DNA of 64,000 nucleotides. Origin: Thuidium tamariscinum. Its lineage: Eukaryota; Streptophyta; Bryopsida; Hypnales; Thuidiaceae. Position 1 is the stretch's first letter. Every line of letters begins with the position of its first letter. The stretch covers positions 1,860,001 to 1,924,000 of the forward strand of contig OX344750.2 of the NCBI GenBank assembly GCA_947034885.2, read 5' to 3'. Positions 1 to 64,000 of the stretch are shown here, piece by piece. Under the pieces are notes generated by a model, which saw only the letters and a list, made by a program, of their open reading frames with translations, ran no database searches and was not told where the DNA came from. Made by a program: the position numbers and the translations under genes.

Positions 1-1949
1 GAGTTACCCAATCCAGATGGGGAAGCTATCAAACATCAGTTAGGTCGAATGATTATAATTCAACCCTCACGTGCATCGCGAGCACGAAATAATTATTCTG
101 AGGGAGGTAGCAGGCATGCATGATGTTTGAGCCCAGTAGCCTGGCAAGCACGCACCGTCTCGAAAAGCAACACCGATGCCAATGAATGTGAAGATGCAGC
201 TAAGGAGCAGTGAACACGCCGAGAAGAACTTCAGCGAGTGGAGGGTGGGAACCAAGAATGCAAATATGCAAATCACCGCCCCTGCCACACCCACCCATCC
301 TGGTAATGTCACAGTTTGTGGTCCTGCCGAGAAGCCTGAAGCAATGGCCTGCACGGCATCCAATAAAACGACTGAGTGACTGATGAATCATACTGAAGTA
401 ATTGACTTTGCATTCTGTGGCTACCCTAACTTAATTTCGGGAGTAGTGCAGGAGTGGCAAGGCACTGTTTGACAGCAATAGCGTACAAGGTGAATGGGCT
501 CATGGTGCACACAAATGAGAGCAAGCCCGTTGAGGGCAAAATTGTATTGGTGGAGTATAATCCAGAACTTGAAATGTACACCACCAATACAGTTTCGTCC
601 AGTCACCTATCTGCGTCCACAATGGGCCTTTCTAAATGAATTCCTACTAAGAGCTCTTCGAAGAAGCAGTCGTGACGAATCAAGCAAAACCAAAGCTGTG
701 ACATGCTCCACTAGTTCAAACTGAGCTCATCTTTGCAAAACAGGTACAGGTCAGAGTCTATTCTGTGCCAATTCATACGATGCTCTATGAAAGGTTCTCT
801 TGCACGTTACGATCTCAAGTATGGAACAAGGGTCAAGAGAAGAAGAGCTTCAATTGTACCTTCAGGGATTCACCAGCCAAAATGATACTTCCAGTAATGG
901 CAATGAAGAGATTCGAGTACTGAAAAAACCAGGTGGCAATGTACATATGCCGACCTGCGCGCACAAGAGGTACCGACACACATGCTGAGGATAAGTTGTA
1001 CCCACCATGCAGGAATGAACTCATAATGGAGATACAATGACGTCGTCCTGTTAATTTGCAAGGAAATGAAATGAAATGAATCCGGACAAGACTGTCAACC
1101 CAAAAGTTTGTACCATAGATGTGGCCGGCTAGGTCCCGGTAGCGGACATGGCGCTTGCCGCCGGTTTCATGGAGATCTCCCAGAAGGCAGTTGTTGTAGA
1201 AAGAAATGATCCCTCCTGCCAAAATGCAAATGACGCCCGCAGTCCAACCGAGATTGGCCATAATCAGAGCTGGGTAGCCCAGGACGAAGGCCGAGTTCAG
1301 AGCTGCCACTATGTGGAATCCCACGGTGTACCACTCATCTGCCAAATCACCCACACCCAAAGTCACTTGCCTTTCAAACCACCTGCTTTTCCAAAATACG
1401 ACAGATGGAACGCTCTTGATACAACCTTCCCCGAAATCTAAATACTGTAAATGAGCAAAGGTGATCAATTGAGGTACTACTCCATAGTTGATTGCCTGTA
1501 TCTTGGAAATCTAGCATTCACTGATTTTAAATTCAAGGTCTCAATGCCAATTTCACCTGGCTGGTGCAGGAGCAAATTCACCCTACCGATGTTTTCTCAG
1601 TTTGGCGTAACAGAGATTTGTAACACAGATAGCAGAGGTGATATTACAATAGGATCTCCTGATATATCATTGCTACATCTCTGTTACTCCATCTTTCAGA
1701 AACAAAAACAAACATAAGCAGGGTAAATCTGCTCAATTGATAGATTGGACTATTCCGCGCAGAGGAAATGGCGCAGAAGAACGATAAGTCTCGAATGTTA
1801 CCTTCTCCGACTCGGTGAGATGTTTCTTTGGACACTAGGGCCACAGAATTCACTCTTCCAGATGTTCCACATTCAGTGTCGCTAACTTTTCCTCCTAATG
1901 CAGCTGCGGGAACCTCAGAATCATGCATTCCCTCGCCGTGGGTCGCCAT
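1..1949 (-). CDS. Proline/amino-acid permease-like gene (AAAP family, ProT type), 5' four exons, truncated by window edge
   Basis: Exons read on the minus strand: 1949-1802 (ATG at 1949), 1437-1114, 954-860 and 348-156; later exons lie beyond the left edge and 155-1 looks like intron. Junctions have GT-AG ends and matching phases: exon 2 ends in phase 1 and exon 3 supplies the remaining two bases of a Gly codon; exon 3 ends in phase 0. The product has a hydrophilic N terminus, then TVGFHIVAALNSAFVLGY, the plant ProT-type signature GGKRHVRYRDLAG, NLFIAITGSIILAGESLK, and two hydrophobic segments in exon 4 before FRDG. Plant ProT proteins are plasma-membrane proton symporters for proline, glycine betaine or GABA; substrate is inferred from family only. 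The exon 1/2 junction (acceptor TTTAG at about 1438) is the least certain, since other acceptors do not fit the phase. No stop or frameshift is visible in the four exons, so the gene may be functional. Confidence 0.8.
519..595. repeat. Small hairpin element in intron 3 of the permease gene
   Basis: Imperfect inverted repeat (about 519-560 and 572-595). The left arm begins GAGCAAGCCCGTTGAGGGCA and continues into AATTGTATTGGTGG; the right arm holds CCACCAATACAG. The outer sequence matches the hairpin at 3917-4022, so both look like copies of one MITE-like family, this one inside the 349-859 intron. Confidence 0.55.
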
Positions 1950-3560
1950 TGATGTTCAATCGCAAAAATTCGAATCAACTCGAGCTTCTCTTACTAAAAT
2001 TTTCACAAGCGTGAGCGTGTATCATCAGGGTGGCCGATTAGCTGGGTCCCAAGCTTGCGTGCTAAAACAGACCTTGTGCACCAGAGACTCCTCCTCATGC
2101 AGGCTTTTCGGATGGCACCCACCACAACGTTCTCAAAACAATTGAAACCAATCACTTGCTGAAAATTGTCCTTCACCCACGGACTGAAATCAACCAAAAT
2201 GAGATCCTTCACATAGCCGGGCGATGGAGTTTCAATTATGCACGAGTTACAAATTTGATACCGACCGGATTGGAAAGAGGCATATGTAATTATCACAGAG
2301 CAGTAGTGATTCCCTCACTGGTAAAGTTTCGGTAGAGCTATCTCGAGTCGAGACTCGATTTTGCAATTGGCAGAAACTGAGATTTAGCAGGAATCAAACA
2401 CAATCGCTCATGGCTAACTCCAACAAGAAAACTTCAAAACCAATCTGATGCAGTAAGTATAAAAATGGAGAACCTAAATAATATCAGCAGGGTTATAACT
2501 CCTGCAGGGACTCACTCATTGGAATCTGCAAAGGCGTAAACTTGAGCTTGCAATCCGACTGGTAATCTACAGACTTGGAAGGTATACTACCACAGCCTAG
2601 CTGAATCTTCAGCAACGACGATAATCAACGAAGCCTTGTCCACTACTGTAGCTACAAATTCGAGCTTTTCGAGTTTAATTAAGTCCCAGGTAAGTTTCGG
2701 ACCAGAATCGATTCTAATCGAACTATGGCAGCTAGAATGTCTTCCCTTTGACTCAACAAATTCACTCATAGATCGATACTAGCTTTACATTGAACATCAA
2801 CGACTGAAAGTGCGATTCGCCATATGCACACCAAGTTAAGCTAACTTAGCTAGCAGAGCTGCAGCGTGCGAGCTGCGCCTCGGTCCCTCAACTGTGGCTG
2901 TGCGTGCACACGAATGGGCAAGTGCACATACAGTATCACAGCCGGACAGACAGACAGTCACTCCCTGACTGGACAGACAGAATGCTAGCTAGAGACTGAC
3001 GAAACCCAAATCAGTGAGACTGGAAGAAGCAGCCGCAGAAGCAAGCAAGGCAAGCCTGCCTGCCTGCAGCAGAAAGAGAGTGATCGATAGATCTGGGGCT
3101 AGCTGCAGCAGAGAGAAGAACACTCGAACTTAAGGCCGGGCCGGGAGTACGTTCCAGGAGAGGAGTGCCCTACTGCCATGACTTGTGGCGGCTTGTACTG
3201 ACCAGTGAGGGCTGCCTTCAATGGTGCGCAAAATCAGTCACGGATTATGATTACAAGACATGGAGCATTAGAGTTTGAGGAGTGATGGCAATCATCAAAA
3301 CGTGGCCGGCTCCACTGGCAGAGAGAACTGTTCCTCTCCACCCGACACTCCCCACGTAGTTCCTACTTCCTACGGCTTCCACCTTCCTCCCAAATGTTAA
3401 CAAAGGATTTTATTCCGTCCCATTTGTTTCCCAACCAAAAAAGAGAGCGAGGGAGAGGAAGGATTTTAAAGTCTTAAAGAGTGCTCTGTAGTTGCACATG
3501 GTCTGATAGCATTCTGACCTCAATCATGGTATCATTCAACTGGCTTTCAATAATTCTCAA
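1950..3560 (-). other. Upstream/leader region of the permease gene, no ORF recognised
   Basis: No coding sequence of recognisable family. Base composition is less AT-rich than the DNA to its right, and 2830-3150 holds repeated AGACAGACAG and GCAGCAGAGAG-like tracts of the kind common in plant 5' leaders. If the TATA candidate at 3604 is used, a 5' UTR of up to 1.6 kb, probably spliced, would run through here. Which part is leader and which promoter cannot be decided without transcript data. Confidence 0.35.
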
Positions 3561-3603
3561 GTCAACCTGGAAGCACTTCTGGGGAAAACAGATGCCGGGG
3601 TAT

Positions 3604-3611
3604 TATTTATA
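3604..3611 (-). promoter_or_regulatory. TATA-box candidate for the permease gene
   Basis: Minus-strand TATAAATA in the context GGACGTATAAATAATA. It faces the permease gene but lies 1.65 kb from its ATG, so it would need a long or spliced leader. Such words occur by chance in AT-rich DNA; the call rests on position and orientation. Confidence 0.3.
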
Positions 3612-3916
3612 CGTCCTCTTTTGACCGAGTTCAATTCAGTCAAGCAAACACCTTCTGACAGGCCACTTTGGCCAGAACTGATGCAGTTGCAATGAGCTTT
3701 TTTCTTACACAAATGAAACGATTTTTAATTTATTCATTCTTTCAATTTATAAATGAAACAGAATTTCATTGCAAACATAAAAATACATACCAGCCGTACC
3801 AACTAGCTGCAAGTTGCAATGAGGTTAAATGGTGTTGAACTGTTGATGAAATGCAACCCCCCAAAACTTTTTGAGGTTCCAGGCTTTTAAGGTAAACTAC
3901 CCCATTGCGGGTACAC

Positions 3917-4022
3917 TTGGAGCAAGCCCATTGTGGGCAAAATTGTAAATAATGGTGGTTTACATTCAAGTTTACAAATGTGAACCACCATTATAATTTT
4001 GCCCACAATGGACTTGCTCCAA
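3917..4022. repeat. MITE-like perfect-stem hairpin
   Basis: Arms of about 47-50 bases (3917-3966 and 3975-4022) are near-perfect reverse complements: the left begins TTGGAGCAAGCCCATTGTGG and the right ends CCACAATGGACTTGCTCCAA. The loop is only about 8 bases. A transcript would fold into a long stem resembling a young small-RNA precursor. A diverged relative sits in the permease intron at 519-595. Confidence 0.75.
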
Positions 4023-5844
4023 TTCTAACTGCAACAGGTTAGGTTACTTCAGATCTTCAAACCTCTTTTCATTCTTGATTACTAGTAAGTTATGAGAGGC
4101 AATAACCGCCTCTTTTGAGCCCATTGTGACATGAGGAAGTTGTTCAATCATATTTGTACAACACCTCATGATTTATTTTTGGAAAATATGAAAATGTCAT
4201 ACCCCATAGCCCAATAACTAGAAACTTGGATTCATCAAAGTACACTCATGTCTCTTTAATTCTTCAAGGGCCTAAAAGTCCTTTGCAACCATATAGTATA
4301 TTATGAATTTGGTGGTATTTGATCAAAAAACATTGAACAAATACTTTTTAGTTCAAAGTAGATAAATGATCATGATAGTACGTAAATAACAATGTGTCAC
4401 AATTCATTTTTTTAAATGCCAATTGAAAAAGTTATAAGGCTAAATACAAGCTATAGAGAGGCCCTAATGGCCTTTCAAAGATTAATCTCACCTTTTCTTC
4501 AATGATGTTATGGAGCATTTTACACATTGTCTTCCTACACTATCATTGGCTAGACAACACTTGTGTCATATTTAAACTATTTGACAATTTATGTGACTTT
4601 TTTCTAAACATTCAATTTAAAGATATTTGGGTGTATTAACTGGTGATAAGGCTCCTATATCTTCAATAGGACTTGATATTTTTTCAGGAATTCAAAAGAA
4701 TGTAAGATGACAATTTTCATTTTGTCTTTGTAGAGTTTTTTCAATTATGAGTCAGTCTAGAATTTCTCCTTCTTTATAAAGTTTAATATTCAAACCCTAC
4801 ATCACTTAATTTAGAAGAAGTTTCTACTTTGGAATGTATTGTACTTTAGAAACCCAATAAATTGGAAATACTACATCAAGTCTAAATGAAAAAATAATCT
4901 CTTAAAAAATCAACAACATAATTTTCTCATTAGTTGGTAATCCAAAATATGTGATGTAAGCACACCACATAGTATTATGATTTGTTTGCAAAAGGATGAA
5001 CCTCAAGACCACTACAAGATGTGAAATGATAATGCAAATGAAAAAAGTATATTCTTTTTGAAAAACACACATCAAAAACAAGAAATTAATGTAACACTTC
5101 TATTCAATTATATTAGATTATTGGTCTAGACTCTAATGATCTCTTCAAGCCCTACTATTTTTCTAATGCTCTCATGTAGCTCCTATAATAAATCTTCATG
5201 TTTATTTAAATTAACAATGCCAAAATGTGCCTACATAAGAAATTGAGTATAACTCTAATTAAATATTGAAAAATAATATGTTTTATTATATATTTTTTAA
5301 TAGATTGTAAACCCTTTTTAAATCTTTTTTCGACTTGATCCAAAATTCTACAATGCTTAAGTTTTCTTAAAATTTTATCAAATATTTTCTTTTAATTGGT
5401 ATACCAAGCCAATTTTTCAAGCATTGAAATTGTGTTTTTTTTTTATTGAAATAGAAATTTTATGTATTTTTTAATTTTTATTTCCTAATGTTTTAAAATT
5501 GCAAATGATTTTTTTCCCTATTCCACCAACTAACAATGACAATGAACTAAATGGCAGTTTCTTCCTAACATTGGAATAGAGCTAATCCTATTTACCATTA
5601 ATTTTAAAGGTAGGTTACAATTAGGTGCAATCATTTTGAAATTAGTAATCAACTATGTAGTGCATGGCATGATTGTATCAAAAAGGTTGTTAAGTTAGTT
5701 CACAAAGCATTGAGATCAACTTATAAGGTATTGACTTGTACTCATAAAATTACCCTTGGTATTGAACCATAAATTGAACTATAAGTTAGAATGAAAAATA
5801 GTCTAGTGATGCATTGGTGCTAATTGGGATTTACTATTGTTTAG

Positions 5845-6230
5845 TTTTATTAGAGTTTAACCTCTAAAGCCCTAAATTACATTTTTTTTTGGCAACATAG
5901 TAGTTTGAAGGCAAGTCACTACAAATGAAGTTTTTATTTTTTTCTTTGAAATCCTCACATCAATTTATTTCGAGAAGTAGCTTTAAGATCCAACAATTTT
6001 TATAACTTTTGGCTTCATGGTTTAGGATTTAGGTTAAAAGGTTATTGTATGATAAGGTGTTTTTCATTGCTTGGTGGTAGCTTGAGTAGCTAAATAAACA
6101 TCTTTCAAAATCATATTTTTAGAAAATCAAAATTTGAAATTGGTTCATTAGATTTATATATACATAGAAATTTTTGAATCATTCCATTTTGATTAATGAG
6201 ATGAAAGCTATGAAGAGTTTTAGTTTCGCC
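5845..6230 (+). repeat. Dispersed repeat family R3, copy 1
   Basis: Matches 16766-17104 in the same orientation along its whole length with substitutions and small indels. Shared words include CACTAYAAATGAARTTT, TTTGAAATTGG and AATGAGATGAAAG. No coding potential seen; probably an old non-autonomous element or LTR piece. Confidence 0.6.
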
Positions 6231-7393
6231 AAGGTAGTTTGTAGGTAGTCATAGAATCTTTATTCTTAAGAAAAAGTTTGAAATCCATTATTTAATACAA
6301 TTTTTTTATATTTTTGGAAAAAATTAAAAATATCAAGTGTAGATTCTTTGTTACAACATTACAACCATTGGAATTGGCATTTTTCAATTCCATGAATAAT
6401 TTGTTAATAATTTAATATTTTGAATCATTCGCTACTTCTTTCTACTCACTATTTTTTTCCTATATGTTGTACAATTTGAAACAATTTGAAAATTTTCAAG
6501 CATATAGCCAACTTGCTTTGAGAAACAAATCCAAATAGTGCTAACTATTTTGGACATTTTTTCATACAAGTGTGACCATCTGAAGTACAATTGCCTACAT
6601 TTTCACAAGTTTAAAAAAAGGATATTTGTCAATTCAAGCACTAATATCTTGCAATCTACATAGTAGAAGTTTCTGAAATTTTTTTGACATCTTTTTGAAC
6701 TAGCTTATTATAAGATCCTACGATTATATGTATTCAAGAATGTTCTTTTTTTCTAAAAATTGATACTTGTACTAGACATGTCACTTTTAGAGTGTTTTTT
6801 GTGCAAACATAGTCAAAAACCTTTAGAAGTTAATAGGTGACTAATAGTATGTTTGCACTTGGAATTAGGAGTGATGTTTGCAATGTGAATATGGTTCAAA
6901 AGTGTGTCTGAGTATATTTTAAAGATCCCAATAACAACACTCTTTAACATCAAGTGCACACATACCTTTGATTTGGAAGTACTTGATTTAGTTTTAGTGT
7001 AAAAAATAATGTGGAGCGGGGCATTAATTAAATGTATGTTGTCTTCAACAATTACATGTTGAGTTGAGTAACATTAGGTTTGCATCACAACTTCATTTTT
7101 CAACTCCATTTGCACCACTGATGGACAATTGTTCGACATTTAATGGCACTTCCTACGACCTTCTTCCTTCAATAGTATTAACCCTCTAGTAGTCTTGTAG
7201 TGAACTTTAGAAAATCGTATCTCTATCATTCAATTTAAATCTCATCATTACAAATCAAATTAAGATGAATGAGTCTCCCTCTCTCCTTTAATTTCTTGAA
7301 AATTTGTTAGAAAACTGCTTTGATACGTGTGGAAGAGATCCTAGGCCACTATGCTTGTGAGTGGGCGCTTACTTTTTACCCCTCCGTCCTCCC

Positions 7394-8303
7394 CTTGTAC
7401 TATATTGCTGTACAGTACTCGGCAACTCTCAATCGTCCCCCCCCCATTTTGGCATCCCAATTTTCTGGGTTTATTGAAGAATATAAATGACATTTTTGGT
7501 CTTGCATTATAAACATTGAATTCTTATGTGATTCCATCCAAACATACCAAATTTGAATTTTAAAGAAGCAAAATTCTATTTTTGGTGAATTATTTCATTA
7601 AAAATTCATAGTTTTACATGATAATTGATTAAAAATCATTGGTGATGAATTTTGTAAATTTGATTGCATAGATAAGTAGAAAACATCCATATGCACATCT
7701 TTTCTTTAGAAAGCATGTCTAAAAAGTTTTAGAATTTCCTCACAACAATTTCAAAGGTTGAAGTAACAATGTCCAAATTTTGAAAAATAGATATTTTGAT
7801 GTTATAATTAGATTTTTCTATTTAACCTTCCCATTGAGACTGATTTTGTACATTTGATCATGAAGGTATAGTTGCCTTGCCGAAATCAAATTGCAATGAA
7901 GAAATATCTATTTTTCAAAATTTGAACATTATAACCCTAATTTTTGAAACTATTTTGAAGAAATTCTAAACATTATTTGGAGATGCTTATTGAAGGAAAG
8001 ATGTGTGTATAATTGTTTCTTACACATTGTTGCAATCAAATTTTAAAAACTCATCATCAATTTTTTTCAATGAATTATTATGTAAAATCATTAAAATTTA
8101 TTAAAACAATTCACCAAAAATGGAGTTTTATTTTTTTGAAATCCAAATTTGGTATGTTTGATTGAAATTACATAATACTTCAATGTTAATAACACCACAC
8201 CAAAAAACGTTAATAATATCATACATCGTACAATTCTCATTGGAGTGGCAGAATTGGGCGGACGATTGAGAGTTGCCGGGTACTGTACAATAGCTTACAG
8301 TGC
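7394..8303. mobile_element. Foldback-type element with about 400-base inverted arms
   Basis: Left arm about 7394-7793, right arm about 7903-8303, loop about 110 bases. The arms are reverse complements along most of their length: outer ends carry GTACAGTACTCGGCAACTCT versus its complement at 8266-8290, the middle carries CATACCAAATTTGAATTT, and the inner ends carry TTTTGAAAAATAGATAT versus ATATCTATTTTTCAAAA. No ORF inside has a recognisable domain. A diverged piece of the left arm recurs at 47545-47800. No clean target duplication was found. Confidence 0.75.
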
Positions 8304-8689
8304 CCTGCTTGAGCACCCCAGTTCACATTCTGGAAAGAAATTTTAGCTTAACCGGCTAATATTCTTTTTTTTCCCTCTAAAATGATCGGGTTTTTTTCCT
8401 GGAAGTTTGAACTTCATTCGTAAATTCTATATTTCAACCGGCTAACTTGTAACTAAATGCCGGTACCCCCCGTTCATTGCCCCAGTTCTCCTGTAATATA
8501 GTTTTGTTTTTGTTTTTGACACAAGTGAAACGGAATTTCATTGCAGCGAGAACCAGGAAGTTAACTTAGTTTGGCTCCTGGCTTCCGCTCAAGTGGCTCT
8601 GCATTCATGGCAAGAAAGCCAGCTCTCCTTTTGAGGCAGTTTACGATATGCTAAGATAATCTTGTGTGGAGTTGTTCCATTTGGACCCC

Positions 8690-9960
8690 GCCAGTGAGCA
8701 GGAGAGGACGGGGAAGGAGAGATCGAGAGGACAGGCTAATCTAGGCAGCCACATGGGATCTGCGTGGGAGAGGACACCGATTGGAAATACATTGGAAAAG
8801 AACTGAAGGGCAGGGGCCTAGGTACTCCCGGCACGAGTGAGGGGCTGTGGCCATCACGGACGACGGCCTTGATGACTGACGGGACGGAATCCAAGGGAGG
8901 GAGGGAGGGAGGGAGGGCTCGAGGGAGGGGAGGGGTGGGGAGGGGAGGGGAGTAGGGGACCCTACCCCCTGCCGGCAGCAATGAAAGAAAGACGCCGTCG
9001 CCGTCGCCTGCCTCGAGAGAACCAACGGAAGTGGAGAGCAGCCAGCCAGGCCCGGCCGGGCCGGGGTTCCTCCGATCCGGCGTCTGGGACAGACGCAGAC
9101 GCATGCAGACAAAAAGGCTGTGGGCCTGTGTGGCCTGTTGCTGCTTCGGCATGGGAATGGGAATGCAAGCTAAGCTTATTAATTAAGTTACTGCAAGCCA
9201 TACGTTACCTTGGAATGCCTGCCTGCCTGCCTGCCCGCCCGAGTGGGCTGAGAACGCCCGGCCGGAGCATTCGAAGTTGAGGCTAGCACGACCTAGCTCG
9301 CTCGTTTCATTCGTGTCAAAATATATAAAAGTAAGAGAAAGCAGCTAGCCTGAGCGATCGACATTGGGCATTCAGTCTGCTATGGCGGCCACAGTTGTTG
9401 CCCTGTAAGGTATTGTACTGCACTAAGCATAGCTGTACAGTGGAGGGCTTCCGTAGGAAAGTGGGCCAGACAGGCAGGCGAGGTATCGAAGGAAGCGGAA
9501 CTGGAGACGAGGGTCGGGAGGGAGGGATTGGAGGGAGGATGTTCACTCATGGCAAGCGAGCTACAGTAAGGAAAAAGCTACACTTCCACCTCAGTACCTC
9601 ACCTGGCTTGGTGGACGGAGGACACCCCACCCTCTTCGCTTGCCTCAACCGTAAGTTACGGAGTAGAAGGGAGGGGAAGGGGAGGGGAGGGACCCGCTTC
9701 CCCTTCGTAAACGTGAAGCTGAGCCCGAGTGGCAGCCAGGGACGGACGGAGCCACGGCGGGGGAGGAGGCGAGGGAGGGGAGGAGGCCAGCAAGCGCACG
9801 ATTGGCGGGAGGCCGGCACTCGGGAAGCATGATCATAATCATACAGCAGCAAAAATGGGATTGAGGCAAATTCAGGCATAGCGAGCAACGCACACTGAAA
9901 TCATCACTGCTGGCTGCCTGGCTTGTCATCTAAGATCGATAGCAGCTGAACGACTTGCAA
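8690..9960. other. GC- and CpG-rich island with G-rich tract, possible promoter or leader
   Basis: An abrupt rise in GC inside AT-rich DNA. It holds a GGGA-repeat tract (8893-8958), (GCCT)n at about 9216-9240 and a plus-strand TATA candidate at 9322. The several ORFs of 60-145 codons overlap on both strands and are compositionally biased (Arg/Gly or Pro/Ser), so none is called as a gene. It may be the 5' region of an unrecognised gene or a remnant of one. Confidence 0.4.
9322..9330 (+). promoter_or_regulatory. TATA-box candidate in the CpG-rich island
   Basis: The sequence reads TATATAAAAG in the context GTCAAAATATATAAAAGTAA, within otherwise GC-rich DNA where such a word is less expected by chance. 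The nearest downstream ATG (9379) opens an ORF of only 8 codons, so no target gene is assigned. Confidence 0.3.
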
Positions 9961-10474
9961 ACTGACGTGCAATTCTGGCTGAAGGAGAGAGGAGGCATTT
10001 TCATCTATGAATGTACGAATAGAGTATGTGCTGTAATTGTTCAGTGAATTGCATTAATTCATCCTCAAATTGCATCCAAATCATCCAAACATAAATAACA
10101 CTTTCATGCAAGAATGCATAACCACTCCACGAAATAGAAGGTTTTGGCAAATCTTGTCTCCTTGGTCGGTGGCATGGTTGACTAAAAAAACTTTTCCTCA
10201 GGAATACTTCAAACTTTTGTAATCTTACAATTGGCCCATTTATGTGGGCTAAAAGTCTCTTTTCCATGTATTGCACACGTGGTCTCCTGCACATTTCAAT
10301 AAATGGTTGAAGGTCAAGAAAAAGATTCGATTTTCAATTCTCATAAATTCACCCCAAACAAGCAAATTTTGATCATTTCTCCTACAAGACACTCCATCCT
10401 TCAAAGATTAAAGTGGGGATTGCCTGTAAGTACCACTTTTTCTATTGTGCATAATTACTATTATTAGATTACTT

Positions 10475-10874
10475 GGTCAAATTTTAATATTCTTTTGTTG
10501 GCAAATGAAAAGAGGTTTCAAAACTTCTAGTGCACCAAAGAAATCAATGTAACATTTGGAAGTTATAAAGGGTCACAATTATTTGGGTAGATATTCTGAA
10601 TTTTTTTTCAACAATATTGATTTAGAACATGTATGCATGGTGAGGATTTGATGAAGTGGCGCTTTCAAACACATTACAATTTTGTGCATGAGGTGGGCAA
10701 CCCAAAATGCACATTTTTTGCTAGTGTGCTTGGTTGATATTAGTAGACCGGTCAAATTTTCATCTCGTCTTGTTGACAAGTGGAAGGAGGTTCCAATGCA
10801 CCAAAGAAAGAGACAATTGGATGCCTACATGCAAAAGTTGTGAAGGGTCAAAATGTTTTTTTGGTAGATGTTCT
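10475..10874. repeat. Degenerate direct duplication of about 125 bases
   Basis: 10475-10597 and 10750-10874 align in the same orientation: both start GGTCAAATTTT, share GCACCAAAGAAA, AAAGGGTCA or GAAGGGTCA, and end GGTAGATRTTCT. The copies are about 275 bases apart. On the minus strand one copy is part of a 105-codon ORF that I do not recognise, so duplicated exon remnants are possible. Confidence 0.55.
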
Positions 10875-10899
10875 AAAACCATTTCTTTTGCACACTTAC

Positions 10900-11720
10900 A
10901 TAATGATTTTGGAGATGTCCTCCAGGTGATGATGGCAGTTTCAGGCCTGGTGCGATTGTGGGTGCACCCACCTTCCCGACCTACCTTAGTAATGGCGTTG
11001 CAAGCAGAGTGTCCTGCACAGGTTCCTTTGCGTAAGCCGATGAGCATCCGCATCCTTTGGAGCGAAGGAGAAGACACTCACTACGCATCCAAGCCAGCAT
11101 GGTCGCTTCAATCCGTTTTTCTGGAGAGAATGTCAGAGTTTTGTTTCGTTTCCGTCTACCAAGAAAAAGGGCCGGGTGCCCTGACTGCTCAAGAATTTCA
11201 CGAACTCAACGCAGTGAGGACAATGGAATGAGACCAAAAACCTGCCTGGGAGGATGTGCACCCTGCAAAGTGTGACCACCAGAATGATCTGCCTTTTGCG
11301 CAGGACTGAATAAGTGAGATTGAATCGCCTCCAAAAGCATGACATCGCAAGCAGTCTTCCGTCAGCAACCACACCATCGATCGGGAGGGCTGTCAGGACT
11401 CTTGTCGCCTGTCACGAACTAAGCAACCAAGACATGTGACCACACAAGCTAAGCTACCGTAACTTGCAGGAAGCGGAGAGCCACGCCTCGACTTTGTCAA
11501 GACGGTTCCGGACTCCGGAGCTGGAATTGAAGTTTGGCACCAGGAGGACCCCAAATCCAATGACGAGGAGACCGGCCTTGGACACGGCACGTTACTTTGT
11601 CAGAGCCTCTGCGCTTGATTATCGAAGATATTTTGGTGGAAGTTGTTCACATTGGGCATCGGGGTTTGCCAAATTCCATCTTCTGCATCTCAAGAAAGGT
11701 AAGAGGCTCAAAAAGTGATC
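10900..11720. other. Unrecognised near-50% GC block, possible gene remnant
   Basis: Composition differs sharply from both flanks. Plus-strand ORFs reach 165 codons (10734-11231) and 84 codons (11464-11718); minus-strand ORFs reach 105 codons (10760-11077). None shows a family motif I recognise, and frames change every few hundred bases, so this could be exons of an unknown gene, a pseudogene or a captured fragment. Transcript alignment would decide. Confidence 0.35.
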
Positions 11721-11732
11721 ATTTCAGCGCTG

Positions 11733-12095
11733 ATGTGCCTTTTTCGTGTATCTCCTGAGATGGAAATATTTTTAGTTAATTTTTCAGTCGAAAAGAAATA
11801 GAAGAGGAATCTAACACAAGCCATTTCATATTTTTTTGAAGCATTATTGAATTAGTTATGAATTTTCAAACACAATTTGGTATAGGTCCCTATTTGTGAT
11901 CATAGGCCCTTGGAAACCCAATCCATCCATGCATAGTTTGAAAAAGAACCAAGGCTTGTTCAAAAACTAGCATTGCAACATGTATAAAGCAATAGAAATG
12001 GTTTCTAAGAGTGTCCCTTTCTAAATTTGAAATGAATGCTCGAATTAATCATTATTTCATACTTCCAATACTTCTAAGAAGGTAGTTGAACAACA
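11733..12095 (+). repeat. Dispersed repeat family R1, copy 1
   Basis: Aligns with 45401-45760 in the same orientation over about 360 bases. Shared words include CCTTTTTCGTGTAT, TTTCAAACACAATTTG, CCCTATTTGTGATCA, GCAACATGTA and AATTAATCATTATTTCA. Both copies carry many substitutions and no ORF; the family is unknown. Confidence 0.65.
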
Positions 12096-14490
12096 AAATG
12101 AACTTAATGCGGCTCTTAAACAATCCATTGAAGAAGTAAAAACAAATCTTATCAAGGTCCATTGTAATCCACACTTCATTATTCCATAATTCAAGTGTCC
12201 ATTTTATAGCCCCTAGTGGATGGTTGAAAATGCCTGCTCAATTTTAGAGCCCTCTCCTATACATTTTCTTATTTTCTTTGTTTGTATAGAGTAGTATTTT
12301 GGATTTCCAATTATGTCATTAGTTTGTTGTTTTGTTGTTCAAGAGGTTTTGCAGGTGATATGCTTTGACAGAATTGGAGAAGGGAGTATTCTTTTCTTCC
12401 CTACTTAGGAGACACACAGTTCTATGAGACAAAAAATATACACATGCAATTCACACAACAACTATGAGGAAAGAATGACATTCTAAATAGAAAGTGCGTA
12501 GTAGAAAAAACAAGAATGAATTGTCATAATCAATGATTATGGTCAATTTTGTTAAAATGGTGTTATTCCGAGTGCCATTTTGACATATTCCATGTGCCAC
12601 TTCGACAAATTTCAAGTGTCATTTTAACATATTTTGTGTACCATTTTGACATAGAGGCTTAGTGGTAGAGGAAGAAAATGTGCCATTTTAATGGAATGTC
12701 ATGCCATTTTATTGGAGTATCGCCATTTTAATGAAATTGACGATGATTGCAAAACAATACGACCTTCAACTCCAATACAATGTGCTTTTTGCTACTACAA
12801 ATGAGGATTTTTGATATACATTTCTCTTACAAATTTGTTCTTGTGAATGTTGCTTTGCCAAATGTGTGTGTTTGATTTTGAAAAAATGTATGTCTCTAGG
12901 AAAAATTCATAACACATTTTATTTAATTAGGATTTAGAATTCCAGCAATTAGTAATGTGATTTTGTCTTCCTACTTACAAGTACTAACCAATTTCACACA
13001 TTGATTCCAATGGCCTTCTTTGACAATCCTACTAATATTGTTGCTTTTTCAATTGTAGTATAATTGCTACTTCTACTTAATGTGTTACAACAATCCCTCA
13101 AGGTTTCAGTGTGAATTTGATTAGAAGAAGAGACCAATGGCTTCTTGCAATTGATTCACCAAAAAATTGAACTTATATTCTATTTTGCCAAGTTTATGCA
13201 AGTCATATTGTATAATTTCCAATCCTCTAATGTATCAAGCTTATTTAAAAAAGATTTGCTTTTGGAGTTAAATCACAATTTACAACTTAACCCTTAAATG
13301 CATACGCATCCAAAAAATGGATGCACCTTGGTCAACCTTGATCCTAACTTTAAATATAACCATTTTTGGAATTTGACTTTGACTAAGAAAATGAAGCTTG
13401 ACAAGTTTTCTTTCAATTTCAACTTGAAATTTTGAAAAATTTGAAAATTTGAAAAAGTTATTGCAATTGCAAGCTCTATGTGTTAAAATCCAAAAAATAC
13501 AATTTGTTGTGTTTTTCATTCATATTTTTTTCTTTTAAAATGAATTTTCAATTTCAATTACAAAATTAAGTTTTCCATTGTTATCTTCATTAATGGTAAA
13601 ATTTTTAGATTATTCTAATACATATTCTTGTTTATATAATTATTCTTTATCCTTAACTTCAAAAAATAACAATATTTAGTAGTTTCCATCAAAAAAATTG
13701 AAAACACTTGAGTGAATAGGAAGTTCAATTTTCTATTAGTAAAAAACATCAAATTTTTATACCTCTATTCAATAAAGTATCAAATGTGGTTTAATAGGCA
13801 AATATTACTTCAAGGTCTTTGTTGTGGTTGTTTGGGGTTTTAAAAATAGAATAATCAATTGAAAATTTTGCAGACTAATATTCATTTCTACTTGTAACTT
13901 TTGAGAGAATTTCAAATAATTTAGATCATTTCTTCTATTTTTACTTATTTATTTCTAGTTTTTGCAACAAAAATGATAACAATTACAATTTTTTACAAAA
14001 TCAATTGAAATTTCTCCTAATATTACATTCTCCATAGTTTGAAGTAATAAGAATATAAGATCAATATTTGAAGGCCATCTAATATGCTAAATTCCCCTTG
14101 GATATGATGTTTGACCAGATGGTAATGGATCTTGTCGTTCTCAGTTCTTATTAAAAACAATACAGTAATCAATGTACAATGGATTAAATTGCTATAATGT
14201 TTCACAAAATTTGTTGCTTTTGCTTTAGTTGCTCTTCTTAGACTATAAATCAAGAAATATAGTAAAAATACCCCATGCAAGAGAATTGGTAGAGGGTTTG
14301 TTTGGTGTACACACTATTTAAGTTTGTAAATGGTACAAGTCTATTTGTCTGCTGAAAGGTATTTGAAGTGGGATAGTCTACTATTTCTATTATTTTGCAA
14401 GAGACTATGAATTCCATAAACATAAATTTCCAAGGGGTGGTTGCAAGAAAGACCATACGTTTTTTGTAGCATTTTGGTACAATATATATT
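12096..14490. other. AT-rich intergenic DNA with one minisatellite
   Basis: No gene recognised. The only structured part is a short degenerate array at 12572-12740. The largest ORFs (79 codons at 13280-13519, 85 at 14023-14280) lack recognisable motifs and are expected by chance in low-complexity AT-rich DNA. Confidence 0.6.
12572..12740. repeat. Degenerate minisatellite, unit about 21-22 bases
   Basis: Repeated variants of GTGCCATTTTGACATATT: at least four units before an interruption at about 12655-12680, then three shorter GCCATTTTAATG-type units. Units differ at several positions, so the array is old. Confidence 0.6.
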
Positions 14491-15175
14491 TTTTCTAGGA
14501 GAACTTTATAATTAGAAAAATATTTTTCTAAAATATGAAAAAAATTTATTTTATGTATACACCTCTAGGAAGAAAGTACCTTAAGAAGGAAAATCATAGG
14601 AACATTTCTTCAATAGGTGATCTCGAAAAGTGCAAAATTTCATGAAAATTGGTACTTAGGTGTTTTAATTTGTAAAAAATAGGGAATTTTTTTCCAAGGA
14701 AACTAAAAATTGGAAATTTTGGAAGAATTCATGTAAGAGAGATTTCACCAAAAGAATGATCTTGAAACCATTTTCAATGTTTAGAATTGCACATGCAAAG
14801 AGCTTTGTTTGCATAAACGTCAAGGACATAAAATAATACTTTTTAAATTTCTTTTTGGTAGGCACATGCCTTTCTAGTGTCAAAATATCCCAAACAAATT
14901 TCAAGTCTACATCATGAATTTGAAGCACTCCACAATACTAAAAAATACTAAACTCCAAAGTGTGATAAATTAGCCAAATTGAAATTTATTTGGAAAATAT
15001 ATTTTGGATATTTCAAAAAAATAAGGAATCTCATTACTATCAAGTTATTCATCTTCAATAAAAATTTCAAGTCAATTGGCTTCATACCCCAAAAGAGTTA
15101 TAGTTGATGACACCTTTGACATTCCAATTGTAACACCAAATAGGACTAATCTTTTTTGCAATCCCCCCAATATAT
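14491..15175 (+). repeat. Dispersed repeat family R2, copy 1
   Basis: Aligns over about 685 bases with 30033-30717, same orientation. Shared words include CTCATGAAAATTGGT or TTCATGAAAATTGGT, GATTTCACCAAAA, GGACATAAAATA and TTCTTGCAATC or TTTTTGCAATC near the right end. No conserved ORF. Length and divergence suggest an old LTR or non-autonomous transposon. Confidence 0.65.
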
Positions 15176-16765
15176 ATGAGATTATGTGATTTTGATATAT
15201 AAAAATATTTCAAATGACTTTGTAGACTTCTTGTTGTGGTTGAATGGGGATATTGATGGCACCTATGTGTATATTGCAAAACCTATACATTAAAGGAGAT
15301 TTGAAAAAATAGAGAGTTGTTTCAAAATTGTTCTCCTTACTATTCCTACAGCAATGAGGGAACAATTGATTGTTGTCAACGTCATAAATACAAAAAAAGA
15401 AAAAGAAAAATTCTCTGATTTAAAAAAAAAAAATCCATTTTTTCCAAAACAAGTATTAAAATAAATATCTAATGTGGCTATTGTTCAACCACATCAAATT
15501 TTGTAGTGGCATAGTTCCTAAAGTTTTAATGTAGGAATTCACAATCTTGTGATTTGGAGCCACATCTCCTCTACTGTATGGATTCAAAAATTGCATTTAC
15601 ATCAAATTTGAAGAATATACCATAAACTTCCAAGTTTTGATTGACAATAGGAAGCAGCTTTTGCATCTCTACCTATGCATGCTAAGTTCTATAAATGATG
15701 CCTACATATTGCAAAGGTCATCTTTATACCATTTGAAAATGCATGACAATTTGTTTGATGCCAATTATTCTATAGAGGGGTTTGATTCCTACTTGATAAG
15801 AAATAGAGAGTATCATTTATTATAGCTTGTGGTTTTTCTTAGAGGCCTAGTATCATGAGAGAGTCTACTACTACAAGAGAGGATAAATTGTAAAGAGGGT
15901 TCATTTGAACCAATAAAATTGACTATGCCATTATGCCAATATTATTATGAGCCATTGACTTCATTAGATGTTTTTTCTGTAGTTTAGAAGACAACAAGTT
16001 TCTAATTGTGGGAACGTTGTTGGGAACTGCCACATTTGCGATTTGACGCGGTCGAGAGATTGCCACGTCAGATAATAATATTTTTTTTTAAATTAAAAAA
16101 AATTCGAAAAAAATTAATTAAAAATAAATAAATTTTAATTTTTTAATTATATTTTATTCTGACTGTTTACAACATTGAAAAAATCTTCTAATCTCCCAAA
16201 AAACATCTAATGAGAAAGAGAGAGCCAATGCAATGAAAGAGACAATGCCATTAGTGGCTAGTAGCCATGGGAAAGTAGAGTTTTCGAAAGGTTTCATTGT
16301 TATCAAAAGATCCAATATATAAAAGATGTGAAATGTTATGAGGTACATCTAGCATTGCAAAATACATAGGAACTGAGCATTTAGAGTAAACAAAAGGAGA
16401 AGAAAATTGAGAAGGAAAAAAATAGTGAAGAAGTTTATAAATATCAAAACTAACCCCTTGATAGCCAAGTACAATTGTCAACAAAAATTGTATCATTGAA
16501 GTCAATGACTTATGTGAACTTCAAATTTCCATTTCTAAGTCAAAGTGTCAAACCTCTTTTTATATTTTTATTTCAAAATTAGATTTACATGGCTCATGTA
16601 CAATATTAATAAATAGTAGGATGTAACTAAAGTCAACCAATAGAAAATACAAGGGAAGAAAAATGAAAACAAAAGAAGAAAGAAAATAGAAAAGAAGAAA
16701 AAAACAAATAGAAAACGAAGTTAAAAAACAAAAGAAAAAACAAGTCTTAAAGTTTGGATTTATAA
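15176..16765. other. AT-rich intergenic DNA, nothing recognised
   Basis: No long ORF, array or inverted repeat was identified. Short ORFs (62-84 codons) show no family motifs. A(n) and T(n) runs are frequent, and 16600-16740 is purine-rich (AAGAAGAAA-type). Confidence 0.6.
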
Positions 16766-17104
16766 AAAATTGTTGTTAAACCATAAATCTTACTCTCTAA
16801 AGAACCAAACCACATTTTTATGGGCAATGTAATGAATGTAGTGATTTTGGACAATTCACTATAAATGAAATTTAATTTTCTTTGATATTTTCATACATCA
16901 TCTAGACAAGTTTTTCTAAAGGCCCAAAATTTTTCATAACTTTTGATATGTTTTTCTTCCTTGGCCTAGCAATTTGTTCAAATTAGGAAAAGAACATGTG
17001 AAAAAAATTTGAAATTGGTTTTTCTAGATTTCTAAAGTATGTGGAAAGCTTTGAATCGTTCCATTTTAATTAATGAGATGAAAGTTTTGAGGAGTTTTAA
17101 TTTG
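16766..17104 (+). repeat. Dispersed repeat family R3, copy 2
   Basis: Second copy of the repeat at 5845-6230, ending in a shared segment that includes CCATTTTRATTAATGAGATG. The two copies differ at many sites. Confidence 0.6.
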
Positions 17105-17329
17105 TGTGCAATCACTAGAAGAAAAACGTGTTCGCTACAATCGAGTGCACTACAACTACATGTCTTATGTAGTTGTTGTCCAACTACAACCTTCTATATT
17201 TGCACAAAATCGATGTTTACATTGTTGTAGTTGCAAAGTAGTTGCAAAATGAAGTTTAGAGTTTACAAGAATGAGAAAAAAAAAGAATAATAAGGTATTC
17301 TACCTTCAATGTTTATTACAATTGTTGAC

Positions 17330-17482
17330 TAGTATCTATGCAACTATTGTGCGACTGTGCAACTATTGTGCAACTACTATGCATTTATGTGACTTTTGTG
17401 TGATTGTGCAACTACTATATATTTGTGCAACTCTTATGCAACTATGCGACTATCGTGCAACCACAATGCGACTATACCACTA
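17330..17482. repeat. Degenerate minisatellite (TGTGCAACTATTG-like)
   Basis: A run of related 10-13 base words, GTGCAACTATT, GTGCGACT, ATGCAACTATGC and TGCAACCACAATG. It reads in one frame as a Cys/Thr/Leu-rich repeat, but this is a by-product of the array and not a gene. Confidence 0.55.
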
Positions 17483-18149
17483 CACTAAAATTGATAAATA
17501 GTGTTGGATGATAATTAGTGTTGTTCCATGTTTTTACCCCCAACACTATTTACGAACTTATGTATAAATAGTGTTGGAGCAATGAACTCATGCCGTCAAA
17601 TTCTGGGTTTTTTTTGGGAGGATCAAATTTTGGTCCTTCCCTGGAGAGGTTAAATTTTACCCTCCCTGCCACCCAACTTTGGTCCTTCTCTGGGAAGATT
17701 GGATTTTTGCCCCTCGTCGTCAACCTTTCCCTTCTATAGCAAACACTAAATTTTGCACTTCCCTGAGAAACTCTATTTTTTGCCTCTCTTGGCTTCTTTC
17801 CTTCCCTACACTTCCCTTCTCTGGTCCTTCCCTACGTTTTCCTTGTTTGGTCCTTCATGAGATTGTGAGGAATGGTGGACAGCTATCCGGTCCTTCAAGG
17901 GTAAAGAGTCCTCCTTCCACGAGGGAGGGGGGGGCTTATACTCCGTAGATTCCCGCCTAATTTTGAATGCTCCCGATTCTCGCTGCTTACCGTTTGAATT
18001 TTGAACTTTGGATGTCTATATCTTTTTATTGAGGTATGTGATTGAACATTGAATTACACCATTTGATTTGTCTTTGTGTCCTCTATTTCCAGTAAAAAAT
18101 GGTTTTTTTTATCACCACTTTTTTTTGCAGCTATATTTTAATTGTTTTG
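17483..18149. other. Non-coding stretch with short inverted repeats
   Basis: AAATAGTGTTGG occurs at about 17495 and 17566 and its complement CCAACACTATTT at about 17540. This gives a small stem, followed by pyrimidine-rich DNA with repeated GGTCCTTCCCT-type words (17630-17860). It may be an element terminus; no gene recognised. Confidence 0.4.
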
Positions 18150-18815
18150 TAGCCGGCTATGGAATGTGTTCTCCTTGCTGAGATTCCTCCCGATGCTCCC
18201 ATCAGTTGTCTTTAGCAAGTTTCTAGTCTTGCCATTCGCCAATCTGTGATTTCTTGGATGATTGACGACGTTGCTGTTCATGGTTTGGTTGGCCTCAATG
18301 CCCGAGTCACCCAAGTGTTTCCAAAATACTTCCGTAGCCAACGCCCCGCCAATCTCATGAAAGCCCATTGATGGTGGTTGCAGCGTGACCAATTCGAAGC
18401 CTTGGAGCTCCCCACCCCATTTTCTTGTAGCTAAAGCTGATTGGGCAAGAAGAGGCGCCATTCCCCAAAAGCAAGACCCGGTTGAGGCAAAAAAAAGAGT
18501 GAATGGGTGCAATATTTATACCCTCTCGTACTTGAAGAATTTGACCGCCTTTGTAAATAATTAGGTGTCAAATTTTCCTCTCACCTACTTTGTGAATTGG
18601 CCCTTCCTATTCTTGTAAGTCCCGAGTCCAATTTCATAGTCCATTTTGTTGATCCCAAAGATAATGTTTTTGTTGGTCAACAAAATCACAGCAAATTGGG
18701 TCAATCAGTTTATGGATAACCACAATATTGTCCTTCTATTCCAACATGGTCGTTTCACTTGTAGCCCTTAAAAGGAGCTTCAAATCAAAATGCAAACTGC
18801 CTACCATTTGAGGCA
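18150..18815 (+). pseudogene. Decayed DDE-type transposase fragment
   Basis: Plus-strand translation gives collinear protein-like stretches broken by stops and frame changes: VTQVFPKYFRSQRPANLMKA, then an EWVQYLYPLVLEEFDRL stretch, a SHLLCELALPIL stretch, FVDPKDNVFVGQQN, and FMDNHNIVLLFQHGRF. The style (basic helix-turn-helix part followed by a WV/FMD segment) resembles the N-terminal DNA-binding half of Tc1/mariner-pogo-like transposases. I recognise the type, not a named family. At least four in-frame stops show it is dead; the catalytic half is missing, because an inverted-repeat element adjoins at 18815. Confidence 0.5.
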
Positions 18816-19998
18816 ACGATGCTAGAGTATGAGCGGAGAGCAATGAGCGTTGAGCAACGAGCAATGAATAATGAAACTTGAATGCTCATTGCAAGAATGT
18901 TTTCTAAAAATAGACATGTAAGAGTAATAAATAGTATTATCAAATCCAAAAATAATAAAGTAAAAAATTAATTAATTTTAAATTTTAAAAAAAATCTACA
19001 AAAAAATAATATAAAACAGTTGATATTATAATGAAAGGTTGTATGATTGAACACCCATTTATTCATGTGTGAATGAACTTCATCCATGTCATCCATCCAT
19101 CATCCATCATTCATCATTCAATTTTCAAATTGTTAAAATTTTTGCAACTCATTATAAACTTCTTTGAAACCAAAGAGGCTTTGAATCATCCGTACTCTTT
19201 AATATTGTCTCCCTAAAAGCCTCTTTGGAATCCCACAAAGGCTTCTCATTTCAAAGAGCCCTTCTTTGGAGCCAAAGAGCTCTCCTAGTATAGGCTTTTT
19301 AGAACCTCAAAAATGCTTCTCGGATTTGATGAGGTTTTTTTTAGTGCCAAAAGGCTTTTTTTAATAAGGCTTTTTGAATTCATAAAAGAGTCCTTGAATC
19401 CAAGGAGCATTTTTTGGTGCCAAAAAGGTCTTTCATTAAAACCACTTTGGAGCTAAAATAAGGATACTTCAAATCAATGATCTCTTCATTTGTGCCAAAA
19501 AGCTCATTAAGAGCATTCTTGAATTGAAGAGGCCTTAAAAGCATCATTTCTTTTTAGTATTGTCTCCCTACAAGCCTCCTCGGAATTCCTAAGAGCCTCC
19601 TTGGAACCCAACGAAGGCTCCTCGGATCCGAGGAGCCTTTTTTGGTGTCCAAAACTTCTTGCAATGAAGGCTCTTTTAAACCCAAGGAAGAGTCTTTGGA
19701 TCCAAGGAGTCTTTTGTTGATGCCAAAAAGTTCTTTCAATGAAGGCTCTTTACAGCCCAAAGAATAATCTACATCCATAGTTCTTAATTTTTTCATCTAT
19801 ATTTTTCATCTACATTCATCTAATATCATTTTTATACATCTAAAGTAATAAATGAAATAAAGCATTTACATCTAAAGATTTATTTTTTATAAATTTAATT
19901 TTTAAATGTTCATTTAAAATTTTTTTTTTAAATTCTTAATGCTCAAATCTTCCCACTCAATGCTCAATGCTCATTGCTCATACTTTAGCAACCCTACT
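18815..19998. mobile_element. Non-autonomous terminal-inverted-repeat element, about 1.2 kb
   Basis: The left end reads GATGCTAGAGTATGAGC (about 18819) and the right end, on the complement, GTTGCTAAAGTATGAGCAAT. Both are followed inward by many copies of TTGAGC/AATGAGC-type words (subterminal repeats at 18835-18890 and 19935-19985). The TAGGGTTGCTAAAG-like end resembles hAT termini, but an 8-base target duplication is not clear. The interior (19150-19780) is a satellite-like array. Confidence 0.55.
19150..19780. repeat. Two-level tandem array inside the 18.8-20.0 kb element
   Basis: Words such as GGCTCTTT, CCAAGGAGC, TTTGGTGCCAAAAAG and CTCCTTGGAACCCAA recur in direct and inverted form. A larger period of about 355 bases joins TTTAATATTGTCTCCCTA (about 19197) and TTTAGTATTGTCTCCCTA (about 19552). 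The 80-codon minus-strand ORF here is a by-product. Confidence 0.6.
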
Positions 19999-21619
19999 TG
20001 ATATAATTTGCCGTCTATAAGTGTATAAGGCTGGCTTTTCCTCCGAATGTCTTTGCGTTATGAGTAGTCAGTTCTTTAGATAAGTGCAAATCTCTTAGAT
20101 AGTTGATTATATCTGCATATTCAAAATCTTGTTGCCCAAGATCGGCCACTAAAGCAAAGCATTCTAACTCATTTCATAGTGCTCCTTTAGCATTTTCACG
20201 CAATGAGCTAAGGTCAAGAAGTAAAGATGTAGACTTGTTCTAGTTCCTTTTCTGGTTTTTATAACCAAGTTATATGGTTGCAAGGATGCCATCAAGCATG
20301 AAGCTCTCCCTTCAGGATGAGACTGTTGTACTAGTAGCTTAAGTTCTTCGGCCTCACACTACACCAATTTTGAAAATTGGCTGGCCAATAGATAATGTTT
20401 AAACTTCGAACAAGCAAACAACAATGCGACTCTGAGCTTCTCAAGTGGGGAGTATTTTAGCTCATAAGCGGTCATAAGTCAATTTGCATAGTATATTGGA
20501 TGAGCTCGTCACGCATTGTCATTCTGCGTGAAAATTACTCCTATTGCATACTCAAAAGTTGAAGGGTTCAAGATGAACTAAATACTCCAATCATGATTTT
20601 TGAACCACTAGACCTTTGGAAAGACGGGACTTCACGTATTCAAACTTCTAATTGCACTCCTCACACCATATAAAGGGTTTGGCCTTTGTAATTAATGAAC
20701 TTATTGGTTGTCCAATGCCAACGAGATTAGGTATGAAGCAGTTGTAATAGAAATTAGTCCCCCAAAGGCTTAATACTTTTTTTTTAAATCGGCGTTTTCA
20801 TTTCTAATATATGTTGAAGCTTATCTGGGTCAACCTTCATTCCTCCACGAAACACCTCATGGCCTAACAATGGCCCTTTTTCAAAACCAAATTTGCACTT
20901 TGTTGGACTCAACGAGCAACCATACTCTTGTAAGCGTTGAAAAGTAGCTTTTACATGTTCAACATGTCTTAGTCTATCACCATATACAACAAAGTCATCG
21001 AAATTTATAAACTCAAATGAATCTTCCTATATATGGACCAATAATTTTCAACTACACGCTTTGAAATGTGTTGCCTGCATTGTATAAACCGAATAGCATG
21101 TACAACCATGTGTATATGTGGTAAAGGTGGTGTAGAGAACGCTATCACAGTGAATGAAAATTTGGTGGTAACCTGAATATCCGTCACAAAAAGAATACAT
21201 TTCATGACCTACAACTTTGTTCAACAACTTGTCAATGCGTGGCAGTGGCTGATGGTCCTTCTTTGTGAATTGATTTAATGCTTTGTAATTCACGCAAATC
21301 CTCCATTTTTCACCTTTCTTTGGTACAATAACGATGAAAGAGACTCATTCTATATTTCTTACTTCAATGATGAATCCACCTTCCAACAACTGATCTAACT
21401 TAGCTTGTAAGATAGCCATCTTCTTGGGACCCATTCTCTTTTGCTTTGATCTTACATGCTTGACATTTGGTACAAGTTTGATCTTGTATTCTTCAAGTGT
21501 AATAGCTAGAAGGTCTGCATGCTTTGTTACAAAGAGATCCGTATAGCCAGTAATGACTTGCTCCAGTTTACAATGCTCAATAGAAGTTAGCTCAAACCAA
21601 ACTTTACCAAATTTAACAG
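19999..21619 (-). pseudogene. Ty3/gypsy pol remnant: reverse transcriptase and RNase H
   Basis: Minus strand. The RT start is preserved at 21345-21656 (AILQAKLDQLLEGGFI), followed at 21048-21293 by KALNQFTKKDHQPLPRID and FCDGYSGYHQI, typical gypsy RT blocks. Next come DFVVYGDRLRHVEHV and KCKFGFEKGPLLGHEV, then an RNase H-like stretch near 20400 (KFKHYLLASQFSKL). Many stops and frameshifts show long decay. It continues upstream, after two interruptions, into the protease at 22904-23246 and gag at 25818-27375. No integrase or LTR was recognised on this side. Confidence 0.8.
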
Positions 21620-21622
21620 CTT

Positions 21623-22900
21623 CACTATAAGAAACTCGCGTTTTCTGTGTCGTCAAAATAAAAACACATCATGTTTTAAAAAACACGACAACACTCGCAA
21701 TTATTAGTTTTAATTACACAAGATTTTATTAGATGTCACTAGAAATATTGCATATTTTTTGTGCAACATGAATATGTCCACTAAGACAAGGATGTTTTTT
21801 TTGGACGTCACATAGAAGATGGTAAAATTTTTTCAAACATCCAAAAAAAAAATAGATGGCCACGTTTGCAAAGAGTTCATTCTAATTTTGAAAAAATTAA
21901 TAAAAAAGTTTACGGTTTGTAGTAAAAAATTGACCACAAGTGAAAAATTTAGAGAAAGGGCAACCATGTGGCATGTTTTGCAAAAAAGGGAATGGATGGA
22001 TGATTTGGATGCATAATATGGATGAAAACAAGCGGCCTTTGTACTAGTCCAGTAGGAGGAGGAGAAACAATCCATATGGGATATACAAGAATAACATTGA
22101 GATGTTTAAGAAAACATCTCGATGTTTGAAATGACATCAACATGTCTGAAATGACGTGACATGTCTCAAATGACATCAACATATTCAATTGTGAAGATGT
22201 CATTTTCTCAAATCCCATATCTTTTGTCTCACCTAGGACTGAGAAAGGATATAAGTATACTCTTTCCCTCCTTCATTTTCATTAACTTTAAATAAAGTGA
22301 TCTTTTCATTTTGCCATTAAAAATTCTCAAGAAGGTAAATGGTAAGTTTTTTATTTATTTATAATTTAATAATTTTATTGTTTTGTTTTGTTTTATTTTT
22401 TAATTTAATATTATTTGTTTTCTGACTTGGCCTTGTAGATACAGTATGTACTAATGACATTTAATTTGATGTCTTAAAAAAACGTCTAAATTGACATCTT
22501 CGAAAACACCATTAAAATCTTTAAATGATCCAAAAGTATGCTGACAAAGCATGCCACATCATCATAATTTGGGGTCCATATCAGCTTAATTAGAAGCCCA
22601 TGTTAGCATAATGTGGGGGTTCATGTCACAAAAAAACATGGATGAGGCAATGGATGAAAAAAAATCATAGATGGCACTGCCCGCCAAAAAGTTGTTGATG
22701 TAGACCTTCCCGCACTGCCAAATGGCACTATTTGGGGCCCTCAAATTAACCTATCTTGAAGGACGTCTAAAAAAAAGGAACATGTTTCCCGTTTTTTCCA
22801 CCATGTTTTTTACTTGTCCATTTTGACGGATTTTAGGTGACATCCTGTTTGACATGAAATCGCGTTTTTTTTGACGTCCTAGAATTTTTTTCTTATAGTG
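21623..22900. mobile_element. CACTA-type (En/Spm-like) non-autonomous element, 1278 bases, inserted in the gypsy pol
   Basis: The left end is CACTATAAGAAA at 21623; the right end, on the complement, is CACTATAAGAAAAAAATTC starting at 22900. A 3-base duplication CTT flanks it (21620-21622 and 22901-22903), as expected for CACTA elements. Removing the element plus one CTT restores the gypsy frame across the junction (EEQ then AVKFGKVWFE). GACGTC, GATGTC and GACATC words recur throughout, consistent with subterminal binding sites. No transposase ORF; the 98-codon minus ORF at 22751-23047 crosses the boundary and is chance. Confidence 0.85.
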
Positions 22901-22903
22901 CTT

Positions 22904-23246
22904 GCTCTTCTTGCATGGCCCGATGGTGTGATCCTCTAAAAGGTCCATTGAATCACTGATTATTTTGGGGAATACGTTAATGGGTACAACTCTACTTCCA
23001 AATCTTCTTATTCCTCTCTGGAATTGGTACTTTGTTCCGAATTCCAAAAAGATTCACTAGAATCTTTTGGATTAGAATAACTTGATGAACTCAAGCCAGC
23101 ATTAGGTACTACTTGGACGCTTACTCTATTCAATGTTGATCTAATCTTCATTTTTCCTTTCTCCCAATAGTTGATAGCTTTCACTTGTCATAATTAAGGT
23201 CTTCCTAAAATTAATGGATATCCACCATTACACATTGATATGTTAA
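22904..23246 (-). pseudogene. Ty3/gypsy protease C-terminal part and linker to RT
   Basis: Minus strand reads NGGYPLILGRP, the usual end of the retropepsin fold, then WEKGKMKI and an acidic Ser-rich linker leading to the CACTA insertion. It belongs to the same element as 25818-27375 and 19999-21619; the protease is cut by the TA-flanked element at 23249. A frameshift lies near the junction. Confidence 0.75.
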
Positions 23247-23509
23247 TACTACAAGGATTTGGGGGTATAAATGATTGTCCTAAATGATTGCAAAATAGTC
23301 ATTCTAGACCACAATGACTAGAAAATGACTTTAGACCCTTGAAGTCATTCCAAACAAGTCATTCTTTAGGTAAATGCAATTTTATTATCACCATCCATTT
23401 TGGCCTTGGATGAAAAAAGGTGACAAAGTCTATATGGTTGATGAGGTAGACAAGTAAATTTTTGGAAAAAAGATGGGCAACTGCTCATTTTCATAGGAAT
23501 TCTTGTCAA

Positions 23510-23830
23510 TATGGACATCCACATCAGCGAATTATGTAGTCATTTTGTAGTTGTGATACAATCAAAGTACTGTTGACGTGAACATCCATGTCAGAGTCAT
23601 ATAGAAGTCATTTTAAAGTCATTCTGTAGTTGCAATACAATCAAAACATTGTTGGCGTGGACATCCACGTCAGAGTCATATAGAAGTCATTTTAAAGTCA
23701 TTATGTAGTCATGATACAATCAAAGCACTTTTGACGTGGACATCCACTTCAAAGTCAAATAGAATTCATTTTAAAATCATTATGTAGTTGTGATACAATC
23801 AAAACACTATTGACGTGAATATCAGAGTCA
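23510..23830. repeat. Tandem array, period about 79 bases, about four units
   Basis: The marker word ATACAATCAAA recurs at about 23557, 23634, 23714 and 23793. Each unit also contains GGACATCCAC or GAACATCCAT and AGTCATTTTAAAGTCATT. It lies inside the TA-flanked element. Confidence 0.75.
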
Positions 23831-24939
23831 TGTATAAGTTATTTTAAAATTATAATGTAGTCATTTAAAAGTTAGGATGGAGTAAGTTATTTTATAGTCA
23901 CGTATGAATACATTCAAAGTTCTACAATACTATATCATATACAATAAGCCATACACCATACATAATACACCACATTCAATACACCATACACAATATGCCA
24001 TATAAAATATTTCATACATCATACATTACATTTGGCACATGTGCCATATGGCTTCCAAAGCCTCTTAGTATGAGAGTAAAAAGGGATGAAATGACAAGAC
24101 CTTTATACTAAAGGTATAGAAGGAGGCAAGACAAAGCATGTGGGATATATAAAATGCAGGAATTATATTACAAGTAAAATTTTAGACCTCATTTACACAT
24201 AGTAGATCAATTTTTTTCAAAAACTTTTGAACTCACAAAAGTTGGTAAATCAATTCTACTTTCATTTCCAAAAATTCATTTCAAATTTTAAGCCTTAAAT
24301 CAAAAGTTATAAATATATTTGTACTATGGTATATTTGGGACCTCGTAGTCATTTTCAACCTTGTAGTTGTTTTAGAGTCGTGTTTAAGTAAAGCACAATC
24401 ATATTGTAGAAATTTATGAACAACCATTAAGAAAAATTTCAGCCCTTGAAGGAGTTGTAAAGAAAAACAAGGGAACCAAGCCAAAAAAAATTTAAAAAAA
24501 AATTAAAATCTATTTTTTAGGCTAGTGAATGGGGGGGGGGGCTTGAAACTATAGGATTGCGGGAGTAGTAAGAATGAAATGATTTTTATAATATTAAAAA
24601 ATATTTTTAAGAACTTCATATTAAAAAATTAAAAAATTATAGAAATTCAGATCTGATGTAGGATTAATGCTACCTTATCAACAATATATTTTCAAGATTA
24701 TAACTTTTAAAATTTTTTTAATTTAAATTTATTATTATTATTTTAGTTTTTTTAAAATAAAATTTAAGTTTTTAAATTTTCTTAAGATTAAATTTTTTTT
24801 TTAATAGATCACTAGTCATCATTGATGATGACTAGTGATCATTGTTGCTTAAAGGAGATGCAAGTAACCTTGAAGGGAACTCTTGGAAGGAAATTATCTC
24901 CTTTAAGGTCTAAAATTTTTCTTCAAATAGTATTGTCCA

Positions 24940-25550
24940 TATTAGCTCAGTGCCCTATTTGTTTTTAGTGCAAAATATTGTACTATGGTCAAATGAAGAC
25001 CTTGTAGTCATTTTAAAGTCATAGAGTAGTAAAACATAGTCAGATTTTAGTAATTAAAAAATGACTACCATCTACAGTCAGCTTAGTGCCCTAACCTTTT
25101 TTAATGCAAAAAATTACACCCTAGCCTATTTGGAACTTTGTAGTTATTTTAGAGTTGCATAGTAGTAAAACATAGTCATTGATTAGTAATTAAAGAATGA
25201 CTACCATCTACAGTCAACTTGGTGCCCCAACCTTTTTAAGTCCAAAAAATTATATCCTAGCCTATTTTGGACTTTGTAGTTATTTTAGAGTCATATGGTA
25301 GTAAAACACAGTCATTGATTAGTAATTAAAAAATGACTACCATCTACGGTCAACTTAATGCCTTAACTTTTTTTAGTGCAAAAAATTACACCCTAGCCTA
25401 TTTTGGACTTTGAAGTTATTTTAGAGTTGCATAGTAGTAAAACATAGTCATTGATTAGTAATTAAAAAATGACTACCATCCATGTCAGCTTGGTGCCCTA
25501 CCTGTCTTTAGTGAAAAAAATAATACCCTAACCTCTTTGAAATCTTCTAG
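24940..25550. repeat. Tandem array, period 136 bases, about four and a half units
   Basis: TAGTYATTTTARAGT recurs at about 25005, 25141, 25277 and 25413. Each unit contains GTAGTAAAACATAGTCA, AAATGACTACCATCTAC and ACACCCTAGCC or a close variant. It lies inside the TA-flanked element; units are still clearly similar, so this part is younger than the host gypsy copy. Confidence 0.8.
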
Positions 25551-25817
25551 TCATCTCAAAGTCATTTAATAGTAATAAGTAGTCATAGTTTATGACAAGC
25601 AATTAGTCAATGACATTTTAAGTGAATTTCTACTAATGAATATCTAATTTCATCCTTTCTTCATCCTTGAATCATAAACATGACTGTCTACAGAATGACT
25701 TTAAAATTGTGGAGAGGGCAGAGTTGGTACAATTATAGAAGCACTAGTCATTTTTTAGTGAAACCGAACAAATAGTCATTCTTGTGCAGTCATTTATACC
25801 CTTAATTCCTTGTAGTA

Positions 25818-27375
25818 TAAGAACATGTAAATCCACCTTCAGTGTGATTCCATTGACAGTAATAGGAATTTGACTGATTTATCCAAGCACCCTTACACAT
25901 CTTTGATCGCCCACCTTCAAACGCATGGATGAAGACTTGGTGTCTTTTAATCCTACTTCCTCTATGAACCAGCTTGACATAATGTTCACTACAACACCTC
26001 CATCAATTAAACATCTTTCTACTTCATGTCCATGTATTGTGGCTTCAACTTGCAGAGCTTTGAGATCACCATGTGCTTTGTCTACTACTTGAATTTCCGC
26101 TGGAGGCTTGCGGTGTCTTACACTAATACCTTGACGGAGCTCCTTTCTTATGAAGGGCACTTTGCGACTAGTTGACCCATACTTATGTTTGCTAATTGAT
26201 TTCCTAGGTTGTTTAGAATGGAATATTCTGAGTTTATGACCTTTTCCAATTAAGAGATCATTGATTCCAATGCGACATCTTGACTTGCGAATTGCCTTAT
26301 TTGACTTGCTCCTCTTATCACGGTATCTTTCAGTTGATGCTTGAATGTGCTCCTTTGATGGTCTTCTTCTTTTTGCCATCATTACTTCTATCTCTTCTTG
26401 AGTTGCAATGGAATCGTCTGTAATTTGCACCAAATGGACCTCTGTCGATTTTGCATTATTTAATAACGTAGTTTTGTCTTGATTAGGACAATCACTCTTA
26501 TAATGCCCTTTGAGTCCGCATCCATGGCATGTTACAAATTGCACTATGTGAGAAGAAGTGGTATGACTATCATTTAAAGGACTTTTAGATTAATTGTTGC
26601 TTTGACCTTGCAACAAAAATAATTTTAAATCTCTCATCTCAACTACGAGCTGAGATATCTCGGGTCTTTCTTGACTTGTTCCACTTTAACTTCAGTTTGA
26701 CATTGTGGTGTCTCAATCATTTTTGTAACCATAGGTGTTATAGCTACCATTGCCATCGGATCCTGCATAATATTACTTAAGTTCAATTCCTTGTGTTGTG
26801 CTAGTGTAAGAGTTGCTTCAAATGTTGATGGGTCTTTCCAAGGTACAATTTTTTGAATTACCAACTTCAAACCAATGAAACCACCAACAAAAACTTTGTA
26901 ATGCCAAAGCGCTGATAGTGCTTAAGTTAGCAACAATATTTTTTGCATTGTTTGGACAGACCTCTCCGTTAGGAGCGACTGAATAGTTCAAGCTCTTTTG
27001 TATTCGGGCTTGCAATTCTCTTATTCGTTCACTAAACTAACGTACGGACTTCTTTGGTTTTTGTCTCATCAAATTGAGCATTCCAAGCAAACTTTGATAA
27101 CTTCCACATTCTTGAAATCCACTATTAAAGCATTAGTCAGTGTCTTCTAAGTTGCTTGTGTTGTTAAGGTTTGCTCATCATACCAAAACAATGCCGTGTC
27201 GTCAAGGTGTATTGGCAACAACTCTAGCTAAGAGCAGAACCAAGAGTCTTCTATTTGATCTTTGTTTGCCATATATGCATGCTTGTACTAATTTTGAAAC
27301 CCCTTAGGGTCTTCTTTTTCTTTTCCAACAAAGACCGGTATTGACACTATGTTTCTCACTAACAAACTCTCCGGG
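25818..27375 (-). pseudogene. Ty3/gypsy gag and protease N-terminal part
   Basis: Minus strand, reading leftward. Gag-like sequence spans about 27375-26640 (GKEKEDPKGF, LLPIHLDDTALFWYDEQ) with several stops. The 221-codon ORF 25879-26544 opens with a zinc knuckle CHGCGLKGHYKSDC (CX2CX4HX4C) and ends with a retropepsin start, LIDGGVVVNIMSSWFIEEVG. In place of the usual D-T/S-G the active-site stretch reads D-G-G. The remaining protease is displaced to 22904-23246 by the TA-flanked insertion. Confidence 0.8.
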
Positions 27376-28080
27376 GTACGCAACTCCTATATTATATGGC
27401 CTTGATTATAATAACTTTTAATGCATTTTAATCTATTCTCAAAGTATATAATTTGTTCTAATGTAGGAAATTCTTGTAGCCCTTTTAACAAGGAATCTAA
27501 AAATGTAATTACATATATAAATTGAATATTTTTAAAATACAATAATAACATTAAAAACCTAATTATATGAATTTTTTTAATACATATATAATAGGTTGAG
27601 CTACCCAATTTTGGGGGCTTTTCAATAAAAATTTAATTTTGATTGGAGAGAACTTTTTGTATGGATTTTAAAAACTATGCATAGGTGTTTTAATTCTTCA
27701 TATATATTGTGAGTTTTTTTTCCAAAATGTATGTAATGCAACATTTTCTGCATATAATTTTCTTTTAATTTGGCCTTCACCTAACTTTTTGATCTTTTAA
27801 TTTGATATAATTTTAACAAAAGCCATCTTCTGAGCCATTTTAATGCTGATGACCCATATATATATAATACAAGAGTTGTATACTCAAGAAAATTCTTCTT
27901 CCCACAAACGTTGGTGTTTTCAAATTCCAGTGTTGACCCTCCCTATTGATTATTCAAATTGATAACCAACGATCTTGATACTCCTCTCCGTTGCTTCAAA
28001 GACTAAGACCACACAACCTCTTTGACATGTATTGCCAAGGATTCTTCTCCTTCTAGGTTCAACCTTCTTTGCATATATCT
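27376..28080. other. AT-rich stretch, possible LTR/leader side of the gypsy remnant
   Basis: No ORF or repeat match recognised. Its position just upstream of gag on the minus strand would fit a decayed 5' leader or LTR, but no paired LTR was found on the pol side. Confidence 0.35.
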
Positions 28081-28500
28081 TTACTTTGATGGATTTTTAG
28101 CTACAGTCTCTGCCTTATAATTTTGTTTTCTTGGTATATGAATGATTTTGACAATTTTAAATTCACATATCAATTTGTTTACAGCTTGATAGAAAGGTTG
28201 TAGTTTATTGGATTTGACCTCCTCATTTCCAGAAACTTGATTACAAATTAATTTTGAGTCACCTTTGATTTGAATGTGATCAATGTTATTTTCCTTAGCT
28301 ATCTCCAAACCAGATACTAAAGTTGCGTATTTGGATCGATTGATTACATGTTAGGTTTCAATGATAAGTTTCTTTCACTCCTTTGGGGCTTTCTAGAATC
28401 ATTCCAGCTCTTGATTCCAATTGTTTTGAACATGAGCCATTGAAATTCAACTTCTAAAGTTTTATCGCCCTTCAATAGCCATTTGGCAAACCTTGAGTGC
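28081..28500 (-). pseudogene. RNase H-like (RVT_3 type) fragment of a retroelement
   Basis: The 75-codon ORF at 28081-28308 contains IQIKGDSKLICNQVSG, LQPFYQAVNKLICEF and KIIHIPRKQN, which matches the plant RVT_3 RNase H pattern (GDS-L-NQ, then H-R--N--AD). The final conserved Asp position reads E (KAETVA), and the first catalytic Asp lies in the degenerate upstream part with stops. The order relative to gag shows it is not part of the 20-27 kb gypsy copy. It is likely a LINE or other retroelement scrap. Confidence 0.65.
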
Positions 28501-30032
28501 CTGCATAGGACAGTCTTGCCACTCCCTTTTTCCTTTTTCCTTTTTTTAAAAGAAATTTAATTTTAATAATATAATATAAAAATTAAATAATTATTTTTTA
28601 TTTTTTTAATCTTCAACACCTCCAATTTTCTTCAATCCTCCCGTAGAATGATATACACGTCAACTTGTAGTGAATTGGAAATAGAAGAGCGATTGTTGGA
28701 ACTAAACCAAAGAAGATTCTCCTTCACTTTTGTAGCACGCTTGGCAATGATATGATTCAATTTTCGTCGATTCTTCAAACTATTCAATTGATTCTTCAAA
28801 GAATTAATCTAGAACCTCAAAACTGAAAATCCGTCACCATACAACTAGCTGTTGGCCATCAGTCATCAAAATCTCATCCTCTTGTGACAAATCTAACAAT
28901 TGCAAAAAACCACCTATCAAATTGCAGTAGCATGCAAAATTCTTCCAAATAGGAAACAACGTTTACCAGTTCTGCGATAGGAAACGTAAAACAAAAAAGA
29001 ACTGAGAAAGTCAAGTAGCTGCAACTAGTGATTGGTTTACAATGACAAATTTTTAAAAAAAAACTTCTTTGCAGAAGAGGGAGACAACAACCTACAAACT
29101 CGCTAAGATATCTCAAAGTCCCACAGATCTTGTTCGAAAACCTAATCGAAAACCAATGCTACTACTCCAAATCCCAAATGCACAACAAGGATTCTCATCA
29201 GTAAGCTACAACCACCATCACCAATTTAGAAGGGCTTAAACTTAAAACACCAAAATTAACACCAAATCACAACAACGTCTCTTCTGAATTTATGTTCTTC
29301 CACATCCCAAAAGATGCACTTGCTAGCAAATCTAGCAAGGAGGCTAATAGAAAAACAAAATAGTAGATTGAACCTAACGACTCTTCAATTTTTGAGCCAT
29401 GATGGTGCACCTAATCACTCAAAAGGAAAATGTGTAGGAGATGTGAATCAATTTAAACAAAAAATTGCCATGCCCTGGTTCATTTTCCCAAAGAAGTTTG
29501 CTTGGAAATGACAAAAACAAACCCCTCCACTAAACTCAATCATGCAATGAACTTGGAGCTCCTCATCATCTCTGCCTTGGCGTTGGCACTGGCACTCGTA
29601 AATACTACTAACAATGGCGAAACTTAGCTTGATTAGAAAATGCAACAAGGTAACATAAACTCAACTCAGAAAATCTAACAATGGCAACATAGATCTAGCT
29701 CAGGAAATGGAGCAATGTCTTCCTTTTCTACTCTACAAGTGTTCAGTCCGTCTTCTCTCCTTTCATATATTTTTCCATTTGTCTCAAATCCCCAACTAAG
29801 CCCTCCACTCACTCCAACATATAAAGTGATCAAGAAGCCTACACCCCAAGACACCAAATAATCCAGCACACAAGAAAAAATGTGCGAAATAAGTTGAAAA
29901 ATAAAAAAAACTATGGATAAGAACCCTGAGCTTAAGTCCAACACTTTTCCTTGCGATTTGTGTTTGATAAGGGGCTTGGGGTCATTGCAAAAAACACCGT
30001 CCATTTTCTATAGCATTTTTAAAATGGGAGCT
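28501..30032. other. Intergenic DNA, nothing recognised
   Basis: Moderately AT-rich. The ORF at 29675-30004 (109 codons, minus) has one hydrophobic stretch (IVFFIFQLISHIFSCVLDYL) but no family signature and no clear upstream context, so it is not called. Confidence 0.5.
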
Positions 30033-30717
30033 TTTTTCTTTGGGAGTACTATTCAATTAGAAAATAAATTTTAAAAAAATATGAAAAAGATGTCCAATGT
30101 ATATACCTTAAAGAAGAAGGTATCTTATGAAGAAAAAACTTAGGAAAATTTTCTAAGTAGGAGAATTAGAAATGCGGAAAATCTCATGAAAATTGGTGTA
30201 TTAACATTTTTAATTTGCAAAAAATAGGAAAAGTTATTTTTATTAAATCTAAAAATTTTCCATTTGGAAAGAGTTGATGGTGATGACATTTCACCAAAAA
30301 ATTAATCTCAACTCCATTATCAATGGTCAGAAATTACGTGCAATTGGGGTGTTGTTTGCACACATGTAGAGGACATAAAATATTGTATTTTTAGATTCCC
30401 TTTGATAGAAATATGCTTTCCTACTATGAAAATGCACCATGAAAATTTCAACTTTAGATCATTAAATTTAAGTACTCCTAACATAGTAAAAACCCCTAAA
30501 CCTCAGTTTGTAACAAATTAATAAAAAATAATTTTAAATATAAAATGATTTTTTTAATTTTTGTAAAATAAGGGATGTAAAAATCATCAAATTATGGATG
30601 TCCAATAATTATTTCATATTCTCGAATATTTTTATTCAAAAGTTATAGCAAAAAATAACAATGTCACTCCAATTGTGACGAGAAATAGGACCGGTGTTTC
30701 TTGCAATCACCCCTCGG
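30033..30717 (+). repeat. Dispersed repeat family R2, copy 2
   Basis: Second copy of 14491-15175. Alignment starts near GGGAGTACTATTCAATTAG and runs to TTTCTTGCAATCACCCC. Confidence 0.65.
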
Positions 30718-31280
30718 AAGCTTAGTTTGATAGAGTGATACAACTCTTAGAAGACTCAAAATCAAAAAATAAGCTATTGACAATGACAAACAACCACAAT
30801 GGATTAAAACTCTGCCAAAAATTGAATAGGAACAAAACCAAAAAGCAAAACTGACACTTTGATGTATTCACCCGGTTTGGCTCTCACCCTATTTGACAGT
30901 CCACTTGGGTCTTGTAAACGGAACGAAGATGAAAGGGTAAAATAATTTCCATAAACAAAACTGTGAATCAAATTTGTAATCCCTTTATTCCATGAGATCC
31001 TTGGCAATCATGAGTACATAAACTCTCTCACTTCAGTTTTCTTTGCTCAACCTCACCTTAGCTTTCTTCACTCAGCTCTTGTTACTTCTCCTCAATTGAT
31101 TGCCTTGTTCTCCTCACGAGCTTGTTTGCTTGATCCCTCCCATAATCTCCATTTTGTTCTAACTTCCCATTGGTGTCGATAGTTATACTTAGAGTTTGCA
31201 CTTAATTATGGTTATAGGTCTCCCGGTCCGGTTATTTGTGTATCATCGTCCTTAGGTAGAAAATACCGTAATCAATACCA
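30718..31280. other. Intergenic DNA, nothing recognised
   Basis: Contains a 67-codon ORF (30804-31007, minus) without motifs and a pyrimidine-rich stretch (31020-31140). It could be internal sequence of the copia-like remnant to the right, but no coding domain supports this. Confidence 0.4.
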
Positions 31281-31762
31281 TTAACAACAACTTTCAAAAA
31301 ATGAAAATTGCACTATGCTCTGTCTAAGGTTCAAATTTCCAAATGCAATGAAAAAGTGAACCTCCAATGAGATATACAGATATTGGACACTCAACAACTC
31401 CAAACTAATGCTTGCAACATCTTTGTGCAAGAAAAATATGATGCTTGTGACTATTGAGATTACAATGTTATGAATGGATGAAAGGCTTTACTTAGATGGT
31501 AGGAAGATACCAAGCCACATGAGTGGGCTGAACTTAAGCTAGAAGCCTTTATCTAGTTATCCACAAACCATGTGGGATAACTACCTTTCATGGGCTGCCT
31601 TTGACTATGACCAATACCCAATGGACTCTAAGACTAACCTAATGTCTAATGCTACACCTAGGGCTGAATGTACATGGGCTACACTAATATGTACATGTTC
31701 TTCAACATACTCCTAGGGTTGTATGTACATGGTCTACACTAATATGTACATGATCTTCAACA
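31281..31762 (-). mobile_element. Copia-like LTR candidate
   Basis: On the minus strand a purine tract AAAGTGGGAG (31773-31763) is followed directly by TGTTGAAGATCATG, the usual polypurine-tract/LTR-start arrangement in plant copia elements. At the other end TGGTATTGATTACGG (31280-31266) resembles a mutated initiator-Met-tRNA primer site. Having both signals on one LTR is contradictory unless elements are adjacent, so at least one may be chance. A 54-base direct duplication with the word ACACTAATATGTACATG lies at 31658-31765. Confidence 0.35.
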
Positions 31763-31975
31763 CTCCCACTTTGAGAGTGGTCAAAGGTGCAATGAATTAT
31801 CAATGCAATCAAGTTTGGGTTGGTGTGGGTGTAACCATGTGAGCTGAACCTATCATTCGTGACGCTAGGACATATCATCATGTGGACACTTTAAAGCCAC
31901 AAAGTTAGCTACCGACGTGGACTTGATTCATTTCTATTTATTCTAATCTTTTCATTTTCTTGTTTTTTCCCATGT

Positions 31976-32205
31976 CCTCCCCAAACGGAGTTGGTTCGGA
32001 CCTATAGACAAAAAGGATAAAAACCCATCCTTCCTCCCTCAACGGAGTGAGTTTGGACTAAAGAGAGAGATAGAAAAAGAGGTAAAAGAGAAACCCCTGT
32101 CCTCCCCAAACGGAATTGGTTGGGACCTATAGATAAAAAAGATAAAAACCCATCCTTCCTCCCTCAACGGAGTGAGTTTGGACTAAAGAGATTTAGAAAA
32201 GGAGA
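31976..32205. repeat. Direct duplication, period 125 bases
   Basis: CCTCCCCAAACGGAGTTGGT at 31976 recurs as CCTCCCCAAACGGAATTGGT at 32101. Both are followed by GGACCTATAGA, ATAAAAACCCATCC and CTCAACGGAGTGAG. Confidence 0.8.
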
Positions 32206-32299
32206 AAAAGAAAGACAAGACAGACGGACTGGACTGACAGAAGGGACTGAAAGAACCAGGAAGAAGGGAGCAGGTAGTTAGACCTCAATGCTCACGAGC

Positions 32300-32519
32300 T
32301 CCTTGGCAAAAGAGCCTCCGGCCGCGGAAGTCAGCGGCTTTCTTGCCTTGTCACTAGCTCAGGGTGGGGGCGCCCCGGCGATGGTCCAAAGTTCGAACCC
32401 TCCCCGCCGGAGTGGTAGAGGGACTGCCGATGTCACAGGCCACTAGACCGCCGCGACCGGGGACGTCCTCCCTTTCATGGTAATGGCCTAAAAACCGCTA
32501 CCCATTTTTTTTTTTTTTT
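32300..32519 (+). mobile_element. tRNA-derived SINE candidate with T-rich 3' end
   Basis: An A-box-like TAGCTCAGGGTGG (32355-32367) and a B-box-like AGTTCGAACCC (32390-32400) have about the spacing of an internal Pol III promoter. The unit ends in a 15-base T run (about 32504-32518), as in plant Au-type SINEs. The sequence does not fold into a convincing tRNA, so it is not called a tRNA gene. Target duplications were not identified. Confidence 0.5.
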
Positions 32520-32610
32520 AAAATAAAAATTTAAATAGCTATGTACAAGGCCGCATGCTTCTCTATCATTCAAAGAATGACAGGGAGGCAAGTCGGCGGT
32601 GGTAGCCAAC

Positions 32611-33231
32611 TTAGACTTCAAGGAATGTCGCAAGTTGGCGTACCACGTCGAGGATGTACCGCGCGGACTGCCCTTGTGTGAGTGGTTCGAGCCTTGGGCC
32701 TTGCAGCACGAGTACGTGACCTCCGTCCATGATGCTCCGGCTGACTTGAGAAGTGGTTTCACTGGTGGTGAAGTGACCTTCAACAACGAGGTCGTCAGTA
32801 GGGTTGGAGGTTTCGTACTTTTCCAAGAGGAGTAGATAAGTCTTGGGCCCGGAGGGCCAAGGCGATCGCTCCTCCACAATGGCGCGACATGGTCCTAGGG
32901 GAAGACCAGGCGGCCACTGCCCTGCCTTAGCACGCCGCCTCTTGCGAGTGCCCAGCATCGGCTGTCCTGCTACTAGATTCACGACTCCTGGCGGTGGCGG
33001 CGGACCGATGCCGTCGGGAGACGCGGACCTCTCCTGGCGCTGGGTGAGGGGCCCCTCCGTGGCGTTCAGTGGAGTTGCCTCCAATGGCACCGCGTTGGCT
33101 CCCCCGTTCGTTGGTGCAATAGGCATTGCACAAATAGGCAATGAATAAGATGATGGCAAAGGCGACGAAGATGGTCCCGAAGGTAGTTCTTCCGAATAAG
33201 GTGGCCACTGAAGGGGGTGATGATAGGACAT
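32611..33231 (-). CDS. Unrecognised 206-residue ORF, Pro/Ser-rich then globular
   Basis: ATG at 33231; a non-ATG extension reaches 33255. The N-terminal half is Pro/Ser/Ala-rich; then a basic patch GTRKRRRAK (a possible nuclear signal) and a more ordered C terminus (DLVVEGHFTTSETTSQVSRS, SARYILDVVRQLATFLEV). I do not recognise the family. A leader-like pyrimidine-rich sequence (33360-33500) and a weak TATA lie upstream on the same strand. A second ORF (ATG 33250, to 32927) overlaps in another frame and codes a likely membrane helix. On the minus strand the stop is followed by a 15-base A run near 32505, which may belong to the SINE. It may be a retroelement accessory gene or an orphan gene. 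Confidence 0.4.
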   Translation of the reverse strand: MSYHHPLQWPPYSEELPSGPSSSPLPSSYSLPICAMPIAPTNGGANAVPLEATPLNATEGPLTQRQERSASPDGIGPPPPPGVVNLVAGQPMLGTRKRRRAKAGQWPPGLPLGPCRAIVEERSPWPSGPKTYLLLLEKYETSNPTDDLVVEGHFTTSETTSQVSRSIMDGGHVLVLQGPRLEPLTQGQSARYILDVVRQLATFLEV

Positions 33232-33250
33232 GGCCGCGTTGGTGGGGCAT
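32927..33250 (-). CDS. Alternative overlapping ORF, 107 residues with one membrane helix
   Basis: First ATG of the leader (33250). The sequence TFGTIFVAFAIILFIAYLC is a convincing transmembrane segment at about residues 24-45, followed by a basic Arg/Ser-rich tail. It overlaps the 32611-33231 frame, so only one of them, or possibly both, is real. Leading-ATG position favours this one; length favours the other. Confidence 0.3.
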   Translation of the reverse strand: MPHQRGHVLSSPPSVATLFGRTTFGTIFVAFAIILFIAYLCNAYCTNERGSQRGAIGGNSTERHGGAPHPAPGEVRVSRRHRSAATARSRESSSRTADAGHSQEAAC

Positions 33251-33499
33251 GACAATCTACTCTATACTACTCCCACTATCTCACAGAGTGCGCCATTACT
33301 CCATCTCCCCCGATCTTGAAATAACAACGGTTGTTTACTAACTATCCTCCCCCGAGGTGCTGGCACTAAGAAGAAGGTGAAGAGGGATTTACTGCAGGAG
33401 GGAGAGAAGGAAGATGGAGTAGAGAGAAGAAACCGGGGAAGGTAGAACTGAAGAAATAGAAGAGCACGGCAGAGGAGGGGACAAAGACTTCACAGTGAC

Positions 33500-33900
33500 C
33501 TCACAACTCGCTTGACTAGATCAAGATATAAATGAAACACTCCCAAGTATCACCATAGTTGACTACTGGAACAAACACCGGCCATGGATGTTGTAGAACA
33601 CGCACAAGAAAGGGTAACCCAAAGTGAGTGAGGAGGAAGTTAGTGAAACTCCTCTTTTCTATACACCGAAGCGTAACACCGAAGAAACCAACCGGCATGA
33701 CCACGGGGGGGTGATGCCATCCCTGGTCCATGCGCTAACCTCCCATACCTGCACACAACATACCTAGCACACAGAACCGGGGGTTTTCCCCGCGTTCTTA
33801 TACCAGGCCATGAAGGCATGGCACAAGAGCATTGACTAGCTGCTCTCTACGGCGGTGTCAGACCGGCGCATTGATGACAGTCTAGTTTCGTAATGAAGAA
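33500..33900 (-). promoter_or_regulatory. Promoter/leader candidate of the 32.6-33.25 kb ORFs
   Basis: A minus-strand TATA-like ATTTATATC (33533-33525) is followed by a pyrimidine-rich leader (CTCTTCTATTTCTTC, TTCTCTCTACTCC). Immediately upstream is the satellite at 33960-34350. A 71-codon ORF across it (33516-33731) has no motif. Confidence 0.35.
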
Positions 33901-33959
33901 GTTAGAACCCTCTAGTGCCTGTTCGGCCCAGGGGTATCTATCACTGTGACTGGTGCCAC

Positions 33960-34350
33960 TAATGCCCTTTCAGCTCTCTCGGCATATATTACGCTCACTA
34001 GTGGACTTCCGACCTAACCTAAACTAGCGCCTTTTCAGCCTCTTCGGCGTCTATTACGATCGCTGGCGCCACTAATGCCCTTTCAGCTCTCTTGGCATCT
34101 ATTACGCTCACTAGTGGGCTTTTCAATCCTAAGCTAAACCAACGCCCTTTCAGCTCTCTTGGCATCTATTACGATCGCTGGCGCCACTAGTGCCCTTTCA
34201 GCTCTCTCGGCATCTATTACGCTCACTAGTGGTCTTTTCAATCCTACTCTAGACTAGTGTCTTTTCAGCTCTCTCGGCATATATTCAGGCCACTAGGTTT
34301 ACCACACTCCCCGTAGCCGTCCTTTCAGCTCTCACGCATCTATTCAGAGG
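33960..34350. repeat. Dimeric tandem array, period about 115 bases
   Basis: CCCTTTCAGCTCTCTYGGCAT recurs in seven variants, at about 33967, 34031, 34080, 34147, 34195, 34262 and 34321. Spacings alternate near 49 and 66, so the real unit is a dimer. Alternate halves end CTCACTAGTGG or GATCGCTGGCGCCACTA. Confidence 0.8.
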
Positions 34351-35378
34351 GCCATCGGTTGTCCGTGGATTTCTAATCTAACAGAGGTGCTTCTTGCTTC
34401 CCCTGGACGCTATCCCCTGACAGTGGTGGGTACAGCGTGGGTCTGCCATGTCATGTCCCAGCCTGCCCTCCTAAGAGGATTCGCAACTAAATCATTAAGT
34501 GACATGTTGGCTGACCCCAAGGGCCTTTCTTTTTACGTTAATGTAGCCATCCCAGCAAATTTTCTGTTGGGGGATTGGCATAAGCATTTACAACCGAGTA
34601 GCACTTAGTTAAAGAAGTGGATCAGGCTTCTGACCTGTCCAGTTAATCTATTCTAAGTGTTGGCTGACCCCAAGGGCCTTTCATTTTACGTTAGATGTAA
34701 ACCACTTAAGCATGATCTAGAAATAACAACCAAGTGACTCTGATTCGGTTAACTAGGATCCAAAGAGGGGTGTTTGATAACCAAGTAACCGTGGGTGGAA
34801 GCCTACCGGCCAATTTTACATTAGCCCTAAATTCTAGAGGGGTAACAACCCGGGATTTGGAAGCCTGCAGCCGCACCATTATGTGAGCTACCCGCCAATT
34901 TTTACGTTAGCTCTTTCTTCAAGAGACTAACAACCAAGATCTAGGGTCAAGCATCTAAACGAACAAGGTCAAGTAACATGGATCACATAGTTCCACTTTA
35001 GTTTTTTGTTAATTTTTAGATTTTTAATTTTCGAAGTTCTTTTGTATTTTTTGCGATTTTCTATTTTTTAGGATGTTTTTAGGAAGCCTACATTTTTTTT
35101 TTTTTTTTTTTAAGATGTTCTTCGTGCATTTTCTCTGAGCTACCACATTAATGGACTCTTCTCATTTAATTATGGTTAGCTACTTTTTTTTTGTTCGGAG
35201 GCCTATCAATGGCTTTTACCCTTCACCTAACGGATTAAATTAGATTTCACAATCTTGGCATGCAACGCACCATCACACTGATCAGTCTCGTTACCAGAGC
35301 ACCATCATGTGTCAATTGAAATTTCGGAGCATGTGGTCTAATCTCGTCTAATTAGGCTAAAGAACCGGCTAATCCTGT
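34351..35378 (-). other. 3' untranslated/LTR-like region of the gag-protease element
   Basis: No coding domain. TTGGCTGACCCCAAGGGCCT occurs twice (about 34507 and 34660), each followed by CATTTTACGTTAG or a variant. CACATGATGGTGC on the minus strand near 35310 resembles the word at the LTR edge at 57267. These suggest LTR or leader DNA; the boundaries were not found. Confidence 0.4.
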
Positions 35379-37274
35379 TTAGAGGACCTGACACCATTGG
35401 TATAGCGTGCCCAAGAAGGAAGTCATGGAGAAGACTTTAAATACCTGTTTCGGAGATTGAGGGTCTACCTCGGGAACTGGTGGCGGCGCGGCCTCTGCCG
35501 TGGCCGTGGCGGACGTCTCCCCTTCCTTCTTGACAGTGCGTCTTAACTGACGCCACGCCTCTGGTGCGTTACGCTCCTCGAATGGAGTAACCTTGGGGGG
35601 CCAATCTCCCGGTTCCACGAGGGTGAGGGTTATGTCTTCTTCATCCTTCGAAGTGGCTGACTTGCCCCGTCGGATGGGGCCGCTCATAAATGCCCCTGTC
35701 AAGTTCTGCGTTGCAAGCACAGGGGATCGTTCTCCTATCGGAGAACTTTCCGTTAGAGGGTTGGTTGGGACTCTGGTGTAAGGGCTCCTGCTACTCTGCT
35801 CTTCGCGGCGTCGTGCTGCCCTTTTACCTTTGGGATCTGTTACAGAAGGAGGCGGCCCTGCGATCGGAGAGGGGCGGACTTTGGGGGCTTGTCCCTTTGG
35901 AGTTGGCGGTCTGGATGGCGGATGCACGCGGCCTGGTGGTGGCTCGACGTGCCAGTAGACGCTGCACTTCGCACATCGGGGAGGTGGAAGAACTGCCCAG
36001 GGTGTGGCGGCGACAGGCGGGCGCCTTGTTGGTGGAGGGGCTGGCCGATGGAGATTTCGCGGGGGTTGCGCAACTGGCCTTGGTGGCGGAGGATTGGATT
36101 CCCTTATCTGATATGAAGAACGCGGCGGCGGTTGGCGAGGCGGCCTGGGGACGCTGGCGCGGTGCGCGGACTCCGCGGTAGACTCGCCATCGCCTTCTAC
36201 AGTGATGGTACCTTCGAGGGGCACCGGAACCTCGCTGATGACATAAGCGTCGTCGCTGGAATAGGGATGCTCGTGGAGCCATTGCTCGAGCGAGCCATCA
36301 TCTTCAAATCCATAGAGGCCCGGGCCCATGCACTTCAGGTGCCTTGGGCTGGAAGGGGGCTGCTCCAGGACGGACTGGACCGTGGACAATCCTAACGCCC
36401 TCAATGGGGGGCCGGTGGACGCAATGGTCACTACTGTCCTTGCGTTCTTTGGACCATAGGTAAAGGTGGGCCGCTTCTCCGCCCAATTAACGATGCCGCC
36501 ACATTGGCGGAGGAATCCTCGGCCCAAGAGCAAGGGGTAAGTCGCGCATACCTCTTCTTCGAGCGGCAAAACCTCGAAGGTAAGTAGGTAATCTACTCCC
36601 CCTGTTTGGACGCGGAGGTCCTTGATTCGGCCCAAGGTCTTGACCGATCTCTGGTCTGCACACTTGAGCGTAACCAAGGATGGATGGGTAATGACTAGAC
36701 CTAGCTTGTGCATGGTGAAAGCGGGCATGATGTTGACCCCACTCCCATCATCGACTAGGGTTTTGGGGATGATCTTATCGACCACCTCCACGTCGATTTC
36801 CACAGGATCGAAAGCCTCTCGGGCTTCCTTTGGTCCTAAGGGGGGATCAAGGTCCGACGCCTTAGGCTAGTCGGGGTCGCCAGGGAACGCCTCCGGTTCA
36901 AGCGGAGGGTTTGACTGACTGATATGTCCCACCAATCGTGGGATGCGGGGGATAGTGGCCCCTTCCTTCAGCTGGCGCCGCAAGGCAGGGGCAGCATTTA
37001 CTAACTGTCCAAAAGAGATGGTTGCCTTTGCAGAGGCCAAATCATCCCATAGGTTATAAGGGGCAGAGGGGTTAGAGCCTTTCCAGGGCTTGGCCCTCAA
37101 TCGGGGGCTAGTTGGGTGGAACGGGGTTCCTCTTTGAACAAATTGGAACTTGTTCTCATCCATCTCGGTGCGGGTGGGAAGGTTCTCATGGAACCGGACC
37201 TCCTTAGCAGTCTCCTTCAACGTGCTCTGCAGGTCAGAAAATTGGAGGGAGCCCTGGGACGAATATAAATGCAT
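35379..37274 (-). pseudogene. Linker, retropepsin and Pro-rich tail of the gag-protease element; one in-frame TAG
   Basis: The same frame runs from 37335 to 35379, interrupted only by a TAG at 36867-36869. The first part (37274-36870) is a linker; the second holds a retropepsin: LVDDGSGVNIM (active-site Asp) near 36750 and YPLLLGRGFLRQCGG near 36510, the usual fold end. A long Pro/Arg/Ser-rich tail (about 36200-35700) and a final QWCQVL follow. No RT, RNase H or integrase follows within the next 2.7 kb, so the element looks gag-protease only. The TAG may be decay or a readthrough site; flanking sequence gives no strong readthrough signal. Confidence 0.7.
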
Positions 37275-37335
37275 GCTACTATGGGAACTAGACTCCGGCG
37301 AGTCGACGTCGTCGGGGTCCTCTAAGGGTGGGGGG

Positions 37336-39120
37336 TTAGTCTTGGCCCCCCCTGGTGACCACTAAGGCTAGTAGGGATTTCTGCATCATCTCCAGCTCAG
37401 GAGCGGTAGTGATCAATAGAGTACTCCGGAATTCGGTGACCTCTGCGCTGGGTGGCACACCCACGCTGATCAATCGAACATCCTGAGTACTCTGCATCAA
37501 TGGCATCGGAATGACCCCTTGCGCGGTCTGGACGGCCGAGGGGGCATTTTGTGTCTGCCTATGAGCCGCGTGGTCGTAGAACATGTTAGGGGGGCCGGCC
37601 GCCTCAAGAGGTTCGGAGAACCGTACTCCCCGTTGGTTGTCTTGGGCCTGCCTAACATAATCATGTTTGGGTAGCTCGAGGGGAATAACCTTGTCTCGGA
37701 CGTTACAACGGACCGTGGGGTGGTGGTCACCGCAACGCTCACAGATCACGTTGTTCTTTGTCCAACATTGACCTGGTGGATGGTTCCTCCTATACGTGGG
37801 GCATTTAAAAGGGACAAACCGATCGGAAGAGGCATTGTCGCGTACCTGAGGTCGAGCATTCGGATGTTGGTAAGGCTGTGCCGGCTCGCGCGGCCGGGGC
37901 GGGGGAGGGGCGTCCTTAGTCATCGGGCAGAATGGCGGCGTGTGGTTGGCCTGGCCGCAATGGTTGGACCACACTCCCGTGGAGTGTGTGCCAGACTCGT
38001 GGTATTGTGAAGGGGGTTGTTGACTCTGGCCCTTCACCAAGCAAGCCATCTGCTCTGCTAACTCCCACACCGCTCGTGTCATGTCGCTGGAAACCTGTCG
38101 CATCTCTATACGAAGTTGGTCAACAGGGGCGGTTAGTGATAAGATGGGATCTCGAGTGGCCAAGGGGTAAGCTTCTTCCTTGGGTGCCGAGGGACGATAA
38201 GCCAGGGGGCTAGCTGCCTGTTGGTAAACTGGGATGAAGACTGGTATGGGGTCGATTGCCCGTCGTACCATGCTATCATTCTCCTTGTCGATGATCTTGA
38301 TCTCCAGTGCTGCACGGATCGCATCTTCAAGGGTGACTGGTCGTCGGGATAAGATCTCTCGGATGGTAGGTGCCGAGTCGATACCCTGGATGAAGTAGTG
38401 TCGTATGGTGCTGTCGTTAAGCAGTCCCCCTACGAAGCGGGTACATACCATCTGGAAGCGACGAACGTAGGTGGTGATGTCCTCCGTTGGGCCCCGACGT
38501 ATGTCAGTCAGGGCTGTCAATGCCTGCTGTTGTCCGATCTCGGGGCGGAAGTATCTGAGGAATGCAGCCTGAAGCTGCCTCCATGTTACAAAGGTCCTAG
38601 CCTCGTGGGAGCGGTACCAAGAGTAAGCCGCCCCGGCCAGTGTATTGGGGAACCAGATAAGATAATATCTATGGTCGGTAACCAGATGGGAGATGAGAAT
38701 CTCCTCAAATTTCTCGATGTGGGCCGCGGGATCATCGTCCCGGGACCCGGAGAATTTGGGCAAATGGTGGGGGACTGAAATTTCCCTTAGTCCCCGAGGT
38801 ACCACGATGGGGAGCCCTCGGGGCAACATCATTGGGTCAATCTCGGGCATCAAGTCTTCGGGCGGAGCATCTGGGACCTGAGGGGGCCCCGGTGGAACTG
38901 GAGGGTGTCGATCCCCCATCTCTGCGGACGCCTCCGGGGAGCTGATGTGCTCCGAAGATTCTGGCGAGCTAACTCCTTCAAAGGAGCTGGGGGAGCTCAC
39001 CTCCTCGTATGCTGATGATGTAGGCGAGCTTGGCGGAGCAGGGCGGGAGGAATTCCCCCCTATTCCTTTGGGCCGCAACACCCTGCCTGATTTGGGTGTT
39101 TCAAGGACCTTAGGTGGCAT
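37336..39120 (-). CDS. Gag polyprotein of a Ty3/gypsy-like element
   Basis: ATG at 39120 (the ORF extends to 39138 without an ATG), about 594 residues. The N terminus is Ser/Pro-rich. A retrotransposon gag (capsid-like) domain follows (HHLPKFSGSRDDDPAAHIEKF, AAYSWYRSHEARTFVTWRQL, FLRYFRPEIG, TYVRRFQMVC). Then come a Pro-rich spacer and Cys/His clusters, including CERCGDHHPTVRC, one residue shorter than the classical CX2CX4HX4C knuckle. The frame ends in a G7 run (about 37347-37353) where a +1 shift would enter the protease frame. A GACGG-rich array lies upstream (39300-39830). Codon use is GC-rich, unlike the old gypsy copy at 20-27 kb. Confidence 0.8.
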   Translation of the reverse strand: MPPKVLETPKSGRVLRPKGIGGNSSRPAPPSSPTSSAYEEVSSPSSFEGVSSPESSEHISSPEASAEMGDRHPPVPPGPPQVPDAPPEDLMPEIDPMMLPRGLPIVVPRGLREISVPHHLPKFSGSRDDDPAAHIEKFEEILISHLVTDHRYYLIWFPNTLAGAAYSWYRSHEARTFVTWRQLQAAFLRYFRPEIGQQQALTALTDIRRGPTEDITTYVRRFQMVCTRFVGGLLNDSTIRHYFIQGIDSAPTIREILSRRPVTLEDAIRAALEIKIIDKENDSMVRRAIDPIPVFIPVYQQAASPLAYRPSAPKEEAYPLATRDPILSLTAPVDQLRIEMRQVSSDMTRAVWELAEQMACLVKGQSQQPPSQYHESGTHSTGVWSNHCGQANHTPPFCPMTKDAPPPPRPREPAQPYQHPNARPQVRDNASSDRFVPFKCPTYRRNHPPGQCWTKNNVICERCGDHHPTVRCNVRDKVIPLELPKHDYVRQAQDNQRGVRFSEPLEAAGPPNMFYDHAAHRQTQNAPSAVQTAQGVIPMPLMQSTQDVRLISVGVPPSAEVTEFRSTLLITTAPELEMMQKSLLALVVTRGGQD

Positions 39121-39299
39121 CTGTTCCTGGTATGCCAACTGTGTAGGCCGGTAAAAGTAGTGTGCAATATAGATATAGTAAAAATGGACACAAGAGTCAG
39201 CTAGGCTAGCAAGACTAGCTACTAAACCTCTAATGGCGTTATTACGTGGTCGGCGCAGATCAATGTGGTTACGATCTCGGCCGCGGTGGGGCGTACTTC

Positions 39300-39830
39300 G
39301 TAGAAGTAGGGGGCCTGCACTAGCTCGATGGTCAGGGTTGCTTCCGTCGCGTCACGTCCGTCCGTCAGGATGTCCGTCCGCTGACGTGACGGGGAGCCGA
39401 GCGTCCGTCAGGATGAAATTCACGACAGAATCCGCGATAGAGGATGAAAAATCGTGACAGCGGTCGTGGACGCCCTCACGGACGACCTCCGTGGACGACC
39501 TGGAAGGACGTGCTCGGTGGACAGTTCCGATGGACGGTCCTGGCTGACTGAACGGCTTGGATGGACACTCTGGGTTCTGCGGACGGTCCGGATCCGGTGG
39601 ACGGTTTTAGGGGACGGCCCCGCTCGCGGGGTATGGACGGCCCCGATGGACAGGACGTCCAGTGGACGGCCTGGACGGACGCCTCCAGATCGATGGTCTG
39701 GGTACGGTCTACGCTTGGGAAGGACGGCTTGGATTGAGAGGAAGGTTGGACGGCCTGGGTTCGATGGACGGCCTGGCCGTGCCGTCGACGGTCAGGATGG
39801 ACGGCCTGGGCTCCGTGGACTGGAACTCTT
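39300..39830. repeat. GACGG-rich CpG array upstream of the gag ORF
   Basis: Dense recurrence of GGACGG, GACGGCC, GTCCGTCCGTCAGG and GATGGACGGCCTGG. Very CpG-rich inside AT-rich DNA. It is less regular than the arrays at 48.5 and 55.7 kb. A weak TATA-like CTATATCTATATT lies between it and the ORF on the minus strand (about 39162-39174). Confidence 0.75.
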
Positions 39831-39974
39831 TATTTGTAAGACTTAAAAGTCTGAGTTCATATTTGCAATCAAAATTTTCTCATTAGTCTATGAGGTTTAA
39901 CCATCTCTCAAAAAATAATTTCCCATGGTTTTGTATTTTAGGCCTTCCATAGTCTAAATATAATATATATTTTG

Positions 39975-41215
39975 TATTTAAAAAAAAGGTTTTGGTGGTT
40001 TGAATCAAAAAAAAGGAAATGGTTTGAATGAAAATAACGTTAATGGTTTGGAATTGTGAATAAAAAAAAATGTAAAACTGGTTTTGAAAAAAAATGTGTT
40101 AATTGTTCGAATAAAAAAATTATGGAAATGGTTTGAATAAAAAAAACGTTAATGGTTTGAAATGTTGAATGAAAAAAAAATATAGAAAGGGTTTGGAAAA
40201 AAATGTGTTAATGGCTCGACCAAAAAAATTTGGAAATGGGTTGGGAAAAAAATGTGATTAGGGTTTGACTAAAAGAAATATGGAAATGGGTTGAAATGTT
40301 GGAAAAACAAATTTAGAAATGGTTTGGAGAAAAAATGTGTTAATTGTTTGACTAGAATAAATATGGAAATGGTTTAGGGTAAAAAAATGGCCAAGTTTTG
40401 AGTAAAGAAAAACGGTAATGGTATAGGGTGTTAGAAAGAAAAATATAGAAATGGTTTGGAAAAAAGATGGGTTAATGGTTCAACTAAAAAAAATATGGAA
40501 ATGGTTTGAATCAAAGAAAAAGAAAAAGGAAATGCTTTGAATTAAAAAAAAGTTAATAATTTGAAATGTTGAATACAAAAAAATATAGAAATGGTTTGGA
40601 AAAAAAATGTGTTCATGTTTCGACTAAAAAATATATGAAAATGCTTCGAATAAAAAAAAAATATGGAAATGGGTTGAATAAAAAAAAAGGCAATGGTTTG
40701 AAAGGTTGGAAAAAAACTTATAGAAAGGGTCGTGAAAAAAAATGTGTTAATGGTTTGACTAAAAAAAATATGGAAATAAGTTGGAAAGAAAATGTGTTCA
40801 GGGTTTGATTAAAAATAATATGGAAATGGTTTGAAATGTTGAATAAAAAACATTTAGAAATGGTTTGGAAAAAAAATGTTAATGCCTTAATGGTTAAGGC
40901 TCAAATTGGAAATAGTTTGAATCAATAAAATGGGAATGCTTTGAATAAAAAAGAACGTTGATGGTTTGAAATGTGGACGACAAAAAAATATAGAAATGGT
41001 TTAAAAAAATGTGTTCATGGTTCGACTAATAAAAATATGGAAATGGGTTCAATCTAAAATATGGAAAGGGTTTGAATCTAACAAATGGAAATGGGTTAGG
41101 GTAAAAAAATGGTTATGGTTTGACATGTGGAAAAAAAAAATGTGGAAAAATGCGGTGGGAAAAACTTGGGTTAATGGTTTGATTAAAAAAATTCGAAATG
41201 GTGGGAATCAAAAAC
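39975..41215. repeat. A-rich minisatellite array, left inverted arm
   Basis: Repeats of GGAAATGGTTTGAATAAAAA, GTGTTAATGGTTCGACTAAA, TATAGAAATGGTTTGG and CGTTAATGGTTTGAAATG in a higher-order arrangement of roughly 110-190 bases. The reverse complement of the same units forms the shorter array at 46612-47040. ORFs inside (such as 40566-40808) are by-products. Confidence 0.85.
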
Positions 41216-41574
41216 AAAAGCATATATACTTGTGGCATATGTAAAAAATAGAATTTTGGAAATTTTTAAAAGTGAACTTACAAAATCTACTTTAAGTGAA
41301 AGTATGGCATTGGATTTAAATGAACTTGTTGCACATACATTTCAAGCAAACGTATTGAGTATTCTTTTCATTTGTTCATGGTTAAGTTTTCAGTTTAAGT
41401 GTTTAACAAACAATACAGTTGTACGAGAAAAATGAAAATGCTTCATTGCCCAAAAAATGTACTTTTGCAACATGAGCAACAAACGCTCGTAAATGGTCGT
41501 CATAGCCAAATACTATTTACAATACTAATATACTATACATCCATCTAATGGCCTAACTCATCACCAGAAGGTAT

Positions 41575-43938
41575 TCAACCTTGTTCTGGTTCTACAATGC
41601 CTCTGCCTATACTATTTCTCAAAAAATCTTGCAATCCTTCTCTAGATTGCAAACTGTTCAACGTAGCCACTACGGTCCGATCATATCGATCGTGCAAGTA
41701 GGAAGAAATGGTTGACAACATTTGCACCTCATTGAACGTAGTGTCTTCGATGAACCTCATTTGTGCCTCATGATCCATGTCTTGGAGTATTCCGATAGGA
41801 TTTCCACTGGAGTCAAAAACCACATTCTCTGGATGTGGTTGGCGCACGAACTCTTGTCGGTCCAAGTCCCAATGGCCACCAGCAAGTTGGCCAAAAAATA
41901 CTCGCCGCCCTGGATCGCCCGCACTAATCAGCTTCTTGCACACCTCCGTAATCTCCGCATCATCGTTCCACGGAATGTCTTGCACGCTGCGCACGGCGAG
42001 GTGTCTACTGTCATGGCCCCACTTCCACATCCATATCATGTCATTACCCCAACTCCCTCTATTCTCATCGCCAGGCAAGTTCTCTTCGTTCAACTCGAAG
42101 TGTGGGGGCATGTAATCCTCCAACCCAAATTGGACGTACAACCGCCGGTGCAAAGGAGCCTTGCATTGTGCGCACCGCTTTCTTGTGACCATGTGCGGAA
42201 TGAGACATCCGGGGTGGTACATATGTCCACACGTTCCAAGGCAAAATCCACCCTCGGGTCCAAACGGTTCCATGCAAATCGTACACGTCGTTCCATCCTT
42301 CACAAACTCGGGAACTATGGGCCACAGTAAGGGGGCATTGCCTTCTCTATCCACGGGCCCGTATCGATATCTCGCGGTGTTGAATTGGAAGTCTAGATGC
42401 GGATGCCCGTCCCAATCAATGCTTGCATTATCGCGATTTTGGGGCAATGTAACTGGAAACATATCCTCCAGTCGGGCCCACGATGTCAAGCCAAAATAAC
42501 GTTGGCTACCATCTCTAAATTCTGCAGCTATTCTCCTGACTTCACGCTGCAGTTGTGCGACCTCGTTCATAGCCAAAGTGCATGCCAATCTCATGTTGCT
42601 CATGGCAAGCAACTTTTGCTCCCTCGTAGTTGACGTTTGTTGCAACAATCTATCCTTCATGGCATTTACAAATGCCAACTCGTCCTGTAGTCCCTCCAAA
42701 GCCGCTGATACAGTCTCCATGTTGGCCTTGGCCTCATTGCACTCGCCCTCTGCACGCTCCGCTCGTGCCACAAGGGCATCGTATGCCACGCGCTCAACGC
42801 TTATGAACTCTTGGCCCAATGCATCTGTTGATTGGGTTGCCACATTTGAACTCTCACCACGAAAATGTGGTGTTGGGAATATACCATGAGGCCGCACCCG
42901 GCGCACCGTCAATGGGTCAGCTGGCTCAATTAGACCATATGTGGCCCGCTCCACGACCTCATCCAATGGTGGAGTGCCATCCGTGCTTTGGCGACGTTCA
43001 CGTTCAAGTAAGTCAATGTTACTTGCTAGTAACTTAGCATTCGTTTCCTCCAAAGCCTTCACTTGTGCGTTGTGGGCTTGTACCTCCATCTCGTGCCTTC
43101 GCTCAGCTTTTGCACCATCCTCACGCAGCTTAATCACCAATGCACGTAATGCCTCTAATTCCCCATTTGCTCCAAATACTTCATTAATTGTCATGGACGG
43201 GGGAATTGGGTGAATGGCGAGTGGCATAGGCTCGCTTGGACCGGCAATGGGCGCCTCCAATTTGGGAGCCACCGGATTTTGTTCGTTGGCGCCTTGAGGT
43301 GCATTGTCGACCTCCATGGGGTCCGCGGCCGCCGCTTCGTCCCCTTGTGCCCCAGCCACTCCTTCGCCTTCCAATTGCACTTCAGGATTTGGTGGAATTC
43401 TACGGCTTTTAGTAGGGAAACGGCCGCCCCGTTGTTTAGCCGGATACGTGTTCCAATCCACGTCCTTGCCCAAAAAAACCTCTGCATACGCCATTTGACA
43501 CAATGCGAGGGTCCCATCCTTCTTCGAGAGGGTCCCCCAAAGTGCCAATGCCACCTCGGTCAACCGCTTCTTGAACGTTGGGTGTACGCAATACTTGATC
43601 AATGCAACGCCAGATCGCACTTGCGTCTCATTTCTCTCCCGTGGAAAATGGCGGTTGATGTGGGCCCAGTCCACGTATCTCTGACATGTGGTGCGGGTCC
43701 ATGGCTCAAGCGCCTGTTCCCACCCGTGCCCGGCCAAAACTTCTCCAGTGTTGAAAGTCGCCCAGTCTACAGTGCTCCTGTTCCCACGACGCCTCCTGTA
43801 TGGGGGTTCACCTTCATGGGTTACCATCTCCTGGTTTTCTACCACTGGGGGGTGATTTCCAGCAATTACCACCTCCTGGTTCTCTGCCATGGGGGGGTTC
43901 TCTACATGTAGTACCATCTCTCCAGGGTTTAAGGCCAT
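41575..43938 (-). CDS. RING-H2 zinc-finger protein, 787 residues, transposon-embedded
   Basis: ATG at 43938. Order: Glu/Pro-rich start; helical region about 80-165 (TTCQRYVDWAHINRHFPRER, LTEVALALWGTLSKKDG); acidic spacer; coiled coils about 255-320 and 383-475; RING-H2 about 552-594. The RING reads CX2CX14CXHX2HX2CX10CX2C (CTIC, CGHMYHPGC, CAQC), all eight ligands present, so E3 ubiquitin-ligase activity is plausible. The C-terminal 190 residues match nothing I know. The frame is open throughout, suggesting recent activity or selection. A TATA box (44140) and a GACGG array lie upstream; inverted minisatellite arms flank the unit. Role unknown: host gene family or transposon cargo. Confidence 0.8.
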   Translation of the reverse strand: MALNPGEMVLHVENPPMAENQEVVIAGNHPPVVENQEMVTHEGEPPYRRRRGNRSTVDWATFNTGEVLAGHGWEQALEPWTRTTCQRYVDWAHINRHFPRERNETQVRSGVALIKYCVHPTFKKRLTEVALALWGTLSKKDGTLALCQMAYAEVFLGKDVDWNTYPAKQRGGRFPTKSRRIPPNPEVQLEGEGVAGAQGDEAAAADPMEVDNAPQGANEQNPVAPKLEAPIAGPSEPMPLAIHPIPPSMTINEVFGANGELEALRALVIKLREDGAKAERRHEMEVQAHNAQVKALEETNAKLLASNIDLLERERRQSTDGTPPLDEVVERATYGLIEPADPLTVRRVRPHGIFPTPHFRGESSNVATQSTDALGQEFISVERVAYDALVARAERAEGECNEAKANMETVSAALEGLQDELAFVNAMKDRLLQQTSTTREQKLLAMSNMRLACTLAMNEVAQLQREVRRIAAEFRDGSQRYFGLTSWARLEDMFPVTLPQNRDNASIDWDGHPHLDFQFNTARYRYGPVDREGNAPLLWPIVPEFVKDGTTCTICMEPFGPEGGFCLGTCGHMYHPGCLIPHMVTRKRCAQCKAPLHRRLYVQFGLEDYMPPHFELNEENLPGDENRGSWGNDMIWMWKWGHDSRHLAVRSVQDIPWNDDAEITEVCKKLISAGDPGRRVFFGQLAGGHWDLDRQEFVRQPHPENVVFDSSGNPIGILQDMDHEAQMRFIEDTTFNEVQMLSTISSYLHDRYDRTVVATLNSLQSREGLQDFLRNSIGRGIVEPEQG

Positions 43939-44139
43939 AGTACCTTCACACAATGCCACAACACGGTATGTATGTACAGATGACTATGCTCTACCTCCTG
44001 TTGCGTGAGGGCAACTGGAATGTGGCAAAGCAATAGCCAAATGCTTGACTTCCTCCCGAATTGCAATGCAAAGCTTTTTTCAAGCTAGGACAGAGCAACT
44101 CAAGAGAGAAAGCAAGGTTAATTGTGGCTGAATTTGGGA

Positions 44140-44146
44140 TTTATAC
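44140..44146 (-). promoter_or_regulatory. TATA box of the RING-H2 gene
   Basis: Minus-strand GGGGAGTATAAATCCC, about 200 bases before the ATG, followed by a pyrimidine-rich start region (CTTGCTTTCTCTCTTGAG). AACAGGTAGAGC at about 44000 could be a leader intron donor. Confidence 0.65.
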
Positions 44147-44209
44147 TCCCCATTACCAAGCCTCGTTAGGAGTGTTAATTTGTGTCTAATCACATCGCCA
44201 TGCACCACC

Positions 44210-45010
44210 TGGAGCCGTTGATGCGGACGGCCATCGACGGCTGGGGCGTCCAGGGAGCGTCGACGGAGGTTCGGGAGGCCGTCGACAACTTCGGGATGAC
44301 GTCACAGAGGCCGTCCACAGGTCCGGCGCCGTCAACGAGTTCGAAAACACTCACGAGTTCGAAAACACTCACGAGTTCGAAAATCCATAATTACTCCGCC
44401 GAATTGCAAATTCGATGGCCAAAAATGGCTCTTCGTGACGGCCTGCCCGTGGTCTTGGACGGCCACTATTCCACTGTGGACAGCCTGCCCGGACAGGTCG
44501 ACGCTCCGGCCCGCAGCCAAATTCGTTGCGGACGGCCTGCCCAGGTCCTGGACGGGCCCGTGTTGCTGGACGGTTTTCTGGACGCCCTCCGTCCCCGTGA
44601 CGGCCTGCCCAGGGCCTCGACGGCCAGGGAGGACTGACCCCTCTATTGCCCCTCCGGAGGGTAAATGTAAAAAATTCCCCCCTAATTTGTGCCGATTAAA
44701 TTTTAGATTTCAACACGTCCCCTAGCTAAATCGTGGTCTCTGATTCCAAATAAGAATTCAGAATTTGCAAAAAAGAATTTGTGTGAAAAATAAAAGAAAT
44801 TCCAGGGTTTTCTACAAGGGTAAAAAAGGGGCAATAGAGGGGTCAGTCCTCCCTGGCCATCCTCGACAGGCCCGTCTTCCTGGACGGTTTTAGGGACGCC
44901 CTCCGTCCCCGTGACGGCCTGCCCTGGTCCTGGACGGGCCCGTCTTCCTGGACGGTTTTCTGGATGCTCTCCGTCCCCGTGACGGCCTGCCCAGGTCCTG
45001 GACGGGCCCA
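44210..45010. repeat. Two GACGG-rich arrays in head-to-head arrangement
   Basis: Array 1 (44210-44640) and array 2 (44857-45010) share GTCCCCGTGACGGCCTGCCC, GGACGGTTTT and TCCTGGACGGGCC. Between them a 31-base inverted repeat (44623-44653 and 44827-44857; core GGAGGACTGACCCCTCTATT) encloses a 173-base AT-rich centre. Array 1 is next to the RING promoter. The palindrome could mark an element terminus or two abutting elements. Confidence 0.75.
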
Positions 45011-45019
45011 ATAGGTGGG

Positions 45020-46611
45020 CCCAATATATACTGAATTTCAATTAGGCAGGTGGAATCCAATTAGACAGCCAAGATCCAATTACGCAATTGGTATTCATTT
45101 AGGCAGTTGAGATGCAATAAGCTGTAAGACAGCAGAATTTTAATGTGGGTGAATTGGTGAAGATTGCCAATGCAGTACCTGTATACTGTAATTTTTATTG
45201 GAGCTCAGTGAGTTAACATTCACAGCTTGCATTTCTTTTTAAAAAAATTTGGGATTCATTCATGGTTGTGAGAAGTGTGTGACTCATTCAGATCTTGTAT
45301 TTCTTTTTAAATTTTTTTGGGATTCATGATTGTGACAAGTGTGTTAGCCATGTATGCATGGTAGGAGGCAAAGATTGCACTTATTTAAATTAAGAGTTGA
45401 TTTGCCTTTTTCGTGTATGTCTTTAGATGAAAATATTTTTAGTTTATTTTTCAGTCAAGGAGAAATAGATGAGGAATCTAATACAAGTTGTTTCATATTT
45501 TTTGGAAGAAAAATTGAATTAATTATTAATTTTCAAACACAATTTGTCATAGGACCCTATTTGTGATCAGTAAGCCTTGAAAATCTATACATGCACAGTT
45601 TCTAAAAGAATCTGGTTTGGTGAATAAACTAGTAATGCAACATGTAAAAAATGGTTTGAAATGGTTTCTAAATGTGTCCCTTTCAAAATCTGAAATGAAT
45701 TCTTCAATTAATCATTATTTCAAAACAATTTCACATTTGAAAGAAGGTAGTTTAACAACCATTTTTTATTTTGAATAAAATTAGTAGACACCTATAAGTA
45801 CACTTAGTTACGATTGAATCCATTGTAACTCTAAAACCATCCATTCATATAGTAAAAATCAAATCTTAGCATGCTTCAATATAATCCACAATTAGTTTCC
45901 TCACAATGAGCTTTCCAATTCAGATTTCAGACCCTCCTATAGTCCTATTAAGCAGATAAAAAAGCCTGCATAGTTTATTAACCTCCGTGTGAGCTTCCTA
46001 CCATAATAGTTGATTTGAGAGCAAGAGGTCCTTGAACTTCTTCATTTTAAATGTTAGAATGGATTTGCAGACTTACTGATACTTGTGTTTTTAAACACAA
46101 TCGGCTTATTAAATTCCCTAAGTTTTCCTTATTATATAAATGAATGTGAATATGCTCTTGTGCCTTTAAATTGGTTTTAAATATTGCATTAATTAGGATT
46201 GTATACTATAGTTTAATTTCTCTATTGTGTGCTTTGTTTTCTTATAAATGGTGAAATATAAATAGTTGTAGCTTTGATTTTTGATTTTCAAACTCTTTAG
46301 TGGCATATAGATAGCATATGCTGTGCGTTTCACCATGTTCTTAGTTCATCAAAATCCTTGAAGCTCACATGTTTCCTTGTATACAATGTTTTTGATCTTC
46401 TCAATATTTTGTAATTATGAAATGTAGAAAAAAAATAGGGTGTTCAAAAATAGTCCTTCAAAGAATTTACAAAAGAAAATAGGGTACTCTAAAATACACT
46501 CCGGTAGCTTTATTCTACTAATAGGGAGGGAAAAAAACATGAGAAGGACATAAATACCCCCCCATTAAATACCCCATTATCGCACGTGGTTACCAAAAGA
46601 TAAAGGGGGTG
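45020..46611. other. AT-rich DNA holding one dispersed repeat
   Basis: No gene. A short run of AATTAGGCAG/CAATTAG-type words at 45040-45110 and duplicated GGGATTCAT with TTCTTTTTAAAWTTTTTT (45230-45320) precede the R1 repeat copy. Small ORFs lack motifs. Confidence 0.6.
45401..45760 (+). repeat. Dispersed repeat family R1, copy 2
   Basis: Second copy of 11733-12095; same orientation, about 360 bases aligned with frequent substitutions. Confidence 0.65.
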
Positions 46612-47040
46612 AACCCCCAAGTCTATTATTCAAACCATTCCCATTTTTTTTATTCAAACCTTTCCCATTTTTTTTATTCAAACCATTCCCATTTTTTTTA
46701 TTCAAACCATTTCCACATTTTTTTCCAAACCAAATCATTTCCATATTTTTTTAGTCGATCCATTAACCCATTTTTTGGTCCAAATCCCTTCTATATATTT
46801 TTGCCCAACACCCGAAACCATTAACGTTTTGCTTTATTCACACCACTTCCATTTTGGGGATTCAAACCTTTTCCCTATTTTTTTTAATTGAACCATTAAC
46901 ACATTTTTTTCCAACCCATTTCCACATTTTTTTTATTCGAACAGGGCTCGACAATTTCTTTCCAAACCCTTTCTATATTTTTTTGGGGTAACTTTTTTAA
47001 CCCTTTGACGTGTATTTTTGGTTCAAACCATTAACACACT
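46612..47040. repeat. T-rich minisatellite array, right inverted arm
   Basis: Repeats of TTATTCAAACCATTCCCATT, AGTCGATCCATTAACCCA, CCATTTCCACATTTTTTT and CCGAAACCATTAACGTTTT. These are the exact reverse complement of the unit types at 39975-41215, in the same higher-order sequence. Confidence 0.85.
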
Positions 47041-48261
47041 TGCGGAATTCTAACTCTTTCTTCTAGGGTTTATCATACACTTCGGCAAAGAGAGGATTAG
47101 AGCGGTTTAGGGTTCCGCAGAAGAGTCTGAATTCTGAAAATTGGTTGGTGCCCACTAACGGAGTCTTGCTTGCCAGTGCCCCCGTCCTAAACTCCTAATT
47201 AGTGCTCGCCATTCACTTATACTTTCATAACTCATAGTTTCATAACTCATAAGTAGAGTACATGACTACATGACCAGAATATTATGCAATATAGTAATAT
47301 ACTAATATGTACATGTAGTACTAATCTAATTTCCTAAAAAATACATGCCTAGTCGGATGGCTCCCGAATTTAAAATTGAGAAGTTTAAATCCCTACATAT
47401 CCGTAGGGCAACTTCTAAAATTTAGGGTCCATCACTTCAGCCATTCTCGATATGAGATGAAGCACTGGAAGGCAATGTAAAATTTTAGCCGTGTACATTA
47501 CACACTACCCACCAACAAGTTTAGGATCATCCAATTCTGCCATTGAAACAAATTTTGCATAATATAATCAAGCATACCAAATGTGGATTTCACATAAGTC
47601 AAATTCAGTATTTGGTGAATTGTTTCATTCAAAACTCATGGTTTAGCATGATAATTGATTATAAAACATTGGTGATGAATTAGCATTAATTTGCAAAGAG
47701 GAGATATGTAGGAAACATCCATATGCACATCTTTCATACCAAAAAACATCCTAGATTCCTAGTAAGTTACAACAATATAATTGGGTTGAAGAATTCAATT
47801 AGGCATTTTATGTGACCCCATTTTGTAAAATAGATGTATGTACGCTTGAATTAGATTTAGGCAAAGTCATTGTACGGAAATGATTTAAGTTCCTCAAGGA
47901 GTTATAGTGTGACCATCAAATAGCAAATGCTAATTAAGCCGGATTAAATTATTAAAATTAGCTCCTATTTCCTAAATTTACGGGGGAGAATGAAATTAGA
48001 TGGAAAGGGAGGAAGTAGAGCTTTTTGACGACACAACTGAGAACGGATACGCATCAACCGAAGAGGTATGTGTTTAGACTAGAACCAATAAGTTTAATCA
48101 TTTCATGTTATTTCTTTTAATTACTTCAAAATTTGCAAAATTAGATTGACGCTAGGAAAAGAAAGATCAATTACCGAATACAAATTATAATGCACTTCTT
48201 AAGTTATTAAATTACTAAACTAGACATTTTACCCTCATTTACGCAAAAGTAAAAAGGAACT
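47041..48261. other. AT-rich intergenic DNA
   Basis: No gene. It carries a piece related to the foldback element (47545-47800). The remainder shows no ORF or array. Confidence 0.6.
47545..47800 (+). repeat. Diverged fragment of the 7.4-8.3 kb foldback element (left arm)
   Basis: Shares CATACCAAAT, TTTGGTGAATT, GATAATTGATTA, ATTGGTGATGAATT and AACATCCATATGCACATCTT with 7540-7720, in the same order. No matching inverted arm follows, so it is a one-armed relic. Confidence 0.65.
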
Positions 48262-48300
48262 TAAACCCTAAACCCTAAACCCTAAACCCTAAATCCTAAA
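48262..48300 (+). repeat. Short interstitial telomere-type tract (CCCTAAA)n
   Basis: About five units of the plant telomere repeat, the last degenerate (ATCCTAAA). It sits 220 bases before the GACGG array of the kinase-like gene. Single telo-box words (AAACCCTAA) also occur in the hAT array near 56120. Confidence 0.85.
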
Positions 48301-48499
48301 ACCTTCGGTTGGGCAAGGGCTTTAGGCTGGGTTTTTGACCTTCTCAAAATTCAGTGTCAGCCCTTAGATGGGCGGTTTCTGGCCTGTTACCTTATTACCT
48401 TGTAGAGGAATTTCAGTTGCACGAGGCTTGCCATTAAGTCTTCGCTGGCATCTTCACCGCCCTGTGCTTCCCCGACGATCCCCTTAATGGTTCAGAATT

Positions 48500-48925
48500 C
48501 CCGGGACGCCCTGTGGGGTCGCGTGGACGGCCTCGTTCCACGACGGACCCCCGAATTCCCAGGACAGCTTGTGCGTCCTGTCGACGGTCTCGCAGTTCCT
48601 CGACGGTTTCCTGGACGGCTTCGAAATTCCCGGGACGGATGGGTGCGTCCCGTCGACGGCCTCATCGTCCTCGACATTCCCCTCGACGGCTTCCCAATTC
48701 TGAGGACGGCGAGCGCGTCCCCTCGACGGTCTCGCAATTCCTCGACGGTCCCCACGACGGCTTCGAAATTCCCGGGACGGATGGGTGCGTCCCGTCGACG
48801 GCCTCATCGTCCTCGACATTCCCCTCGACGGCTTCAGCGCGTCCCCTCGACGGTCTCGGAGTTCCCGACACCCCTCGACGGCTTTCGAGTTCCTTGGACG
48901 GATCGGCCGTCCATGCGACGGCTCG
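48500..48925 (+). repeat. GACGG-rich CpG array upstream of the kinase-like gene
   Basis: Many CGACGGCCTC, CGACGGTCTCGCAGTTCC and CGACGGCTTC words. A segment of about 80 bases beginning CGGCTTCGAAATTCCCGGGA occurs twice nearly without change (about 48616-48697 and 48757-48837), so part of the array duplicated recently. The array ends within 10 bases of the TATA box. Confidence 0.8.
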
Positions 48926-48933
48926 CCAACGAC

Positions 48934-48940
48934 TATATAA
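48934..48940 (+). promoter_or_regulatory. TATA box of the kinase-like gene
   Basis: GACTATATAAGGTGGG, directly after the GACGG array and about 200 bases before the ATG. A leader intron may span 49083-49134 (TTTGTGAGTACT donor; T-rich tract and TCAG acceptor one base before the ATG), though 52 bases is very short for a plant intron. Confidence 0.7.
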
Positions 48941-49135
48941 GGTGGGCCAGGTCCCCCACTTTGCACGAGTCTCTCCTGCTCTGACGGTGCTCTCTTGCCT
49001 TGGATTGGTTGCAGTCCTTGCTTGGGAGCGCGGGTGCTTGCGAGGAGGCTCGGCTGAGGAAGGGGGGATAGTTTTCACATTTGTGAGTACTGAACTCTAA
49101 TTCCTTGGTTTTACCATCGCATATTTTTTTTCAGA

Positions 49136-50797
49136 ATGGACGGGCGAGGTGCGTCGAAGCGCAAGGTTGATGAGTGGTTTTCAGGCATCGGAGATCCTGT
49201 TGGTGAGCAGTCTCCAGAATCCATTGACTGCGTATCAGAGGCAGTATTGGCCGGAGAAGGGGTCGGTGGTGCGGCTGGAGGAGAATCTTCGGGGGCCAAG
49301 AAAAAAAAGAGCAGGCGGAGGCACAAGGCTACGAATACAGACGACTGGCCAAGGAAGGCTGCGACCAGGAAAGTGCAGGAAGTGGCATTGGATTTTTTGG
49401 AGCAATATACGATTGCTCAATTGAATACGACCTACGTCTCGCGTGGATTGCAAGGGGTGGAGACAATTAAAAAAAAATTCACCCACATGTTTTGGACAAC
49501 AATGGGCGAGGATGAGTGGCTTGAAGATCGCACAAAGGAACACTTCCGTCGTTGGCTTGACGAACAAGTGCAAACTTGTGTTTTCAACATCGCCCAAGTC
49601 GCCGCATCGATAAAGGGCTTCAAACGAGATGTAGCGCCGAAGCAACAAGCATTGCATTTGTTGCACAAAAAGGTGTATTGGTGGCATGACGCAATGCGAG
49701 CGCTGTCTTCCAGCAATATCCGCTCTGCCCCATGGTTTCAACAGAGCCAAAGCTTGTCCCTAGGCCAAGCAGGTGCGGGAGGAGTGGTATTTCTTGAACG
49801 AGGAGTGGTGGTGGTTCCATTGTCAGGCCACAACAAACAAGGGGGGCACAGGAGGGTGCGTAAAGTGAGCCTCCAAAATTCAAGGCACATTCCCCCCATG
49901 ATGGAATTGGCGGGCAAGACAGCCCTATATGTGGATCAATTGAAGAAGTCGCGGGAGAAGTTGTCCATCGAGGCTTTGGTTTGTCCATGTAATCATCCAG
50001 GGGTCATAAAATTTTTTGCTATAAATGACATGACCATGGAGTGTTATTCTCAATGGTGGAATGGAGGAACATTGGGAGCCATGTTCGCATTGGACCAGAA
50101 AAACCGAGATTATGCTGAGATCGGGGAGCTTGCCTACCATGCAACTCCACAGACGATGCAAGAAGCCAAAAGACTCTTGGCTTATCGTAGAAACCGCACC
50201 GAGCTTGCATGGGCGTTAATTTGCATCGTGGATGCGGTGCAACAATCTTCGGTGCTCCACAACGACATCACGCCAGAAAACATCATGTTGCATTTTCCGA
50301 ATGATGATGGGCGAACAGTGTGGATTGGGCTATGTGATTGGGGAATGGCTAGTCGTATCAATGAAGAAACCCATTCTTTGTACCAGTTTCAATGTGCAAG
50401 CCAAATGCGGGCTACACGTCAGAAATGTTGGTGGGTGGCCCCTGAATTGATGTATGTTCCTGGAGAGGCGGGCACTTCGGTATCCCCCACTCGTGCAGAT
50501 GGGGCACCGTGTGTTAGTATACATACAGACGGATATGCTGTTGGGAAGCTTGCGGAGAAGATATGGAAGAAAGACCGCGAAAATACGGAAATGCTTCCCG
50601 ACCATACAGCGTTTGGTACATTTCAAGCCACATTGGGCGAATTGTGCAAAGAGGACCCACTACAACGACGCACGGTTACGTACGCCGTGGGACGAATTAG
50701 TGGCGCCCCCTTATTTTGGACTCCACCCGTTGATTGCTACCGCGAGGCCCGCAAGGAGCAAGCACTTCTACAAGAACAAGCAAGGAATGAAGATTAG
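49136..50797 (+). CDS. Protein-kinase-like protein with altered catalytic residues, 553 residues
   Basis: ATG right after a TCAG acceptor-like sequence. Residues 1-75 are disordered with a basic patch (AKKKKSRRRHK, possible nuclear signal). 75-220 is helical and unrecognised. From about 240 a kinase fold can be followed: catalytic loop HNDITPEN (H375, N376, D377) in place of HRDxKxxN; DWG (401-403) in place of DFG; APE intact at 435-437; TDGYAVGKLAEK as subdomain IX. The HRD Asp, loop Asn and DFG Asp are kept, but the loop Lys is Thr and no clear VAIK lysine was found, so activity is doubtful. AATAAATATATG (about 50907) may be the poly(A) signal. The frame is intact. It could be a pseudokinase cargo gene or a kinase family of transposon origin. 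Confidence 0.75.
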   Translation: MDGRGASKRKVDEWFSGIGDPVGEQSPESIDCVSEAVLAGEGVGGAAGGESSGAKKKKSRRRHKATNTDDWPRKAATRKVQEVALDFLEQYTIAQLNTTYVSRGLQGVETIKKKFTHMFWTTMGEDEWLEDRTKEHFRRWLDEQVQTCVFNIAQVAASIKGFKRDVAPKQQALHLLHKKVYWWHDAMRALSSSNIRSAPWFQQSQSLSLGQAGAGGVVFLERGVVVVPLSGHNKQGGHRRVRKVSLQNSRHIPPMMELAGKTALYVDQLKKSREKLSIEALVCPCNHPGVIKFFAINDMTMECYSQWWNGGTLGAMFALDQKNRDYAEIGELAYHATPQTMQEAKRLLAYRRNRTELAWALICIVDAVQQSSVLHNDITPENIMLHFPNDDGRTVWIGLCDWGMASRINEETHSLYQFQCASQMRATRQKCWWVAPELMYVPGEAGTSVSPTRADGAPCVSIHTDGYAVGKLAEKIWKKDRENTEMLPDHTAFGTFQATLGELCKEDPLQRRTVTYAVGRISGAPLFWTPPVDCYREARKEQALLQEQARNED

Positions 50798-51013
50798 AGA
50801 ATAGTATTTTAGTGGCAATGTAATCGTAGACGTACCTTAGTACTTGCTTTTACCACAGTATAGTCCACGAACTTTGCGTCACTGAATTTTGTACTAACTC
50901 CTTTTTGAAATAAATATATGTAAATCTTTTTGTTCCATTCGAGTATGATTCCGGTGAGTGGATTTGTGAGTAGTTCTGTCCCTTCGTAAATTTTGGACTG
51001 AATGCCATGTTAA

Positions 51014-51924
51014 CCCCTAAAGGACCACGGCCGTTTTTCAACCCAAAACCACTCAAAACTGCCATTTTTGTTCCATTCATCCATGAAAAACAAAAAAACT
51101 AAATTTTTAGAATCTAACCATAGGATCTTGAACTTTACTTAACTAAGATGATGTGGTGAAAATTTCATGAAGTTTGACCGTATAGATAGGAAGATATGAG
51201 CATTCAAAGTTGGAAAACAAAGTTTTCTTAAACACTAGTTTGCAACTTCAAATGACTTTGTCCTCCATTTATGTAATCTTTTTGGACTACAGACCTTGAA
51301 TTAAAATTTTTTTATTGAGAAATTGAGCTAAGAGCTTAGGAAAAAAAATTCACAAAATAAAGACTTTTTGTCATTCTTTAAAAAATTGTCAAGTAGATGT
51401 AGGTCCAAGATTGAAAGAAAAACTAAATTGCAAATATCTCATAGATGGAATTGAAACACAATAATCCCAATGGTGAGATTGTTCTAGAAAACAAAATCAA
51501 CCTTGTCCAACAATTTTTTTTTTTAAATTGTGGAAATTGCATTCACAAATGAATCCTAGAAGTTATTTTTTCAAGAAGATGCTTAGATTGCCCGAAAAAC
51601 AAGATTGTTCATAACTTTCACATTACTAATCCAAATGGAATGAATCAAAGCTTTACTTGTAGACAAAAATATAATCTATAAGAAAAAAAAATTATTTTTT
51701 TAATTTTGAAGTTTCTGTAGATTTTTTTTCTGCCCGGCAACATAAAAATAATGTTTATGATGGCATAACTTTTGCTCCCGGTCACCAATTGAAAAAAATT
51801 GAATATTTCCACGGAGCTAATCAGTTTTTTTATCTTATGTGAAAATTTCAATAAAATTCATTAAAAATTGAAGTCACAAGTACTTGCCCTAATTCTTCAA
51901 GTTCCCCGAGGGGACTTTTAGGGG
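51014..51924. mobile_element. TTAA-flanked inverted-repeat element, 911 bases
   Basis: The left end CCCCTAAAGGACCACGG and the right end (complement) CCCCTAAAAGTCCCCTCGG are near-identical inverted termini, flanked by TTAA on both sides (51010-51013, 51925-51928). TTAA target sites and CCY termini are typical of the piggyBac superfamily. The interior is AT-rich without a transposase, so it is non-autonomous. The 1374-base element at 61429 has the same style of ends. Confidence 0.75.
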
Positions 51925-51928
51925 TTAA

Positions 51929-52309
51929 TTCAGTACTTTCAATCATTTTCTCCATATTCCAGATTACATTTGTTTTCTTGTACATGGCAAAATTCATAAT
52001 GATCTCAAAATATCCAAGCATGTAGGTAACCAACTTCGAAGAATGAATCCAAATTTAAGAGTATAGAACACATGGCAAACGACAAAGCAAATATTTCCAT
52101 TTCTTGGGACAAATATGCATAAATGGATCCGTTGTTGCGTTGTAGAATTTGTGACATGTGAAGATAAAAAATTTCTACCCATGCGCCCTACATGAGCACA
52201 GGAAGCATGTGTAGTATTTATAATTAATGCCGAATTTCACATGCAAGGTATTCAGCCTTACACAATATTACATAAGATGACATGGAGACATTTTTTTCCC
52301 TAGATGCTC
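51929..52309. other. Spacer between the TTAA element and the hAT gene
   Basis: AT-rich with two ORFs of 61-62 codons lacking motifs. It should contain the 3' UTR of the hAT transposase (minus strand) and possibly the element's terminus; a hAT-type end was not identified. Confidence 0.5.
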
Positions 52310-55300
52310 TCAACGTCTTGCACGTGTACGATTAGGAGCCATGCTCCTTGCAGCAGCCTCTCGCGTGGTTGCTTGATTGTCTTGAGGTGCAGGTGGAGGA
52401 CCTCTACGAGTCCCTCTATAATCACTATCTCCCGGAACTTCACCATCTTCACCTATACTAGGACCCATGGATTCATCATCATGATTGGACGTTGCCCTAC
52501 CGACTTCGCTTGGTGAGTTGTCAGGGCTGTCTGAGCCTTCACCTACTATAGAAGCCAATCTGCGGATTGTTCGCCCTCCTACTCCATCTCCAGCGGTATC
52601 CACACTGGGCCCCGTCGGTCCAGGGAGAAGACCTTCGCGGAGAAATGGTATACTCGCCGCTTCTTCCCTTCTTAGCCTTCTACGTGTTCTTCTACTCACT
52701 CGTTCATTGGTAGGGCTTTCTTCACGTGGCCGCGGGCGTCGATTAGTAGTGCGTGTAGGCGGTGCAACGGGTTGTTCTGAGGATGGAGGTGCATTCCTTC
52801 GCTCGGTCATATTTAGAATTGGGAAGAGACCGGCCAATCGTGTACCGACTGATGGAGTTTCTTGGTTGGGGCGGACTCTAGAAGATGAAGGCCGTGCTGA
52901 AATTTGGACGGGTGGATCATCCAAGCTAGGCGCTTGTGGTCGCACGCCGATCGTGTCTCGAAGCAATGTGCGAAAGTCTATCTCGACACCAATGGGGGAT
53001 CTGTGGCTACGAGTGTTCCGCGCCACTCGGGGATCTGTGGCAACGACCTCATCTTCGCCTTGTCTTTCTACCACAACGACATGTTCATGTCTCCGGGTAC
53101 GCATTTCTTCTTCAATCGGCCCTATAACCGGCGAAGGTGGGGCTTCAACCCCTTCGTTTTGATTTCCACCACTTGACCCCGCAATCGATGTACGTGGCAT
53201 CCATGACAGACTGCCATCATTTCCCCCGTTGTCATTTCCATCCTCATCTCCCCCGTGGTCATTTCCATCATTATCCGCGCCATCAAAGTCAAATACGGAC
53301 TCGTCAATTAGGGGACCCCTTTCTTGCCTTTCATCCAAAGGTCGAAATGGTGGATCATCATCGCCATTGGAACTGTCGTCTGAGTCATCGTTGTTAGCGT
53401 CTGACATAACCGAACCACGATCCAAGCCATCTGATTCGGTTGTCATGGAATCTTCGGACAACATGTTCTCAGTGTACCATCGTGCTGCATCCGCCGCACC
53501 CCTTTCCCTGAGAGTCCTCAAATTGGTATAAATGTAAACCAATTCCTCCGCGCGCTCAGATGTCAATCTGTTGCGAGACTTGCTGTGGACAAATGAATAC
53601 ATGCTCCAATTGCGTTCGCATGATGATGCGGAACATACTTGTGCGAGGATCCTTCTTGCAATAGGTGCAAGCGTATGAGCAGCGGCTCCGAGAAGATCCC
53701 ACCATTCATGCGGCTCCAAATTCAAAGTATTCACATCGGGAAGTCCAACGAACATGCCTCGGCGGTCTCGAAAGGATTGGTACTCAAACAAAGCGGCTGC
53801 ATATCCCAACCCTCCAACTGCCAATTTGCGTAGTACTCTAAGAATGGCCTCCTTTGCCTCGTTATCGTCTATTAGTATAATTTCATCAAGGAGGAATGGA
53901 TTGAGCAGGGCAGCTGCGTAGTGCAAATCAGTCTTCATCAAATCCCATCGTTCGTAAAACGCGCATTCAGCACGGTCCGCATAATTTGCCTCCAATGAAA
54001 ATGGTCGATTCCTCAAAGCCAAAACATGCTTTTCTAGCTTCTTCATCACGATCCATGCTTTGCCCATGACCGGATGTTTTCCATCAAACTCTCGAAGAGC
54101 CACCAACACAGGCTCTACCATATGCACAAAGTTGAGACACCTCCTCCAGAACTCGTCCTTTCGAACCCTACGTCGAACCTTTTCTGCCTTATTGTATATT
54201 GCAGCGTTCGAGGACCTCACATATTCGTTCCACTGCGGATCATGGACTGTAGATTCCACGGCTTCCTTGACCTCGGCCAAACGCTCGATCATGAGGAACA
54301 TGGTCGCAAAACGTGTCTCAATGGGATTCTTCAACATGAGGTTAGGAGAATGTCGTCGGAAAATGGCGAGTGGCATGTGATGCGTGTGAATGAATTTCAC
54401 GATTGATTTTGCTTTCTTCACCATTTTGACCACCCAAAGTTGCTTGCCCCAATCTTCAAGTAGAAGGTCAAGTGCATGCGCGGAACAACCTTGGAAATAT
54501 AGGTGAGGGAATTTGCGAGTAATTTGAGTACCAGCCAAACGCATGTTTGGCGCATTGTCCGTACAAACTTGCACCACATTCTGTCCCCCCACCGCGTCAA
54601 TGTAATCGATCATGCGATTAGCCACATAAACAGCGTCTTTGCTTTCGCCTGTAGTGTCCACCGATCCCAAAAATACTTCTCCACTCGTGCACGACAACAT
54701 TACATTGATCAATGGCCGATGGCTGACATTGTCCCATCCGTCAGAACATATAGTGACACCGTACTTGTGGATAGGCCCCTTTGTCTTCTCCGCTACCAGT
54801 GCAGCCACTTCCTCCTTTGTTGATGTCATGAGCTTCGTACGTATGGCATTGTAAGGTGGAGGTTTGTAAAGAACTCTGGACTCGGAGGTTGATTTCACGG
54901 CATCCACAAAAGCGGGGTGTCTCACCACATTGAATGGGATATTTGCTTCGTAGAAAAACTTTGCCCACTTCTTGTCTAGTACTTGCTTTTTGGATGTGTC
55001 CATCCCTTCTTGTACGGATAATTGCCTCAGCGGTCGACTATGGGTCGAAGAAGGGACAGGCGCCTCTGATGATCGAACTTGAGAATTTTGGCCCAAAGTA
55101 TTTCCTCCCCCTCCACTAATTGAGATTGAAGCATTGGGTAATTCTTGATTACGTACCACCCTCGTTGGATTCGATGACGGTGATGTCACTTCCACATCAT
55201 GTTCCTCTTCGTCTTCGGAGACCGTAGGAACATTCCCCCCACAATTGAAAAACATAGCCTTCACTGCTGCACTGGCCTTGTTGCACATTCTCACTCCGGG

Positions 55301-55444
55301 GAGGGTGTCATTTCGTCTATAACCCAAGTGGAAAAGCAAGCGATCCTTGCGGTAACTAATCTTCGTTTTGCAGAACTTGCATTCCACTTTCCCATCCTCT
55401 TGTAGCCTGTACCAGGGTTCCCATTGTGTCCTCCCCCTTCCCAT
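52310..55444 (-). CDS. hAT-family transposase (BED finger, DUF659, hAT dimerisation domain), 1044 residues, apparently intact
   Basis: ATG at 55444; an earlier GTG-initiated extension is unlikely. BED-type finger at about residues 8-45 (W, C22 and C25 in CKFC, then FHLGYR). DUF659/RNase H-like core with CSDGWDN (D235) and CTDNAPNM (D296); the third acidic residue is in SCERNW (E610). The dimerisation motif continues VHSKSRNRL and LVYIYTN. Beyond about 690 the protein has an acidic Asp/Asn/Gly-rich stretch and a Pro/Arg-rich tail of about 350 residues, unusual for hAT proteins. The frame is open throughout, so a recently active element is likely. A TATA box (55659-55664), a probable leader intron (donor GCAGTAAGTG, acceptor TTTGTGCAG just before the ATG) and a GACGG array lie upstream. 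Confidence 0.9.
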   Translation of the reverse strand: MGRGRTQWEPWYRLQEDGKVECKFCKTKISYRKDRLLFHLGYRRNDTLPGVRMCNKASAAVKAMFFNCGGNVPTVSEDEEEHDVEVTSPSSNPTRVVRNQELPNASISISGGGGNTLGQNSQVRSSEAPVPSSTHSRPLRQLSVQEGMDTSKKQVLDKKWAKFFYEANIPFNVVRHPAFVDAVKSTSESRVLYKPPPYNAIRTKLMTSTKEEVAALVAEKTKGPIHKYGVTICSDGWDNVSHRPLINVMLSCTSGEVFLGSVDTTGESKDAVYVANRMIDYIDAVGGQNVVQVCTDNAPNMRLAGTQITRKFPHLYFQGCSAHALDLLLEDWGKQLWVVKMVKKAKSIVKFIHTHHMPLAIFRRHSPNLMLKNPIETRFATMFLMIERLAEVKEAVESTVHDPQWNEYVRSSNAAIYNKAEKVRRRVRKDEFWRRCLNFVHMVEPVLVALREFDGKHPVMGKAWIVMKKLEKHVLALRNRPFSLEANYADRAECAFYERWDLMKTDLHYAAALLNPFLLDEIILIDDNEAKEAILRVLRKLAVGGLGYAAALFEYQSFRDRRGMFVGLPDVNTLNLEPHEWWDLLGAAAHTLAPIARRILAQVCSASSCERNWSMYSFVHSKSRNRLTSERAEELVYIYTNLRTLRERGAADAARWYTENMLSEDSMTTESDGLDRGSVMSDANNDDSDDSSNGDDDPPFRPLDERQERGPLIDESVFDFDGADNDGNDHGGDEDGNDNGGNDGSLSWMPRTSIAGSSGGNQNEGVEAPPSPVIGPIEEEMRTRRHEHVVVVERQGEDEVVATDPRVARNTRSHRSPIGVEIDFRTLLRDTIGVRPQAPSLDDPPVQISARPSSSRVRPNQETPSVGTRLAGLFPILNMTERRNAPPSSEQPVAPPTRTTNRRPRPREESPTNERVSRRTRRRLRREEAASIPFLREGLLPGPTGPSVDTAGDGVGGRTIRRLASIVGEGSDSPDNSPSEVGRATSNHDDESMGPSIGEDGEVPGDSDYRGTRRGPPPAPQDNQATTREAAARSMAPNRTRARR

Positions 55445-55658
55445 TGCTCCCACTGGTTCTTCACTTGAAACTGCACAAACAAAACAGGTTAGTATTCAGT
55501 TTGGATGTGATGTGGAAATAACACTTACTGCTTTCACAGCAAGTGTTCCTCCCACACACTCTTCTTGGACTTCACTCTAGTGCAATGGCTGTGTGCCAAC
55601 CAAGTCATAAGAGCAGAGATCAGCAAGGAAAAGTGACCTTCAAATACACGGCTTGTGC

Positions 55659-55664
55659 TATATA
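55659..55664 (-). promoter_or_regulatory. TATA box of the hAT transposase gene
   Basis: Minus-strand CACAGTATATAGCACAAG, about 215 bases before the ATG and about 15-20 bases downstream of the GACGG array: the same layout as at 48934. A leader intron is probable between about 55530 and 55466. Confidence 0.65.
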
Positions 55665-55679
55665 CTGTGAAGGCCTGGC

Positions 55680-56260
55680 AGCAGTCGTCCAGTCGACGGC
55701 CTGTCCGTTGGCGCACTGTGGACAGCCGCGGACGGGACGTCGTGGCCGTCCCCGCAGACGCTCTGGCCGTCCAGCGGACGTCCCGCTGTCCAGACGACGG
55801 CCTGGCCGTCCCCGCAGCGTGGACGGACTCTGGACGTCGTGACCGTCCGCTGAACGGAAAACTGTCGAGGCAACGGCCTGGCCGTCCCGTCGAAGTGCAC
55901 AAGCCACGGACGCTCTGGCCATCCCCGCTGCGTGGACGGACTCTGGACGCCGTGACCGTCCGCTGAACAGAAAACTGTCGAGGCGACGGCCTGGCCGTCC
56001 CGTCGAAGTGCACAAGCCGCGGACGCTCTGGCCGTCCCCGCTGCGTGGACGGACTCTGGACGCCGTGACCGTCCGCTGAACAGAAAATTGTCGAGGCGAC
56101 GGCCTGGCCGTCGCGCCTAAACCCTAAAGCCGCGGACGCTCTGTCCGTCCACGCGACGGCCAGTCGTCGAGGCGGCCGACAGGCCGTCTGCGCGCTGTCG
56201 ACGGACTTCATCCGCGCTGTCGACGACGCCGTCAGCATTCGGGACGGCCTCTGACGCGTC
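55680..56260. repeat. GACGG-rich CpG array upstream of the hAT gene, with 113-base tandem units
   Basis: Three nearly identical units with a period of 113 bases, marked by CTGTCGAGGCRACGGCCTGG at 55862, 55975 and (TTGTCGAGG) 56088. Each contains GTGGACGGACTCTGGACG and CGTGACCGTCCGCTGAAC. Further GACGGCC words extend to the stop codon of the ORF at 56259. A telo-box CTAAACCCTAAA lies at about 56115. The high CpG content suggests recent amplification or absence of methylation. Confidence 0.85.
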
Positions 56261-57188
56261 ATGACATCCCGACGGGAAAAGCCCACGTCACGTCAGGATA
56301 GACAACCCTGTCGATGGTGGAAATAGCCTCTGCAAACTGGGGCCAAGTCTCAGCGTTGGTGAAGAATGTAGCGTCCTTGAGTCGATTGGGTCGGCTCCTC
56401 CTTCCTCGACTGGGATACTCGTGGTGTAGTGGATGGTAGCGGGGCTGATGTACTTGGCCGTCTCCTGGCAAGTAGTAATTCGAGGCGCGGTAGTCGTCCG
56501 TGTCTTGACACCCCTCGCAAGCGGATGCGTACTCCGCGATGTACTGTAGCTGGTGGGCAGTGCCCAATGTAGCAGGGACCAGTCGTGATGAAATCCCGCG
56601 ACAGCCGTCCAATGTTAGTGGACCAGTGCTGAGGTGTCCACACCGAAAATCATCCGATTGTAAGTACGGGTTATCGATGAACCGGTCGCGGTCTAAGGGC
56701 GGGTCACCAAACCGGTATTGGGTGCCCGAATCGTCGCTAAGAGGCGTCGGGGCCTCGTATCGAATGCCAATGAAAGGCAGCTCTAGCAGGGGCTCAAAGG
56801 TCTCAAAAGATGGGTATCTAGCCTCGAAACACGCCTCCGTGTATGCACTCTCGAATCTCCACGTGGCTACCGCCACCTCCCAATAGGAGGTCAAGCACCT
56901 ACCGATCTCAGCAATGTCTACTCCAAACCCCCCTCCTTGGATAGAGTGTGCAATGGAAGGGGTGTGCTGATTTGGAGAGATCAAGTACTGTCGTGCTAAC
57001 CCGTTCCAAAACTCGAAGGATACTCCCAACTCTACTGGTCCTCGCAGCAAGTCGGCGATCGATAACACCTTGCAACTAAAGGGGTCGACCCACGAACTAA
57101 CAAATGGTTTCCTTAGCGGCTTCAGGGGTAGATCCAAGAAGTCAAGTTGGAAAGCCTCCAGACATAAGCGGTACTCCTCTCCCTTCAA
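56259..57188 (-). CDS. Unrecognised 309-codon ORF without ATG, in gag position next to an LTR-like edge
   Basis: Open frame from 57188 to a TGA at 56259, preceded in frame by TAA and lacking any usable ATG near its start. It must therefore be an exon, a frameshifted piece or a decayed gene. The protein has mixed hydrophobic and acidic character (LDFLDLPLKPLRKPFVSSW, LEVAVATWRFESAY-like helices, a Tyr/Asp-rich CQDTDDYRASNYYLPGDG and a basic RGRRSRPNRL), with no family motif I know. It starts 80 bases inside the LTR-like edge at 57267 on the minus strand, where a gag would lie. The GACGG array abuts its stop. Confidence 0.45.
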   Translation of the reverse strand: MKGEEYRLCLEAFQLDFLDLPLKPLRKPFVSSWVDPFSCKVLSIADLLRGPVELGVSFEFWNGLARQYLISPNQHTPSIAHSIQGGGFGVDIAEIGRCLTSYWEVAVATWRFESAYTEACFEARYPSFETFEPLLELPFIGIRYEAPTPLSDDSGTQYRFGDPPLDRDRFIDNPYLQSDDFRCGHLSTGPLTLDGCRGISSRLVPATLGTAHQLQYIAEYASACEGCQDTDDYRASNYYLPGDGQVHQPRYHPLHHEYPSRGRRSRPNRLKDATFFTNAETWPQFAEAISTIDRVVYPDVTWAFPVGMS

Positions 57189-57594
57189 TTAATTCTCATT
57201 ACAGGTAAGTACGGTTTATCTAAGAATGGCCCATACTAAGTGCCACTCCCGACAGACGCACCATCATGTGGGCGCTTCATTCCCACCCTTGGAATTAAGC
57301 GATCACAACCAGGCTCTTAACAATTCTACTACCTACGGGTGTCTAAGCGTCAATCCATTGTGCCTTCCAAGCAATGGATCTTTTTTACTATCCTAACTAA
57401 GGTTTGTTTCGTTCCTTTGTCCTACTTCTAATTGCTGCTTACTTCTTATGTGTTTCGTTCTCTTGTCCCACTTTTATGCTTTGTTCTCGTTTATCCTACT
57501 TATACGTGTTTGGGTTTGTTTGGCCCGCTTTTCTTATGGTATTTCCTACCCCGTCTCTACGTCTTTGTACTGTTATCCTATTTTATGTATTTGT

Positions 57595-57850
57595 CTTGGT
57601 TTCGTCTACTCTACGTACTCTAATTGAATACCTCTACTCTACGTATTGGTATCGTTCTACTTCTACTTTACGTATTTTACTTGAGTACCTCTACCCTATG
57701 TATTTGTCTTGCTCTACCTCTACTTTACGTATTTTAATGGAGTACCTCTACTCTACATATTTGTCTTGCTCTACCTCTACTTTACATATTTTAATGGAGT
57801 ACCTCTACCCTACGTATTTGTCTTTACTTCATTCTACTCTACGTTTTCTT
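57595..57850. repeat. VNTR inside LTR copy A, unit about 60 bases
   Basis: Repeats of TACCTCTACTCTACGTATTT and TGTCTTGCTCTACCTCTACT. A shorter version lies in copy B at about 61165-61295. It produces the 187-codon plus-strand ORF 57404-57967, which is a by-product. Confidence 0.75.
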
Positions 57851-58169
57851 CTCTATGTTTGTGTATTCCTTCTTCTTCTTTCTATTCTAGTGGTGGTTAT
57901 CTTCCTATTTGTGTTTGCTAATTGCCGGACCTTAATCCCACTTGGGATGGTAACCTTTTCCTACTAATTAATTCCTAATTGCATTAACAAATTAAATCAA
58001 AGGAGAGTTGTAGAGGCCCACCTCCGTTCCGTGGATCCGGTCCTCTTCACTCCACGCCACGTCCATCGTTGCCATTTCTTGGACCCGGCTCTTTTAGTTA
58101 TCCCTTTCCAGGTGCTTTTTACAATCAAGTCTTTTTTGCGATAGCCCCTAGTTCCACTAATTTCTAGTC

Positions 58170-58345
58170 TATCCCCTTAACTACCTAGTTTCTATGTTTT
58201 CCCCTAAGCTATCTAATTTCTATATTTCCCCCTAAGCTATCTAATTTCTATATTTCCCCCTAAACTATCTAATTTCTATATTTTCCCCTAAGCCCCCTAT
58301 TTTCTATATTTTTCCCCAACCCCCTATTCCCTATATTTTTCCCCT
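58170..58345. repeat. Tandem repeat, unit about 28 bases, in LTR copy A
   Basis: CCCCCTAAGCTATCTAATTT followed by CTATATTT, five to six units decaying to the right. A related but different version, AACTATACTATCCCCTAAGTG, lies in copy B at 63050-63180. Confidence 0.7.
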
Positions 58346-59030
58346 AACTGCTGCGGCCCTTCCCCCCAAATACTCGGCCCCCCCCAATACCCACGCGGGG
58401 TTGGCTCTGCGGGTTGGCTCTACGGGGCAACTCTGTGGGGCAGCTCCGACGGGGCTGGCTCCGGTGGGCTGGCTCTGGACTTGGACTGGACCCTGGTTTT
58501 TGACTCCTCATACAATGCTAATTGGTTGAGTGGGCACTAATTGCTCCTAGTTTAGGTGAGGACTTGCTTACTAAGTTTGTTGGAAGCTAAACGTTGGGTT
58601 AATTTCCAAGGTGTTGGAAACTAAACGTTGTTACTATTGTGAAGGGACTTGCATTTGACACCCCGCTAAGACTTAGGGGGTTCAAAGCTTCGCCGTGAGG
58701 ATGTATTTTTGACACTTGATTAAGACCTTTAATGGCCTAGAGACTTGGGAGGGCCATAGCTCCGCCGTCCCTCATGGGACTAATCTATTACCGTGGACAG
58801 GAGAAGGGGGAGAAGAGAGGGGCTTCCTATGCATCAAAGCTAAGTATTTAGAGGAGGGTCAAAGCTCCGCCGTCCCTCATGGGACTAGCTTAGCATTACA
58901 TGCAAGAAGAAGGGGGGAGGAGGTAGGCACAAATTGCAAGCATACTCTCTAAGTCACCTCCCAAGTCACCCCTCAGTTCCTTACTAGTCTCTCCCACAAC
59001 AACTTTCAATAGTAACACAATACAATGAGT

Positions 59031-60600
59031 AAACCAAGCTTGGATTGCAATAAGTTTCAACAACTTGGAGGGGTCTCAAGTCCCCAAGTGCAAACAATAC
59101 TTACCAAAGGGTGTAAAAACCCCAAAAGACCATCAAAGGCTCCCTTGGCATCAAAAACCAAAGGAAATCCGGCATAACTTGGGCCCAATAGTCCTCCTCC
59201 CTTAAATGGGTAGGAGTTGAGAGAGAGAGAGAATGAGAGGAGAATGCCGCCCCTTTTATACCCAAAAGGGAGCACCCCCCCCCCTTAATCTACTAAGAAT
59301 AACTAGATGAGGGAAATTAGGAGGTCCGTACATGTTTACCCCTTCCAAATCTAATTATCTACCTAAAATCTACACAATTTGAATTGGGAAATTCAAATCT
59401 TACCTAACCTTACAAGAACTTGCAAAACCGTCTAATTTACCTTCCCCAAAATCTACAAGTTCTCACATGGGAGAAGTTCCCATGTGTTCCCACCTACTTA
59501 ATTTGAAATTACTTACACCAAAGCACATGAGCCACCTCCACTAACTTTTTGAGGTGGTACTTGCTCCCACATGTGCCCGAAGTTCCCCACACGTTCCCTA
59601 CGCGTTCCCCACGGTTAATGGGGCCCAAACTCCCCAAAAATGCATTGGGGGGCCTAAAACCCCCATTTCTTCTCCATGTGCTGTCCCCAAAAGGCTAACT
59701 TTTGAAGTTTAGCTCCAAATGGCAAACGGATTGCGACATTGGGTCCGGAAGGCCATAATTAGTCTCAAAGGAACCCTTTACCCCTTAAACTACGTCCAAA
59801 TTCTCGAGGAATCTTAGCGTAAGCTGGGATCCAAGTTGGGATAAATTCCCAACTTTTGGAGTTTAGCAATTTTGGACCCCAAACCTTCACCAATCTTCCA
59901 AGTAGATGGGAGGGGGTAGGAATAGGCCCAAAATAGGCTCCGTTCCGATGTCGTATGGCCCCGGTACGCCAGTCAACCGCCGTTTTCGTCTTTTAATTTG
60001 TCAGTTGGGGAGGAATGTCGTCGATTCGGGATCCTTTGACTATCGTTTTGCCTTGAAACTTGGGGAAGCGCTCCGTTGGTGTGAGACCGCCTCGTTGGAT
60101 TTTTAGTGGGATTTTACCGCACTTTGGGATATTCTTTCAAATTCCCACCCAAAGTCCACCGCGGTTGACCGTCTGGGAAAATATCCAAACAATGTCGAAA
60201 AATTCCCAAACTTCAGAGGGGATCACCCATGGGATCCCCCCACTTGGATGCAAATCTGCATCCCCACTGTGTGCTCCTAGAATTAGGAAATTGCCCGATA
60301 CCTGCATTTCAAGGTTAGTATTTTATCCGTATTCTCTTCGATGCTATGGGGAGTGGGGGATTCCTCCTAGATCCCCCTATGAGGACTTCCTAGCCTAGAC
60401 AGGGCCTTTTTAGGCTTCTTACCCTAATCCTGCATGTCTCTATCAATTTGGCGTCTATTTAGCTAAGACTAGGCCCGTTTTGGATGTAAACTATCCTAAA
60501 TCCCACCTAATGACCAAATGGCACATTGGTATGTGTAATGCCAATATAGGTTTAATGCCCTTTTGTGGGTGTTATGAGCCTAAATACGCCTTAGTTTATG
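59031..60600. other. Part of LTR copy A beyond the window's matched region
   Basis: No gene. Copy B reaches the window end, so repetition cannot be tested here. It includes GA-rich (59220-59245) and C-rich (59273-59284) tracts next to the TATA box. ORFs of 66-112 codons have no motif. Confidence 0.5.
59254..59260 (-). promoter_or_regulatory. TATA box of the LTR-like repeat
   Basis: Minus-strand GGGTATAAAAGGGGCGG followed by CTCTCATTCTCTCTCTC, a strong core promoter with pyrimidine-rich start region, consistent with a U3/R boundary. Confidence 0.65.
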
Positions 60601-60654
60601 TATAAATTCGAAAAAAGAACCCGTGAGTCCCCGGTGACGAATCGGGGACTCATA

Positions 60655-60880
60655 GTTGGCGGCTTACCAAGTACGCCATAAAACTATCTCAACACTCTCT
60701 TGACTGCTGCCCAACACTTTGGGCCATACTTAGACATGGATTCACATACAACACTCACCGATAATGCCAAATCAGCCCTTGTGGCTTCCATGGCATGCTT
60801 CAAAGAACTCACCGCTGCCTTGTAAGGCACACCTTACATTTCAGCCCTCGCCTCCTCAAATTCGTCATCTATGAGCTTGG
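60655..60880 (-). pseudogene. Copia-type pol scrap (RT/RNase H junction)
   Basis: The minus strand reads EARAEM, stop, GVPYKAAVSSLKHAMEATRA, DLALSVSVVCESMSKYGP and CWAAVKRVLR, stop. This is the conserved copia block in which the VPY-A-VGSL--AM--TRPD--, VS-FMS-PG--HW-A-KR-LRYL pattern occurs. Two in-frame stops and a short length mark a dead fragment lying between the two LTR-like copies. Confidence 0.75.
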
Positions 60881-60910
60881 GCAACTCCTCATGAGTGTTA
60901 AGTGGTGTAC

Positions 60911-63900
60911 TGTGGGCGCTTCATTCCCACCTTTGGAATTAAGCGATCACAACCAGGCTCTGGTCCTAACAATTCTATCACCTACAGGTGTCTAAGCGTC
61001 AATCCATTGTGCCTTCCAAGCAATGGATCTTCTTTACTAGCCTACCTATCCTACCAAGGGTTTGTTTCGTTCTCTTGTCCTACTTTTACTTGGTTGGATT
61101 TGTTTTAGCCTACTTACGTATGGTATTTGCTACCTTATCTCTACGTCTTTGTATTTTTATCCTACTCTACGTAGTTGTCTTGTTCTACTTCTACTCTATG
61201 TATTTTAATTGAATACCTCTACTCTATGTAGTTGTCTTGTTCTACTTCTACTCTACGTATTTTAATTAAATACCTCTACTCTACGTAGTTGTCTCTTTTT
61301 GCTTGTTCCTTTTAACTCGTGGTTGTTCCTTTATTTTAAATCCTACTTGTTAATCACGGGTTCCTAATCACGACTAGTTCGTGGCCTCTAATTCTAACCG
61401 CTTGCTTACTCTAGTCAATTGCCCTTAACTCCTGAGCGCCCCAGTGCCTGAAATATGGCGCTGAAAATTGGAAAATGGGGGCCAGCTAACAGATGTACTT
61501 GTTCTGTACAATAAATTGTATAGAGACTGGGCGGAGTGGGGTCCCGAGAGGGAATGAGTGGATTCACGGGGTTTCAGGGTCACCGTAAGATGATTTCCAC
61601 CAACGACAAAGTAGTTGGGAGCTTTTGGATTGCGACGACGACAAGAAGTGACCGAGTCGACCGGGGAGGGCCGGTGGCTTGCCGTTGGGTGTTTTGGCGC
61701 CACATCCCATGTCACCCTTCCAGCACTTTTCCCAGAAATCGACGAGGTTGCAGAGCTCCAGATGTCAGAGTTCACAATTGTGCTTCGTATTTTGATACTG
61801 CAACAGTTAGGCCAGGATCAAGGTCGGCAGACATGAAGGTGTTCAAGATGGCGACAAGTTCCCAGTTCATGAGAGGGCCGAAGTAAAACCACTATAACAT
61901 ACTGTACCGGAGCATTGGCCGTCTTTTCTTTTCTTTTTGAAACGAACAGGGGTGTTTTCACTAATGGATTCATTGTTCCACTTGTGGTTTGGGTGATCAA
62001 TTTGCATGGGCCTATTTGCTCGTCATGAAAGCATGGTGAACAAGCAATTGGATTTCCTTAGTTTATAGTAGTTTTTGTTCTGGATTCATTTATTTTGTAA
62101 TTCGTGAATTGAAATAATTCTGGCTTTGAAAGATTTTCCGTTCACATGATTATGTTATGCTTTGAAGTGTCGTAGATATTGGGTGTGTCACGTTTGGCAA
62201 CCAGAGTCATGCGAGGAAATTTTGCATCCAGTTATATTTTCCAACGTCTAGCACAGTACTTGCACATGTGGTGCGTTCAGCCGTTCCTGGTAGTTGGAGT
62301 GGGCGCGCGAAAGTTGAGTCATCAGTCCCAGCGCTAGTGCAAATCCCAAATGTGACAACGTGTCAGTAAAGACCGTACCCCTCCCGGTCTGAGTCTCCCA
62401 ATCTACTATTTACTCCGAACATTCAAGGTTGATGTTGCAAGTCTTCCGAGCCTCTGATAAATTTGGAAATTGGGCAAGCTGCCAGATTCACTTGTTCCTC
62501 AATCCCTCCAGCAATTTGAGGCCCTAACTCCATCTGTACTACGAGCAGTGGCTTCTCGAAAGTAATGACCCCCCCAAATTCTGGCCTTTTCTCAAATGTC
62601 AACCCTAATTTGACTCTTATAAATTTCCAAAATAAACGGTGGAATTGGGCGATCTCTCTCCTAGAAGATGTGGGTCACTGTGTACTATTCATTCCTACGG
62701 TGAGTCTCGCTGGATCTTGATATCGAATTTCTGACAAGTATTTCATTGCAACCACCCTTGTTCCCTGGCTTGTGGTGGTGTTACAGTCTGGGCGCTCAGG
62801 GGTTAAAGAAAGAAAGGATTGGGTTAAGGTTTAGGAACCCACCTCTAGTGTGTACGTGGCGGCCTCTCCTAGCTCCCCTGCTTCCCACGCCATGTCCACC
62901 ATAGCCATCCTTCGGCTCCGATTGGACCTCAATTCCGTCTTTTTAATTATCCCCTTCCGGGCAAGTTTACAAATAAGCCTCCTTCTTGGGCCATTTTATG
63001 TTTCTACTATTTCCTAAACTACCTTCCCAAGCCACCCTTGTGGTTCGGTCTTTTGCTTTTCCAACCTATATTATCCCCTACGTGTATTTTTACTAACCTC
63101 AACTATACTATCCCCTAAGTGTCTCTTTCCTAACCCCAACTATACTATCCCCTAAGTGTATTTTTCCTAACCCCAACTAGTTTTTAGTAAAGAAAGGCCC
63201 CAAGCCCGAACCCCTGGACCCCAAGCCCAATCCCCTAGACCCCAAGCCCGGACCCCTAGACCCCGCCCGATACCCGGGGAGGCCCGGCGGTCTGCTGCGG
63301 CCTCCAATTGAGGAGGCCCGGCGGGTCTGCTGCGGCGCCGGCTGGGGGAAGCCCGGCTGGTTTGGCCTGGTTGAGCGCTGGCTAGGCTGGCTAGTCTCTT
63401 AATTTTCACAAATTTTGCCTAACAACTAGTCACATTCTTGAAGAAATCAATTTAACCAAACCTAGACTAAACTAAATGACCACACAAAGGGTTCACCCCA
63501 AGGGTAGGTCCCTCCCTACCTACTCCTCTAAAAAACTTACTACTCTATTGTTGGATGCTAAACATTGCATTAGTGCCAAACATGTTGGACACTAAACGTT
63601 GAGACTAGCTCAAAGATGGCCTCCTTTGACACCCCGCTAAGACTTAGGGGGTCCAAAGTTTCGCCGTGAGGGGAGGTGTTTGACACATGACTAAGACTTC
63701 CTATTGTTCTAGAGGTAAAGGGGGGCCATAGCTTCGCCGTCCCCTATGGGACAAGTTTACCCTTGTGCACAATAGAAGAGGGAGGTGAGAGGTAACAATT
63801 GCTTATTTAGAATGACGGTCAAAGTTTCGCCGTTCCCTATGGGACTAGCTTAACCTTGTGCACAAGAGAGGAGGGAGAAAAGGTGGGTACAAGTTTGCAA

Positions 63901-64000
63901 CATACTCTCTAAGTCACCTCCCAAGTCACCCCTCGGTTCCTCACAAACCTCTCCCACAACAACATTCACTTGCCTTACAATGCAAAAGGTGGCCCAACAT
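60911..64000 (-). mobile_element. Long LTR-like repeat, copy B, interrupted by a TTAA element and cut by the window end
   Basis: Starts with the same TGTGGGCGCTTC as copy A and follows the same order of blocks once the insertion 61429-62802 is removed. Diverged from copy A by many substitutions and VNTR differences, so the two are not from one recent insertion. Contains duplicated CCGTCCCCTATGGGAC and CCGTTCCCTATGGGAC segments, as in copy A. Confidence 0.65.
61429..62802. mobile_element. TTAA-flanked inverted-repeat element, 1374 bases, in LTR copy B
   Basis: Left end CTCCTGAGCGCCCCAGTG and right end (complement) CCCCTGAGCGCCCAGACTG, flanked by TTAA (61425-61428 and 62803-62806). Comparing copy A shows that the LTR is continuous without it, which supports the boundaries. 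Piggybac-like target and termini. The left third (61440-61890) is near 50% GC with overlapping ORFs of 73-116 codons on both strands; no motif was recognised, but captured gene sequence is possible. No transposase. Confidence 0.8.

Follow-up and report, generated by a model that had tools for sequence, protein, structure and literature searches.

A very probable three-gene hAT element in the moss Thuidium tamariscinum with GACGG arrays at its termini and promoters that its own transposase may read

Introduction

Plant hAT elements are usually regarded as one-gene transposons. Ac encodes one protein, and the terminal inverted repeats (TIRs) of many hAT elements, Ac among them, start with CAGGG. 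Hermes, the hAT element of the housefly, is small and single-gene, and its repeat word contains AAGT, unlike the GACGG that is the subject of this study. VANDAL elements of Arabidopsis are members of the Mutator superfamily.

According to PMC3260210, several AAACGG copies in the Ac ends are bound co-operatively by the Ac transposase, while the BED finger of Hermes is described as a CCHC finger that binds subterminal repeats (PMC10368747). VANC proteins are described as binding tandem motif arrays in the non-coding parts of VANDAL elements (PMC5735166), their targets being fast-diverging tandem repeats of a short motif (PMC5735166, PMC10398659). Pack-TYPE elements are described as non-autonomous and as containing gene fragments (PMC8903248).

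Here, we describe a locus in a 64-kb stretch of Thuidium tamariscinum DNA (the window; all positions are those of the window), in which 39333-56310 (16,978 bp) is, judged from its sequence, very probably one hAT insertion, and probably a full-length, autonomous hAT DNA transposon. It shares with Ac/Ds a hAT transposase, an 8-bp target-site duplication (TSD) and a short TIR. Both Ac and this element cluster an ACGG-containing word in their ends, AAACGG in the former and GACGG in the latter, but Ac measures 4.6 kb (both points on Ac as given in PMC3260210) and this element 17 kb with three genes; unlike Ac, it has arrays of about 0.5-0.8 kb, which are found also at internal promoters. It resembles Hermes in that the C-terminal region of the transposase matches by profile, and a C-x2-C...H...C pattern, presumed to bind DNA, may correspond to the CCHC BED-type finger that acts on several subterminal repeats in the account of PMC10368747. 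As in VANDAL elements, a multigene DNA transposon carries short-motif tandem arrays in its non-coding parts (for VANDAL as described in PMC5735166), but the transposase belongs to another superfamily, here hAT, and the Pfam scan of the element's three proteins found neither a MuDR-type transposase nor a VANC protein. As in Pack-hAT elements, hAT ends enclose extra coding sequence; the difference is that the transposase ORF is intact and the accessory genes are full-length, which sets this element apart from Pack-hAT. In the open-licence literature, searched by titles and the openings of abstracts, the matches listed included no hAT element that carries a kinase or RING gene besides its transposase. 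A multigene hAT element with putatively co-ordinated promoters, as described here, may be new.

Results

Table 1. Positions of the features discussed, in the coordinates of the 64-kb window.
Feature	Position	Strand	Remarks
TSD, left copy, TCGATGGT	39325-39332	.	exact 8 bp
Left TIR, CAGGGTTG	39333-39340	+	exact 8-bp inverted pair
A1, left subterminal array	39333-39830	.	19 GACGG (13 on +, 6 on -)
AT-rich tandem repeat, AAATGGTTTGAATAAAAAA-like	39980-41218	.	downstream of RING gene
RING-H2 protein gene, 787 aa	41575-43938	-	complete C3H2C2 ligand set
TATAAA of RING gene	44140-44145	-	207 bp before ATG
A2, RING promoter array	44205-45010	.	24 GACGG; 68-bp unit at 44860-45009; split by 44619-44861
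Foldback/MITE-like inverted-repeat insertion	44619-44861		inside A2; 35-nt arms, 97% complementary
AT-rich repeat, second block	about 46626-47032		inverted relative to 39980-41218 block
A3, kinase promoter array	48470-48930	.	22 GACGG, 19 on +; 71/142-bp unit
TATA of kinase-like gene	48934		202 bp before ATG
Protein-kinase-like gene, 553 aa	49136-50797	+	catalytic signature residues kept
hAT transposase gene, 1,044 aa	52310-55444	-	finger, DUF659, Dimer_Tnp_hAT, about 400-aa low-complexity tail
TATA of hAT gene	55659-55664	-	220 bp before ATG
A4, right subterminal and hAT promoter array	55660-56310	.	27 GACGG; 113-bp unit, 3.1 copies
Right TIR, CAACCCTG on +	56303-56310	-	exact 8-bp inverted pair
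TSD, right copy, TCGATGGT	56311-56318	.	exact 8 bp
Interrupted 326-aa frame	57188-56319 with 39332-39229	-	just upstream of Ty3-like gag ORF

The features of Table 1 include a TSD of the hAT type, identical on either side of the element, and a short TIR of the hAT type, identical in 8 of 8 bp, beyond which the element ends diverge. CAGGGTTG occurs twice in the window, in inverted orientation and exactly at the element ends, and CTGACGTGACG likewise occurs twice, at 39381 (+) and 56286 (-), both copies pointing inward near the ends. When the flanks are joined with one TSD copy, the resulting empty site reads as an open frame of 326 aa, of which 290 aa precede the junction and 36 aa follow it; the larger part of this frame had no Pfam match.

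A TIR and a TSD are weak evidence when taken alone, since shuffled sequence yields such pairs frequently. The window holds three pairs of exact 8-bp TSD and exact 8-bp TIR, of which the other two are AT-rich low-complexity sequence, while 100 local shuffles gave a mean of 1.76 pairs of any kind and 28 GC-containing 8+8 pairs altogether; with the TIR relaxed to 7 bp, 15 pairs fit the window, and three of these join A1 and A4 array words. Therefore, the element claim rests on a combination of evidence, and it is the CAGGG start, the placement of CAGGGTTG and CTGACGTGACG, the restored 326-aa frame and the hAT transposase gene inside that make it firm. Another hAT-like candidate, 827-5758, has one mismatch in its TSD and was taken as a chance occurrence.

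All four arrays and three intact ORFs fall within the element, where the order from the right end is A4, hAT (-), kinase-like (+), A3, A2, RING-H2 (-), AT-rich repeat and A1, so that the kinase-like and hAT genes converge. The initial annotation had listed four different coding cassettes, each with a GACGG-rich array on its 5' side; with one TIR/TSD pair, the arrays instead belong to one insertion. A mobile promoter that had inserted four times independently is ruled out by this single pair and by the lack of a second CAGGGTTG pair in the 64-kb window. The supposed fourth cassette, a gag-protease ORF with A1 as its 5' array, falls away, as the element boundary 39332/39333 runs between the two and the ORF lies outside the TIR/TSD, in the interrupted flank; no TATA box facing gag was found with the patterns used in 39000-39400. 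The RING and kinase genes, proposed to be passengers, do travel with hAT, since a single TIR/TSD pair encloses all of them, but the evidence does not favour separate passengers.

Several insertions appear to be nested in the element. The first annotation placed A2 correctly but ended it too early (44210-44640), as the array continues to 45010 and is interrupted at about 44619-44861. The inverted repeat 44619-44653/44827-44861 was considered as the end of a RING-only element and rejected in favour of a small foldback insertion, because array units run on both sides of it; CCTCGAC is seen by eye on both of its flanks. Two further repeats, 45390-45759 and 47569-47734, have counterparts elsewhere in the window, the former being 80% identical to 11723-12094, so that this repeat family is found both inside and outside the element. 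These nested insertions (foldback in A2, repeats 45390-45759 and 47569-47734) make it probable that the element originally measured less than 17 kb.

The word content of the arrays was compared with 500 dinucleotide-preserving shuffles per array, with GACGG counted on both strands. It can be seen that GACGG exceeds the shuffle maximum in all four arrays, which bears out the earlier observation of common short words at these positions: 19 in A1 (shuffle mean 4.8, maximum 11), 14 in the first part of A2 as originally delimited (2.5, maximum 9), 22 in A3 (4.8, maximum 11) and 26 in A4 within its originally given bounds (5.1, maximum 12). GACGGCC occurs 6, 8, 4 and 14 times in A1, A2, A3 and A4, respectively, with shuffle means of 0.2-0.4, although for A3 the shuffle maximum is also 4. 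The best 6-mer common to all four arrays was GACGGC, and the best two common 5-mers were ACGGC and GACGG (200 shuffles). Sharing of 8-mers exceeded the shuffle maximum in one of the six array pairs (A2-A4), and sharing of 10-mers in five of the six, the exception being A1-A3. The four loci thus show excess similarity over shuffled sequence, as had been expected of them, but mainly in short words.

Each array has its own higher-order repeat, as was also claimed at the outset: Tandem Repeats Finder gave units of 26 bp for A1 (2.3 copies only), 68 bp for A2, 71/142 bp for A3 and 113 bp for A4. The arrays are therefore not simple copies, and k-mer sharing rules out copying of one from another beyond the short words. 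Inside the element are 34 of the 38 GACGGCC, all 14 GACGGCCTG and 104 of the 148 GACGG of the window, and 92 of these 148 lie in the four arrays. CpG observed/expected is 1.1-1.4 in the four main arrays and 0.75 in the second part of A2. The ratio of GACGG on the plus and minus strands is 19:3 in A3, 16:8 in A2 and 12:15 in A4. A1 and A4 start at the two element termini.

A TATA box lies at most about 60 bp from each of A2, A3 and A4, and some 200-220 bp before the respective ATG, in agreement with the TATA boxes initially reported toward the RING, kinase and hAT genes. No element gene reads away from A1. The alternative raised with the initial annotation, a shared promoter array, is accordingly borne out in part, by A2, A3 and A4, which stand just upstream of TATA.

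Telo-boxes are plant promoter motifs. Telomere-like TAAACCC repeats (6.1 copies, 48262-48304) are present upstream of A3, and a single AAACCCTA stands at 56119, within A4. Possible short 5'-UTR introns precede the start codons of the kinase (49083-49134) and hAT (55528-55471) genes, with GTGAGT and GTAAGT donors and pyrimidine-AG acceptors as seen by eye.

The transposase matched the Pfam families DUF659 (E 1.2e-36) and Dimer_Tnp_hAT (E 5.9e-10). Residues D242, D303 and E617 (alignment numbering), which we take to be the catalytic D-D-E residues, are invariant in a 14-row alignment. At its N-terminus is a pattern C22-x2-C25...H39...C54, with H46 and C61 nearly invariant in the same alignment; zf-BED of Pfam had no match in this protein. 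The tail of about 400 residues is rich in R, P, G, D and S. In a profile search of the PDB, four sequences matched, all of them transposases and two named Hermes, and among the candidates scored the organism-named hAT relatives are from land plants, with 25-33% identity.

The kinase-like protein scored above the Pfam Pkinase cut-off (33.6 vs 31.7 bits), and K260, E278, N381, D400 and G402 are present in 22 of 22 kinase rows, with D376 in at least 90%. Its structure model (mean pLDDT 72.7) gave a general kinase fold in Foldseek, with a best E of 1.8e-8 and a TM by target of 0.56, and no close family by this method. The RING Pfam match of the RING-H2 protein is slightly below the cut-off (26.9 vs 27.3 bits), while a 5-row alignment shows no variation at any of the eight zinc ligands; Pfam gave no family for its N- and C-terminal parts at the search levels used, and its structure model (mean pLDDT 49.2) was left unused. 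Both accessory ORFs are full-length and have relatives as whole proteins, and Pfam found no VANC-like or DNA-binding domain in either product.

The protein searches covered about 5.8 billion proteins, and in every search the 7,995 candidates with most words in common were scored; among these, there were at least 62 kinase, 4 RING and 67 hAT relatives. Kinase and hAT relatives occur on contigs of equal size in two cases. At size 6480 (P0004, P0070) both are close relatives, with 75% identity for the kinase and 65% for hAT, and at size 15563 (P0021, P0078) both are distant (33% and 44%, respectively). In a jitter null, equal-size coincidences had a mean of 0.20, with 1.6% of trials giving at least two. 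These two pairs of equal contig size and matching divergence suggest that kinase and hAT are linked in the relatives. None of the contig sizes of the RING relatives recurred in the kinase or hAT lists.

Scans of genome contigs with the hAT and kinase proteins found hAT relatives at two loci and no kinase relatives; four scans of IMG/VR found no relatives. The first locus, L001, is a eukaryotic transposon contig of 6,291 bp (CADCWO010000266.1) that had been assigned to a cyanobacterial bin, probably through contamination from a plant. Encoded on it are the C-terminal part of a hAT transposase (49% over 266 aa) and, next on the same strand, a RING-H2 protein, arranged as they are on the minus strand of our window. 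This RING-H2 protein is 31% identical over 360 aa, from mid-protein through the RING, and 30% over 115 aa at the N-terminus, and its RING Pfam match is above the cut-off (36.9 bits); no kinase match was found on L001. The second locus, L002, is a distant hAT (31%) standing alone on a 3.9-kb contig, for which no TIR/TSD was found. Judged from the hAT-RING arrangement on L001 and the equal-sized kinase/hAT contigs, the gene set is probably old.

The 12 GACGG of L001 are scattered, GACGGCC occurs once, and a GACGG array is absent from this contig. One GACGG is seen by eye next to a TATAAAA that lies some 380 bp ahead of the RING start codon. At the RING-side end, in the position corresponding to A1, a GC-rich tandem array with a 21-bp unit (CCGTTCCCTCCCCATCCGCCC) runs off the contig. 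Since this end array is GC-rich and made of another word, terminal GC-rich arrays may persist while their words change, and on this single contig such a change at a kept place may fit a fast-evolving protein-DNA pair.

The organism-named kinase relatives among the candidates scored are two Ceratodon purpureus proteins and one protein from a bacterial bin. One of the former, the kinase-like KC19_VG055000 (P0061), stands for 126 member sequences. Its VG tag presumably refers to the V sex chromosome, and its family may be a high-copy transposon gene on that chromosome.

Discussion

We lean towards the explanation that the locus is a single three-gene hAT element whose transposase reads the GACGG arrays. 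The TIRs, TSD, empty site, ORFs and placement of the arrays are read from the sequence, while for the binding we argue by analogy with Ac and Hermes, which makes the hAT protein the likely reader. The putative N-terminal CCHC zinc finger of the transposase would recognise GACGG(CC), and the dense terminal arrays would concentrate this protein for synapsis and excision, the role that AAACGG plays in Ac and the AAGT-containing repeats play in Hermes. If GACGG is the site of this element's transposase, its presence also at internal promoters would put the element's genes under this same protein, so that one protein could set the expression of all three, including its own, through GACGG at three promoters. 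The short word could spread by local tandem duplication, which would account for the own longer unit of each array. The RING and kinase proteins might serve the element by acting on host proteins, either altering or eliminating them. Among the points against this explanation, L001 has no GACGG array and no kinase match, hAT stands alone on L002, zf-BED of Pfam had no match in the transposase, and A2 and A3, both internal, are unneeded for transposition.

A more far-reaching form of the transposase reading can be drawn, in which an old plant hAT regulon has a self-made protein reading the termini and three promoters, host silencing is countered by an E3 ligase and a kinase that have co-evolved, and the array words and their reader change together as in VANC systems; we consider this form doubtful. 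A 17-kb three-gene hAT element with one word at its ends and promoters would offer a simple test case for genes co-ordinated by a transposase, and it could show whether proteins directed against host control occur on DNA transposons beyond the Mutator superfamily. The kinase-like relatives in Ceratodon purpureus, with one cluster of 126 sequences, indicate that some annotated moss families may be transposon genes, and we infer that this may hold for some of the families annotated as 'kinase' and as 'RING'.

The same element could also have arrays that are promoter or enhancer satellites to which a transcription factor of the host binds, with the near-terminal place of some of them simply following from gene position. 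In three cases the array is followed by a TATA box, the three boxes being about equally far from their ATG, and the orientation of GACGG varies by array, as in enhancers. However, A1 has no outward element gene, and it begins at the left terminus just as A4 does at the right, and in Ac and Hermes such words are described as bound by the transposase (PMC3260210, PMC10368747); we find a host factor unlikely, if worth keeping in mind.

It is less probable still, and in our judgement quite unlikely, that the arrays are targets of an anti-silencing protein encoded by the same element (the RING, the kinase or the long-tailed transposase) in the manner of VANC. The arrays are CpG-rich and lie in non-coding parts, the word is kept while the longer unit differs between arrays, and it is not kept in L001, where hAT is 49% identical; VANC targets are described as rapidly diverging tandem repeats (PMC5735166, PMC10398659). 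On the other hand, VANDAL elements are not hAT, and the Pfam result for the RING and kinase proteins, given above, also speaks against it.

It is very improbable that the composite is accidental, the RING and kinase cassettes having been non-autonomous members of this family that inserted into or beside a simple hAT element. AT-rich blocks in opposite orientation do flank the RING-A2 segment, and 45.0-48.4 kb holds other repeats, but CAGGGTTG marks the outer ends only and no internal end, RING neighbours hAT on L001 with order and strand unchanged, and relatives of the kinase and hAT share contig sizes. Hardly credible, finally, is functionless CpG-rich low-complexity DNA grown by slippage, to which the own unit of each array and the modest sharing of longer words would be suited, since one word stands well above shuffles in four differently built arrays at termini and promoters, while the densest 500-bp stretch outside the element holds 6 GACGG.
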